From contig OZ024934.1 of the NCBI GenBank assembly GCA_964017235.1, positions 86,580,706 to 86,644,705 on the forward strand: 64,000 nt of DNA, written 5' to 3'. Numbering within the stretch: the stretch's first letter is position 1; the number at the start of each line of letters is the position of its first letter. Below are positions 1-64,000 of this stretch, one piece after another. The notes under the pieces are model-generated. The model saw only the letters and a list, made by a program, of their open reading frames with translations. It was not told where the DNA came from and searched no databases. The position numbers and the translations under genes were made by a program. Source of the DNA: Sabellastarte sp. h YS-2021. Lineage: Eukaryota; Annelida; Polychaeta; Sabellida; Sabellidae.

Positions 1-1195
1 TTGTCAACCCATTGGTTTTGTGTCCTGCAATGCCATTGCTGGGGCCATTACTGTGACCATTGGTGTGGATGGAATGGTTGTTCTGTTCCTTGACTTGAGC
101 ACGTTGCATGGTTCGTCTAATACACCTGGGAAATTGACAGTAAATGTTTAAAATGTTTTCTCAATGAAAAAGGAAAACACAAAAGTTTACATGTATGGTC
201 ATCTGTGCTATTTTCGTGTCAATGGTGTTTTCGTGCATCCCATTTTCTGTGGGTTTGAATGTAAATTATGCTGTAATATTCTGAAACTTTGCTTGCATTA
301 ATATTTTTATCATTGGAAATAGTAGTTTCAATAAAAATATCACGGAAAAACAATTTTACAGAGAAGTGCTGCTTGACGCATTGTTTTTCATGTGATTAAT
401 GGATGCTTTAACTTAAATAAGAAAATTCTATTTTTGCTGTTGTCACATGACCCCATGCCATTCGGATAGTATATTAATCTATATGAATTACATTTTGATG
501 AGCAATATTTTTGGAAGATACAATCCAGAGCACCTGCAAATTGACTAATTAGCATGTAACACGAAAACTCCACAGTAAATATTTTTATATGTCAATTATT
601 CTCATAATATTTTTGGCTTCAAAATAGGTTTTAAAAGTAAAAATATTTATTTCTATTCTGTAGCTTCGAAATATATACAAATTTATAAGCATTAAATATG
701 TTGTATATTTGAAATTAATTTGTAAGAGCACTAATGGAACTCGGACATTTTTAATAGCATGAAAACCCCATGGATCACCATATATGTATGGGGGATACAC
801 AGATAGACATTGCATGCTCATCCTACCTAGTTAGATAATTGTGAGTGTACGATCTTGAACATACTTGATAAAATTTTGCAAAATTTTGAGAAAATGTGGT
901 ACATTGGGCCTGATTAAAAGTTGAAAAAGCACTGCAGTCCTTTATCCACTTCCCCAAACTAAGGCAGATTTCATGAGAGGTCTTAGCCCAGTATCAGACT
1001 CAAAGTTAAGACTGTTGATTTCACCAATGCTCTGTCTCAGCTTTGGCTGAGAAACCGGCTCAAATGGCCAGGATTGATAGATCTTGGGCACAAATTCTGG
1101 AAACAAATTAAGGCTCAAATATGACCACCATAATTATTTCTCCACTTTAAAATTTGACATGGCTAAAAATAACATACACATATATAAAATACACC
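1..1195. other. Intergenic, no gene seen
   Basis: AT-rich sequence with only short, unconvincing open frames (such as those at 388-573 and 585-821 on the minus strand). No splice-framed coding segment, RNA gene or repeat family was recognised. Confidence 0.5.
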
Positions 1196-1196
1196 C

Positions 1197-1590
1197 TGAA
1201 TTTATTTATTTATTTAGGGTTTTTATGTCGCTTTCAACAGTGTAAATGTAAATGTTATAGTTTATAGTCTAGGATCAGTATATATATACTATGACTCGAC
1301 TTTACATTTACACCCTGGCCTGGGTTTCAGAACTTTTTCACACAGGTTATCTGTCTCAGTTCCCTCAGGGAACATACTAGGGTGCTGCCACAATAGGGCG
1401 CACACACTAAGAACCCACTAGCAGTGTGGTACCCATTGATCCTGGGTGGAGAGAGGCACAGTCCAGGTTAACATCTTGCCCAAGGATGTTATCCCACATG
1501 AAACAGTCGGCGTCACCAGGGATCGAACCCACAAGTTGGCCACAACCCTTGGATTATGAGTCCAACACCCTACTAAATGAGCCACACAAG
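1197..1590 (-). mobile_element. tRNA-derived SINE, head type B (Met-tRNA-like)
   Basis: Read on the minus strand, the head at about 1590-1510 has an A-box-like TGGCTCATTTAGTAGGG, an anticodon-loop-like GACTCATAATC (CAT) and a B-box-like GGTTCGATCCC. The body contains an inverted TTTACATTTA/TAAATGTAAA pair at about 1246-1310. The 3' tail at 1197-1242 reads TTGAAAGCGACATAAAAACCC followed by AAATAAATAAAT. A Pol III-type tRNA head, an unrelated body and a simple (TAAA)n tail define a tRNA-derived SINE. The tail is nearly identical to that of the type A SINE at 10150-10384 although the heads differ. Confidence 0.75.
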
Positions 1591-1621
1591 ACCCTAAACA
1601 ATTGTGTCCCTGAGTGAGGAC

Positions 1622-1797
1622 AGGTAGTTAGAAGGGCAGAGGAAACCAGTACATACAGTTGGTCAAGGTTCTGTACTGTAAACTGCCAACCAACGGCAAG
1701 CAACTACCAGCTTTTCCACTTGAGGTAGGGCCAGGAACTGAACCCCGATCTCAGAGGTGGGAGGCGAGTGTTGCCACTCTGCCACAGTGGCCCCTAA
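1622..1797 (-). mobile_element. tRNA-derived SINE, head type A (tail missing)
   Basis: On the minus strand this begins GGGGCCACTGTGGCAGAGTGG (A-box region) and has a B-box-like GGTTCAGTTCC, then the body found in the full copy at 10150-10384 (the CAGTTTACAGTACAGAACC block and the TACTGGTTTCCTCTGCCCTTC block). The (TAAA)n tail is absent, so this is a 3'-truncated copy adjoining the type B SINE. Confidence 0.75.
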
Positions 1798-4700
1798 AAT
1801 ACACCCTAATGTGGTCTTTGGACATTTCTATGTGGTTACAAGGTATTCCACTGGAAAATAGCATTTTGTCTGAACTAAAATGTGTCAAAGGATTTCAAAA
1901 ATCTGTCAAAAACACTTGTGTTTGTTTTAAGATATTTTCATAAATTGGTCATAAACAATCCACAGCTACTAAACTGGCCCATTGTCGTGCAAGTCATCAA
2001 GGCTACTGTCCCCCTTTCCCCGCTCGTATATGGTTAATATATAATTGGGGTTTACACATAATACCACTAACGTAAATATATAACGTTGCGTCTGTGACGT
2101 TAGCCACAGTTAAATATTCTATTTTCGCTCACACAGTACTGCGGGCTATAACTACGAGATTATCCGAATTATGATAATGTTAGAACAAGTACCACAAACA
2201 CAGTGACGTGTGGACCTAATACAAAACATGCTTTTGAAATGATTTCCCACGAACCCCTTTCTATTCACAATACTACCCCAACCATTCAAAGTTTATCAAG
2301 TGAAAGAGGTAAAAAGCCACACACAAATATTTAGTCCACAAGATATTGTCCCAGTTTTCTACTATTCCAACCCAAAACCTTCATGGCTAAGCTATTTTAC
2401 GAGTTTTTTCAAACAATATGGGTAGCAGTTGATAAAGTCTGTGTTAAGCTGGGTACGTTTAGATTCAAGTGATTAAGATAGGGCAAATATCATATATGGT
2501 CAGATATTTTAATTCTGATAAATTTTGATAAATCAAGGACTCCTTTTATCAAACTTTACAGTTATGATAATAACTTTCGAAAATATAATTTAGCTAAACA
2601 TAACTTTGAACACACAATACTAGTGCATAAGTCACACCCAGGTGGGGCAACTAAAGTGGCGGAGGGAAGTAATACATCCTCCAGTTGATCAATATTCAAT
2701 CAGGATTTGGTCAATTAAGATACCCTCTGAAAGGACAGGCCTTAAGAGTTAAAACCTTAACCTCAGTGGTTAAAAAACATGAAGTATCGCTATACCACCA
2801 TATGTCTCTGTATGGGTAGTTCAAGTCTTTCCATTTGCTAAGATTTGAACCTGGAAGGTGTGGTAGGTATGTTATCCTCTGTACCATTTAGTGTGAAGTA
2901 AGTTTTCCTGAGCTCACACACAATATACATAGCCTGCTGAAATCATACCCAGTTCATTTACATCCATTCTTTACAGTTACTTAACATATGAAATTAACAA
3001 TAGTGCAATACTCACAATTTGACTTGTTTAATATAGTCGATATTCCAACAGGCCTACAAAGAAATGCTCTCTCAAATCTGTAATCAGAAAACTGCAAGAC
3101 CTTCTCTAACAACAGTGCTGCAACTAAAATAGTACTGTAGTCACTCCAGCCAGAGTGATATTGTTGCTGTAGTATTATCCTGCAAGTGTAATGTGTTACA
3201 CACAAAATAACCTCTCTTTAATATAGTAGAAAATTGGCGACCTATCAGTTTCAAAAATCTTTCAACACGTGACAATAATTAATGCACTTGTTCTGATGCA
3301 CAGCAACACAGTTTCCACACAGCCACACACATGTGCCAGCTTTACATAATGATTTGTAAGGCAAAACACAAAGATGCAGTTGGCCCAATGCAATATTCAC
3401 TGTGTGGACTGATGCAGTGCAGCCTTGAACTCCCTGTGAAAACTCAACTGAATGATGATGTGGTTGTATTAAAAAGGCGGCTGCATTCTCCCGCCAGATG
3501 TAACACATACTAATGGTGTGTGTGTGTATTGTTGTGCAGTAGTTATAAAATATCAGTAGTGTAGAATACGGAAGTCCGTTTGGGACAAACAAGAAGAAAT
3601 TCCATTATGTAAATTTGTGACTTTAGGGGTCGAAGGCCACAATGGCTAAGTGGTTAGATAATTTAATTTACATCCTATCATTTACTCTGGTCTCTGTGGC
3701 CATGGATTAGTGATGGATTGACAACCCAGACTTTAGAATTGAAGAGGCCACAGTGCAAAAGTACAGTTTATAATAATATTTCAGTTAGGCGATTCTACTC
3801 AAATATGTGGTTGTTTTCGATTCCAACTCATGGTGATATCATAATAGGACTTCAGAAATGGGCACTTATTACATATTATAACTCCTGATTTTGAAAGGGA
3901 TCTGTAACATCATCTTTTCCCCATACCTCTATCTGACTGGGTCAGTCTGCCTATCGCTCAGTCAACTGGCTACAAAAATTCATGTTGTTGATTAAATTAA
4001 AATTCTACCTACAAGAGTTTAATAGATTTCTTCTTACTCATTATGTTTTAAAATTTTTTTGTTGATTTTATTCCATTTTCTTTCATTTTGTCATTTAACC
4101 AGAAATTGTTCAAAATATCTGCAAAATTCTTGAGTGCAAGGACCATAACAGGTTTGACTTATCAGCTGAGTGAAATACTTTAAAATTCCAAGGGTTAATT
4201 ACAGATTACATGTGCTATAGTGAACTTCTAATTCTTTGTAGGAAGACTTACACAGAATAAACAATTCTTGTCCAATATGTCTTAATCGGGCTTCCATAGA
4301 AAGAACAGCGTGAACAAGGATGTCTAAAAAAACAATGTTTGCACTTACTGAACCCTTTTCTTTTTGTAGAGTGTTTTATTGCCCCTCAGACGACTCTTCA
4401 TTGAAATAGGAAGTAAGGGCCCACAGAAAACTCAAATGTGACAAAGAAGTGCAAATAATCCTTTGTGACAGTCAAGTGCATGGTTCTGATGTTAATTTTG
4501 AAAGTCAACCATATCCTGATCTTATGTTTGAAATACCAGATTTTACATCAATATAAACCTAAAGAAGTGATTAATTCAGTATAAATCTTTTTTTTTTTGT
4601 TGAGATTAAAGGGTATATATTGTAAGTCTGAAGCAATAAAATATCTTGGTTTAGATAGGTTTTAAACAGTGTTTTAGATAGGCAGATTGTTTTTAAAAAG

Positions 4701-5081
4701 AAACACTTATTACACATACTATCTATTTTTGTGTTTTAACTCAAAAAAAAATTGAACATGAAAATAATCAATAGCGTGTAAGCTATCACTTTGAGTTGAA
4801 GTTCAAAGAATATCTACAGTTTGGTAAAATAGTGAACACTTTTATCTTATACCAAGATATTCCTGACTTTGATTTATTAGAATTTCATATGGAAATACGT
4901 TATTTATTTCTTGAAAGTATTGCACAGAATCACGATATGTATAAAACTTTGTTAAGAAAAAAATATACATTTACATAAAAAAAAATATACATTTACATAC
5001 TTAATAGTGAAATAATGATTATGTATAAGAAAAAGAAGAGTTCCACATCCCCACGTGATTCACAAGTTTGACATTTGAACA

Positions 5082-5225
5082 CTAAATTGCGGGTTAGCAG
5101 GTTTGGAATCTAACCACCGGCTGTCACCTCTGTGTAGATTCGACTTCCACAAGGGACAATGCTGATGACCTGTCCCAATATGACGCTGGCTGTTGAATAG
5201 GACATAAAGCCCCAACTTTGACATT
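5082..5225 (+). mobile_element. Degenerate SINE with GGACATAAAGCCCC tail
   Basis: There is a B-box-like GTAGATTCGACTT followed by a body and a 3' tail, TTGAATAGGACATAAAGCCCCAAC. A second copy of this tail type is at about 12505-12540 (GAACAGGACGTAAACCCAAAC). The A box is poor, so this is an old copy. Confidence 0.45.
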
Positions 5226-6426
5226 GACTAGTTGCTACTGTGTGGGTTCGAACTCAGTTTCATGATAACATGTGTGTGATGTACAGAAAGCTTCTCATGT
5301 CCTCGTACCTAGAGCCCACTGTCCCATGCTAGTCTCACGTGGTACATACGAGTGCAGAAAATTAAACTGGTTGGGGTTCATTTAAGGATGTGCCAACGTT
5401 TTTCAAAAATGTTCAGAAAACCTGTAATGATCTCTCATGTGCTAAACTAAAATGGAAGAGACAAGATGGCCCTACAGGGTGGCTAATTGTTAAATATGCA
5501 CTTTATGGAACAAAAATAAGAACAAGAATGTGAGCCAAAATTCAAATACATGTTAATAGAATTGCACCGAACAGTGTGAACGGGGACATAAGCTGTTGAA
5601 AGGAATGTAAAACTCCAACAAGGATTTTATGTGCTAAGATAATGTGAGTACGTAGGAGTGGCTATCCAAGATTTCCAGTGACGAAAAACAATTGCAGTCT
5701 TGAAAATGATAGTGTAAAATTTTGTATGCATCAATGATGATACAATATGATGCCATACAATGTGTGTGCTCCCAATAGAAGCTATCTTGTCTGAGAACAC
5801 CAAAAGCAATGACATACAAGCCAATACAAAAATGTTTTTATTTAAAGAATTCCCCAACTTTTTACCAGTTGGTACGTATCATACATCATCATAAAGCCTA
5901 CATATCCTGTAAAAATTCCCACAACTTTCTTAGTTCTTGTTCGATTTTGAAATAAAAAATATATGTGTAATGCCAACTCAATGGGATGGGTTTGGTGTCT
6001 ACCATATGTCATAAAGGATGGATAGCTTAAAATATTCTCTCTATCTGACAGGGATAGGCCATGAAAGGCAATAGTTTGAATGCATTTTGACAGAGCTATA
6101 AATGTGAGACAATGGCGAGAGCCAGAAATCATTTACCTAACTTGAAATATCACCGCCACCACTAAATTATTTAGAAAAAAATTCTCTGTAAACGCTGAAG
6201 TCTGTTTCGAAGTATTTATTCAATCAATAAATTGATACTTAGACACGATACATGAGTACTAGATATGTCAGACAAGTGTATTTTACTTCTGATGTTTAGT
6301 TTTGACCTTCAGATTTAACGACGAAATGTGTTGCCATAATGTCAACTAAAATATTAGGGAAGAAAGATGTATGTTCGGAGTCATAATGTACTCATTTAGA
6401 AAGCATTGATTGATACTTTCATAACA

Positions 6427-6465
6427 ACCCCCCCCACCCCCACCCCCCCCCCCCCCCCACCCCCT
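6427..6465. repeat. Poly-C / CCCCCA simple repeat
   Basis: A cytosine run interrupted by single adenines. It is simple sequence with no coding or regulatory evidence. Similar homopolymer runs are at about 22365-22378 (C) and 39200-39210 (G). Confidence 0.8.
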
Positions 6466-8250
6466 TCTGCGTGGTGTTATCTCCAAGATACAATGTTATC
6501 TTTGTGAAGGCTATTTTACGGCACAGTGAGCATTGTCTCACTTCTTTTTAGTTTTGAGTATGTCTTAAACCCGCCTTTCTTTCTCATAGTGCCTAGTGTT
6601 TGCTTTTATTTAAAGGCATTTTTCCATCACACCTATTTGTTTTCATTGAAAATAACCCATCACAGAAACTGTAATACCCCTTTCACACTACAGGCGGTAT
6701 CACCCTTGGTAACCCGCGTGGGGGAAAATGTCCCTGTCCTTGGATCACCGTCTGACGTCCGTGTGCGACCTTGTGTGTCAAGTGGCAACTGTCAAATACC
6801 TTGCTTGTCCGACTAAAGTTTTAAAATATTTGAAGTTTCCGCCTCTGATTTCAGTACTATGAGCATGTGCAGACGATTTCACACATGCACGTATGAATTT
6901 TATTTTGCGGCAACTGAAGGTGTGGTCCACAGTGTACATAAGGTTGTGATTCGGTTGTCTTTCGGTGTAATACGGCGACATAAAGTGATTTAAGGTATTG
7001 GTCATTTCGCTGAAGGTGAGTTAAAGTATACTCAGATAAATGGGTTAATTAAATTAGTACAAATTTCACTCTCTTAACAGCTGTAAATATATATAAAACA
7101 GCAGTGGGACAACATAAGGAGAGCTGAGGTGGGGGAAAGCAGTTAAAGGTAGGCTAGCTGTTATTCCTCAGACTGTTTACATAGATCTAACAATATAATT
7201 ATAGATACCTATATGTATATCAAATTAAATCTAAGTCGGTCATTAAATTGGAAGAGCATGTTAGTCATTAAATGTCCACTTTATGATATTTCCTATATTT
7301 TGCAGATATGGACCTATATCCATACATATGCTAGAGTTGGTTGACCTTGCGGATTTCACCGTTTGTTCTCCACTGGACTTCATCACAAAACTAGACCACG
7401 GGAAAACCTCTCTATTATGAAGAGAAGTTTTCTCTTAAGAATGCAGTGCATTGAGCTGAGACACATCAAGTGGATAGCTATGTACTGTAATGCTTTACAT
7501 ATGGTATGTTTGGGCGCCATGCAAGGTACCTGCCTGTGTCAATAAAATAACAACTCCCATTGTAGTTACTGTACAGGTGTGTATGTTAAAATGGACGAGT
7601 GTTAAGTGCTTGTTTGCAAGTAATTACCAAACTTACCTCTTAGCCAAAGTAATTAAATGTGCCCTGACGTCATTCAGATGAATGGAAGTGATATTGTATG
7701 TACAGTTCAATTGTATGCAGAAATGACTGAGAATATTATGCAGAAAAATATGTGCTAATAAATGGTGATCTTAATGTCTTCAATGTGAACTTATTGATAT
7801 GACTTTTCTGGTACTCTACCCTGAGAAAATGATTGCACAGTAAGATAGCTGACAAAAGAAATATTATATATTAAAACCTTAAGGTTATTCACACTGGCAA
7901 ATGAGCATTTAAGAGGTGAGATAAAAATATTATGTCATTTTCATTTTGAGGTTGTCATGATCCAACTTTATTTAACTTATCTTAAGTTATTTATGTCCAA
8001 GCATAGAGGGCTAATGACTTCTTTACCCATTTTAATATAAGTTAATTGAGTGCAGAGATATCAATGCTATTCTCCCTGTCGACTGTGTATTTGTCAGAGG
8101 GATCGACTGGCATTAATCTGATATACCCTGGCAAATGGTTTTGATACACAGTTGATCAGAATGTTAGTTGTGGAAATATAACACACTAACTAAATCTGAG
8201 TTTTAATGAAACTTTATTCTTGTTCAGTATTATAGATTATACGTTAAGGA

Positions 8251-8258
8251 TATAAAAG
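8251..8258 (+). promoter_or_regulatory. Candidate TATA box
   Basis: TATAAAAG lies 21 bases before the first ATG (8272) and 33 before the second (8284) of the cysteine-repeat gene. A start site 25-30 bases downstream would leave the 8272 ATG at or before the cap, so translation may begin at 8284. Alternatively the real start site is upstream and this match is chance. Confidence 0.35.
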
Positions 8259-8271
8259 CACAACAAACACT

Positions 8272-8335
8272 ATGTCTTATAAGATGTTGCTCTGTGATGT
8301 TATTGTTCTTCTTATGTTCCTAACCAGTGTGAATG
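8272..8335 (+). CDS. Exon 1: signal peptide
   Basis: It encodes MSYK followed by MLLCDVIVLLMFLTSVNG, a typical secretory signal, and ends in phase 1 at a GTAAGT donor. The ATG at 8284 is an alternative start that still gives a full signal peptide. Confidence 0.8.
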
Positions 8336-11300
8336 GTAAGTGACGAGACTTCTTTCTTATTATTCAAAAGTGAGAAATTGAAACAATAGGAATACATTTA
8401 AAACACAACTGGTAAATAAACAAACTTGACGTAGACCTTAGTTCTTCAACTACAGGTGTATCTAAAGGCAAACTATGGTCAAACCAATGTGATTTAAATG
8501 TTAAATATGCTTCATTTAATCCAGTGTGTGCAATGTAATAATACCTTTACAGATACCTCATCTTGTATCGTAAATACATTTAATGCTATATGCCATGTAT
8601 GCTTTATTTTAGTAGAAGCCAATGTTGTAAGATGTTTTTTCTGATATCTTTTCTAAAATTACATACGGATTGATAGGTGTAAGTCTGAAATATGACACTG
8701 GTTACAGAGATTACTGTAAGATGTAGTATTATGTATTTTCCACTTGTAGATATGTGGCTTAGATCAATTAAAAGATACACCACATTTTCTTCTTTGTCAA
8801 AATAAAGTACTTTGCCCTTAGTTGGAAAATTACAGATGGCCTTACTGCAGAATAATGGATAATGGCCCATAGGTGCTTTCGACTGATCATATTGTAATGT
8901 TGCCCTCAGCACATTGTATAGGCCACGTCACAACATGCATTTCAGATGGAGGGAAAGAGTGTATAATAGTTGATAAACATTCAGAATTCACCTGAATGTT
9001 GCATACTTTTCGCCCTGAATAAAGCACTTCAGCTGCAGCTTTGCATTTAATTCTACCAACTTTGTGGAATGATCTATCCGAGGACATCCAAACTGCGGTT
9101 TCTCTGTCATCTTTCAGGAGCAAATTAAAGACACACCTCTTCGGTAAAACTTACCCTCCATAGCCTTCCCGTCTCCCTGACATCTCTGGTGTCTTTCTGC
9201 TATGTATCTGGATTCTGATTTTTGCTTCTACCCCCATGGTTCTAGCACCTAAAAGTCTGTTATGTGGTGGGGAGTACGTGCTATAAAAGTACTCATTGCA
9301 TTATTGAATAATATTCTGCGCTGAACAGCATCAGTTACTGGTAAGCAGCTACCAATTTTCCCACTTCAGGCCGAGTCTGGAGTTCAGAACAGGACCTGAG
9401 AGGTGTATTTTACAGCAAACAGTGAGATACCTGTAACTTACTCAAAATTATTCCCTCTCCATTTCTTCCTTTGAATCCTATTTTTCTTGTCCATTGAGAC
9501 AAGAGGACCAAGAATACCAAAACACACCCGACCCCCGTTCCCACCAAGAGGGCTTTTGGTCTATGTGTACTTTTCCAGTCAAATTTCCAAAATTCTGTGC
9601 TAAAACAAGGAACTATTCGCATAATTCTTAAAACTTTGTAACACTTGGTTTTCTTAAAACCTTGGTTTTCTTTACAATAGAAACCATTATAAGTAACGAT
9701 TTCTTTGAAACAAGTAATTGTCTTTACCAGAATATCTATTTGTTTAGTTGGTTTCAACCAACTGGATGAATTGGAGCTGTAATTATTACCTTTAGCAGAA
9801 TGTATCTTATTCTGCTGGTTTCAGTCAGCTAGATAAACCAGAGTAATTATTAGCTTTACTCTATTCTGTTTATTTAAATAATTAGGATCAACAGCAAAGT
9901 GGTACTTACTTGCTCCTCCACCCCCTTTGCAATAATTCATTACAATTGAAAGACCAAATCGTTATTCACACTTGTTTTCCATAATACCCCCAGGGACTCC
10001 GTGAAAATGAAAATATGGTACGAGCAGATAGATGGTAGGGAAATGCTCACTTCCCTCTCACTCGATAGGTTCACGACCAACACCATTGTGATCACAAATG
10101 TCATGAGCCAAATGTCTCACGAAATCATCGCAAATAGTAACATATACTATTTATTTATTTATTTGGGGTTTTACGTCGCTTTCAACACTGTACAGGTCAT
10201 ATCACGACGGGTAGTTGGAAGGGCAGAGGAAACCAGTACATACAGTTCGCTAGGGTTCTGTACTGTAAACTGCCGACCAACGGCAAGCAACTACCAGCTT
10301 TCCCACTTACGGCCATGACGGGGATCGAACCCCAGCCGCAGAGGTGGGAGGCGAGAGTGTTACCACTCTGCCACCGTGGCCCCCAGTAACATATACTAAC
10401 ACTGTGTACTAATAAGTTGGCAGTTTAATGCTCTTACAGACACTGAACAGTGAACGTGTACCGGTTTATTGTTAAGGGAGAGCCAATTCCATGTCTAGTA
10501 TAAAGGACTAAAAGATTGGAATCCATAGAATCTTCCTCAAATGTTCATCCCTATGGCTGAATGGATGTTGAACAAAGTTTCCGTTTTTTTTTTGAACCCT
10601 AGAAATTGCTACTACAGAGATTAGGTGCTGTAAAACTACCATTAGATCACATGAAGTGACACATGGGTCAGTAGAACCATATTTAGCAGAACAGTGCTGT
10701 TCTGACTCCTCGTAAAATCGGACCAACTTTTCTTTGAATCATACCAATTTCATCCAATGTCAGACCAATACGTTTTATGTAACACTGCTAACAGTCCTAC
10801 TGAAACACACAGACAGGCAAATCCTGGTGAAAATACCAATGGAGAAGACAATAAGCATGTCATACACTCGTGTAGAAAAAGGAGGCATGGAGCCCAGTCA
10901 CACATATGTCCCATTAAAAGAGATACGACAGGTAAATAGTAACATTCCACATGTGTTTTCACGACCTTGTCAAATAATTACTACATGAACAGACTCTGGG
11001 CAATGTCCCAAATACACCTTACGGGATATTAACCTTTGGATAGAAAACATGAAATCAACTGTACTATGTTTATGTTGTGTTCATGGTTTATTTACTACTA
11101 ATTACAACGGTTCAATACATCACTTCAAAAGATATCCATGGTCAGCACATACTTTCTGATTGGTTGACACGAGTAGTGCACCCAAGCTGTGACCCATCCC
11201 ACTACCAACGTAGCCCATTGCCTCAACACTAAAGTGAACAGACAGATATCATCAGGCTACGCCACAATTCATGAAAGTCCATAGACAAAAAGAAAAAAAA

Positions 11301-14300
11301 AGAAAAAAAACCCTGAAAAAAGTGATCTAGAGAAGTACGAGCATCGCTAGAGCTCTCGTTTAAAAATGGTTGCATTACACTAAGGATTTTAATGCTGAAC
11401 TGATCTTTGATCTCAAATAATGAGGTAGTTTTCCAAGAATTAGACCCATAAACAGGATCTGAAATGAGATAAAACCCAGCTAACATATAATATGATATGA
11501 TTGGCCATTTTATTTTTCTTTTGGTATAGCTGATTGAAACTATGCCAAATTCTGACATGAGGGAAAACAGAGGTTTAAACCTAACATTTTGTGAATGAGG
11601 ACCAAGTATGTCAAATCATGAATTAGAATTTGGCATATTTTACATATAGACTTGTTTTTGGTACTACTCGTAACCTGTAGCCACGTGTGATGGAGACCCC
11701 TTTGTGATGGTAGAAGCCAGAACCTGTATCAGTATCTTCACCGGCAACCTCACAGATGGAAGTGATTGTGTGTAAGTGCAAATAGATCGAGCTCGATAAA
11801 TCTGTCATGAAAAAATAATGTAAGGTAGTTGTCAAACAAAAATTATCACTCTCAGAATGTATCTTGACAAAGTATCGAAAGTAAACACAACCACAATTAA
11901 AGTAAATGTAACACATAAATTTCAATCTTCCATGCTTACTTTTTAGTAGTTTTTTTTTTTTATAAACACAAAGAGAGTATTCTTATATTATCGTCATTGA
12001 TTTATTTCCTTTCGTTAACAAAAAAGTACTTTTAAAAGTAAGCTTTATAAATTTTGTACATATTCTCCAACAAAAATTTAGTCAAATGTCTAATATGAGC
12101 CCCTGGAATCTACCTTAGCTACTTACTACTTTGTCATTATCCTGTATGTAAAACATTTAAGTTCAATTCTTAGACAAGACTGTTTGTTAAGACTTACTTT
12201 TATATGAACAGCACAGACGAGGAAAGGGAAAGGCGCCAATCCTTGGCCCAAAAGGCAGAGGAATGTCTGGAGGAATTGTTTGCTCTGAAACAGTGTGAGG
12301 ACCCCTTCACTGCACAGTACCGTGGTTATGTATTGGCTGCCTACTCCCAGGCTAGTACCTACAGATGTGGTAGGTACTAAATCTTATACCAATGTAATGT
12401 TTAACATACAAATTCGGATTACAAATATACTTATAACAGCTATACTGGAACAGGGCTTTAGCATTTTAACATATTGTTGCGAGCTGGATTTGAACATAGT
12501 AAGCTGACTGCTGAACAGGACGTAAACCCAAACTTTGATATTTAACCTTTGAACCTGATAACATCCAAGTGATCATATGCCAACCACAAAACTCCAGTGC
12601 TAGAAAGTTCTTTATTTAAAATTACCAATGTTCACTGTCTTAAAATGACATGCTTATAACTTGCTGTAGCACATAGCAGATTGGCATGTGAGACTAAAGA
12701 AATTTTAAAAGTTTTAATTTGACTGCAATGCCAAAATTTTGTTGTAGATAAAGGTTTGAAATATATCTATTAAATACCAAAAGTCTCTGGTGCTGTATTT
12801 TATAGCTGGAGACTGCAGAAATGACACAGGGCTGAACCAAAGCCTCATGGACTGCTATGATTCAAGGTTTTCTCAAGATACCGAGATCCTCGATTGTGAG
12901 TAAGTGTACGTACAGGTATTAGGTAGTTCTGCAGCCTGCTTTAGAATGTGTACATATATTGGATAGTTTTGCAGAATGTTTTTTTTTCTCGCAATATCGG
13001 AGTGTAAGGGAAAACTGTATGAAACTGTTTTCTAAAATGCTACAGGGAGACTCAAATATAAGCAAAAGCAATAATTTCAAATGGTATTCAAGATTAACAT
13101 CTAAGGCCATTTTGACGTAATATTTATTACATATTGCCATGGCCTGGATTCTCACCCACCATCCTAGATGAGAGAGCCAAAAGATTACCATATAATCTCT
13201 AAAACACCAAAGTGTGTTTTTATGTAGCTACCTTAATACATTGGATAAAGAAGCACAATTCTACAATATATCATACTTACAAGTTTTTCATTCCTTTTCA
13301 AAGAAAGTTTCACTGGTAAATGGTGTTTTAGAAGAACAGAATAACTCTCAATTATTCTTTTTACCGTGGGATTATATAAGGCCTCATACTTTGAACTTAG
13401 ATACTTAGGAATAATAATGTTGCAGACTTTTATGATGTTATATGAAAACTCCTGAAAATCTCCCTCTCTCTTGTCCACGCCATAGGCTTAGGTACAACCA
13501 GACCTATGACTATGAGCACTGCATCATCTACACACTCTTCCTCAGTGGATGTGCTACTAACTTTACCAAGGAATGGTCAGAAAGCACTAACAGTGTGTGG
13601 CAAGGATATTTTGCAATGTGTGGGAAAGGTTAGAAAATTTGTTTAATAATGGTTTATGTTCAATAAGTTAACATAAGTTATAATCACACACAAGAAACTT
13701 TACCGAAATGTAATTTACCAGATTTGAAATGTTACATTTGTATCTTTAGCAGGAATAATTTCCTTTGTTCATAATGTGAAGCAAAAGGGTTTCTCTGCAT
13801 ACAAGACAGATGTATAATTATATAAAATAAGTCAGCTAATACAAAGTAACTGGTTACAGAATCACGACTACAACAGTTATTTAACTTTGTAACTTTAATA
13901 TTGTTTATGTATTAAATGTCCTTGCAAAGTGGAATGTAACTTTTAACCATGCTTTATTAGATGAAGAAACCAGTTGCTTTGACAATGGTGAAGTATTTGC
14001 GAAAGCGAGTCAGTGTCGTGAGGCAGTCGATGACATTCAACTTGTTGGATTTGACCTTGAAGAATATTGCAGGTACAGTGGTAGTTTGATGGTCATTACT
14101 TAGGTCAAAGGTTTTGTTTGTAGGATAATCCAAAATGTACATTTTATAACTGGTATACGTCAGTTTATATACACCAGTTGGTCACATATTTACGCGAATG
14201 GATACAAAATAAAGATTTGCAGCTATATTTTGCTTTACATGATTAAAAAAACCCACAAACACAACAGTTCCCAGGAAGTTGAAAAGAAAGAGGAATATGG

Positions 14301-17300
14301 GATATAACATTTATTCTTTAAGTTTTAAAACTACTTAGTTTTTTTTAATGAGGACATTGAGAAAAACCTTTGTTATAATTCTTTATTTTATAGTTGAATA
14401 ACCTAAGCTGGCCAAGCGACCTGTCGACCTAAGGTACCATAAGTAGCATGAATATTAAGGTCAGATCCAAGGTTAACATGCATGCACCCTCAGACATGAT
14501 AAAAAACACACATAAATACGACTGTTGGATATTTTTTCGTAAATGAATTTTTAGTATAGTATGGTCTAACCTCACATTATGGTTGGTACAACTGTAAAAA
14601 TATAATATACAACACGTCTAAAATAGTTCAGGGTAATGCTTATAGCTTTATAATTTGATACATGGTTTAAACTAGTACAAACAATAATGGATTATAATGG
14701 AATAAACAATCATTTGAAACTTTAACCAATCGGACCGTCAATACAAAAATTAATTATTGTAAGCCTCACATTCTTTGTTTGCTAATCTCAGGGCACCAAT
14801 CCTTGTAGAAATTACATTATCTACATATTATTCTATATATTATTGCATTAATAATAATAATAATTTTATTCCAGATATAAAATTACACTGTATTTGTCCA
14901 TCTTAACATAACAAGTGTAAAAACGTACTAATAGTAAAAATTGTGCAAATCAGTGAAAATATTTTCATTTCTAATACCTCTCAAAAAATACTCAAACATT
15001 ATCAAGCCGACCCAATAAGTCTGTGAAAAAACCCCAGTAAATATTTTCTGAAATGAATTGGAATTATGCAAACTTTGCTGATAAATTCAGTAATTATGTA
15101 CATCTTCCAATATTTTCAGTTAATATGTATGATTATGTATTTGACCTTTTCACTGTGTTATATACTTTAATTTGAAGAATGGCTAGACCAAATGCAATGT
15201 CTGTTAGTACATTTTGCACATTGTGTTTTCAGTACTATTCAAAATTCAGTCTGAATTTAATGGCATAAATGTCACACCCAATAACCGGCCATATCTGCAG
15301 GCCTTTCTGTTGCCCGTCCTCAACAATCCGTGTTACTCTATCTCTTTCCGTGTCTCCAGTGAAGTTGAATATATCCTATAACATTACTCTATATCGTCAT
15401 TAACCTAAAAGTATCTTTACTGAATCTTCTCTGTGTCAACCAGTAGCTATTGCCCTCCATTCCTTGTCTAAACCATTGCTATAGATACCAACAAGGTTTC
15501 AAAGGTGGTACAGCATCCCCAAACATGTTTTATCTGTGTCACAAACTACTGGACTTATTGCTTTAAGTGTGACCAGGACATAAAGCTAAGGTGAGCTTTT
15601 TCTTTCGTAATTTAAAATATATATTTCGTTGAAATATTCCCACAGGTTATCACTAGGTACTCTGAAGCCTTGTATAGAGAACATTCTGTCCAATCTCACG
15701 TGTGAAGAGGACTTCTTTCAATTCATCAGAGAGGTTGCCTACAGTGACCCAGAAGAGTTCTGCTCTGACCAAAGTATGTTTCTGAGTCTCTGAGAGGGAG
15801 TCCTGAGCCACTCAAAATCTGGGGAAAAACCAGTGAACTGGTCATTCTTAAATCTGTTGAATTATTGGGTTTTTTTGTCAATAGTATGATAGAAACCTGA
15901 TATTCATTCAGACTTGTAAAGCCAGTTTTTCGTTGGTTTGTTCATGTAATTGTCCTTATTTGCACAGTTTGTGCAATCTGTGACACAATGGTAAAACACT
16001 CACCTCTGAGACCAGAGTTTAAATTTTAAGTTTACATTTGCAGTATAGAACCTTCACCAACTGTATGTACTGGTTTCCTCCACCCTTCCAGCTACCCGTC
16101 ACAATATAACTGATACAAAGCTACAGGGTGTGACGTAAGACTCTATACCACTATACAAATGAACAAATTAGCGCACTGAAACTAATTGAGAACCAGCAAA
16201 CATTTACCATCCATTCCACTGCAGGTTGAGCTGGAAAGGAAACCCATCCCCTTGTAGGTCGGTGGGTGAGTCAGTGTGCTCTCCACTATGCTTGTGTGGT
16301 GCAGTGGTAATACACTCACATCCCACCCCCTGAGATCAAAGTTTGAATCCCGGCCTGACCTCATGTGGGAAAGTCGGTAGTCGCTTGCTGTTGATTTGCA
16401 GTTTACAGTACAGAACCTTGACCAACTGTACTGGTTTCATGTGCCCATGAAACTACCCATCATAATATAACCAATAAGGCCCTGAAGGCATGACTGAAAA
16501 ACACTTAATAAGTAAATAAATAAAATAAATAAATCTAGCCACTATGATTCTGTTTATGTTACATAACAAATACTGTGCCAAAAATGTTACCTCACACATC
16601 ACAATTTTGTTATGACAGTTGTTTTTCAATATTTTATTTCATACACATTCACATGTAGTGATCTGTATATTTTTAGGAATATGTGATCATAAAGTCCTGC
16701 AATGCCTGAATTCTACTGCCTTCACTTTCTCAGTCGACCCATCTAATTATGACGTCACTTGCAGGTAAATTGGCACTTGTTCTATAGATTTACCATTATT
16801 AATTAATTTATTTATTATGGTGGGTGAGTACATAATATAATGTGTTGCAGACAACAAGAGAACAAATGATTCTGTAGGTCTTAGCCTGGTGACCCATTTT
16901 AAACATTCATCAAGAGTAAAGACAAAAAAATAACACCCTAGTACATAGGACAATGAAATGATTTCCCCTGGTCTTTTCGAGTGGTAAAACTTCAAAATAG
17001 GTTCACAGTGGGCATTTTATATGTATTATACACTACTTTGGATACCAAGTAAAATAATTCCATATTTACATAAAATGCAGTATAAAGCAATTATTGCTTA
17101 CTATCCATATTAAGGCGCGCCAGTGAACATAAAAACTTCATTCTTTAAATTAGAATTTCTCTGTTATTTGTGCATGCATTTCAATGTAACAAACGTTAGC
17201 AAGATGATCTGTAAAATACATTTTAATGATAAACATAGCATAGTATTAGGCTACACAGCTTTAGAAATATTTACGAATTTACCGCACTTGAAAATTGTGG

Positions 17301-20300
17301 GAGAAAGTATCCACATTTAGGGAAGAAAAGGATAAAGTGATTCACAGTCTTTATTTTGAGGTTATGTCAAACACATTTTTTTGGTGGATAATAAATTCCA
17401 GAAATGAAAGTTTATGCTTTCAAGTGATCATGTCATCAACAGATGTACAATAAATATCAGTCCACTGAACATGGTTAAACATGAAGATGTTTTGTGTTGG
17501 ACCTAGTGCAAGGTACTTTAGTGCATTGTTATTTTGTAAGAATTTCCTCTCCAAAAGAGAGTGAGACTATAAACTCCCAATTATTAAAATGCACTCATTC
17601 ATTACCTCATAAAAGGTTAAAAGCTTTAAAACCAGTCAGAATTTGTGTTATTTATGTATGTGTAGGAACCTGCATGATGCACTTGAAAATGGCTGGTCCT
17701 GTCTGAGGTTAGACTTCAGCTGCACACCAAACTATGACATGCTCCAAGAATTGCAGAAGTCATTAGAATACCATAGAGGCCTCTATCTGCATATGTGTCT
17801 CGGTAATACAGATAAAAAATAATATCATGTTAAAATGTACTATGACCTTCAGATGTATCCAACTTTTGAAAGTTTGCCAAAAATTCACCCCTAGGTATAA
17901 TCTTATTATTAATACAGGATTTCTTTCCCCCGGGTAGTAGTGGCTGGGATCTTTAATTTATTGTTTTAGGGTGACACACCCAGCCCTTACCCACAATATC
18001 GACAATGGGATTATAGAATGTACTCTATGTCAAATCATTGTAAAGTAAAGCTATAATGTATTTCAAACTTCTGTTTCAGCTGAAAACAACTGCATATTTG
18101 ACACTACTGTGATGAAAGAAATGGTATCTTGTTATGATATACCAGTGACAACCGAGAGCTACTGTGGGTGAGTGGGGTTACCCAATTAAAACAGTTTATA
18201 TAAGCATAGATAATATAATATAAACTTTCTTATGAATGTTCATCTATATAGAGGGACAAGTGACAGTTTGAATTAAATACTTGTGATTTTTAATATTTAT
18301 GGGATAATACTTATATACTCATACGCAAATGTATTGTAAGAGCCATATTTTAGGGACGAAAATTCAATTAGCATGTTAAGAGTTTAAAAGTTCAAAGCAT
18401 CAAATAATGGTATTCAAAAACATGGTATTCATAAAGTACTAGTACATATTAGGACATATTAGCTTACCAAACAGACTCCCTGTGCATTGCAGTATATTGA
18501 TGCAAAAGTGGAATATGCACATAGCACATAACGCAAACTGAAACTCAAGCCTTAAGCAAGACCATTAAAATAGATGCCACATATAATAATATTGTTGTCA
18601 GAATACATTGGTAAATTACCTGATGAATACCAATATAACTGTGTAACAAACGTTAATAACAATCAGTTAGATGCAGCATTTTATGCAACTCTTTTGTTTA
18701 CTCACAGGTCATTTGAAACCTATTTGGATGAGGTGAAGAAGTGTTATACAGATATTCTAGATGAAAAGAGCTGCAGCAGGGAGTCTAAGAACTACTACCA
18801 TAACATGTACAAGAATGCTATGCATCGGAGGGAATCTCAATGTATGTACAAGTCCTCATTTATTTTAATGTTTTGAAATTATTTTTTAGATTGTTTACAC
18901 ATCATTGTCAATAGCTTCACTATTTAAACAGCATTAGCACCCTGAAAGTGCAAATCCCTGCCAAGGGCCAGCACTTCCAATATTGCTTATGAGTACAACG
19001 ATAAAAAACTTAATTTTTGGATCCAGAGGGTGAACCGGATCATCAGCGAAATCTGATCATTTGTTCCATTTGCTATTGTTTGATGTTTCCTGAAACGTTT
19101 ATCAAAACTGCTCCATAATTTTTACCCCACAGCCCTTAATGGCTGTTGGGGTATTGTTTTCACCCATGGTGTCCGGATGGTCGGGCGGGCGGGCGTCCGG
19201 GCGGGCGGGCGGGCGGGTGGGTGGGCGGCGGGAAATAGTTTGTCCGGGCTGTATCTCAGAAACCGTAAGGTGTAGGAAGTTGATACTTGGTAGGGACATT
19301 GGTTAGGGGGTGTAGCTGTGCAACGTCATGGTCTGACCTTGATTTGACCTTTGACCTTGCCGTAGTGACCTTGACCTATAAAATCTTGTCTGGGCTATAT
19401 CTCGGAAACCGTAAGGTGTAGGAAGTTGATACTTGGTAGGGATATTGGTTAGGGGGTGTAGGTGTGCAACGTCATGGTCTGACCTTGATTTGACCATTGA
19501 CCTTGCCGTAGTGACCTTGACCTATAAAATGTTGTCCGGGCTATATCTCGGAAACCGTAAGGTGTAGGAAGTTGATACTTGGTAGGGATATTGATTGGGG
19601 GGTGTAGGTGTGCAACGTCATGGTCTGACCTTGATTTGACCTTTGACCTTGCTGTAGTGACCTTGACCTATAAAATGTTGTCCGGGCTTTATCTCGGAAA
19701 CTGTTAGGTGCAGGAAGTTGATATTTGGTAGGGATATTGATTGGGGGGTGTAGGTGTGCAACGTCATGGTCTGACCTTGATTTGACCTTTGACCTTGCTG
19801 TAGTGACCTTGACCTATAAAATGTTGTCCGGGCTTTATCTCGGAAACTGTTAGGTGCAGGAAGTTGATATTTGGTAGAGACATTGGCTAGGGGGTGTAGT
19901 TGTGCAGCATCATGGTGTGACCTTGATTTGACCTTTGACCTTGCCATAGTGACCTTGACCTATAAAATCGTCAGGGCTGTATCTCGGAAACCGTAAGGTG
20001 TAGGAAGTTGATACTTGGTAGGGACATTGGTTATTGGCTATAGGTGTGTTTTATCATGGTGTGACCTTAATTTGACCTTTTACCTTGCCGTAGTGACCTT
20101 GACCTTTAAAATCTTGTTACACCTTTGGGTCTGTCTTTTGATGCAGATTAAGCAAAAGTCATATTAGAATTTATTAAGAATTTTACTTTCATAACTTCCC
20201 ATTGTAAGAGATAGAATTTCAAGTGAGCCGCAGATTTTACTCCAACACCACACATAAGCATTCATTAAATGTATTACCACTTCTGTATGCATGGTAATAT

Positions 20301-23300
20301 TCAAACCATCTAAACCATAATTCGGAAATGCAGATGTATATAAAGAGTGTTGAATTTTAGTTTACTGATTAATGCTGTCATCTTGTCATTGAATTATCTT
20401 GTTTTAATACTTCATCTTTATATGCATTATCTTTCTTTTAAACATTATTTCTCCATTTAAACATTGTTTGGACCTTTATATAACTGACAGTGCTCTGAAA
20501 GTATCCTGAAGTTTGTACTGGTACAGTACTTCTATATCTCATGGTGTTGAAAATATTTCCCAAGGCTGTGGGGTACGGGCATCTCTGATGCTATTTTTTA
20601 AAGTTATTTTGCAAACAGACAAATGAACACGGCCAATTACATAACCGCCTTGGCAAAGTTAAAAATGATTTAGAACAACGAGGGATGTTGTGTCCAACTG
20701 GTCATATAACTTTAACACTTCTTTTGATGATACAGATCTTTATTTTGTCCAGTATTTAAAATTTCTACTGTGATATTGACCTCTTCAAAGTCTTTTGTAA
20801 TTGTATCCATCAATTGAATTGGACACCAGTTTTTATTTCACTTTGTCTCTGAAACTTAGAGGAGGTTAGAATGACGCAAGAACTGGGGAGAAAATGAGGA
20901 CAGTCTGGGGCAGATTTGGCCGTTTTTTAATTATTCTTACAATATCGACAAATTACATAGTAAATTATAGAGGATTGGGTTTCAAAAATCATTGCCAGTT
21001 CCCCAAACCAACTCAGGCTCTCTTGATCCATGACATAATTTCCTTGTTTTGGATTATCTGTATATCCTTATTACCACTGCTGGACAGGTTATATAATACT
21101 ATGTTAGTAATGATCTAGCACTTGCCGGGTTCAGATGATACTTGTTGGACAAAACAGAATCTATCAAGGCAGATACCATTTTGTCATTTCAATTGGAGTT
21201 GAAATTTGGTGGACCACAGGGGTCTGTTTTGAGAACAATACTTGTTTTTTATTTCTACACCAACACATTAGGTTCTATTATGTAGTCGTATATATAGTAG
21301 TATCAACTACTACTGTGACATCCAATTGAACAAAACTGCATCACCAACTGATTTTTCTCAGTCCATGTAAAATCTTAATGATTGGCTTAGATACATTTAC
21401 AGTTATTTCATGGTATTTAGTAAACTAAAAACCTCAATTCCTACAAGACGAAATTTTCATTTTAATAGAAATCTTCATTATAATATTACTTAATGTTGGT
21501 GACGTTAATACTCTTACAGGTAGTGAGTTTGCAGAATTCCTGGCTGCACTTTGACAATAATGTACTGTTTTGTTGTATAGGTAATGCCAGATGTACAAAC
21601 ACAGCAGACACGGTGATTGGTCAGATACACGCATGTCATGAGTCTGTGACGTCAAATGTTGATCAGCTGACCAGTGACCTCACCTACCTCAGCCAAAAGG
21701 GAAACTTTTGCAGGTTTGAGAAGTTACAGTAGACATGAGTTACAGTAGGCTTGATGCCGCAACTTGGCATACGCCTCAACTTGCCACAAATCACACAATA
21801 ATAGGAAACTAATCTACATTTGCTTGCCATCGTGAACACTTGCATTTCCTGTAATAAGTCTTATGCCCAGGTCACACGGTGGTGAAACTTAAAGGCAAAT
21901 AGACATGGATATCAAATTCTTAAATGTTCTTGGTGGATTCTTCATTATTCTTTGTCTTCAGTCCTCTTCATTATTCGCCACTTCATGCCGACAACAGCCT
22001 GATGTTCAAAATTGTGGCTGGTGTTCGCTGATGTTTGTATAACTTTGCCATGACAATTCGCCACGATAGGTAGCATATTCTCTGTGCGGTAGCTCTGCCG
22101 TAGGGCAGTCTCCGACGAGTCGTACTACCTTCTTGCTCTCAGTATTTTTCCTTGTTCTCACCTTGTTCTTTCTTTGGTGGTAGCAGAGTCTTCACATATC
22201 TCATTGATTCTCATCCTTTTATTGATAATTCGTGGATAATTGTAGAAAATCGCCAGATTTTGTAAGTATTCCCAATATAATCTTGGCTTTGTCAAAGTTT
22301 AATCTCAGAAAAGTAGAAAAACATCATAGAACATTGTAGAGCTCTGATAAACGTTTTATCACACTCCCCCCCCCCCCCTTCTTTTTTCCGGATTCCAGGA
22401 ATTCTGAAATCGCCTGTATTCTCTCCTATATTTGCCGAAATGATTGTAGCACCCTCTCCAGTGTGTGTGATTTGGGCCATTACTCGTGTAGGCCACGTTA
22501 GCTGTTGTAACAATGTGGAAATAAATTAATTGGTTGCATCATTTTCTTGCATAGATTTCAAGTTTTTGAGTCAAGTTAGGGCACTGATTACAATTAAAAA
22601 GTATAATATTATCACCATAATAAAGCATCGTGAAAGATGAATTGACCTTACTGGTTGTTGGTAAGACTATTTATAGCCTGTGCCTGTGACAATGCATACT
22701 TTACAGCCATGTTGATGAAATTTCCAGAAATTTTAGACATTGGCATAAAAATAAAACCAAGATAAAAAGATTTTGGTTGTGATCCCGATCACTATCGGAT
22801 CTAGGAATGTTTAAAGGATTTCTTATCATTCCACTCACAAGCAGTATTGCTGTGGTTGAGCCTTGGCAGAAGTATGCTTTCTTTGAGTGCTGTAGTCATA
22901 TATAAAACAAGCACAAATGAGAACAATTTTCTTCAAATGCCAACAGACAGCATGGGCAAAAAAAAGAGAAAAAAACACACACAAAAAAACCCCAAAAAAA
23001 CACAAACAAACTAATGTTTCATTCTATTTTAAATGTAACTTTCATCACTGGTACTACATGGATGGCATTGGGTCTAAATGGTGTTGAACTGAGCCCTTTC
23101 GCTTAAAACTGTATTCAATAGACAAATAAATTGATGAAATGATGTCTTTGGGAGTTAAGCTGGTGTTTCTCATATAACTGTTTTCGGTAAGTCAAGTGAT
23201 TTGTTATACAATTAACATATGAATAACCAATTATGAAGAGTTTGTATTTTGTATTGTCTTTTGTATACTTAATGAGACTGTAAGTGAAGTAAGTGAGAGT

Positions 23301-26300
23301 CTATTAATGATATCGGACCAAAGATACATATTTCCTGAAAAAAATAACATATATGTGTGCATTGTGACCTCAACCATATCCTAAACTTTCTTTTTCAAGC
23401 TAAGATAACTGCTGATGGTCGTTAAAACCATAAATTTAAACACAATGTTAGATGATTGTGATTTATCTGTTTACTAAAATCAATACCAGCTTTCTGGGCC
23501 CTTGAAATCCAGTACCGTGTTTGCTAATCATTGTTTTTGTTAAAACACGGACATGCGTGTACCTGAGTCATAATTTAAAGTTAAAAATACCTTTTGTGGA
23601 AAAAATTGAACTTAATTAACTTTGTTTTTGATAACATATGCATTTACAATATGAGATAGATCACCAAACATTTTAAATTTCTTTCTGTTTAAATTTTGGC
23701 TAAATATCAGTTACATCAAGAGGTAACATTAGTTTTCAGCAACTGGCTCTACACAATATAAAGTGGACTCAGTGTGTTTATCGCAACCAAGGGAAAATAT
23801 GAATGATGACATTTCCATACCAACCCAAATAGATAATATAATAAACACTTTACATTGAAAGATACATGACTAAATTTAAAATATAGCCTTAAAATTTTAA
23901 ATGCCTGAATAAATTGCTAGATATAAAGTTTTTTAATGCCTGTGCCTGCATGAGTTGCCGAGTGTAAAGTTTTTTTAACTCCCGTGCCTGCTGAGTGTGA
24001 AGTTTTTAAATGCCTGTGCATACATAAGTTGCCTGCATAAATTCTTTAGTGTAAAGTTCTATAATGCCTGTGCCTGCATAAGTTGCTAAGTGTATAAGTT
24101 GTTTAATGCCTATGCTTGCATAAGTTGCCTGCATAAATTGCCGAGTGTATAGTTATTTAATGCCTATCTCTGCATAAGTCACTGAGTGTAAAGTTTTTAA
24201 ATTCCTGTGCCTGCATTATTATAAGTCGCTGACTGTAAAATTGTTTAATGCCCATAATTGCTTTAGTTGCTGAGTGTAAAGTTTTTCAATGCCTGTACCT
24301 TCGTAAGTTGCCTACATTGGTTGCTGCGTGCAAAGTTATTTAATGCCTATATCTGCACAACCTGCACAGCGTAAGCTTTTCATTGCCTGTGCCTCCATAA
24401 GTTGCAAAAACATGAATATTATAGTCACAATACATCAGTATGATGAAAATGAAAATGTTTTTGTGTTTTCTCAGCTCCTTAAAGGAACAAGGAAAGTCTC
24501 TGATGTCCTGTGTAAATGGTGTCTTTGAGGTAGAATGGTGTGAAGATTTTTTTGTGGATGAAGAGCGTGCTTCTGCAGCTTTATACACACAAATGGAAGA
24601 TTTACTTTGCAACACAGATGGGGAAGTGATTGACCTAGGTATTTAATTATTATTTTTAACCTTTGAAGAATCCCCTTAAGAATACCATTTCTTGAAATCT
24701 GGTCATTGTGAATATCTGAGGGGGGAAATATTGGCAGTTATTTAAAACCTGGTGAGCCCTATGTCGTGTGCTTTTAATGATGTGATGAGCATCTAACTTT
24801 TTGTGACCACTACATCTTTTCATTGGAACAGCATGATAATTGCTTCTTAAGAATCAAGAAGGTGGGGCATGACATAAAAGTAGAAGGCTTGAGATCATCT
24901 GGCCTGAGATCATAGAAACAAAAGTGGTGCTCGCGAGAAAATAAGTGGTGCTTTTATCGCCCACCAGAAACGGCAACAGCTCAGAATGGTAAAGACAAAA
25001 TGAAAGTTCTATTTTTTTCTGAATATTTAGACAATCAGTGTTTAGAAAGGCAATATAACATAAATTGGTATATTTATATAGCACTGCAAAAAAGGTTTAA
25101 ATACATTTCACCATACACCAGCCACACATTTCAGCCTGTGTTACCATTCCTCTTCTATTTGCTGCAAGACTTTTGATGTTTTTGTTGTGTTTCAGGTTTG
25201 CAGTGCACTTCTTTTAAACCAATGTTTGATGCTCTTCTGGACTGTAGTAAACCTATAATGACAAAAAAAGACCTAACAAAGTCAAGTTTTCAGCCCCTGG
25301 AGTCTGCTACAGTATGCCAGTGAGTGATATTTTTGTAAACAGTGTCTTGTAACAGTAGACTAGAATTTATAAGCCATAGTATCATAAAGATAAGTAATAG
25401 CAGCATAATGATCAGTCATAGCATCATAAAGATAAGTCATAGCATCATAATGATAAGTCGGAATTGACTCACAACCATTAGGGGTGACTAATCAGCAAAC
25501 AGATACTCAGTTGTAAAGGTTTTTTCAAAAATTATTCAGAAAGTGAACTCATGCATGTTTATGTTTTTATCTCATGTTTCCATTTTGGGTGCATTATGAA
25601 AGCTCTCACTCCCAGAGCTCCCACAAAGACTAGCTTTGATAAGCTTTATCTAAAAAAGCCATAAAAAGATCTATGACGGTTGAAAATTTGAAAACCCGTT
25701 ACCTTGCTCAGTATGGATTATACAATTATGCCAGAAGCCCGTGCTGAAAAAAATCCAAAGAATAGCAGGCAAAATTATTCACAAAGACCAAGTTGGTTAC
25801 ATCAAAGGTAGATTTATAGGAAAACAATGACGATATACGATATCATACATTTGACTGAAGAACAAAATATTGATTGGTATATTACCTTTATTTATTTTGA
25901 AAGGTATGTTGCAATTCCTGTTCCAATTTCTGCCCAAATTTGAAAAAATGTTGACATATGTTTCAAAATTTCTTGTAAGTTCCTCTTTCCTACTTTCAGA
26001 GACAGGGACACTCTGTATATGGATGCAATGCAATGTCTCAGCAGTAAGCTTTATGCATTGGAATGCCCCATAGAGCTTCCCGTGTCATTGAGTGATGTAC
26101 TGTACAACCATACCAAAGTCATCCATGATTTTTGTGCAGGTAGAGTGTTATTAACATTTTTAAGCACATTTATTTGCACGTTTGGATATCTGTTATTTTA
26201 AATTGTGTAAGAGATTTCAACTAATTGGGTACTTGGCAACCAAGTACACTTATGTTCTAGCCACACTTCAGCTCATGGCCGGACCTCAAGTGGACTGGGA

Positions 26301-27782
26301 GTTGCTTGCCGTTGGTTGGTACGTTACAGTACTGGACTTTGACGTACTGTGTGACTGGTTTCCTCTGCCCTTCTAACTACCCATTACAATATAACCAATA
26401 AGGTACTAGCCATGACTTAAAACACTAAATAAATAAATAAATAAATGAATAAATCTAATTTTCTCTTGTAGTTTAGATCTTTGTAGCTGAACTGTTACAG
26501 GCAACAATAGCATTTTACCTCTTTGGTCGGGGGGCTGTAAATTAATTGTAAATATGGGCTGTAAATTGTTATCAAGCCATAAAGTAAGACATTCAACACA
26601 GGGCTTTATTTTATATTAATGGAAGGGCCTCAGTGACTGAGGAATTATAACTGTATTTAGTATTTAATCTCTTGGATCTTACCTCTGGTGTACAATGTTC
26701 TATTTAACCTCATTCCAATGTGTGGAATTCACTGTGCGCCTGTCCAGAAATGACCTAAAGCTTCTGTCACACCAATGGTGCATGTTATTTTAGGTGCTAA
26801 GCTCTAACGAAGCTCACACTTCTAAATATTAGATTTTGTTCTTTCTGTGTCACTGGACTTCCATGAATTGTGGCATAGTGTTGATGAGTACCTGTCTCAT
26901 CACTGAAGGTAAGCAGTAGTGGGCTATGTCAGTACTTGGATGGCTGACAATCTGAGTTTTAGGCCAGGTTTTGGATGTATCTGACAAGGAATTTGTTTTT
27001 GTCTCCAGACTATCATACTCTGATAGCACTACTCATGTCTCTTGTGGCTTTGAGGCTGGTGCATGTAGACTGAAAAACTTTTTGATCTGGTTCCTTTCTT
27101 GTGTTCACCCAGGCCAAAAAGAAAGCAAGTGGGTGTGACAGGTGCTTTATTTTGTTGCAAAGGGATACACATTTAGAAAACTTTGACCATTGATTATGCA
27201 GTTGACAGTTCTGAGGGATGGAACTCTGCATATGCACAACATAACATCATAACAAACAAATGGTGAAACAGAACTTTGAGAAGAAAGTTTCATTCTTATT
27301 AAATTTTAATTTAGAGTTACTATCTACAAGAACCAGCAAACCCACCAGTTCGGGGAGGTCCTGTATATCATTAGTTTCACAGTGAAATCATTATAAAACC
27401 AAAATATTCACCACAACATTTTTGCTATTGTCGGCACTGGCTCTGTATACTTTGGTAGTGGGAACATTTGTTTTGCATCATATGTCGGAGTAGAATGACT
27501 GATTCTGGTTTTCCATTCACCCATCAACATTTGGCTTTAATACAGGTCACGGGTGTGATCTGAATGCTTTTTGACACACATTTTGTTCTTTTGCATATAA
27601 CTGGAATACACGACATTGGCTTGTGTTTGGACAGCACACAAAAGTAATTTGAAAAATTGTTTCTATTTTATGCTTTATTTGTCTTATCAGATATCCCAGT
27701 TGTAGGAGGTAGCAATTGGGTTTCTGCTTCTATGACATCTTATATTGGAGTGGTGTTCCTATCATGGACAGTCAAGTACTGA
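8272..27782 (+). CDS. Secreted cysteine-repeat protein, 15 exons, 597 aa
   Basis: Joining 8272-8335, 12217-12369, 12806-12899, 13486-13628, 13961-14072, 15646-15773, 16677-16764, 17666-17802, 18080-18167, 18708-18841, 21581-21713, 24475-24638, 25196-25319, 26000-26139 and 27691-27782 gives one open frame of 598 codons including TGA; every junction is GT/AG. Exon 1 encodes a signal peptide. Exon 2 is half a repeat with three Cys. Exon pairs 3+4 through 13+14 encode six repeats of about 80 residues, each with exactly six Cys spaced roughly C-x12-C-x10..25-C-x10..14-C-x6..9-C-x20..25-C. Exon 15 adds a short tail ending in a weakly hydrophobic stretch, consistent with a GPI signal. All repeats start and end in phase 1 with an internal phase 2 intron, as expected from duplication of an exon pair. 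The family is not recognised with certainty. The spacing recalls nematode DUF19 (T20D4.11-like) and insect DUF1397 secreted domains, but that is unverified. An extracellular location is inferred; the function is unknown. Confidence 0.85.
9041..9310 (+). mobile_element. CR1/L2-like LINE 3' end
   Basis: Frame from 9041 reads PTLWNDLSEDIQTAVSLSSF then RSKLKTHLF. This is the conserved C terminus of CR1/L2/jockey-type ORF2 (P-x-LWN-x-LP...F+S-x-LKTHLF). A non-coding tail follows, ending near 9310. Only the extreme 3' end was retained, as is usual for 5'-truncated LINEs. It lies in intron 1 of the cysteine-repeat gene. Confidence 0.75.
9313..9404 (-). mobile_element. Type A SINE fragment
   Basis: Matches the head-proximal part of the type A SINE (GGTAAGCAGCTACCAATTTTC and the adjacent GAGAGGTG block). 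It is short and degenerate. Confidence 0.5.
10136..10398 (-). mobile_element. Full-length type A SINE with target duplication
   Basis: A perfect 14-bp duplication AGTAACATATACTA flanks it (10136-10149 and 10385-10398). On the minus strand the element runs GGGGCCACGGTGGCAGAGTGG (A box), GGTTCGATCCC (B box), the body, and a tail TTGAAAGCGACGTAAAACCCC followed by (AAAT)n. The intact duplication and well-kept Pol III boxes mark it as recent. It lies in intron 1 of the cysteine-repeat gene. Confidence 0.9.
12217..12369 (+). CDS. Exon 2: N-terminal half repeat
   Basis: Phases are 1 to 1, so it is a symmetric exon. The acceptor AACAGCACAG at 12207-12216 is chosen because only it keeps the frame after exon 1; the AG five bases earlier does not. 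The exon encodes a charged start (EERERRQ) and three Cys spaced as in the second half of the later repeats. Confidence 0.8.
12806..12899 (+). CDS. Exon 3: repeat 1, first half
   Basis: Phases 1 to 2, three Cys (GDC, MDC, LDC). Acceptor TTTTATAG, donor GTAAGT. Confidence 0.85.
13486..13628 (+). CDS. Exon 4: repeat 1, second half
   Basis: Phases 2 to 1, three Cys (EHC, SGC, AMC) and N-glycosylation-type motifs (NQT at the start, NFT). The acceptor follows a pyrimidine-rich tract. Confidence 0.85.
13961..14072 (+). CDS. Exon 5: repeat 2, first half
   Basis: Phases 1 to 2, three Cys (TSC, SQC, EYC). Donor GTACAG. Confidence 0.85.
15646..15773 (+). CDS. Exon 6: repeat 2, second half
   Basis: Phases 2 to 1, three Cys (KPC, LTC, EFC) and an NLT glycosylation motif. 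Acceptor TTCCCACAG, donor GTATGT. Confidence 0.85.
15975..16150 (+). mobile_element. Degenerate type A SINE
   Basis: Recognisable A-box region (ACACAATGGTAAAACACTCACCTC), CAGTATAGAACCTTCACCAAC and TACTGGTTTCCTCCACCCTTC blocks of the type A SINE, without the simple tail. It lies in intron 6 of the cysteine-repeat gene. Confidence 0.65.
16294..16534 (+). mobile_element. Type A SINE
   Basis: Head with GTGCAGTGGTAATACACTCAC (A box) and GTTTGAATCCCGG (B box), then the type A body and a TAAGTAAATAAATAAA tail. It follows another copy about 150 bases upstream in the same intron. Confidence 0.8.
16677..16764 (+). CDS. Exon 7: repeat 3, first half
   Basis: Phases 1 to 2, three Cys (RIC, LQC, VTC). 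Acceptor ATTTTTAG, donor GTAAAT. Confidence 0.83.
17666..17802 (+). CDS. Exon 8: repeat 3, second half
   Basis: Phases 2 to 1, three Cys (WSC, FSC, HMC). Acceptor TGTGTAG, donor GTAATA. Confidence 0.83.
18080..18167 (+). CDS. Exon 9: repeat 4, first half
   Basis: Phases 1 to 2, three Cys (NNC, VSC, SYC). Acceptor CTGTTTCAG, donor GTGAGT. Confidence 0.85.
18708..18841 (+). CDS. Exon 10: repeat 4, second half
   Basis: Phases 2 to 1. Two Cys lie in the exon (KKC, KSC) and the sixth Cys of the repeat is formed across the junction with exon 11 (T + GT). Donor GTATGT. Confidence 0.83.
19178..19230 (+). repeat. GGGC/GGGT simple repeat
   Basis: A GGGCGGGCGGGC-type tract, strongly GC-rich in an AT-rich region, with many G-runs on this strand compatible with G-quadruplex formation. 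It lies at the head of the 146-bp array. Confidence 0.75.
19241..20115 (+). repeat. 146-bp tandem array, 6 units, TGACCT-rich
   Basis: Units start at 19241, 19387, 19533, 19679, 19825 and about 19969. The first four spacings are exactly 146 bp and the fifth 144. Each unit runs from a TGTCCGGGCTATATCTCGG block through GGTGTAGGAAGTTGATA to a cluster of five TGACCT half-sites. Four units (1, 3, 4, 5) carry TGACCTTTGACCT, which on the other strand is AGGTCAAAGGTCA, a perfect direct repeat with 1-base spacing. Each unit also has TGACCTTGACCT (spacing 0). The minus-strand open frames here are only the array read in one frame. Confidence 0.92.
20590..21480 (+). mobile_element. Decayed CR1/L2/jockey-like LINE, RT fragment
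   Basis: Around 21131-21300, with frameshifts and stops, the plus strand reads YLLDKTESI, then FGGPQGSVLRTILVFYFYT and TLGSI. This matches the reverse-transcriptase block (G-x-PQGSVLGP-L-x-LYT) of jockey/CR1/L2-type LINEs. The preceding 500 bp may belong to it but are too decayed to read. It lies inside intron 10 of the cysteine-repeat gene. Confidence 0.6.
21581..21713 (+). CDS. Exon 11: repeat 5, first half
   Basis: Phases 1 to 2. It begins with the two bases completing the last Cys of repeat 4, then carries three Cys (ARC, HAC, NFC). Acceptor TGTTGTATAG; the donor GTTTGA is the weakest in the gene. Confidence 0.8.
23896..24406 (+). repeat. Degenerate minisatellite in intron 11
   Basis: About eleven imperfect copies of a 40-50 bp unit resembling TTTAATGCCTGTGCCTGCATAAGTTGCTGAGTGTAAAG, with some sub-duplications (extra TTGCCTGCATAAA). 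It ends about 70 bases before the exon 12 acceptor. Confidence 0.8.
24475..24638 (+). CDS. Exon 12: repeat 5, second half
   Basis: Phases 2 to 1, three Cys (MSC, EWC, LLC). It is longer than its equivalents because of extra residues after the last Cys. Acceptor GTTTTCTCAG. Confidence 0.83.
25196..25319 (+). CDS. Exon 13: repeat 6, first half
   Basis: Phases 1 to 2, three Cys (LQC, LDC, TVC). Acceptor GTGTTTCAG, donor GTGAGT. Confidence 0.85.
25357..25460 (+). repeat. Short tandem repeat, about 25-bp unit
   Basis: Roughly four imperfect copies of CATAGCATCATAAAGATAAGT just after exon 13 in intron 13. Confidence 0.75.
26000..26139 (+). CDS. Exon 14: repeat 6, second half
   Basis: Phases 2 to 1, three Cys (MQC, LEC, DFC) and an NHT glycosylation motif. 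Acceptor CCTACTTTCAG. Confidence 0.85.
26274..26456 (+). mobile_element. 5'-truncated type A SINE
   Basis: It has the body of the 10150-10384 SINE (GTTGCTTGCCGTTGGTTGG, TGGTTTCCTCTGCCCTTC, AACTACCCATTACAATATAACC) and a (TAAA)n tail. The tRNA head is missing or too decayed. It lies in intron 14. Confidence 0.75.
26868..26968 (+). mobile_element. 5S rRNA-derived sequence (SINE3-like or 5S pseudogene)
   Basis: The stretch contains CTCATCACTGAAGGTAAGCAG, then TCAGTACTTGGATGG, then GACAATCTGAGTTTTAGGCC. These align in order with the internal control region of 5S rRNA (CTCGGAAGCTAAGCAGGGTCGGGC then GTTAGTACTTGGATGGGAGACC). Box A and box C are both altered, so it is not a functional 5S gene. A 5S-headed SINE or a retro-pseudogene is the likely origin. 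It lies in intron 14 of the cysteine-repeat gene. Confidence 0.7.
27691..27782 (+). CDS. Exon 15: C-terminal tail and stop
   Basis: The exon starts with two bases completing a codon, then encodes about 30 residues. These include a small-residue cluster (GGSN) and a weakly hydrophobic end (YIGVVFLSWTVKY), before TGA. That layout fits a GPI-anchor signal but is short for a membrane helix. Acceptor GTCTTATCAG. Confidence 0.78.
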
Positions 27783-28057
27783 GGGATTCAAGATAGGCTC
27801 GGAAAGAACAGATTTATATCAACTTAATAATTATCATATTTGTGTGCTCACATGTATGTACATTATTATTTGCATGTTTTATGTTCACAAGAGTGTTAAT
27901 TACATAATTAACTTGCACAAGTAGACATAAAAAGTCTCACAGTGTCAAAAAATCCAGTTCAGCTATGCTTCTTGAGCTGATATCCAGTAAAATAATCCTG
28001 GAACAGATAATTCCACTCTATTTGTATTACATACAGTTCATTTCTAACTTTTTGTCC

Positions 28058-28063
28058 AATAAA
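28058..28063 (+). terminator. Candidate poly(A) signal
   Basis: AATAAA 275 bases after the stop of the cysteine-repeat gene; the intervening sequence would be its 3' UTR. Confidence 0.45.
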
Positions 28064-28714
28064 GTTGGTAATTACAATAATTTTTTTTCATGACTGATGA
28101 ACAAAATGCATTTCATCCCATTTTACCCAGCCTTGTGCAAACCAATGTTTGCAAAGTATTGTCTGAAAATGAATTTTATGCATAGGACTTAAGTTGGACT
28201 ATCTCCTACCTCAACTATCAGGATTTCACATCTTATTCAGAAAATGAGAATTTTAGTATTAACATATGTTTGAAAACTTAAAATCTACATAGCTATTCCA
28301 TACAATCTCCAGAAAAAGTAAAACTTAATTCACAAGAAAATTGGAAAGAAAAAATTGCCATAAGTCGCGAAAGACGCGGGAATTTTTACAGTAGGTAAAA
28401 GGATATATGGAAAAAGCAAATTAAATTGTTACCTTAAATGAGGTAGAAGCCCTGCTCTATGCTGTCAGAGGATTCTGACACATCCCTCTGGCTGGGTACC
28501 CTGCATCGTTTCCCCCTTTTCTTCCTTCAACTTGAGCAGGAGGTATTACCTGCTGTGCTGCAACAAAGGCGCCCAAATGGTAGGAACCGTCTTTATGGTC
28601 CTACACTCCTTGTATGAACATATTATACAATGATTTCACAGATGGCCATGAAATACAAATAAACTGAATACCAGTTCAATAAATTCGAAGCAACAGCTTA
28701 GTCATATCAGGCTA

Positions 28715-29114
28715 ATGAACATATTGGGTCAAGGCCACAATGGGCATAAAAGGTACTCAAAAGAAAATCTATTAATTAATATACCCCTATCATTGGGAAA
28801 TACTCAGTTACATTTTCACGGTGTAAACTTTTCAGGAAATTTGGGTGATATTGTTGACTTTAACCATAAACCTGTTTTCAATAAAATAGAAGATCTGTTA
28901 AAACTTGGGAACATAGATCTCTAACTTCGATGAAGAAAACAACAATAATTGAAAACTCTGATCTTACCTAACTTAATTCATTTGTTCATGTCACTGCCTA
29001 ATCCAAGTGATATTTACATTCATCAACTTGATCATATTTTCTATAAATTTTATTTGGAATGTAGATCTTAACTGTGTCAAACATTTAAGGAAGGTGGAAT
29101 AAAACTGAGAGATC
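28715..29114 (+). mobile_element. Old Tx1/L1-like LINE, left part
   Basis: The plus strand reads GVNFSGNLGDIVDFN then NKIEDLLKLGNIDL. After decay comes LFMSLPNPSDIYIHQLDHIF, then FKEGGIKLRDLKL ending at 29116. This is the post-RT region of Tx1/L1-type ORF2 proteins (K-IE-LL-W then HL-LSLP-P then GGLK-D). The frame breaks where TAA and a MITE terminus begin at 29115-29118. The same ORF resumes at about 34432, so the element is split by the nested insertions. Confidence 0.75.
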
Positions 29115-29617
29115 TAAAGCTCCTCTTACATCCCATCATAAGTGTATCGCATGTAAGTGTGCTGCAAATATTGTTGAAAAATATAAACGCATCAATTAAG
29201 CTTCTCTTACATCCCATCGTACGTGTATACACATGTATGTGTGCTGCAAAATATTGTTGAAACATATGAACGTAGCCTAGTAGTGGGGTAGCAGAGATTT
29301 AACAGTGGGTTAATATGGATGCAAGGTACACGTGAGTGCATTATACAGCACATGCAAACCCTGCAAGTGAATGAGGAGATCTTGCAACTCTTGTAAGTCT
29401 CTCGTAAGTTACCCTTGAGAAATGAATCCGTTTATGGTCATACTGTGTGCACACGCAGAAAATGTGCATGTCAATATTCATTGCAGGGTCTGTGCGCCCT
29501 TGAAATTCCATTATAAAATTGCAAGGTACACTTAAGGTACACTTGCAATTTTTTAACAAATATCAAGGTCGTACAGTCCCTGCAATGAAAATTTGCATCC
29601 ACATTTTCTCTACATGC

Positions 29618-32600
29618 ATGTAGGATATTTTTTTTTTTTTTTTTTTAAGTGCACAAATTCTTTTATTCCCCCATTTAAAAATAAGGTTTCAGGAACCTGG
29701 TGCAGAGTAAATGGGGTTCTGAAACCACTCACCAGGACCTTTACAAAAAATAGCATCTCGCAGGATGCGCAATAAAGAACACACATTGCCTTTTTTTTTT
29801 ACAACACTTAAACTTGTGCAACTATATTTTTATTTATTTTGTTTTAAAAACTACAAATGAAGAAAAACAAAAAGTTAAATAAATATTTATACCAAAACTG
29901 CCGTTAGAATTTCTCTTTTCATGTCTTTTTTAAACCCAAAAAAACATATTAATATCGTTACCTTTTTTTTTTTTTCAGTTACTAGTCGCCCTGTATTCGA
30001 GAAAGGGACTCAATAGTTCCCATCTTTCAACATAACCCTTTATTATACCATATTCGTTTGTCGCTACACATTGCTCTAGGGAGTGATAGTATTGTATTAA
30101 ACTTATACAACATTTAATGCTAAGTTGCTGTTGTTTACATTTTGTATTATAAATATACTTTTTTACCACTGTGAAAAGATAATTTAAAACGTCCTTGTTT
30201 TCATTTTCGGCACCCCCCAGCAACACCTTCGCATCATCTAGGTTAAAGCTGATCTCTCTATTTACAAATATTATATCAAACAAATTGAACCAAAAAGTCT
30301 TTACCACTGGGCAGTACCAGAAGAGATGCTCCACTGTTTCGACACATTCCTTACAGTAGAAACATTTATCACTTTCTGTTAATTTACATTTAGATAAGAA
30401 TCTATTAGTTGGAATTGATCTGGTCAAGATTTGATATTGAAAGTCTCTCAAGGATGTCTCTATTACACTTTGAAAGTTATTTCGATAATATTTTGACCAG
30501 TCAGATTCTGATATCTCCCTTCCTAAGATTTCAGCCCATTTTATTTCATGACCTCTATTATATTTATTTAATGTCCTTAGTTTTTGATATACCCATTTAC
30601 TTGTTTGCTTTTGTTGCAAAAAGGATTGTAGGAAAGTTAGTTTCATTTCACCTTCCTTTTGTTGTGTTTTTCCACTTTTTAACCAATGGCTTGGTAATGA
30701 ATGGGTCAAACTATAGAAGTCTACAAAGTTTATTTTGATTTGGTATCTTTCTATAAAGTCGTAATAACCAAGACGGTCTCCAGAGTTTGATAATAAGTCA
30801 TTTACATATGCTATGCCTTTTGAAATCAGTTCTGTTGACCTATTACTTAAGTTTGGATTTGTCATGTAAAAAGTTCCCCACAATGGGTAGGTTCTGAAGT
30901 CATTTGTTTTACTGAAGCATTTTTTAAAACCATTCCATATCTGAAGGACATCTTTCCAGAAAGGATTTGGAATTTTTTCAACTAATTCCATAAGTGACTT
31001 TCCGTCCAGTTCTAAAACCATCTTTTTAGGTATTCCACAATAATTTTCAAAGATCGCCTGCCAGCTTCCTTCAGTTGTCAGGAGTCTCTTTAACCAAGAT
31101 AATTTCAGAGACTTATTAAAATCCCTAATATTTGTTAGCTTTAAGCCACCTTCCCCTATTTCCTTTTCCAATTGTTTATTACAAATTCTAACGTTACCAT
31201 TTTTCCAGAGAAAATCTTTTAACCTTTTTTCAATGGCCTCGAAAATGTTGCCGGGAGGGGTCGGTAGAACTGTTAATAGGTATACTATCTTCGGCAGCAT
31301 CAGTGTTTTTATTACAGTAACTCTCCCAATTAGAGACAAACTAAACTTACTATACATATTTAATATTCTTTCAATTTCACTTATTCTTTTATCAAAATTT
31401 AATTGAAACATTTTTTCTTGAGTAACATGGAAGATTATTCCAAGAAGCTCAAATTGGTTTACCCAGTTTAGCTGATAAGTTTGTGATATCTTTAATCTCT
31501 CTTTCTCACTCCCAAGCCAAACAGCTAGGGTTTTTTCCATATTTATTTTGAGACCTGAGTATTTTTGAAAAGACTTTAAAATGCTAAAACTCTCATTCAC
31601 AGATTGGACTGTGCCATCAAGCAAGAGGAAAGTGTCATCAGCATACTGCCCAATTTTTATCTCTTTATCATTTACCATGATACCTTTCAATTTGTCACTA
31701 TTCCTTATTGCTGTTGCCAGCGGTTCCACTGCCAATATAAACAAGTAAGGACTTAAAGGGTCTCCTTGTCGACATGACCTTCCAATTTTAAAAAATTCTG
31801 TAAAAAAACCGTTATTTATAACACAACTATTGCTATTTTTATAGAGTATAGAGAACCATGTTCTAAAGTCTTCCCCAAAATTATATACCTTTAAAACAGA
31901 GTCTAAATAGTCCCACTCGAGGGAATCAAATGCTTTTTCAAAATCTATTAGAAGTGTCATACCCGTAATTTTTTTTTGTCTTATATATTCTAGAGAATCC
32001 GCTATTGTCCGAATATTTTCCCCAATATATCGATTTTTTAAAAAACCTTTTTGTTCATTCTGTATTATACTGGGGAGAACTTCCTTCATTCTGGAGGCTA
32101 GAGCTCCTGCCAGTAATTTATAGTCAACATTTAGAAGTGTGATTGGCCGCCAATTTTTAATCAGATCTCTAGGTTTGTTACCTTTTGGGAGTAGCGTTAT
32201 CAGACCTTGTTTTTGTGTAATAGATAGTTCACCAGTATTAAAAGACTCATTCAAACTATCTAGAACAAAGTTCCCTATGTCCTTCCAGAAAAATTTATAA
32301 AACTCTGCAGTATAGCCATCTGTACCTGGCGATTTCCCGTTCTTCATGTCTTTCAATACTTTTATAACCTCTCTTTCAGTTATTAAACCTTCGCATTTCA
32401 CCTGCTCATGCTCACTCAAGGTTTTAATATTTTCTTTAACCAGGAATGGGGATTTACTTTGGTTTTGATTATCTTTGTGTTTACTCTGTAGGAGATTTTT
32501 GTAAAAGATTTTTAACTCTTTCAGGATCATTTGCTGATTGGTTATGGTTTCGTTTTTGATCATGATTTTGTTCACCACCTTACTAGTATAGTTCTGTTTT

Positions 32601-33892
32601 TCTAGGTTGCAAAAGTATTTTGTTGGTTTCTCAAAATCAATGTACTTCTGTGATTTTGCCCTTAACATATTCCCCCTCAAAGTAGTCTCTCTCATAACTT
32701 TTAAATCTTCCTTCAGGACCTGTATGTCCTCGATTTTTACTTCTTCTGAATTATTTGCAAGTAATGTTTCTAACCTTTGAATTTCAGTTTCTATTCTTTT
32801 TTCTTTTTCATTTAGTTTCTTTTTACGTTTGGCACAGTAAGGAATAGTGACACCCCTTATACTAAGTTTTAGCACTTCAAAGAACATTTGTTTAGAAGTT
32901 GTCAGAGTTTGTAAGCCCTGACCCTTCGTAAAGTCGCTTATTACATTATTGATTTCATTTTTCACCAATGTTACATACTCTTGTTCTTTCAGAAGGGCTG
33001 AATTAAATTTCCAAAAGCCTTTTCCACGTTCTGAATTTTCAGTATTTAGCTCAATACCCACCAGTGAGTGGTCACTCCTATAACCGAAACTGAGTATATG
33101 CTTATTTATGTTTGCATGAATGTCAGGGGTTACGAGAAAGAAGTCTAATCTTGCCATTTTTACTGGCTTTTTTCCACTAACCCATGTGAACTTTTTGGCT
33201 GTGTTATTTTCAGATCTCCAAGTGTCTACCAAATTAGCAGCCTCGATCATATTTAAGATTTCTCTTCTTGCTTTTGTATTATTTTCCTTAAGATACCCCC
33301 GAGTATCTAATTTATAGTCCATTACGACATTCCAATCTCCACATATTATAATGGGGATATTTTCCTTTTGCAATAGTCTATTTTTGAGGTTTATATAGAA
33401 ATCTGGAGAGTCGATATTTGGGCCATACAATACACAAAGGTGGAACTTTAAATCCCCAGTATGTAACTGTACAACTAATGCATTTCCACTTTCTATTTCT
33501 TCTACCTCTACAATGTCGTAATCAAGGTTTTTTGCAAATAATATCGCTATTCCCCGACTTTCGGAAGAGTTAACTGAGGTTATTACCTCCTCTCCCCAAT
33601 CCTCTTTGAAACATTTTAAATTTTTTTCACCCACATGAATATCTTGTAAACAATATATTGAGTACCTCTTATTCTTTAGCCAGTTGAAAACATCTTTTCT
33701 TTTAACAGTATCCGTTAACCCCCTGACATTCATGCTAGAAATTGTTATTTGACTTTTCATTTCGTTGAGTTATACCAAGAATTACATACAAACGTCTGGA
33801 TGACCAAACAGATACAGATAACATCCTCATTTTTTTAATCCTGGTTGAGCTTCTAATAGTCATTGGTAACAAGGATAGGATGTAGGATATTT
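29618..33892 (-). mobile_element. Tx1/L1-like LINE insertion, 5'-truncated
   Basis: A 13-bp target duplication ATGTAGGATATTT stands at 29618-29630 and 33880-33892. Between them, on the minus strand, lie about 119 bases, one intact ORF2 (29975-33760), a 3' UTR of about 330 bases and a poly(A) tail (poly(T) on the plus strand, 29631-29646). No ORF1 is present, so the copy stopped just upstream of ORF2. The related MITE core at 34300-34360 shows the uninterrupted sequence. Confidence 0.93.
29975..33760 (-). CDS. LINE ORF2: endonuclease + reverse transcriptase, 1261 aa
   Basis: This is a retrotransposon polyprotein that would nick target DNA and copy its RNA in place. Residues about 1-235 are an apurinic-type endonuclease: MNVRGL near residue 10, GDWNVVMD, RLDFFLV and SDHSLVG. 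The usual QETH is QDIH here, replacing the catalytic-position Glu by Asp. Residues about 470-740 are the RT: KSPGTDGYTAEFYKFFW, NWRPITLLNVDYK, DFEKAFDSLEWDYL, RQGDPLSPYLF and the catalytic QYADD near residue 707. Near 1132 is CFYCKECVETVEHLFWYC, a C-x2-C-x9-H-x4-C zinc-knuckle-like motif typical of Tx1/L1 ORF2 C termini. The frame is uninterrupted. The start chosen is the only Met before the endonuclease. Confidence 0.93.
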   Translation of the reverse strand: MKSQITISSMNVRGLTDTVKRKDVFNWLKNKRYSIYCLQDIHVGEKNLKCFKEDWGEEVITSVNSSESRGIAILFAKNLDYDIVEVEEIESGNALVVQLHTGDLKFHLCVLYGPNIDSPDFYINLKNRLLQKENIPIIICGDWNVVMDYKLDTRGYLKENNTKARREILNMIEAANLVDTWRSENNTAKKFTWVSGKKPVKMARLDFFLVTPDIHANINKHILSFGYRSDHSLVGIELNTENSERGKGFWKFNSALLKEQEYVTLVKNEINNVISDFTKGQGLQTLTTSKQMFFEVLKLSIRGVTIPYCAKRKKKLNEKEKRIETEIQRLETLLANNSEEVKIEDIQVLKEDLKVMRETTLRGNMLRAKSQKYIDFEKPTKYFCNLEKQNYTSKVVNKIMIKNETITNQQMILKELKIFYKNLLQSKHKDNQNQSKSPFLVKENIKTLSEHEQVKCEGLITEREVIKVLKDMKNGKSPGTDGYTAEFYKFFWKDIGNFVLDSLNESFNTGELSITQKQGLITLLPKGNKPRDLIKNWRPITLLNVDYKLLAGALASRMKEVLPSIIQNEQKGFLKNRYIGENIRTIADSLEYIRQKKITGMTLLIDFEKAFDSLEWDYLDSVLKVYNFGEDFRTWFSILYKNSNSCVINNGFFTEFFKIGRSCRQGDPLSPYLFILAVEPLATAIRNSDKLKGIMVNDKEIKIGQYADDTFLLLDGTVQSVNESFSILKSFQKYSGLKINMEKTLAVWLGSEKERLKISQTYQLNWVNQFELLGIIFHVTQEKMFQLNFDKRISEIERILNMYSKFSLSLIGRVTVIKTLMLPKIVYLLTVLPTPPGNIFEAIEKRLKDFLWKNGNVRICNKQLEKEIGEGGLKLTNIRDFNKSLKLSWLKRLLTTEGSWQAIFENYCGIPKKMVLELDGKSLMELVEKIPNPFWKDVLQIWNGFKKCFSKTNDFRTYPLWGTFYMTNPNLSNRSTELISKGIAYVNDLLSNSGDRLGYYDFIERYQIKINFVDFYSLTHSLPSHWLKSGKTQQKEGEMKLTFLQSFLQQKQTSKWVYQKLRTLNKYNRGHEIKWAEILGREISESDWSKYYRNNFQSVIETSLRDFQYQILTRSIPTNRFLSKCKLTESDKCFYCKECVETVEHLFWYCPVVKTFWFNLFDIIFVNREISFNLDDAKVLLGGAENENKDVLNYLFTVVKKYIYNTKCKQQQLSIKCCISLIQYYHSLEQCVATNEYGIIKGYVERWELLSPFLEYRATSN

Positions 33893-34156
33893 ACAAAGGC
33901 ATCCATGCCTCAAGAGTAACTTACGGGAGACTTGGGCACTTGCATTCTCCTTGCAAGTGTTGTAGGTTCTCCCCAATTACTTACATAGTTTAGACATACT
34001 GTAAGATACACTCACGAGTACCTTGTATGTATATAAACCGATTGTACGACTTGTAGCTAGTCGCAATCTGTTCTTTGATCTTCAAGTTGTGACACTGTTG
34101 TTGGGAGAATACACCCCGTTTGCACTGCAAATCTCTGCTACCCTACTACCAAGTAA

Positions 34157-34428
34157 AGCCTCTCTTACATCCCATCGTACGTGCACGTACGACCTGGTTA
34201 TAGAGAAAAATCGGCTGATTTGCAAGGGACACTTAAGCTACACTTGCGATTTTATAACAAAATATCAAGGTCGCACAGGCCCTGCAATGAAAATTTGCAT
34301 GCACATTTTCTCTGCTTACACGCAGGATATCTACAAACGCATCCATGCCTCAAGGGTAACTTAAGGGAGACTTAGACAGCACACTTACGTGTCTATACAT
34401 GTACGACGGGATGGATGCAAGAGAGGCT
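34157..34428. mobile_element. 272-bp MITE with TIRs and TAA duplication
   Basis: Left terminus AGCCTCTCTTACATCCCATC at 34157, right terminus GGGATGGATGCAAGAGAGGCT ending 34428, inverted to each other with few mismatches. TAA stands at 34154-34156 and 34429-34431. Confidence 0.75.
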
Positions 34429-34431
34429 TAA

Positions 34432-34860
34432 GATTCACTCTGAGTCAATGTGGCAAAATACTTTATTGGTGAAAGTAAAAATATTCTTGGGTTCAAAATG
34501 GGCACATGAACGTGCATATCAGATGAGTCATCCTTTTGGAAAAATGTTTAATAGCCTTGGGAAAATTCTTGGGAAAAAATGTAAGACTAAGCCTCTGTAA
34601 AGGTAGATGTACCCACCTGGTACAATGCTAATATATCAAGAAATCTTTTGTTTGAACCTTTACTTTTTCAAATGAATGTCCTGACCCCAATCGACCTACT
34701 CACAAGTTAAGGACAACTAATGTCAGCAGAAGATATTATGTTGAATTTTGATACATTCCCAAACTTTCTGAACTAATATAGATTATAGCAAGGACTAAAA
34801 TGCATATTAGGAAACAGCAATCATAAGAGACAGCACCTTGTACATTCCCCAAGGGCCCCC
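34432..34860 (+). mobile_element. Old Tx1/L1-like LINE, right part
   Basis: After the MITE border the plus strand reads, with frameshifts, SFWKNV, then TWYNANISRNLLFEPLLFQ, then GQLMSAEDIMLNFDTFPNFL and QGLKCILGNSN. This matches the C-terminal region of Tx1/L1-like ORF2 (FW-x-DV, then LWYN--I, then E-F--Y-IPNNFL-Y--L--IP) and continues the order begun at 28715-29114. Confidence 0.65.
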
Positions 34861-35399
34861 AAGACTGTGAATAAGTAAAATAGTGCCTGGGCTTTAACAT
34901 TTATTATTTTTACTACTCCTTTTTGTATAGAATTCACAACAATATAACAATGACATAGACAAATCTTGTAATAGTACATTATGACACAGTTACTTGATCA
35001 AATTTACAACAACCTAACCAAGTGCATTACTTTACAGATAATAAATGAAATGTTAAATTTACTAATAATAATTGTCAATTGCTTAAGTCAGAAAATTACA
35101 GTAAGTTTAATCTCTTCTTGTGTAACTTTACTGATAGATTACCAAATACTTAGCAATCATTACTACTATAAGATGTGGAAACATTTCGTATAATCCAAAG
35201 TACAACTATTCTGTTAACCGAACATTAGGATATAAAGAGTAGAAGAATTTTTTTTAGAATCACTAATATACCCAATGGTGGAATTTATTGATACATTTGA
35301 GAAAATAAACTTATATGTTTAGATGTTACTTCAAAAGATTACTGAATTTATATAAGCTAATTTTATCGAAAATACATGAAAAATTAATCTAATGTTAAA

Positions 35400-36630
35400 A
35401 ATTTTGGCCAATAGCTGCACTCCTAGCTAATTTCCTACATGGGTGCCGCCTGGGTACAAACAACTAATGTAAAGTCTTCTCTAACACATTTATTTGACTG
35501 TCATTGATGGAGGTTGCTGCTGCTTTGCACTGGGTGTGTTGCCTCCATGGCCGCATCCTCTGTGACCACCATGACCATCTCTTGATCACCCTGAGGGTGG
35601 GGTCAAACAACTGTTGCACCATATACCCTAAGGAGCTTGTTGATGATGGTGACCACCCTTGCCGTTTTTTTTCTTGTATGGATCCTTCTTGCTATTTGCT
35701 TGCCTGTATGGATGGGTCTTCCATGGTACCTGTTTTCACCCCAAGACCAATAAGGTTCTGTTCGTATTCCTGCATCAGTGCCCTATCAAATAGGTATCCC
35801 CTGATACTGGAGCTTAACCAAGGTTGAGTAATCTGAAGGTATCCAGATTGGGCTCATGACAGAGGTATGTGGCTGTCCAAATCAAGATTAGGCTGGTCAG
35901 CATGGAGTTAAAAATGTCCACAGGATCCGCATAGAACTTGGATATGCTCCTGCTAATGTTCAACATAAATTTGCATTTGGAATGCTTCTTGTGGAATTAT
36001 GTTAAAAAGTGGTTATATAATATTCTCCCAAGCGCAACCATCCATGGTTGCGTGGAACCGATCAAACTACCACTCCCTCTGGTCTCATGTGAGGTGATGA
36101 TTGTTCAGACACAACTCGCTAGTCATTCCAAAGGTAGATAGGAAATTCGTGATACTGATGTTTCAACAAAACATGTATTCCAGTTTAACCAGGTCCCTTT
36201 CCTGGATTGTGGCTGGAGGTCCACTTTTGTAGCCACGCTTAGCTATATTCAAGAATGGCTTGAGTTTGTGTTCTGCAAGTATTATCCACCACGCTATGTA
36301 TGAGCTGCCCTTGTGTGGTGAGATGAATAGGAACTTTCCTATATTCAAAGTGCTTAAGGTCTTAGGCTTGACCAATTCATCTTAGGCACTTTGGAGATGT
36401 GAGAGATCTGCCACAATAGGAAGTTTCATTGATGGAGCTCTGTCCACTTTCTCTTGTTGTAGTAGGATCACACAAGCCCAGTTTATAGTCCTCTTTAGGT
36501 ACTGGGTTGGGAATAGATGGGAATTCTTCAACCTTTTGGACTAACTCTCCGAATGGAATATTAGGTGGAATTGCTTGTTTCCATGTCAGTATGTTCTTCT
36601 GATATGGCGGTAGCCACAAAGGATATATAA
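35400..36630 (-). other. Unrecognised decayed segment, possibly retroelement
   Basis: Minus-strand frames are broken. One reads FDRALMQEYEQNLIGLG and a shifted frame gives a Lys/Gly/His-rich end (SKKDPYKKKNGKGGHHHQQ) such as gag-like proteins have. Frames at 36163-36375 and 36377-36619 follow. No RT, integrase or recombinase motif is readable, so the identity is open. Confidence 0.3.
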
Positions 36631-38365
36631 ATGTAACAAAAATTATAATCCCATTGCTGGGTTTTGTTGGGGTCGGGGTGGTTGCACATGTGGATAGTTG
36701 ACATAATTAATTGACCTTAATTTCTATTGGTTGCAGGGCCCTGTTCTTCCCTCCAGTGCTTCACCTCTGCGATTTCGTAATTGAACATGCAACAGTACAA
36801 ATCTCTAAAGAATTCCCCCACCCACCCCTTTTTGGGGTCCCCTCTGTTGTCAATGTCGTACACACTGTTGATGTGTTTGGTTTCACAGCTGCCTGGTTGC
36901 GTGGGTGCTAGGGCTCCTGTGGGCCTCCTGCTGTGGATGGTCGCTGGAAGGTCCTCTTGGTACTGAGACTCTCAAAGTGACCTGTTATTTGACATTTGGG
37001 GAACCTGTCATCTTTGGCTGCAATCGGATCTTCAGTGTGGATTATCACGTAGTTTATGTTGTTACTTCATAGCAGGAAGTCATCTTGTCTCCTGGTTTTG
37101 AGTAGTTCTAGCTGCTTATTTACTATGGTTTGCTCAGCAAGGGTTTACTGGCATTAGATGTTTGTGTATTTTCTTCACTGCCACATGTCTGGCTGTTGTG
37201 GACCTGTTGTGACCCTGCACTTGGTATTTGGAAGCCAGCTTTTGTGGATTGCTGGCAACACCAGTATCACTTGTTGCCTTTGAATCCTAATATTCCTAGC
37301 TGGCCGTGGGATGCTATAGCTTTTCAAAGTCTCAGGATATCTTCTATTGGACGACTCCTGGTAGTGGCTCTACGATGTGATATTCATTAGGAACTCTGGT
37401 ATGATTACCTTATGTATGATCACCTTGTGTACCAAGCATCTTCTACGGTGAACGTTGGGTGTTAACTTCTAAGGATACCCTTTATGTTTCTACTTCATGA
37501 CCATGGTGATGGTTATTATAGTCATCTGAAACTTACAAGATGCTGTTTTTATCTACTGTTATATTTCTGATGACTGGTTATCTTGTTCAGGACTTAATTG
37601 GATGATGGAGAACAATTGGGACCATTGGTTGAATGTTTATTAGGCCTACATAGATGTGGACAGTCGGAACTTTATCCTAAATTAATTGTGATTTATAACA
37701 ATTAATAATCTTTAATTCGGCTACATCTTCTATAATTGTAGTATTTTTTACCTTTTTCATTTCTTTCACTTTATGGTTTTACATGTTTAACTTAGACTTA
37801 AATGCCATATAATTCATAATTACCTTCGCTTTTGCGATGAATTTGATTAGATCCTAAGGGGGTCCTAGTATTTGTCCTGCCTCCAGTATGCTCCATGCTT
37901 TATTGTAGTCTCCTGTATAATTATAGATTGTATCGCAGATATACATACACTGTCATTTACTTGCTCACCTTTTATTTTGTGCTTGTTTGTCTTCAGCTTG
38001 TCACCTTGACCTTTTAAGGCTGCTGAGTTGTCTTTGTTATGTTTTGCTGCTGTGAATTATATGACCTATAATTTGACCTTGTACTTCCAATTTTCGTGGT
38101 TCACTAGGCTATAGCTTGGGCTGGCCTTACTCCTTTATGGAAGTCACTTGGAGTTTTTGCTACCTGGGTGGACCAAGATTTTGACCTGGTAAATTTTAAC
38201 TTTTAACTTTGACCTTTTAACTTTAAACTGTATTTTAATTTTTTATTAGTGGTTACCAGCCAATGTAATATAATGTTGCACATATGAGTACATTGTGATG
38301 TAGGCATATAATGTTTTCAGTAGTCACATTACATTAAAATGTAATAAAAATTATAATCCCATTGC
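36631..38365. repeat. 1.7-kb segment between 27-bp direct repeats
   Basis: ATGTAACAAAAATTATAATC plus CCATTGC at 36631-36657 recurs at 38339-38365 with one difference (C to T). The intervening 1.68 kb has no convincing coding frame. Its last third (about 37980-38280) is rich in TGACCTT-type words and ends with ATTAGTGGTTACCAGCC, similar to the inverted sequence at 50616-50640. Confidence 0.6.
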
Positions 38366-39640
38366 AAATGTATTATTTTGACAACAGTTATCTGACTGGT
38401 TAAGTAGTTTTTTTTAATATCAAAAGTTACTTCATCTGTACTACTATCTGTGAAATGCTACTTGGTTTATTGTCTTCTGGTGATGATGGTCTCGAAACTG
38501 TTACTTATTTTGATTGGAAAAGGGTTTCTAAACAGGAAAAAAGTAAAAATAAAGATATCTATTTCACTGAATATCTGTGCATAATAAAATCAAAATTTGA
38601 TATCTTGAACCTTTTATACAAAAAAGTGTACGTTTGAAACTAGTTGCCATTAGATCATCCCTTTATGTCAAGGGTGATATTTACTTGAATGATACTTAGA
38701 AAAGGTACTTGCAAGAAAGAACCCAATATGTACTGTTCGATATTCAGTAGGTATTCAGTATAAAAATTATATTTTTTGTGAAACACTGTCAATTGTAGGA
38801 CTTTGTTTTTAATTTAAGGGGTTCATTACACAAGGAAAGTATAGTGGAGCCTTTATCAATCGAGATTCATGAGCACCAAGCCATTCAGATAACAGTGTTA
38901 AGTAGACTCCTTTAACTTAGGAGTCCTTAAAGTTTCCTTAGGTAAATAAAACCCTCAAGAGGCCTTGGTGAATTGCATTTAAACGCCACCTTAACAGAGA
39001 GGACATTTTCCCCCTCATGTAAAATGGAAGTTTTGTATGTTTTGAAAGGCACATAGTTGTTTAAAGTACAGACCTACAAACTATCCACTGCTGTGCTACA
39101 ACAGTAAACCCAAATGAATCAAATCTGTAAATATCAAAATCAATGTCGAAGAATTTCAGTGACTGATGCCTAACCAAGGGTAGTCCACTAGCGGATCGGG
39201 GGGGGGGGGTTGAACCCCTCTCCCCCTCTTGAAAAATAATGCAAAGGTGTTTAACCCAAAGTACAAAATTATTTCTTGAGAGTGGTGTTAAATTTACAGG
39301 AAATGCACTATATGTTAACTAAAAATTATATTTTTTTCCCGACTGAGCATGCCCCCCATCCCCTTAGTTATCCCCTTAGTTATGGTATGTCTGATGTGAA
39401 CCCGACCTTACTCTGATGTGAACCCCCACCTTACTTAAAGGCAAAAACATAGTATACAAGTATGAAACACAGCGAATATAATCTCTTAAAGTATTTCAAA
39501 AATCAAATAAATTACCAAAAGTGTTTCCCAACGTTTTTTTACACATGCGACATTTACTTTTTGAGAGAACAGGTTTTTTAGATTAGAATCTTACATAACT
39601 TCAATATTCGTATTGATTTTACTAGATTAAGTTAAGCTTT
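38366..39640. other. Intergenic upstream of first TLR, no gene seen
   Basis: AT-rich with a G-run at about 39200-39210 and a short tandem CTTAGTTATCCCCTTAGTTA. There is no recognisable element. Similarity to the upstream region of the second TLR gene starts only at about 39650. Confidence 0.5.
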
Positions 39641-39691
39641 GGGGGGTTTTTGAAAGGTCCTAGTGTAAATGCAGAAGTTTGTTGAAACAAC

Positions 39692-42570
39692 ATGGCTTCT
39701 GATAGAATTGTCATTTACAAAGTGTTTGTAATATTGAACTTGACATTTGTTTACATGTCAAATGTATTTGGAAATGATAACTCCATTAGTTTGGAAAATC
39801 TCAAACGGTTGTGCTACCCAGGGGAATACAACAGAAAAGATATGTTGTATATCACTGTAGAGACATCAAAGATTGATGCATACTTAGATGTTTTGGCTTC
39901 CAAATCTGTACAGAACCTTCATCTGTCAGTCATTCCTTCTTTGGACAATTGGGTGGTGGATCTGGATAATATTCACCATTTTCACAATTTAACTGAACTG
40001 TGGATAGTGAGAGATATATCTAGCCAAGCACTGAAAATGACACTGAAGTATGGGGATACTCTGGAAAAAACTAACATTCAACGGCTGCACCTAAAATTTT
40101 TATATGATAGTCTCATAGATTATGGGAGTTTACATCGATTCCTTTCAGGCATGCCATACCTTCAAGTATTGGAATTAAATGGCTTAAGATACAGCGGAGA
40201 TTCATTATCTATTATGTCAGCACTTCACAACAAAAATTACCTAACAGTGCTGAAACTAAATCAGTTTTTGACAATCATGTCCGACAATACAGCTTTTACC
40301 CCGGAAATTTTTTTTAAACCACTATTGAATTCCAGTGTTATGTGTCTAGAAGTTTGTGACAATTACATAGTTGATTTCAAACCAGGTTTGTTTGATGTTC
40401 TCCCAGACATCAGAATTCTAAATTTGTCTCAAAATTTAGCCACTGGATTTGATACCAATTATTCTTTGGCTGAGGTTTTGCTAAATCCTACAATTGAAAT
40501 TTTGAATATGTCAAGTCAAGGGTATAATGGAAATAGATTCAAAAGGTCCAAAAGATATACACCAGCACAAAACAGTGCAAGCAAATCAAATACTACTGAA
40601 GATTGCAGAGATTTGATAGTATTTGCTCTAGTAAATCAAAGCAGGTTTGCCTATTGTGAAGTTGTTAAATGTTTGCTATCAGATAGATATTTTCCCTGCA
40701 GTGTCATTCCAAAACACCTGGACGTATCTGGTCTCGTAGATTTCAACTGTATTAGTCATGTTAAATGTCCACTTGGTCCAAATTTCAAAGCAATAATTGC
40801 TGATGGAATAAATTTTTCTAGAAATCAATATGCATTTTCATCCCTAACATATCCTCTCTGCTTTGCTGAAAATAAGATTGAATATTTCTCTTTTGCAAAT
40901 AATGCAATGTATCTGAAACAAATTCCGAATATTTTTAATTTCAAGGTAATTGGTCTTAACTCTCTCAACCATCTGAATTTGAGCCACAATGACATTATCA
41001 TATTTCCTAGCTGTCAACTTTTGAGACATTTGCCGAATCTTCACAGCTTGTACATTCAAGGAAACCGCATTCAATTTGAAAGCAACAGTACTGATTCAAT
41101 ATGCACTTTTCTCCCCAAATTGACCCGTTTGGATATGTCAAGTTCTGGCATAAGCATAATACCTGAAGAATTTTTCAGTGCCTGTGGCCATACTAAAATG
41201 TGGCTTAATCTTGAAAAAAATTTAATTACTGGAACAGAATTGTCAGTTTCAATAAAAGCCCTCTTAAGGATAACACATTTAAATCTTGGAAATAATAAAA
41301 TAAGGATGTTCAACAAACAAAGCAGGTCTTCCCTTCTAAATCACAAGGGTCCTAGGGTAAATATGCATTTAGGTGGAAATCCGTTTATTTGCAACTGCTC
41401 TGAAGACTCACTGGAAAGTATAAAACTTTTTCAGTCATCAGCAAACAAAATGATAACCTTTGTTGGACTTGAGACTTATCAGTGTCAACAGTATTACACT
41501 GGCACCACATTTCAGAGAATAATGGATGTGGACATGGACAAAGTAGAAGAGCTGTGTCACCCAAAATATGTCTCACCATATTCAATTGCTGTCACTGTCA
41601 TATGTTTCCTAATGCTGGTGCTTTTGGTCAGCTTTCTGACATATAAATACAGATTTTATTTCCTTACTTGCTTTTACAAATGCAAGATGAAAATATATTG
41701 TCACAAGAAAAGGAAGGACACATACTTATATGATATATTCATCGCATATTGCTCCGAAGACAGAAAATGGGTTCATAACTTTCTCATGAAAACTTTGGAA
41801 AACAAATACAATTTCAAGTTGTGCATTCACCTCAGGTATGTGTATAAGCTAAATTAAAATTTGTACTCAGACATTGTGCATTGTCACATCTTTTACACTG
41901 AAATTAACTTAATTTTATGGTATTATTGTGTTGAACACTTATGGTAGAGGTTCAATTGTAAAAGTATTTATTTAATTCCTTTATGTAGATCTGGTGAAGT
42001 CTCTCTTGCCTAGTCATATGACAATGACTTTGAAATGAAGCTATGTTTCTTGTTTTCATTGAAAAGAAAAATCTTCAAGTATTATTTGTTACTTGTTGTT
42101 TTCTAATTCTGGTTTATGATTTTAGAGACTTTAAACTTGGTGAAGACATTGATAATGAAATAGTTCATCATATGTCCAAAAGCAGAATGCATATTGTGGT
42201 ACTCAGTGAAAATTCAGTGAAGAAATTTTGGCCAAACTTTGAGCTCCGAAGAGCATGTATCGAAAAATGGTCAGAAAACAAAAAAGTAGTTATGTTGAAA
42301 CTTGGAAGTATAACCACTGATGAAATATCTGGACTGACAAAGCAAATACTGGCAGCAGAAGTTTGCCTAGAATGGCATAACCCTGAAGAAGACATGCCTA
42401 TAGAGGATAGTGCAAAACAACAATTGTTCTGGGCTAAGCTGATGGCAAAGTTATATGGTACAGAGTATCCTTGTTACCTGAGAAACTTTCCATGTTGCTG
42501 TAAGCCACAAATCCAAGCAAATAATCTGGACCAAGTTTGGGATGACAGCATGCAGTTACTTCAGACATGA
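39692..42570 (+). CDS. Toll-like receptor 1 of tandem pair, 862 aa, two exons
   Basis: Exons are 39692-41835 and 42126-42570 (GTATGT...TTTTAG, phase 2). Order: signal peptide (residues about 1-28); N-terminal cap with CYPGEYNRK; leucine-rich repeats; a basic break RFKRSKRY (RSKR at 285-288) followed by a Cys cluster (about 304-358); more LRRs (NLSHNDI, NLEKNLI, NLGNNKI); LRRCT (NPFICNC, about 563-625); one membrane helix (about 631-652); TIR from about 680 with YDIFIAYCSEDRKWV (box 1), LCIHLRDFKLG (box 2) and QQLFWAKL (box 3). TLRs of this layout bind microbial or cytokine-like ligands and recruit TIR adaptors. The BB-loop proline is Leu719. The intron splits codon Arg715 of the BB loop. The open frame past 41835 is intronic read-through. 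A second TLR, 17 kb downstream, is its paralogue. Confidence 0.93.
41836..42125 (+). other. TIR-splitting intron, first TLR
   Basis: 290-base phase-2 intron, donor AG|GTATGT and acceptor TTTTAG|A, at the Arg codon before the BB-loop Asp. Its counterpart at 61200-61490 is 291 bases at the same codon. Confidence 0.9.
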
Positions 42571-42611
42571 ACAAAAGGAAAAGTTTGGTCATCTGTTGGA
42601 TGATATGACAT

Positions 42612-42617
42612 AATAAA
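42612..42617 (+). terminator. Candidate poly(A) signal, first TLR
   Basis: AATAAA 42 bases after the stop codon. The paralogue has AGTAAA at the equivalent place, so longer 3' UTRs running through the downstream repeats are also possible. Confidence 0.4.
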
Positions 42618-42718
42618 TCAAATCTGTTGGAGGATAATTTGAACACATATGGAAGGATATTAGAAAATGCTCTTCTAGCTTTTTTTTCTTTAAAAACTAA
42701 AGCTGTTTAGGGCTTTGT

Positions 42719-43130
42719 GTGCACACTCCTATGTAATTGTGTTATTTATATAATACTATGTATATTTGACAAAAGGCTGCACATTCCTATGTAATTATGT
42801 TATTTGTATAATACTATGTATATTTGACAAAAGGCTGCACATTCCTATGTAATTATGTTATTTGTATAATACTATGTATATTTGACAAAAGACTGCACAT
42901 TCCTATGTAATTATGTTATTTGTATAATACTATGTATATTTGACAAAAGGCTGCACATCTCTATGTAATTATGTTATTTGTATAATACTGTGTATATTTG
43001 ACAAAAGGCTGCACATTCCTATGTAATTATGTTATTTGTATAATACTATATATATTTGACAAAAGGCTGCACATTCCTATGTAATTATGTTATTTGTATA
43101 ATACTATGTACATTTGACAAAAGGCTGACA
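42719..43130 (+). repeat. 58-bp tandem repeat x 7, 3' of first TLR
   Basis: Unit GGCTGCACATTCCTATGTAA, then TTATGTTATTTGTATAATAC and TATGTATATTTGACAAAA. The GGCTGC word recurs at 42775, 42833, 42891 (GACTGC), 42949, 43007, 43065 and 43123, exactly 58 bases apart. A single related block (CTGTAATTATGGCATTTGTC then TAATACTGTTTACATTTGA) occurs in the 3' region of the second TLR. Confidence 0.95.
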
Positions 43131-43680
43131 TAACTAAAAAATTAATAAGTAATATGATTCAGATGTAAAACAAATTTCATTAGTAAAAAGTAGCATTCTT
43201 ATGAATGTGATAATTAAATGCGACCAAATTAACTCAGTTTTTAGGGTTCAAAGAAACTGTAGTTTCAAAACAGTTAACAGGGTATGTTATTTATCAATTG
43301 GCTATTGAACACTGTTCTTTATTAACGTGCAGTTTCTCTAGAAAAGATATAATTTTATATTAATAGAAACAGAACTTATCTAAGCCAACATAAACATTAT
43401 TAAAACATCTTCAATGCTTCTATAATTATTGTTCTGTACTAAAAACTTAAATAAATGGGAAATTAGTATTAAAATGGAAAGCCTGTTTAGATTTTGAAGA
43501 AAATTTAAAATGTAATACTAATATACCTATTTTTGCTTATTGTTAATGTAAGCCATTTTACTTTCCTCTATTTTAGGTTAAAATAAATGTACATTTGCAA
43601 TGTGCAAATGTTTTTCCAAAGAGATGTATTGTAAACGTCTGGGTTACATTTTATGTCCCTTTAAACAGTGTCATATTGGA
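43130..43680 (+). repeat. Duplicated 3' flank of first TLR
   Basis: Diverged but collinear with about 62290-62800 downstream of the second TLR. Shared blocks include TTTTATATTAATA, CTAATATACCTATT versus TGATATACCTATT, and GGTTACATTTTATGT followed by CCTTT. It marks the 3' extent of the duplicated unit. No coding frame. Confidence 0.75.
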
Positions 43681-43984
43681 ACAGCCTATCATTGTTGCAA
43701 ATGCTTAAATTATGTACAAAAGAAAACATGTTGAAAAGTTTCTCTATAAGGCAAAGAAGTCTGAACAAGTGTATGAATGTGTTTGGAGGAGCTAATCAAC
43801 ACAAAATTACCGAAGTGAAAAAACATACAAGTTAAATAAATGGTTTTGGATGGAGGAGATGATCTTTGGTTATTTATGGGCCTGTTCCACTTGGGTGATA
43901 GATCAACAGTACCGCGGATATCTAGAACCAAGAATAAAAACAAGAGTGTCCTGAGTGTGAATAGACACCAAAATGAACCCTTAA

Positions 43985-45379
43985 TTAAATAAATTGGTTT
44001 ATGCCAATTGGATGTATTGCCCCAATATTCCACATCCACCATTTCTCTCTCATCTTTCTGTGATCAGTAATGGCTTCGTGGTATTTAAGGGAACACCATT
44101 CCAGAAGGGAGAACTGCATATCTTTAACAGAATGACCCTGTTCTGTAAAGTGTTTAGAGACTGGGGTAATTCTGGAATCCTTAGGTTTAGATACAGACAG
44201 TCTATGTTCATAAATTCTTTTCCTGAACGGGCGTCCTGTTTCACCAACATAGTATTTGTCACATTTTCTACATGTGATAAGGTATATGATATCACTAATC
44301 TCACAAGTTTTGTGAGTAGGGATGTTGGTCAGGGTGTAAGTTCTATGTGTGATTTTACACTTGACCTGGGTGATAGGTATTATAAGAGGACAATATGTAC
44401 ACTTTCCTAGTCGTGTACAGTATTTGGGTCTAATTGTACGTTTTTGTATATTAGATGGGGGGTATGAAATCTGGGCTCTGGTTAACAGATTCCTAAGGTT
44501 GGGTAATTTTCTGAAACCCACTAATGGTTTATCTTTGAAAGTATTGACACAGTCATTGCTGTGTTCAATAATGTTCCAATTCGAATGAATGAACTGCTTG
44601 ATGTCTAGGTTGCTGGGGTTGAAATTGGTGACCATGACAGGTGTTTTTGTCTTAGGTTTTTGTTTCACTGTTAGTAATTCATCCTGTGTGAATTTGGCGG
44701 CTTTGAGCATGTGTTTTTTCAGAGCCTGTAATGGGTAACCCCTATCAAGGTAATACTCAATGAGTTTTATCCCATTGGTGATGAAATTGCCATTTTTGGT
44801 GCATATTCTCCTAATTCTGAGGAATTGCCCAAAGGGACCTTTTGTGTGGCAGGGTTTGTGGTGTGCAGATGTGTAGTGAAGATACAGGTGTGTATCTGTT
44901 GGTTTTTCGTACAGGGTTGTGTACAAATGTCCACTACTGTCTATTTTGACAGTGGTATCTAAAAAATTGATGCTTTCAGTACTAGCCGCATGTGTAAACT
45001 TGATCTTATCATGGATGTTGTTAATGTATTTAATAAACCTATCCAGTTCTTCTTGACCATGGTTCCAGATCATAAAAATGTCATCAATGAAACGTAGCCA
45101 AAGCAAAGGTTGCTTATCCCAGCCTTTGAGGGCCCTAGTTTCGAACCTATCCATGAATAGATTCGTATAATTAGGTGCTAGGGCTGTTCCCATTGCAGTT
45201 CCCCCTGTTTGTAGGAAATGCTGGTCATTAAATGTAAAGTTCATACTATGTAGCACAAATCTTAGCAGCTGTAAGACATAAGGGCTTATTGGGTCCTTTG
45301 TCCTATCTTGTCTGAGGTGAGCTGCTACAGCTAGTATTCCCTCATGGTTTGGGATATTGGTGTAGAGTGAGGAGACATC
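43985..45379 (-). CDS. Penelope-like RT + GIY-YIG endonuclease, partial
   Basis: Open from DVSSLYTNIPNHEGI after the stop at 45380-45382; the first Met is at 45256 (423 residues from there). The RT has GTAMGTALAPNYTNLFM and the catalytic FIDDIF, with NFLDTTV downstream. The C terminus has ITCRKCDKYYVGETGRPFRK followed by RIYEH, the GIY-YIG nuclease of Penelope-like elements, with Cys residues before the YVG core, and ends HPIGINQFI. Both domains look intact apart from the 5' loss and frameshift, so the copy is probably inactive. The plus-strand open frames here are shadows. Confidence 0.9.
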   Translation of the reverse strand, partial: DVSSLYTNIPNHEGILAVAAHLRQDRTKDPISPYVLQLLRFVLHSMNFTFNDQHFLQTGGTAMGTALAPNYTNLFMDRFETRALKGWDKQPLLWLRFIDDIFMIWNHGQEELDRFIKYINNIHDKIKFTHAASTESINFLDTTVKIDSSGHLYTTLYEKPTDTHLYLHYTSAHHKPCHTKGPFGQFLRIRRICTKNGNFITNGIKLIEYYLDRGYPLQALKKHMLKAAKFTQDELLTVKQKPKTKTPVMVTNFNPSNLDIKQFIHSNWNIIEHSNDCVNTFKDKPLVGFRKLPNLRNLLTRAQISYPPSNIQKRTIRPKYCTRLGKCTYCPLIIPITQVKCKITHRTYTLTNIPTHKTCEISDIIYLITCRKCDKYYVGETGRPFRKRIYEHRLSVSKPKDSRITPVSKHFTEQGHSVKDMQFSLLEWCSLKYHEAITDHRKMREKWWMWNIGAIHPIGINQFI

Positions 45380-45510
45380 TTAGAGTGACCAGTAAGGCTC
45401 CCTCGGGTATTTGACCCAGTTGTTTAAGTCTGCTAATGAAGTGCTGAGTATATCCAGGGATAATCAGGGACTTATATTGCAAATGTTTCTGAATGTTCCC
45501 AAAGAAGATG
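43985..45510 (-). mobile_element. Penelope-like element, 5'-truncated
   Basis: Protein similarity begins upstream at about 45510 (HLQYKSLIIPGYTQHFISRL then QIPEGALLVTL), passes a one-base frameshift and stop at 45380-45382, and continues as the 43985-45379 frame. The N-terminal part of the RT and the upstream terminal repeat are missing. I could not identify a target duplication. Confidence 0.85.
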
Positions 45511-45559
45511 TCTAGAGATATTAATGTGATACAGGGAAGTAATTGGAAGAGCCCTGGAC

Positions 45560-48500
45560 AGAAACAAACTATACAATTATATGTTACATGTGACCTCCAT
45601 TGTCATTGTAACAGTGAACCAGATTGTCTAAGGTGGAAGTTATTTTAAGTCGACATCCAAATAACCAAGCAAAACAATGTGCATTATTTCTTTCCTGCTC
45701 ACAGTAAGTGTATTTTTTGTTTACAATTCTAATTTCTGGAGCACTGAAAACTTTTCAAATTGGCATAATACATGGTAAAAACTCCCCAGAGTTAACATGG
45801 TTATGATGCAATATTTATTTGGATTCCCAATTGTACACAGTTTGAACAAGAACGAGCTACCTCTTATGTCTATCCTACTCCACCATCACCCCCTCCAGTG
45901 TGTCTATTTTCGTATGGATTGTGAAGGCTTTTGAGAGGTACTGCTTGGAGCCATATAATGGCACAAACCTTAAATTGGCACAAAACGGAAGTTGAAATAT
46001 TAAAGGACTGTTGCACTTTATCGCCCACACTCGTGCATTTCCACTAAACATTTCCACTAAATTTCCGTATGCAAATTGTGCCAATCTGAGGCGCTGATTT
46101 CATGTAGAAATTATATTATCGCTCATTAAAAACACGTGTAAAAGGTTTATTCTTTTGATTTTTTGTCAGTAAAATGCTTTTGTAACTTGCGCCTGTGTCA
46201 ACTCATATTTTAATATAAAGAAATCCACGAAACTACACTCAAAACAATCAAAAAATAAGGTTTTTGTGTCCAAGGTGTGCCAAGTTAAGGCGTGAAACAG
46301 TATTTTAAACATTTAGAGAAAGTGGTCCTGAATGCAAACACATTTAGAACTGTGTCGAATACCAGTGAGGATGTCCTAAACAAATACAGATCTTGGACAA
46401 TGCATCTAACAGGGCTTTTCCATTTCTACGATATATTGTAAAAACCCTGCTTCCGATTGTCAATTTTTAGGATTCAGGAAGTAAATCTTATACATCTTAA
46501 TATTCTCAAAGCCATCACACACACATCCTGTATCGGCAATATGGAACTTCAGGATGGGCTTATGAATACAACATGCTGACGTCCATTGGGAACAGTTGAA
46601 ACTGCCTTGAAAATATTGCAAACCTTTCCAGATTATTATCGGATTTATATAATCGTAAACCAATTGTATTGTCATCTTTTTAATGTTACACTGATCTTAA
46701 TCCTACCTTGCAGTCATACAACAATCGTTTCCATCTTATAGTGATCATAAACCTATCTGTTTCATTTTAAGTCCACCATGAAACCAATCGGATACCAAAA
46801 TGGAATGGATTAGGAAACTGTCGCAAACCTATTGGAAGATTTTATGCAGCAAAGGCAATGCTAATTGGGAAGCTATCTAAAAATGTCTTGTACATCAGGA
46901 ACATATCTATCCATCTTAAATCTATGATAAACTATGCACTGAATCATGCATTTTTCATTACTTCAAAGCATAAACCTATCGTTAACAAGACAGGCCTCTT
47001 AGTGAAACATGAATGGTACCAAATCATAATTGAGCACAAACTTAAATCATAAGACTCGTTCACTGATAGAATGTAAGTACTGGTACTGAAAAGTGTCGTT
47101 TTTAATTAAAAGGTATATATTTAGAATATTATAAAGTTAAGCAGACAAAAAACCTGTCCTTTGTTACTGGAGTCTGAAAAAAGAATCAGCATTAATAAAT
47201 AATAATTTATATAAATTTTTCAGAATATCAAACTGATCTCTGTTATTATAAATTAAAGATGAATGTCTGTCTGCCCATTTTCTTTGTTAATGTCTGGTTC
47301 TTCAAACTCTGTCAATTTTCTGCCTAAATTTGTTGAATATTGAGATCATTTTAGCTTAACAAGTTAAGATAATATGTTTTTTTAATATTTTATCATGAAA
47401 GATGACAAATAAATACAACCTGAGTCCATAGGACAAGGATTATAAATATAATGTATTCTAGAATCATAGAATTTATAGATATACTCCACAAGAGTTGTTT
47501 TACTTTTATTATCCACTGGTTCCCTTTAATAATAAAAAAGTAAGTAAATGTTTGTCTTATATATAACATATAGTCAGCCATGACACATGACACATGTAGC
47601 AAGGGGCACCAGTGAATATAAACACAACTCTTGTTTACACTTAATAGATTTTCATCAGATCATATTATCCACACAGATAATGGAAAAAAGGAGGAAAGGG
47701 AATGGAAAATCCCCAAACCTTGCCGAGATGGTGTTTTACCCAATAGAATTCCTTGAAAATATTATCCACATATAGAAGCGGTTAATTTTGCCTTATTTTA
47801 TTTCCTCCAAATAAAAAGACCCCTAAAAATGAGCATTCATAAATACAACTGATATATATGTCTTTCAGAATACATACAAAGTTGTTGTTGTCTTTTATAA
47901 CAAAATATCAATATTTTTTCTCCACATTCCCTGACAAACCATGGTTCTAGAAACCCCGATCAATGAAGCAATGTGTCTATTTTTTTGTTAAATTTTGTTG
48001 AAAACTTAGATTATAAATACTTGTTTATATCAAATAAAATGTTTTTTTTTGCATATCTAGGGCCCATATATATATCCCATATATGTTTCCACAATTTTAC
48101 TTGATACTATAACTTGCAGGTTTTTTCAGAAGAAATATTCTTAAATTAATATATATGCTCACTGCACATCCTGGATTTAGAAACTGCTTTAAGATTCCAA
48201 TGAAATTTGGGAATCATTTCTAAGTCTATCCTAATCATTCATAGATGATCGGCAAGTGTTCCTTGTCATTCATGTTAGTTATTACAGCTTGTAGTGATAT
48301 TTTAATGAATTGTTACAATCATCGAATTCACTCAGTCACCCCTTGGTTTAATCCAAGTTGTTCTACACTCCGCTTGATCCATGACAGCAACCTCCTCAGC
48401 AATTCAAAGTTATGGTGATCCCTCTCTTTTGAAGTGATTTTTGAAGGCGAATATATATGCAAATAGAAAAACAAATTGATGTTCATGGCAACCTTTTATT

Positions 48501-49060
48501 AATCTATTATCTTCAATCTGCTTTATTTTTCCTTCTCCATTACAACAACCTGCTGTTCAAAATTATTCCGGGTGGTCTTCACCTTTCAAGTTCACCCATG
48601 ATTTCATGTGATAAGTCCCTTGCTGGGATACTTACCAACAAACTGTATTTGTTTCTCGTTTTCAGTATATTCACTGAATTGCATTCATTATCTCACCCCT
48701 TTCTTAGTTTAAGGTATGAGAGTCTCCACTGCTCATATTTGTTCTCACCTTCTTATTGCCAATGTGGTGGATCATGTATTATTTGTGGAAGAGTCGCTAG
48801 AAATAATTACAGGTTTGTAGGCTATTTTCATTAAATTGAATTCTGGACTTTTTATCACATAACTCCCGTTTATCACATAACTCCAGTTTATAACATAACT
48901 CCCGTTTAGCAACTCTGGCACAATTGATGACAAATTTATTTACCAAGGTTATCGCAGAGGTGGAAAGGAACTCAGTTGTAACTGCAAAGATTGTACACAG
49001 GGAATCAAGAGGTAAATGCAGATTGAAATAGGTTTTCATACATAACTGACATTCCCCTAA
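45560..49060. other. Intergenic, no gene seen
   Basis: No domain-bearing frame. The frame at 48457-48834 (125 codons) has no recognisable motif and no splice context. 47690-47960 is weakly similar to 53405-53660 (GAGATGGT-TTTTA, CTTATTTTAT and CCTGGTTCTA-like words in the same order), suggesting an old dispersed repeat. Confidence 0.45.
48849..48906. repeat. Short tandem repeat, about 20-bp unit
   Basis: Three copies of TTTATCACATAACTCCCG with small changes. Confidence 0.8.
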
Positions 49061-49260
49061 CTGGAAGATAGAGGCTCAAGGATAGCCACTTATCAACGTC
49101 CTTGAGGTTCTTTAGCCTGCCACTGGGGATAGGACCCAGTGTCAGAGGACCGCCATTTTAAGTTGTCATCCGAGCCACTACGTAACTGCCTGTACCTGGG
49201 TTTGAACCCACGTCCTCTGAGTTCCTAGACAGTGTGTTACCCACTAGGCCATAGTGAACA
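49050..49260 (-). mobile_element. tRNA-derived SINE, head type C
   Basis: On the minus strand the head reads CTATGGCCTAGTGGGTAACAC (A box) and, about 35 bases on, GTGGGTTCAAACCCAGG (B box). An unrelated body follows, with GGGTCCTATCCCCAGTGGCAG and AGCCTCTATCTTCCAG. No simple tail is seen. The head differs from types A and B. Confidence 0.7.
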
Positions 49261-49269
49261 GATTTGGCA

Positions 49270-50540
49270 TTTGATCATTCAGCAGGTGTATTTTTCTGTT
49301 AAACTGTAGTTACTTGGGAGAAAATGTAATATCTAATACTGATAAAATCAAACCAAGCTATCTATGTATTCTATCAGACAAGATAGAATGCATATGACCT
49401 GTTACATGATTAAACAAATATAAAAGTATTTACCTCCTAAATATTTGTGTTATTATTCTTTAGATATACCTTGAATGAATGAGAAAAAGGTGCAATACAA
49501 AATGAGAATCTCTTTAACTGAGTCTTATTGGGACTGGCTAACAGTGATGTAAACATGAAGAACATGTACAGGAGAGATAATGTTTAAAACATTCTCTGTA
49601 TAGTAAAGAAACCCAAAACGGTGTTATGATGTTTTTGAGGAAGTAATAATCAAAAGTAAAAATACCCAAGTGGAAATATCACGCAAGTTATCTACCTCAG
49701 TGGGCAAATATAATGTGTCTGTGGCATGATTTGATAAGGAAGACAGGTAGAATAATTACCCCTATTCGTCTCTCAAATAAAAACTTGTCTCTGAACACAT
49801 CTATTATGTACAATGTTGTTTTTTTTACTTTTGTCTGAATTTATTAATGTCTGTTCCCACTTGGCCAGTGGTTCTAAAGTACTCTTAAATGTAGGGGGTA
49901 TTGGTGACTTTCACCCTTTCGTTCACACTCCGGAGTAAAATGATCTTCAAGTGTAATGAAATAAAAATTATTGTTTATTTTACACACAAAATCTTGCTAT
50001 GTTACGAGAATTGATGAATCCAAAGTAAATCTAAAAACATGATCTTATGGGACCACCACCACATGTCTGACAAGAAGAAATTAACAAAACAACAACAAGA
50101 AAATGCTCCTTAAAATAAATATATATCCTTGTAAATATATAGCTAACATATTTACATAAATTTAGAAATATAAAATAAAAATAAAAACTTGTTTACACTA
50201 AATTGAGTTACACTAGCACATATTTATTAATGAAGATATTTCAACAGGGAGTACACGGTGTTATAAAACTTGTAAACAATTACAGAATAAAACACTTCTT
50301 TCTTGGCAATACTGTGATTTATGAATCCCAAAGGCAATCGATAATGCTCGAGGGCTAATAGACAAGCGTAGTTCCGGTCACCCCAGCAAAACGAGCAGTG
50401 GGGTTATATAATTTATTGTACATGAATAAATGTTACTACTAAAATTGTTGTAAAAAACTATCATATAACAAGCATAAATTAAATTAGGACATAATAAAAT
50501 ACTTTACAAAATTAGCTTTGATAGAAGGAGACATTATGAA
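49270..50540. other. Intergenic, no gene seen
   Basis: AT-rich, without repeats I can name or coding frames with motifs. Confidence 0.5.
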
Positions 50541-50983
50541 TTATAGATATTTTATTGACACTCCAAAATCCCATTGACCCCAAATGGTAAATAACCTTAA
50601 CCCCCAAGGTCAAATTGGCTGGTAACAACCATAATTAGCTAACCTGGAATATCCAAAGGTCAGAAACCTCCAAACTAAGGTCACAATTCCAAGCCCCGAG
50701 TGAGAGGCGAAAACAATTACCCCAAAAAGTTCAATGATACTACAGGTCAAAAGGTGGAGTTAACCTACACAGGTCATCAACTTTGACCCCAAGATGAGGT
50801 TGGGAGATAAGATCCACAACTCCCAGTTTAAATGAAAAAGGTCATAACAATGAATAGTAAGGTCACAATTTAAGGACCCGTCTAACAGGTAAAAAGGTTT
50901 ACCTAAAAGATGAGGTCAAAGTTGAGATATAGTAAAGGTCAGAAGGTGGTTGCAAGCTCACAAAGGAGTGGAGGGGTGTAAAG

Positions 50984-51790
50984 TCAGTTACAAATTATGA
51001 TAATATCAATATTTACAGGACCCCAAACACCTAGAAGGGGTAAGGAGAGAAGGCCAGGCATAGAGGTGAGATCTAAAAGCATGAGGTACTTGAGAAGTAT
51101 CAAAGGGGGGCAGTGTGATATACCTCCAAACACAATTGGAGGTCCAGGTTCCTTGAGCCTGGATATCTTGAACAGGGACACCCCTTCTGAAGGCCCAAGA
51201 GGCCCCAGTATGCAGATATGCCTAAAAGCTAGGCTAATATCCACTTTGAAAATATGAGGCGAAGGTCCTATCTCATTCAAACTCCATATAAGGGAATCAA
51301 CCGATGGATAATGCATCTGGAAATCAGTGCCCAAATATGTGTCTTTGAGGACTCCATTATATGTGTTACTGTCACAACCAAAAGTACTTGCCTGGTCATC
51401 CCATAAAGCCTCCAGCACTCGGTATCTGTTATTAAATAATATAGACTGACATTTAGCCAGATCCATCCTGCCCTTATCCTCATATATCTCAACCGGATCC
51501 GAAGTAGACTTACCTATGACCAGAGAACCAGCAATGTGAATGTTAATCTGACCCAAATCAGACTGAAACACCTTGTGTTTACTGACAGGGCTGTCCTTGA
51601 CCTTATTGATAGTGAATTCAGTACTGACAACAACATTTTTAGGGGCAGAAATGTCAACCACTGAGGCTTTATATTGACCACGGCCACATTTGTGCACCAG
51701 TTTGTGACCACTGTCAGACTTGTCTGATAACACTAAGGCATAAGTTTTATGATCCCTACGCCTAATAAAGGAAAGGGATGAATCAAACAT
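50984..51790 (-). pseudogene. DIRS-like RT fragment (268-codon frame)
   Basis: Near the end of the frame are LKDTYLGTDFQMHYPSVDSL then FKVDISLAFRHICI, the run-up and motif A (K-x-D-I-x-x-AFR) of DIRS/Ngaro-type reverse transcriptases. The catalytic YxDD region that should follow is missing; the last 60 residues do not look like RT. The first 150 residues match nothing I recognise. Confidence 0.65.
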
Positions 51791-52001
51791 CTGCCTTATT
51801 TTTGACTTAAATCAACAAGATAAAGAGAGCAATTTTTTATAATTAAAATTTATGACAGTCATTTCCATGTGGGCATGATTCGAGCCTAAGGTTATGTCCA
51901 GGGCTATCAATATAATCGTTTTTTTTTGTACTCTTATGACATTTAGTTTGTGGATGAGCATATATGATGCACAAACACGCTTATACAGTACCCCTTTGGT
52001 C

Positions 52002-52993
52002 TCACCAGTCTGCTTTTGTGAACAAACACCTGTTTATAGTACACACAAACAGTTGTTTTGATAGACGAATTGTTATCTTGAGTTCTCTGAGAGCTACTTT
52101 GAGAGGTACTGTGTCTTTGTCCATGGGCTCAGTGTACCCTATCAATTTTCTCAGTTTCCAACCAACTCTTAATTTCTCCCTGCTCCATACGACATAGAAA
52201 CGCTGCATGCCTGGCCTTTCCGAAGCCCAGGAGAAGTCAGTAGCATCATCCAATAAATCAATAACTATAATCTAACATGTATTCTCTCATTTTACGTCTG
52301 ACTCCTCCCTGATGGTTCAACAAAAAACAGCCATCCATTGGATTGGGGATATTTGGTTGTAAGTAACCCTGTCCTTATTTCGGCCCACTAGGACAAATTT
52401 ATTAACAAATACATCCAGTGAACCATCCCTTTGGGACTTAATCTTGTTCATATTTAGTTTGACGTTATCTGCCAGGTGCCTGAACGTATTTTGTACCTTT
52501 TCTTGAATCCTGGCCTCCCCACTCAACCGAATCGGTGGGAGAATATTATGAATTGTCTAAACAGGAGGAGAAACGGCCCTCGCCACCCCAGCTCCAGTCT
52601 GTGTGACACTTGCTTAGCTTTGACTCTAGATTTTTTTTTATTTCTGTACTGTCAATGGTCTTTTTAGTTGAATTCTTGATGGAACTTTCCATGTTATCCA
52701 ACCATGCCACCAGGGCACTGAGCTGAGCCAAAATCTGGCTCTTGATATGAGATTGATCAGTCAAACTGTGATTCGAACCCGAGGCCTGTGGGGCTTGACA
52801 TTGATCAGCATCTTGAACCCAATCCAAGCCTATGGGAAGTAAGGGACAAAGTTTGATCTGAGAGGTCAATCAAGGGGGATATGTCAATATCAGATCTGGA
52901 ACTATCAGATAAATCAGTATAACCAACTTTCCTGGATTGTGAAGAGTTGGCTTGATCTCCTGATGCCTTCAAAAAATCAGGATCTGACGCCAA
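52002..52993 (-). pseudogene. DIRS-like gag remnant
   Basis: Three shifted frames together give SGEARIQEKVQ, DGSLDVFVNK, RVTYNQISPIQW and then DDATDFSWASERPGMQRF, preceded by an acidic Ser-rich start (52805-52993). Order and motifs fit the ORF1 of DIRS-like elements. Confidence 0.6.
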
Positions 52994-52999
52994 CTGGAG

Positions 53000-55900
53000 C
53001 TGGATTGGTATGAAGCACTCCCTACCTCAAGTTATATCTGCCCTCATTCATAGTTCAAGTTTATAAAGACTTAAAACAAAAACTTAAACATCTATGCACT
53101 AAAATGATAGCAGAAATATTTGTTGTTCACAGGTCACCTTCCAAATTGAAAGTGACCAAGTAGCATGTTATAGGAAGGTCACATCTTACTAGCCAATCAC
53201 AGAAGTGATAGGAAAACGGACATGGTGACAAGAATCTACAATACAAATAATTTTTCAATTTAAAATTGTGCACCAGGACTGAGCCCTGAGACACCCACAT
53301 GTCTCCTAGCAATATTACCTGAAAGTACAGCAATCTGAGAAGCTGAAACTCACTTGAGGTATAATAATTCTCAGTAAAGTATGAAAAGTCTGAACGTAGA
53401 TAATGGCATGGAAATCCCCGGAGATGGTATTTTATTCATTATTTTATGCCAACATGTTTTACATGAAGAAGCCTTTTATGTCAGCTTATTTTATCTATTC
53501 GTAAAAACCCACTGATGAATAGCATTCGTAAATGTACGTGACACATCTTTATTATAATATTCAAATTTTGTCTCATATTACAAAAACAAAACTTGATGTC
53601 TGTTTCCTAGCCTTCCTCGTTTTGCCCTGGTTCTAAAAATTATGGAGATCATCGTAGGTGTTGAAGTCAAATTGGTCATGTGGTGGATAAGAAATATTTA
53701 TGATATTTGTCCCACACATGTTATTGTAAGATATCACTGAAAATTATCTCTCTCATAAACAAAGTGTAACTAAGAATACACAAAACCATTAAATACAGGT
53801 ATAGCCAAAAATCACACACAAAAAAACAGTTTTGGATTCACGCTGCAGATCCAGACCATCTCTGATGACGTCCGAGTCACAGGCAGTTCCACCTTGTGAA
53901 AACATGTCCCAAAACTGATGTATAATTTTTGACGATTTACAATTACCAAATAGTAAATAGTCATAGTAATGGAAAAAACTAAGTACTTACATTTCACAGA
54001 AAGAAGAAATAGTTGGTTTGCTTAAGATGAACTTTCAAGCTGTTTGTATCTTATACCCTAATTACTCACTTACTCAACCTATTATAAGATCAAGGTGACA
54101 TAGAACTCACGCCTATAACGACTGATTGTGGCATAAACAGCTGGGAAAATGTTACTGTCCAATTGAATATGTTTTGCATGTCATCACAAATGTAAGTAAT
54201 TAGAGTGAAGAGGTAATCTTATCTTATCAATCTTATTAAAGGTCTGTAATTGTCGGCAAGTCTGGGTGACCTTGACCTCCTTTTTCAAGTTCAATCTCAG
54301 CAGATTTTTTTTACATTCTATGGCCTGATTTCCAGATTCTGTAACTTGAATTCTATTTTAGTTAGATCCTATAACCCTTCAAATATTTCATCACTCCAGT
54401 GGACCCAGCGCCAGGTCTATCATTAAATAGGAGGCTGGGGGTGTTAAACTTTTAGATGTTTCTCTGTTGCTTTGGGTTGTCTGTTAAATCCCATTTATTT
54501 TCAAGGTTGGGGGGTGGTCGGACATGATCTGCTAGTGGGACTCCTTTTAGCCATGTTGTGACATTTTCAACTTTTATTATGGATGTAAGCAATACAATCC
54601 TTACAAATTGATAATAGAGATGGAGGAAACTTTGAAGTATTGATATATCAAGTACACTGTCCTTCAGCAATTTTGTTCAACTGGTCTTTGGCCCCTTTTT
54701 CTAGGCCTTGGTTTCTAGGTTTTCTTATTCATGCTATAAAGACCTCATAGCTCCCTTTTATTATTTCTAGGGATTCTCAATGTCAATATTATACCTCTGC
54801 TTCAAGGACCTTATTATAGGAGTTTGGAATGTCACAACAACTTACAGAAAATTATTGGCTGTGAACAGACTTACCTGTATACTCTTCTACAGCTTTAAGT
54901 GGGGTGAAGTAATTAATCTTTTTAAACCCCCTTTATATTGGTCCAAAGAGTTATGTATGTGAAAAATATACATCTTAACTCCCCATATTCTACCCGAGTA
55001 TAAAATGAAGGGGGGTATTCTTTCAGAGTTTACACCGGTACCATGCTCACAGACAGTTCTGTATTTAATGCTGAACCATACTTGTCTACACTGTTGTAGA
55101 GTTGTGAGATATTAATCCAGTGTACTTGTGTAGAAATAACATGGGATAAGTAATTCAAAACAGACATATCATGTATATGAGTAATTAGGAATAGAGGACA
55201 ATCGTTCGAAGCTTTTATATCTATTTATTAACAGTAATCTCCTCTTTGTAGATTTTCATACAATAGTATTAGTAGTGAAAGGATAATCTTTTTGTATTAA
55301 TATATCTTATGTGGGTGTTCCACCACACGACTAAACTTCCCGATTAAGGGTTTTTTGTAGTCAGTTTCAAAAATTTGCTTAGTCCCAGGCATTCTGTATG
55401 GATTGGTAGTTGTCGGTTGGGGCCGTGAGAAAAATCAAACAAACCGATTCTTATTTCCCGCCGTCAACAAAATGTCCAGTCTCAGATTTTCTGATGCCTC
55501 CTCAGACCCAAATTTACAGTCCTATGTTGTCTCAGGCCTCCTGCGACCCTTAGTCCCAGGCGTCACTAGCTTAGTCCCAGGAAGCCTGTTGTCAGTCCCC
55601 GACTCCTAGCAGACTAAACCCATAAGTCCGTCGCAAGCCAGTCCTGCCAAATGTCAGACAGAGACATCCCGAGTCTCCTCCAGCTGAACCGGCCTTGGTA
55701 TTGCACCCACTTGTCCCTAATTCACCAGCTGGTCAGTGATCTTTTTTGTTTGGCACATTACAATAAGACACTTACATTTTTGTGCGTATCAAATACTTAG
55801 ACAATATGGTTTATTCAAGTGTGATTGTGAGAATTTTATAATTTGCATGTCATAAAGTGTTATGTCTTCTTATTGACAGAAGAAACGGTCATGTGGCCAA

Positions 55901-56060
55901 ATTATGGCACTCTCCGACCCCCACCAAAAGCGTACACATTGTCGTGAAAAGGGATTGGGGTCTGAGCCCTGTGTGTTAGGTCGGGACTAATGTCCAGCAT
56001 GTGCCCTGCTAGCCCCTGACCAAGCTCAATAGTTAAGTGTACCAGAACATAAAAATTGAA
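53000..56060. other. Intergenic, no gene seen
   Basis: No supported frame. 55380-55640 is comparatively GC-rich, with repeated CTTAGTCCCAGG words (at about 55379, 55551 and 55571), possibly a small element without visible terminal repeats. Confidence 0.45.
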
Positions 56061-56067
56061 GGATAAT

Positions 56068-56144
56068 ATTGCCTTATTTCGCATTACTTGGCCGACTTAT
56101 TTTGTACCAACAGTTGACTTAATAGTAATGCGAAATAAGGCAAT
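56068..56144. repeat. Perfect 20-bp inverted repeat
   Basis: ATTGCCTTATTTCGCATTAC at 56068-56087 and its exact reverse complement at 56125-56144, 37 bases apart. Several imperfect ACAAAATAAGT words follow (56150-56240). Confidence 0.9.
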
Positions 56145-56276
56145 TTTACTACAAAATAAGTCAGTAATATAAAATAGAGCAAAATTGATACAAAATAGGT
56201 CCGGTAATACAAAATAAGTTGTTGATACAAAATAAGTTGTTACAAAGGCACACAAAGAAACTGTAACACAGCAATG

Positions 56277-58492
56277 AGGGTACCTACCGTTAATTTCTTT
56301 ACCTAATACTATTTTCTAAAATTTAAAAGGGAAAATTACCTAAAACCATTATATGCTTGCAATTTGATGAATTAATAATAAGTAGAATACACTTTTCGTG
56401 AATTTTAACTTGCAACTAAAAACTTTGAAAACTACAGTTTACCCTTTAAACTTTCGACTTTGAAAAAACAGTTAAAGTGTAATTGATAGAAATGCAAAAC
56501 AGTTGAAATTTTTCAGTGGTACCAATTGTTAATCTGGTGGCTTTAAAATGATTTAATGTGTAGTGAACCAGTCAATCAAGAGACATACAGTTCTCTACTT
56601 TAACTATTTATATATAAAGAAACATAAAACAGTAAAGCACCCACTTCCGTTTTACTGTTTTACTGTTTTACTGAGTTCTTCCTATTTACATTTTGACTTG
56701 ATCTAGCTACGAAAACTGTATAAGTGTAAAGATTCAAAACAGAAAACAGGCTTTTTCCTTTAGAATGTTTATGGTATATTTTAGATTTTTTTCCACAGCC
56801 GATCAAATAAAAGTAATTTCCTTGGTAACCACAGTAGTCTTGATTGTGACGTCACAATGCTAAATTTAACAGTATTATTGGATTTTAAAGATTTTATATT
56901 AGCATATAATTTTGAAGGAATTGGTTTATATTGGGTAAGTGGATGAAACAAACGATGACAAGCACATCTACTTTATGGTGACCTTAAACTCCAGCCAATA
57001 AGTTATAGCAACTTTAAGGTTACCATTTACAGGGCCTAAAATAAACAATGCAGTGAATTTTACTGGTACATGTTCCCTTATTAACAGCAAATGAAATGTG
57101 TAGGATTTCATAGATATCTACATTTTGAGACTTTTATTTATTGTTTCATTGATGCATTTTAGTTTCCTTATATTATGTGAGTTATACGCCTAGTTTATTT
57201 ATTTATTTATTTAATCATTTATTATAGAGACATAGTATAATACATTTTGACAACTTAATAATGAACTACAAAAGAATACCCAGCCCTAATGGGCTTATTA
57301 GTTTCTACAAACTATTTTAACAACAGATAGGTGGAAAATAGTTACATAAGATATTATTTCTGTGATTTCGTAGATACTTAACAACAAACAAGTGTAAACT
57401 AGTTACATAAAATATTGTTCCTGAGATTCAATAGGTCAGCTAGAAAGCTCATTAATAGTTTTACCCTTTTACAAGTTATTATTTCATAAAACTGAGTTAA
57501 TATACTATCATTCTGACGAGAACTAGTATTAATTAAAATTTCCAAGTACTCAGTTGGTACAAGAGCACTCTTCTTTAAAAGGTACCAGAATAAATTATTT
57601 TATGAAAACATTTATTTCAAAATATTTATTTGCATGCAAAACATTACTTTAAGTAGTAATTTTTTACCTTAAATTAATTAATTTCTACAAAAAAAAATAG
57701 TATGGGGGTCTCTCTGGGGCTCTTCATGGCCATGAATGACTCTTGAATTGGATAACCTTAAAGTCATTTATAAGTTGCTATTGTTCAGATTTAAGGCCAC
57801 CTTACACCACACAGCTTCAAGGTGCAAATATCACCCATATACCAATTATAACTGAAATTCACCAAGCCTTTTTACTATTTTTGGTAACCTTGAAGTTGCT
57901 ATGACAGACTTATTGCCAGGAGTTTAAGGTCACCATAAAGCAGAAATACTCCCCATTCTTTGTGTGATCCACTTACTAAATGTTAATGCACCAAGCAGCA
58001 TTAGAACTGTTCATTATGTGGAATATGACGTCACAATCCAGACTACTGTGGCCTTCACTAAAGAGCTCTTGGAAAGTTAAAACTGTCAAACAGTAAAACA
58101 GTAAAACGGAAGTAGGTGCTTTACCGTTTTTGTGTTTTTCTGTGTATAAACAGGTAAAGTAGTAAACAGTATGTACCTTGATTATTATCTACCACTACAC
58201 ATTGAATCTGTCTCTTTTAAGCAACAGATTTTTAGATTAACAGTAGGTACCACTGAAAAAGTCAACCATTTTATCTTTTGATCAATTTACACTATAACTG
58301 TTTTTCAAAGTTGAAAGATCAAAAGGTTAAACTGTAGTTTTCGTAGTTTTCAGTTACAAGTGAAAATTCGTGAAAATTGTATTCTACTCATTACTAATTC
58401 ATCAAATTGCAAGCATACAATAGTAATGGGTAGTTTTCCCTTTTAAATTTTAGAAAATGGTATTAGGTAAAGAAATTAACGGTAGGTACCCT
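56277..58492. mobile_element. Foldback element with long inverted arms
   Basis: The left arm, about 56277-57050, and right arm, about 57860-58492, are inverted copies. Outer ends are AGGGTACCTACCGTTAATTTC and GAAATTAACGGTAGGTACCCT. Inner landmarks pair as well: CCACTTCCGTTTTACTGTTT with AACAGTAAAACGGAAGTAGG, CCACAGTAGTCTTGATTGTG with GACTACTGTGG, and TTTATGGTGACCTTAAACTC with GAGTTTAAGGTCACCATAAA. The loop of about 0.8 kb has no coding frame. Two copies of TGACGTCA lie in the arms. No target duplication was found. Confidence 0.85.
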
Positions 58493-58808
58493 GATTATCC
58501 AATGATAGCATATCATTAATTGAAGTGTCCGTTGCCATTGGTTTGATTGACAGCTGGTCTCAGCTCTACCCATTTTTGGATTTTGAATGGATTCACAGTA
58601 AACTGAATGTTCAACTGTTTTTATTTCCTGTTTTTTTAATTGTATCATGGCATGAATGGTGAAAATTGTTGGAACCTGAAAAGCAAGAGCAAATGAAAAA
58701 AAATAGATAACAGTGTTTTGGTGGCAGTGAACTCTGACCCTTATACAGTTTACCTAATTACAATCAGTCTTTAGGTACAGGGTAAGACTACAGTATTTTA
58801 AAACCACA

Positions 58809-58906
58809 GAACAGTAAAACAGTAAAACGGAAGTAGGTGCTTTGCCTTTTTGTGTTTCTGTGTATAGAAATGGGTAAATGAGTGAACGGTATGTACCTTG
58901 ATTATG
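58809..58906 (+). repeat. Extra copy of foldback arm segment
   Basis: ACAGTAAAACAGTAAAACGG then AAGTAGGTGCTTTGCC up to GTATGTACCTTGATTAT repeats 58089-58186 of the right arm in the same orientation. It ends about 150 bases before the second TLR start codon. Confidence 0.85.
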
Positions 58907-59052
58907 CACACATGACATTTCCTTATTTGGAGAGAAACCTTTTATAAGGGAATCCTTCACAATTTGAATTTCTGTGTGAATGTTTTGGTTAATTCAACAT
59001 CGAGAGCTTTTGGAAAGGACCTAGTGTCAGTGCAGAGGTTTGTGAAATAAAT

Positions 59053-61935
59053 ATGGGCTCCGATAGAATTGTCATGCAAAATATATTTGTCATTTTGAAC
59101 TTAACATTTCTTTGCATGTCAAATGTATTGGGAAGTAATAATCAAATGGGTTTGGAAAATCTCAGACACTTGTGCTACCCAGGGGAATACAATAGAAAAG
59201 ACATGTTGTACATCAATATAGAGACATCAAAGATGAATGCATATTTAGATGTTTTGTCTTCCAAATCTGTACAGAAACTTCACATATCCATCATTCCTTC
59301 CATAGATAATTGGATGGTAGATTTGGATAATATTGGTAAAATTCACCATTTAACTGAACTTTGGATAGTTAGACATATATCTAGCCAAGCACTGCAGATG
59401 AAACTAAAGTATGGAGATACCATGGAAAAAACAAACATTGAACGACTGCATCTAAAATTTTTATATGACCAGGTGGAAGCTGATAGTTTACAACGATTTC
59501 TTTTGGATATGCCATACCTTCAAGTATTGGAATTAAATGGCTTAAGATACAGTGGGGATTCATTCTCTATAATATCAGCACTTCACAACAAGCCCTACCT
59601 TAAAGTGCTCAAACTAAATCAGTTTTTCACAATCATTTCCAACTACACATTTTTTTCCCCAATAACTTTTTTTAAGCCGCTGCATAATTCCAGTATTATG
59701 TGCCTTGAATTCTGTGACAATTATATAGTTGATGTCAAGCCTGGTATATTTGATGTTCTACCACGCATCAGAATTTTGAATGTATCTCAGAATTTAGTCA
59801 CTTCATTTAATTCAAATTATTTTTTGCTTGAGATTTTACTAAACCCTACAATCGAAGTTATCAATGCAGCCAGTCAAGGGTATTATGGAAACAGAAGATA
59901 CAGAAGGTCCAAAAGATATGAACTCCTACAAAATAATATTGGTGAATCAATTGGTGTTGAAGATTGCAAACATTTGGTATTCTTTGCTCTAGTAAATCAC
60001 AGTAGGCATGCCATTTGTGAACTTGTGAAGTGTGTAATTCTGGACAAAACTTTTCCCTGCAGTGTCATTCCAAAAGACTTTGACATAGCTAAGTACTTAG
60101 ATTTTAACTGCAATGGTTATTTGAAACTTCCCATTGGTCAAAATATCAAAGCAATAACTTTTGATGAATGGAATATTCCCAGATCACAATTTTCAGTTTC
60201 ATCACAGCAGCCTCCTTTATGCTTTGCTAACAATAAGCTTGAATTTTTTTCTTTTGCAAACAATGCCATGTATCTGAGGCAAATTGTTGGCTTTTCTGAT
60301 TTGAAGGTTACGGGCCTTGGTTCAGTCACCCATCTAAATCTTAGCCAGAATAACTTGAGTATCACATTCCCCAGTTGCCAGATTTTGAACAGTTTTCCAA
60401 ATCTTCACCACTTGAACTTGCAAGGAAACGGTATTCAATTTCAAAACAGCAGGCTTGATTCAATATGCACTTTTTTCCAAAATTTGACGAGATTGGATAT
60501 ATCAAGTTCTGGCATAAGTGAAATACCTCAAGAATTTTTCAGTACCTGTGGCGATACTGAAATGTGGGTTAATCTTGCGAATAACTTAATTACTGAAACA
60601 GAACTGTCATTTTCAATGAAACATCTTTTAAAGATAAGACATATAAATCTTGAAAATAATAAGATAAAAATTTTCAACAAAGAGAGCAGGTCCTTCCTTC
60701 AGAATTACACAGGTCCTAAGGTAAATATGCACTTGGGTGGTAATCCATTTATTTGCAACTGTTCTGAAGACTCACTGGAAACTATTAGACTTTTTCAGTC
60801 ATCAGCAAACAAAATGATAACATTTATTGGAATTAAAACTTACCAATGTCAACAGTATTATACTGGCACTGCATATCAGACCATTATGCAAGTGGATATG
60901 GAGAAGGTCCAAGAACTGTGTCATCCAAAGCATGTCTCACCATATTTAATTGCTGCCACTGTGGTGTGTTCACCAACAATGGTGCTTTTTGCCATCTTGC
61001 TGACATATAAGTACAGATTTTATATCCTGACATGCTATTACAAAAGCAAGGTGAAAATTCGTTGTCATAAGAAAAAGAACGACACATACTTGTATGATAT
61101 ATTCATTGCATATTGCTCTGAAGACAGAAAATGGGTTCATAACTTTCTCATGAAAACACTGGAAAATAAGTACAATTTCAAATTGTGCATTCACCTAAGG
61201 TATGTATATAAGGTGGACAAAATATTAAATGCACACATTTTGGATTGTTACAATTTTATTTTGAAATTAACTTATTTCTGTACACTATTATTGGGATGAA
61301 CACATGAAAGTTCAACTCTAAAATTTATAAGATTGAGGCCTTTATGTTGATCTAGCAATGTCTCTCTACTTAATCATAGCACAATGGCTTTGAAATTAAG
61401 CTCAGGTTTTTACTATATCTTGTTTAAAATGCTCTAATATTATGATTAAGCTTATTTACTGCGTCATCTGATGCCAATTTTATATTTCAGAGATTTTATA
61501 CTAGGTGAACACATTGATGATGAGATAGTTTACCATATGTCCGAAAGCAGAATGCATATTGTGGTACTCAGTAAAAATTCAGTGAAGAAATTTTGGCCAA
61601 ACTTTGAGCTCCAAAGAGCATGTATGGATAAATGGTCAGAAAACAAGAAAGTTATCATGTTGAAACTTGGAAAAATAAGCACTGATGAAATATCTGGACT
61701 GGCAAAGCAAATACTGGCAGCAGAAGTTTGCCTAGAATGGCATAACCCTGAAGAAGACATGCCTATAGAGGATAATGCAAAACAACAACTGTTCTGGGCT
61801 AAGCTCTTAGCAAAGCTATATGGCACAGAGTATCCTTGTTACCTGAAAAACTTTCCATGTTGCTGTAAGTCACAAATCGATGCAAATAATCTGGATCAAG
61901 TTTGGGATGATAGCATGCAATTACTTCAAGCATGA
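59053..61935 (+). CDS. Toll-like receptor 2 of tandem pair, 863 aa, two exons
   Basis: Exons are 59053-61199 and 61491-61935 (AG|GTATGT...TTTCAG|A, phase 2). The layout equals the first TLR: signal peptide; CYPGEYNRK cap; LRRs; RRYRRSKRY basic site (RSKR at 285-288) before the mid-ectodomain Cys cluster; LRRs (NLSQNNL, NLANNLI, NLENNKI); LRRCT with NPFICNC; membrane helix; TIR with YDIFIAYCSEDRKWV, LCIHLRDFILG and QQLFWAKL. The BB-loop proline is replaced by Leu720. Differences from the paralogue are spread through the LRRs, while the TIR and the NPFICNC/CQQYYTG part are almost unchanged. The flanking 5' sequence GGACCTAGTGTCAGTGCAGA is shared with the first gene (GGTCCTAGTGTAAATGCAGA). Confidence 0.93.
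61200..61490 (+). other. TIR-splitting intron, second TLR
   Basis: 291-base phase-2 intron at the same Arg codon as in the first TLR. The open frame of exon 1 runs on into it for 32 codons, so an unspliced message would encode a receptor lacking most of the TIR domain. Confidence 0.9.
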
Positions 61936-62037
61936 AAAGGGAAGTGTGTGATCCAGTGTTAGATGATATTATATAGTAAATCAAATCTGTTTGGGAATAG
62001 TTTTAACACATGTGCAAGAAATTTAGAATATTCTGAG

Positions 62038-62291
62038 TTGTTTCAGTACTTTATGTACTTTGCAGTCCTCTGTAATTATGGCATTTGTCTAATACTGTTT
62101 ACATTTGAGAAAAACCTGTCATGAATGAAATATTAATAACAACTTAGTTGATTAAGATGTAAAAGTTGTTTCAGTACTTTATGTACTTTGCAGTCCTCTG
62201 TAATTATGGCATTTGTCTAATACTGTTTACATTTGAGAAAAACCTGTCATGAATGAAATATTAATAACAACTTAGTTGATTAAGATGTAAA
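62038..62291 (+). repeat. 127-bp tandem duplication 3' of second TLR
   Basis: The sequence from GTTGTTTCAGTACTTTATGT to GATTAAGATGTAAAA is present twice, starting at 62038 and 62165, virtually identical, so the duplication is recent. It contains the block homologous to the 58-bp unit of the first TLR. Confidence 0.95.
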
Positions 62292-62800
62292 ATAAATTTT
62301 AATAATAAAAAATTGCAATTTTCATGAATGTGATTATTATACCACAAGACAAATCAGCTATTTATGGTTCAAAGAGACCATATTTGTTGGGTAATTAACA
62401 AGTGTGGCATTTTTTCACTAAGCTGTTGAATAATGTATTTTTCTATCAAACCGCCATTTCCTTGAAAGAATGCAATATTTTATATTAATAAAAATAAAGC
62501 AAACATAAGATAACCGTATTCAAGCAAACATAAAATTATTGAAAAATTAAGTTTCTATTATTTCCATATTATACAACTTAATTTAATGTGTAAATGGTAT
62601 TAAGATCAAAAGCCTGTTACGATTTAAGAAACAAAAGTACTGATATACCTATTATTAGCTATTTTTAATAGGAGATATTTTACTTATCTCCATTTTAGGG
62701 TATTATGAATGTACATGTGTAATATGTGAACAGTTTTCTGAAAAGAGGTACTGTAAACTCATGGTTACATTTTATGTTCCTTTGAAAATTTTTTAAACAA
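62291..62800 (+). repeat. Duplicated 3' flank of second TLR
   Basis: Collinear with 43130-43680 (see there). Non-coding. Confidence 0.7.
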
Positions 62801-62979
62801 AAAGGTGTATGTACAAAAAAGCATTTTCAAAGCTTCTTCTGGTTGTATTAATGTTTTAGAGGACGAAGACACCACAAATTACCCAAGTAAAATACATCAT
62901 ACAAATTATATATCTAAATAACAAGTATATCTTTTTTTCTATTCTGTACTTTTATTGTGCTTAATCTCTGCCAGGCAGA

Positions 62980-63830
62980 CTCTTAGGCACCACACCAGAA
63001 TCCAATTAAAAAATCGTCATTCCATAGTCTTTGAGATGCCAGATAGAGTGTATGCTACATTGGGAAAGCCTTTTTGAGCTAATATGATTTTAACCTTTTT
63101 TGAAACAGGCGTGAGTTGGGACAAAATAAACCTCGTCCGGTAAATCATTCCAAACTGTGGGAGCATCAAAAAGCAAAGCTGTTGCTAAAGTGTTTTTTGA
63201 TTTATGTACAGATGGGCTAGAATTGAAGACTCTTTAAGAACCTTTTATCTGGACAGTTGTATCTTGTACTATATCTTCCACAATGAATAGAAAAAAGAGA
63301 ACCAAAGTAACTGGGATGATCACTGTGAAGAAACTTGTAAACTGGAGTGGCAGTTTTGAAGATGCAGTGAAACTCAACTGGAAGCCAATGGAGTGGTTTG
63401 AGAATAGGAGATGCCAATTTATATTTGTCACAGTTTGTGACAATCCTGGGAAGTGTTTTTGAATACACTGCAGTTTGGCAATGATGAGACTGGACAGACT
63501 CCTGAAGAGAGACTTGCAGTAATCAAGGCTACTACTCATCCAGGCATTAGCCACTAGGATAGCCTCATCTGTCAAATACTGTCTAACCCACCTGTGATCA
63601 TGCGATTGAATGAAGCGTGTCTTTCAAATATTGTGGAGATGATCAGCAAAGGAAAAATTGGCATCAAACCAGACACCAGGGTTTTTTACAACAACTGCTG
63701 GATGGATGAAATTACCAAATATCCTGACAGGGAGGTAGGGGTCTAATTTCTTGAGTTGAGCAAGAGATCCAAAGATGATAAACTCTGTGTTGTCAGGGTT
63801 TATTTCAGCATATTTGATGGCATACATTAT
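62980..63830 (-). mobile_element. CR1/L2-like LINE, C-terminal fragment
   Basis: The minus strand reads, across frames, NPDNTEFIIFGSLAQLKKL, NPGVWFDANFSFADH, QYLTDEAILVANAWMSS, LDYCKSLF, LKPLHWLPVEF, YKFLHSDHPSYF and DAPTVWNDLPDEV. These are, in order, the conserved blocks of the region after the RT in CR1/L2/jockey-like ORF2. Frameshifts near 63216 and 63600 show it is dead. It may continue beyond 63830. Confidence 0.85.
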
Positions 63831-64000
63831 TTAGCATCTAGAAGACATGAATTCAGTTTGTCTAGGGCTGCATTTTTGTGAGACATATGAATAAATTTTT
63901 GTCTGTGTAACATGACTTGATCAAGAAGACTAGTAAAATACTTCCCTCGTCCCCACCCTATCCCCTAAATAAACAAAGAAATATAAACTTTTGTCAAAAT

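Follow-up and report, generated by a model that had tools for sequence, protein, structure and literature searches.

The window, i.e. the whole stretch of 64,000 nucleotides analysed here, contains a predicted gene on the forward strand (8272-27782, +) whose 16 exons join into one frame of 629 residues. The joined exons are free of internal stops and frameshifts, and all 15 introns are GT-AG, with intact splice dinucleotides. A sequence-only reading of the same DNA had proposed one long spliced repeat frame over this span, which was borne out, together with 15 exons, 597 residues and six repeats, which were corrected to 16, 629 and seven. Exon 1 (8272..8335, +, phase 0-1) contains the start codon and, judging from the spliced frame and hydropathy, a likely signal peptide (about residues 1-21); the N-terminus is hydrophobic, with a mean hydropathy of up to 2.88 over 13 residues, which suggests secretion. 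Given that a TATAAA at 8251 lies just 21 bases 5' of the exon 1 ATG, translation may in fact begin at the second in-frame ATG, or an upstream 5' exon may exist.

The next 14 exons, all on the + strand, form seven pairs, each coding for one repeat unit with a half A (C1-C3) and a half B (C4-C6): exons 2 (11681..11771, phase 1-2) and 3 (12212..12369, phase 2-1) for unit 1, exons 4 (12806..12899) and 5 (13486..13628) for unit 2, exons 6 (13961..14072) and 7 (15646..15773) for unit 3, exons 8 (16677..16764) and 9 (17666..17802) for the divergent unit 4, exons 10 (18080..18167) and 11 (18708..18841) for unit 5, exons 12 (21581..21713) and 13 (24475..24638) for unit 6, and exons 14 (25196..25319) and 15 (26000..26139) for unit 7. 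Exons 2 to 7, 10, 14 and 15 were assigned by frame, spacing scan and intron position (exon 5 also by a single-exon model), exon 12 by frame, spacing scan, intron position, a single-exon model and the identical database ORF P0017, exon 13 by frame, spacing scan, intron position and the identical database ORFs P0014 and P0015, exon 8 by frame and intron position, and exon 11 by frame; exon 9 is the weakest part of the model. The last exon, exon 16 (27691..27782, +), was assigned by frame and hydropathy and codes for a C-terminal tail with a possible GPI signal and the stop codon. A motif AATAAA 276 bases past the stop (28058..28063, +) is a possible polyadenylation signal. In this tail, small residues give way to a hydrophobic stretch, an order that suggests GPI anchoring; the stretch is short and weak, its mean hydropathy peaking at 1.45 over 13 residues, so the assignment may be wrong.

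The phases of the 14 repeat exons alternate as 1-2-1, as had been proposed for the exon pairs. Because all 16 exons have lengths not divisible by three, the loss of a single exon from the chain always breaks the frame; the exon pairs are all symmetric (phase 1-1), and skipping a pair keeps it. Phase 1 introns flank both ends of all seven units, the arrangement of a class 1-1 extracellular module of the exon-shuffling type. The GC content is 0.435 in exons versus 0.353 in introns. Neither gathering matches in Rfam nor tRNAs were found (0 of each). By all the sequence tests run, the gene looks real.

Repeat units and their cysteine frame

Each of the seven units (75-98 residues) carries six Cys, all 42 unit Cys are present, and each of the 14 repeat exons contributes exactly three; C6 of unit 5, whose codon is split T/GT by the intron after exon 11, was counted with unit 5. 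The six regular units follow the pattern C-x(12-13)-C-x(10-24)-C-x(9-18)-C-x9-C-x(19-23)-C, so that half B keeps C4-x9-C5 throughout. The unit-internal intron lies two bases past the third Cys codon in 7/7 units, so that in all seven half-A exons no complete codon separates the C3 codon from the donor. Among the six regular units (15 pairs), pairwise identity is 14-24%, and 6-17% when Cys are left out, which agrees with the six Cys per repeat and strong divergence of the other residues described in the sequence-only reading. The Cys are thus conserved between units. Unit 4 has C1-x6-C2 in half A and C4-x6-C5 in half B, has a score of -2.0 bits on the profile built from the six regular units, and is a member by its anatomy only, i.e. 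intron position and Cys count. At the level of sequence, repeat homology is shown by the profile for six units and by intron position and Cys count for the seventh.

The calculated pI is 4.4 (residues 22-600), and nine NxS/T sites are present, one of them at the likely end of the signal peptide. The unit consensus gives an amphipathic helix signal, with a hydrophobic moment of up to 0.66 at 100 degrees. AlphaFold models, which cover half units only, were obtained for exon 5 (unit 2 half B; mean pLDDT 64) and exon 12 (unit 6 half A; mean pLDDT 71.5), and both are low-confidence predictions of two helices. These predictions weakly suggest that the units are helical.

Control scans and database searches

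Both the pattern of lengths modulo 3 across the 14 repeat exons (P ~2e-7) and the presence of exactly three Cys in each of these exons (P ~1e-8) were evaluated post hoc, and the log10 probability that all 14 are open in one frame, estimated by rough sampling of draws from the gene's own introns, was about -16.8. When the regular spacing rule, which was fitted to the gene itself, was used for a new scan, repeat-type exons appeared in 0/44 control windows, and 6/7 half-A and 5/7 half-B exons were recovered within the gene, exons 8 and 9 (unit 4) and exon 11 being missed. The last of these escapes both scan rules because the intron splits the codon of its final Cys. Under the bare three-Cys rule, an ordered exon pair also appeared in 6/44 control windows, and the unit 4 interval held three half-A and two half-B candidates. 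For each of the six regular units, a leave-one-out profile was tested on 1000 Cys-preserving shuffles, of which 0 to 19 matched or exceeded the real score; the left-out unit had itself contributed to the alignment columns.

At E<=10, Pfam gave 0 families both for the full protein and for each of the seven single units. A single consensus unit matched only SWIRM (0.012), DUF2480 and SpoIVA_ATPase, all below cut-off. A doubled artificial consensus matched 50 families at E<=10, the best 25 of the 50 being led by SWIRM (1.6e-6) and DUF2480 (6.5e-6), both just above their cut-offs; these matches were dismissed as a product of repeating a helical consensus twice over, since SWIRM is below cut-off with the single consensus and none of the seven real units matches any family. 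HMMER filters discard most weak matches. The link to DUF19 or DUF1397 that had earlier been raised was not upheld by this HMM search, neither family being among the three listed for the consensus unit; the description as an undescribed-looking repeat, selected for its disulfides and derived from exon-pair duplication, fits the absence of Pfam matches and the retained Cys frame. PDB matches at E<=10 to the full protein (four, best E 0.13), the six-unit profile (NDUFB7 only, E 0.26), the doubled consensus (11, best E 0.031) and units 6-7 (one, E 0.22) were all rejected as chance, and no RECK or GFR-alpha chain was among them.

When the full spliced protein was compared with a database of 5.8 billion proteins, none of 3599 candidates reached E<=1e-3. 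This is a weak null, because the search finds only relatives sharing exact 5-residue words and because the entries from this genome are single-exon ORFs running into introns, not spliced proteins. The database includes some named animal proteins (P0013), and a TLR control search for its content gave 13 matches, one of them named (axolotl TLR13). The six-unit profile A1, which excludes unit 4 because MAFFT had misaligned the Cys of that unit, gave four proteins at E<=10 out of 105 candidates: P0014, P0015 and P0017, identical to this gene's own exon ORFs, and P0016 (E 0.1), which shares 97% identity with the ORF of exon 11, 3/100 residues being different and none of them Cys. As own exon ORFs and one near-identical copy, they were rejected as homologues. 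Scanning viral contigs with P0014 gave no relative, and among the titles and abstract openings listed in literature searches none resembled this protein.

Comparison with known cysteine-rich proteins

By analogy and not homology, the nearest documented design is the CC1-5 array of RECK, a GPI-anchored Wnt7 co-receptor which, in the cited passages, has five tandem CC domains, each with six Cys in about 60 residues, and 17-29% identity between units, CC4 being a four-helix bundle with three disulfides (PMC11107207, PMC6588345; CC4 structure 6WBJ, PMC11107207). Both proteins consist of tandem small six-Cys units (7/7 here) with similarly low identity between them, and the units here look helical; however, they are longer (75-98 residues) and more numerous (seven). 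The Cys frame also differs, that of RECK having adjacent Cys. Outside the array no other domain was recognised by Pfam, neither Kazal nor any other family, and RECK was not matched in Pfam by the full protein or the units; the PDB copy searched presumably includes RECK CC4.

GDNF-receptor alpha and GAS1 are GPI-anchored receptors of tandem helical Cys-rich domains that carry more cysteines, and neither Pfam nor PDB, which we take to include GDNF/GAS1 domains, gave a match to the array. DUF1397, the 27 kDa haemolymph protein type, resembles the array in spacing only, as had been proposed, and has no Pfam match here. Twin CX9C proteins such as NDUFB7 are intracellular and are not known to have the other Cys of the array; the likeness lies in C4-x9-C5 on a predicted helix in half B, the NDUFB7 match itself being at chance level. 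The DUF19 domain is Cys-rich, with about 12 Cys, and its model is, we assume, in the Pfam library searched. DUF19 (T20D4.11-like) proteins and the array are both putative secreted animal proteins, with no Pfam match between them. In the cited passages, C. elegans has a large DUF19 family, with 51 genes for putative secreted proteins of 140-220 aa (PMC3534327), and one Pacific oyster protein bears the label (PMC10058639).

Proposed nature of the array

Our favoured reading, to which we give about an even chance, is a genuine animal gene for a secreted, probably GPI-anchored array of seven disulfide-braced helical modules, serving as a cell-surface binding ectodomain. The ectodomain would be a chain of modules of about 75-98 residues, each most likely a small bundle of three or four helices braced by three disulfides, in which C3-C6 may close the unit and C1/C2 may pair with C4/C5. 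The module would have originated, and been copied, as a two-exon class 1-1 unit, and with the Cys frame kept and the rest diverged, each copy could present a different binding face. By analogy of design, the whole may be a multi-site binding ectodomain of a receptor, co-receptor or adhesion molecule; the binding role is argued from design only because no relative of known function was found.

The acidic pI, the nine potential N-glycosylation sites and the weak C-terminal hydrophobic stretch would suit a structural or matrix/mucus protein that is freely secreted and has no membrane-anchored binding role, and many matrix proteins contain tandem Cys-rich repeats. We nevertheless consider this unlikely, since the separate last exon, with small residues and then a hydrophobic end, is GPI-signal-like, and the units are strongly diverged, unlike homogenised structural repeats. 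Rather unlikely, too, is a highly diverged secreted DUF19 member, in which two units might equal one domain of about 12 Cys: such proteins are numerous in C. elegans and one is labelled in oyster, whereas the full protein and all seven units gave no Pfam family at E<=10.

Tandem six-Cys units of low mutual identity (14-24% here, 17-29% in the cited RECK passages) could also point to a diverged relative of RECK CC or GFR-alpha/GAS1 domains, which we regard as improbable given the PDB result at E<=10, the longer units and the different Cys frame. Finally, symmetric exon pairs can be skipped without frameshift and unit 4 is very divergent, so the locus might be a decaying or mis-chained gene, i.e. 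an older repeat-exon array that is no longer one protein, or one without unit 4; with the frame open, every splice dinucleotide intact and no unit Cys lost, this is very improbable.

Beyond the favoured reading of a cell-surface array, a bolder and more doubtful proposal is that the units represent a new animal extracellular domain: a two-exon, six-Cys helical module of about 80 residues with its own disulfide topology. In one animal lineage this module would have multiplied and diverged to form an array for recognition at the cell surface, the disulfide frame staying fixed and the surface of each unit being free to vary. Should the proposed fold be right, the units would constitute an extracellular domain family that no Pfam model matches. 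The gene structure makes their history legible, the same internal intron being kept in 7/7 units while the six regular units now share 14-24% identity, and the array would, if the proposal is true, offer a clean case for the diversification of a disulfide-braced binding scaffold.

Structure of the gene and of its seven units

The repeat gene was found at 8272-27782 on the forward strand as a single spliced frame; its joined exons form 1890 bases that encode 629 residues and end in a stop codon. The core claim of the sequence-only reading was upheld and its counts need correcting: the exons number 16 rather than 15, the residues 629 rather than 597, and the units of six cysteines seven rather than six. 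GT starts and AG ends were present in all 15 introns. Each unit is encoded by an exon pair (half A, C1-C3; half B, C4-C6), and the lengths of the repeat exons (exons 2-15) modulo 3 alternate as 1,2,1,2 without exception (14/14). Exactly three cysteines occur in each of these exons; the last cysteine of unit 5 has an intron within its codon and was assigned by hand to exon 11. In 7/7 half-A exons the C3 codon is followed by no further complete codon ahead of the donor site, and this common intron position is the strongest sign that all seven units share descent.

The hydrophobic N-terminus reads as a signal peptide, and nine NxS/T sites were detected, one of them at the likely signal-peptide end; the calculated pI of residues 22-600 is 4.4. 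The C-terminal tail, encoded by a separate last exon, has small residues followed by a brief hydrophobic run and may be a GPI signal, a reading of no more than moderate confidence. A TATAAA at 8251 lies very close to the ATG, which leaves doubt about the precise start or a 5' exon; an AATAAA is located at 28058.

The cysteine frame of the six regular units (1, 2, 3, 5, 6 and 7) is C-x(12-13)-C-x(10-24)-C-x(9-18)-C-x9-C-x(19-23)-C. In the divergent unit 4 the gaps are 6, 18, 12, 6 and 24, with C1-C2 and C4-C5 both shorter, and this joint shortening, a single case, would fit C1/C2 paired with C4/C5. An amphipathic helix signal was observed in the consensus unit, and low-confidence AlphaFold models of single exons, each covering half a unit, gave helices at 3-19 and 28-45 for unit 2 half B (mean pLDDT 64, pTM 0.40) and at 8-22 and 26-39 for unit 6 half A (mean pLDDT 71.5, pTM 0.41).

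Specificity of the pattern and relatedness of the units

Evaluated post hoc, the phase pattern and the equal cysteine counts have chance probabilities of about 2e-7 and 1e-8, respectively, and log10 P for 14 exons all open in one frame is about -16.8 when drawing from the gene's own introns. Two spacing rules, both fitted to the gene and hence serving as specificity controls rather than independent tests, were scanned against 44 control windows. The regular rule recovered 6/7 half-A and 5/7 half-B exons within the gene, in some cases with an additional splice option close by; it missed the two unit 4 exons and exon 11 (split cysteine codon), and found half-A and half-B exons in 0/44 controls. 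The looser rule, widened to admit unit 4, recovered 7/7 and 6/7, with half A in 3/44 controls, half B in 0/44 and the pair in 0/44. Under a bare three-cysteine rule, an ordered exon pair also appeared in 6/44 control windows and the unit 4 interval itself offered three half-A and two half-B candidates, which makes unit 4 the least secure part of the model.

Leave-one-out profiles, whose columns had been aligned with the left-out unit included, scored that unit above most cysteine-preserving shuffles in all six units tested (shuffles per 1000 reaching the real score: 0 for units 6 and 1, 4 for unit 2, 7 for unit 3, 19 for unit 5 and 8 for unit 7), which indicates that the units share more than cysteine spacing. 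Against a profile of the six regular units, unit 4 scored -2.0 bits. A seven-unit profile detected no further units in six-frame ORFs of at least 15 residues across the window (best non-member E = 2.9).

Neighbouring genes and repeated elements

Two Toll-like receptor (TLR) genes, at 39686-42570 and 58993-61935 on the forward strand, follow the repeat gene at distances of about 12 and 31 kb, each comprising an LRR ectodomain ORF and a separate TIR exon, with about 69% identity in the large exon. Database entries P0003 and P0004, on contigs that differ in length, are about 57-60% identical to both, a likeness which suggests an expanded TLR family. Just downstream of the first TIR exon is a 58-base repeat (7.1 copies, 42720-43131) and just downstream of the second a 128-base repeat (2 copies, 62036-62292); the units are partly alike by eye and may have a common origin in one duplicated TLR segment.

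On the reverse strand, a LINE-type retrotransposon ORF of 1264 aa (29975-33769) is free of internal stops and carries endonuclease, reverse transcriptase and zf-RVT domains, and a Penelope-like ORF (43985-45379) carries reverse transcriptase followed by GIY-YIG. The latter element may be truncated, because its reverse transcriptase match, just below the cut-off, begins at profile position 74 of 205. The 2.7 kb intron that separates exons 11 and 12 of the repeat gene contains a 146-base tandem repeat in six copies (19240-20117).

Searches for relatives and comparison with known designs

In the protein database, the full protein gave nothing at E<=1e-3 and the six-unit profile (built from the regular units) matched only ORFs from exons of this gene and a single copy at 97% identity; annotated animal proteomes are poorly covered there, so animal relatives may still exist. 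P0016, a copy of the exon 11 ORF, differs from the window at 3/100 residues, none at a cysteine (two within exon 11, 18708-18841, the third where the ORF reads into the neighbouring intron), and P0002, a copy of the TLR at 39692, differs at 1/721; both probably represent another haplotype or a near-identical copy of the same region.

In the PDB, the full protein had four weak matches (best E 0.13), the six-unit profile a single one (NDUFB7, E 0.26), a doubled consensus (an artificial tandem of two consensus units) eleven (best E 0.031) and units 6-7 a single one (E 0.22); all were rejected as chance. NDUFB7, a helical protein with C-x9-C motifs, resembles half B in this motif and serves only to picture how a C-x9-C helix can be braced.

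A DUF19 link had been suggested from the sequence, and no match was obtained to it or to any other Pfam family at E<=10, either with the full protein or with 7/7 single units. DUF19 stays a lead, because it is described as a large C. elegans family of putative secreted proteins (PMC3534327) and is named in oyster (PMC10058639). The closest documented design is that of RECK, a GPI-anchored Wnt7 co-receptor whose five CC domains stand in tandem, each about 60 residues long; they follow a fixed six-cysteine pattern and share 17-29% identity, and CC4 is a four-helix bundle with three disulfides (PMC11107207, PMC6588345). The likeness is on paper, and by sequence the gene does not test as a member. 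The gene looks real and intact and would encode a seven-module six-cysteine extracellular protein, for which no named family was found; what we infer of its function is drawn from design only.
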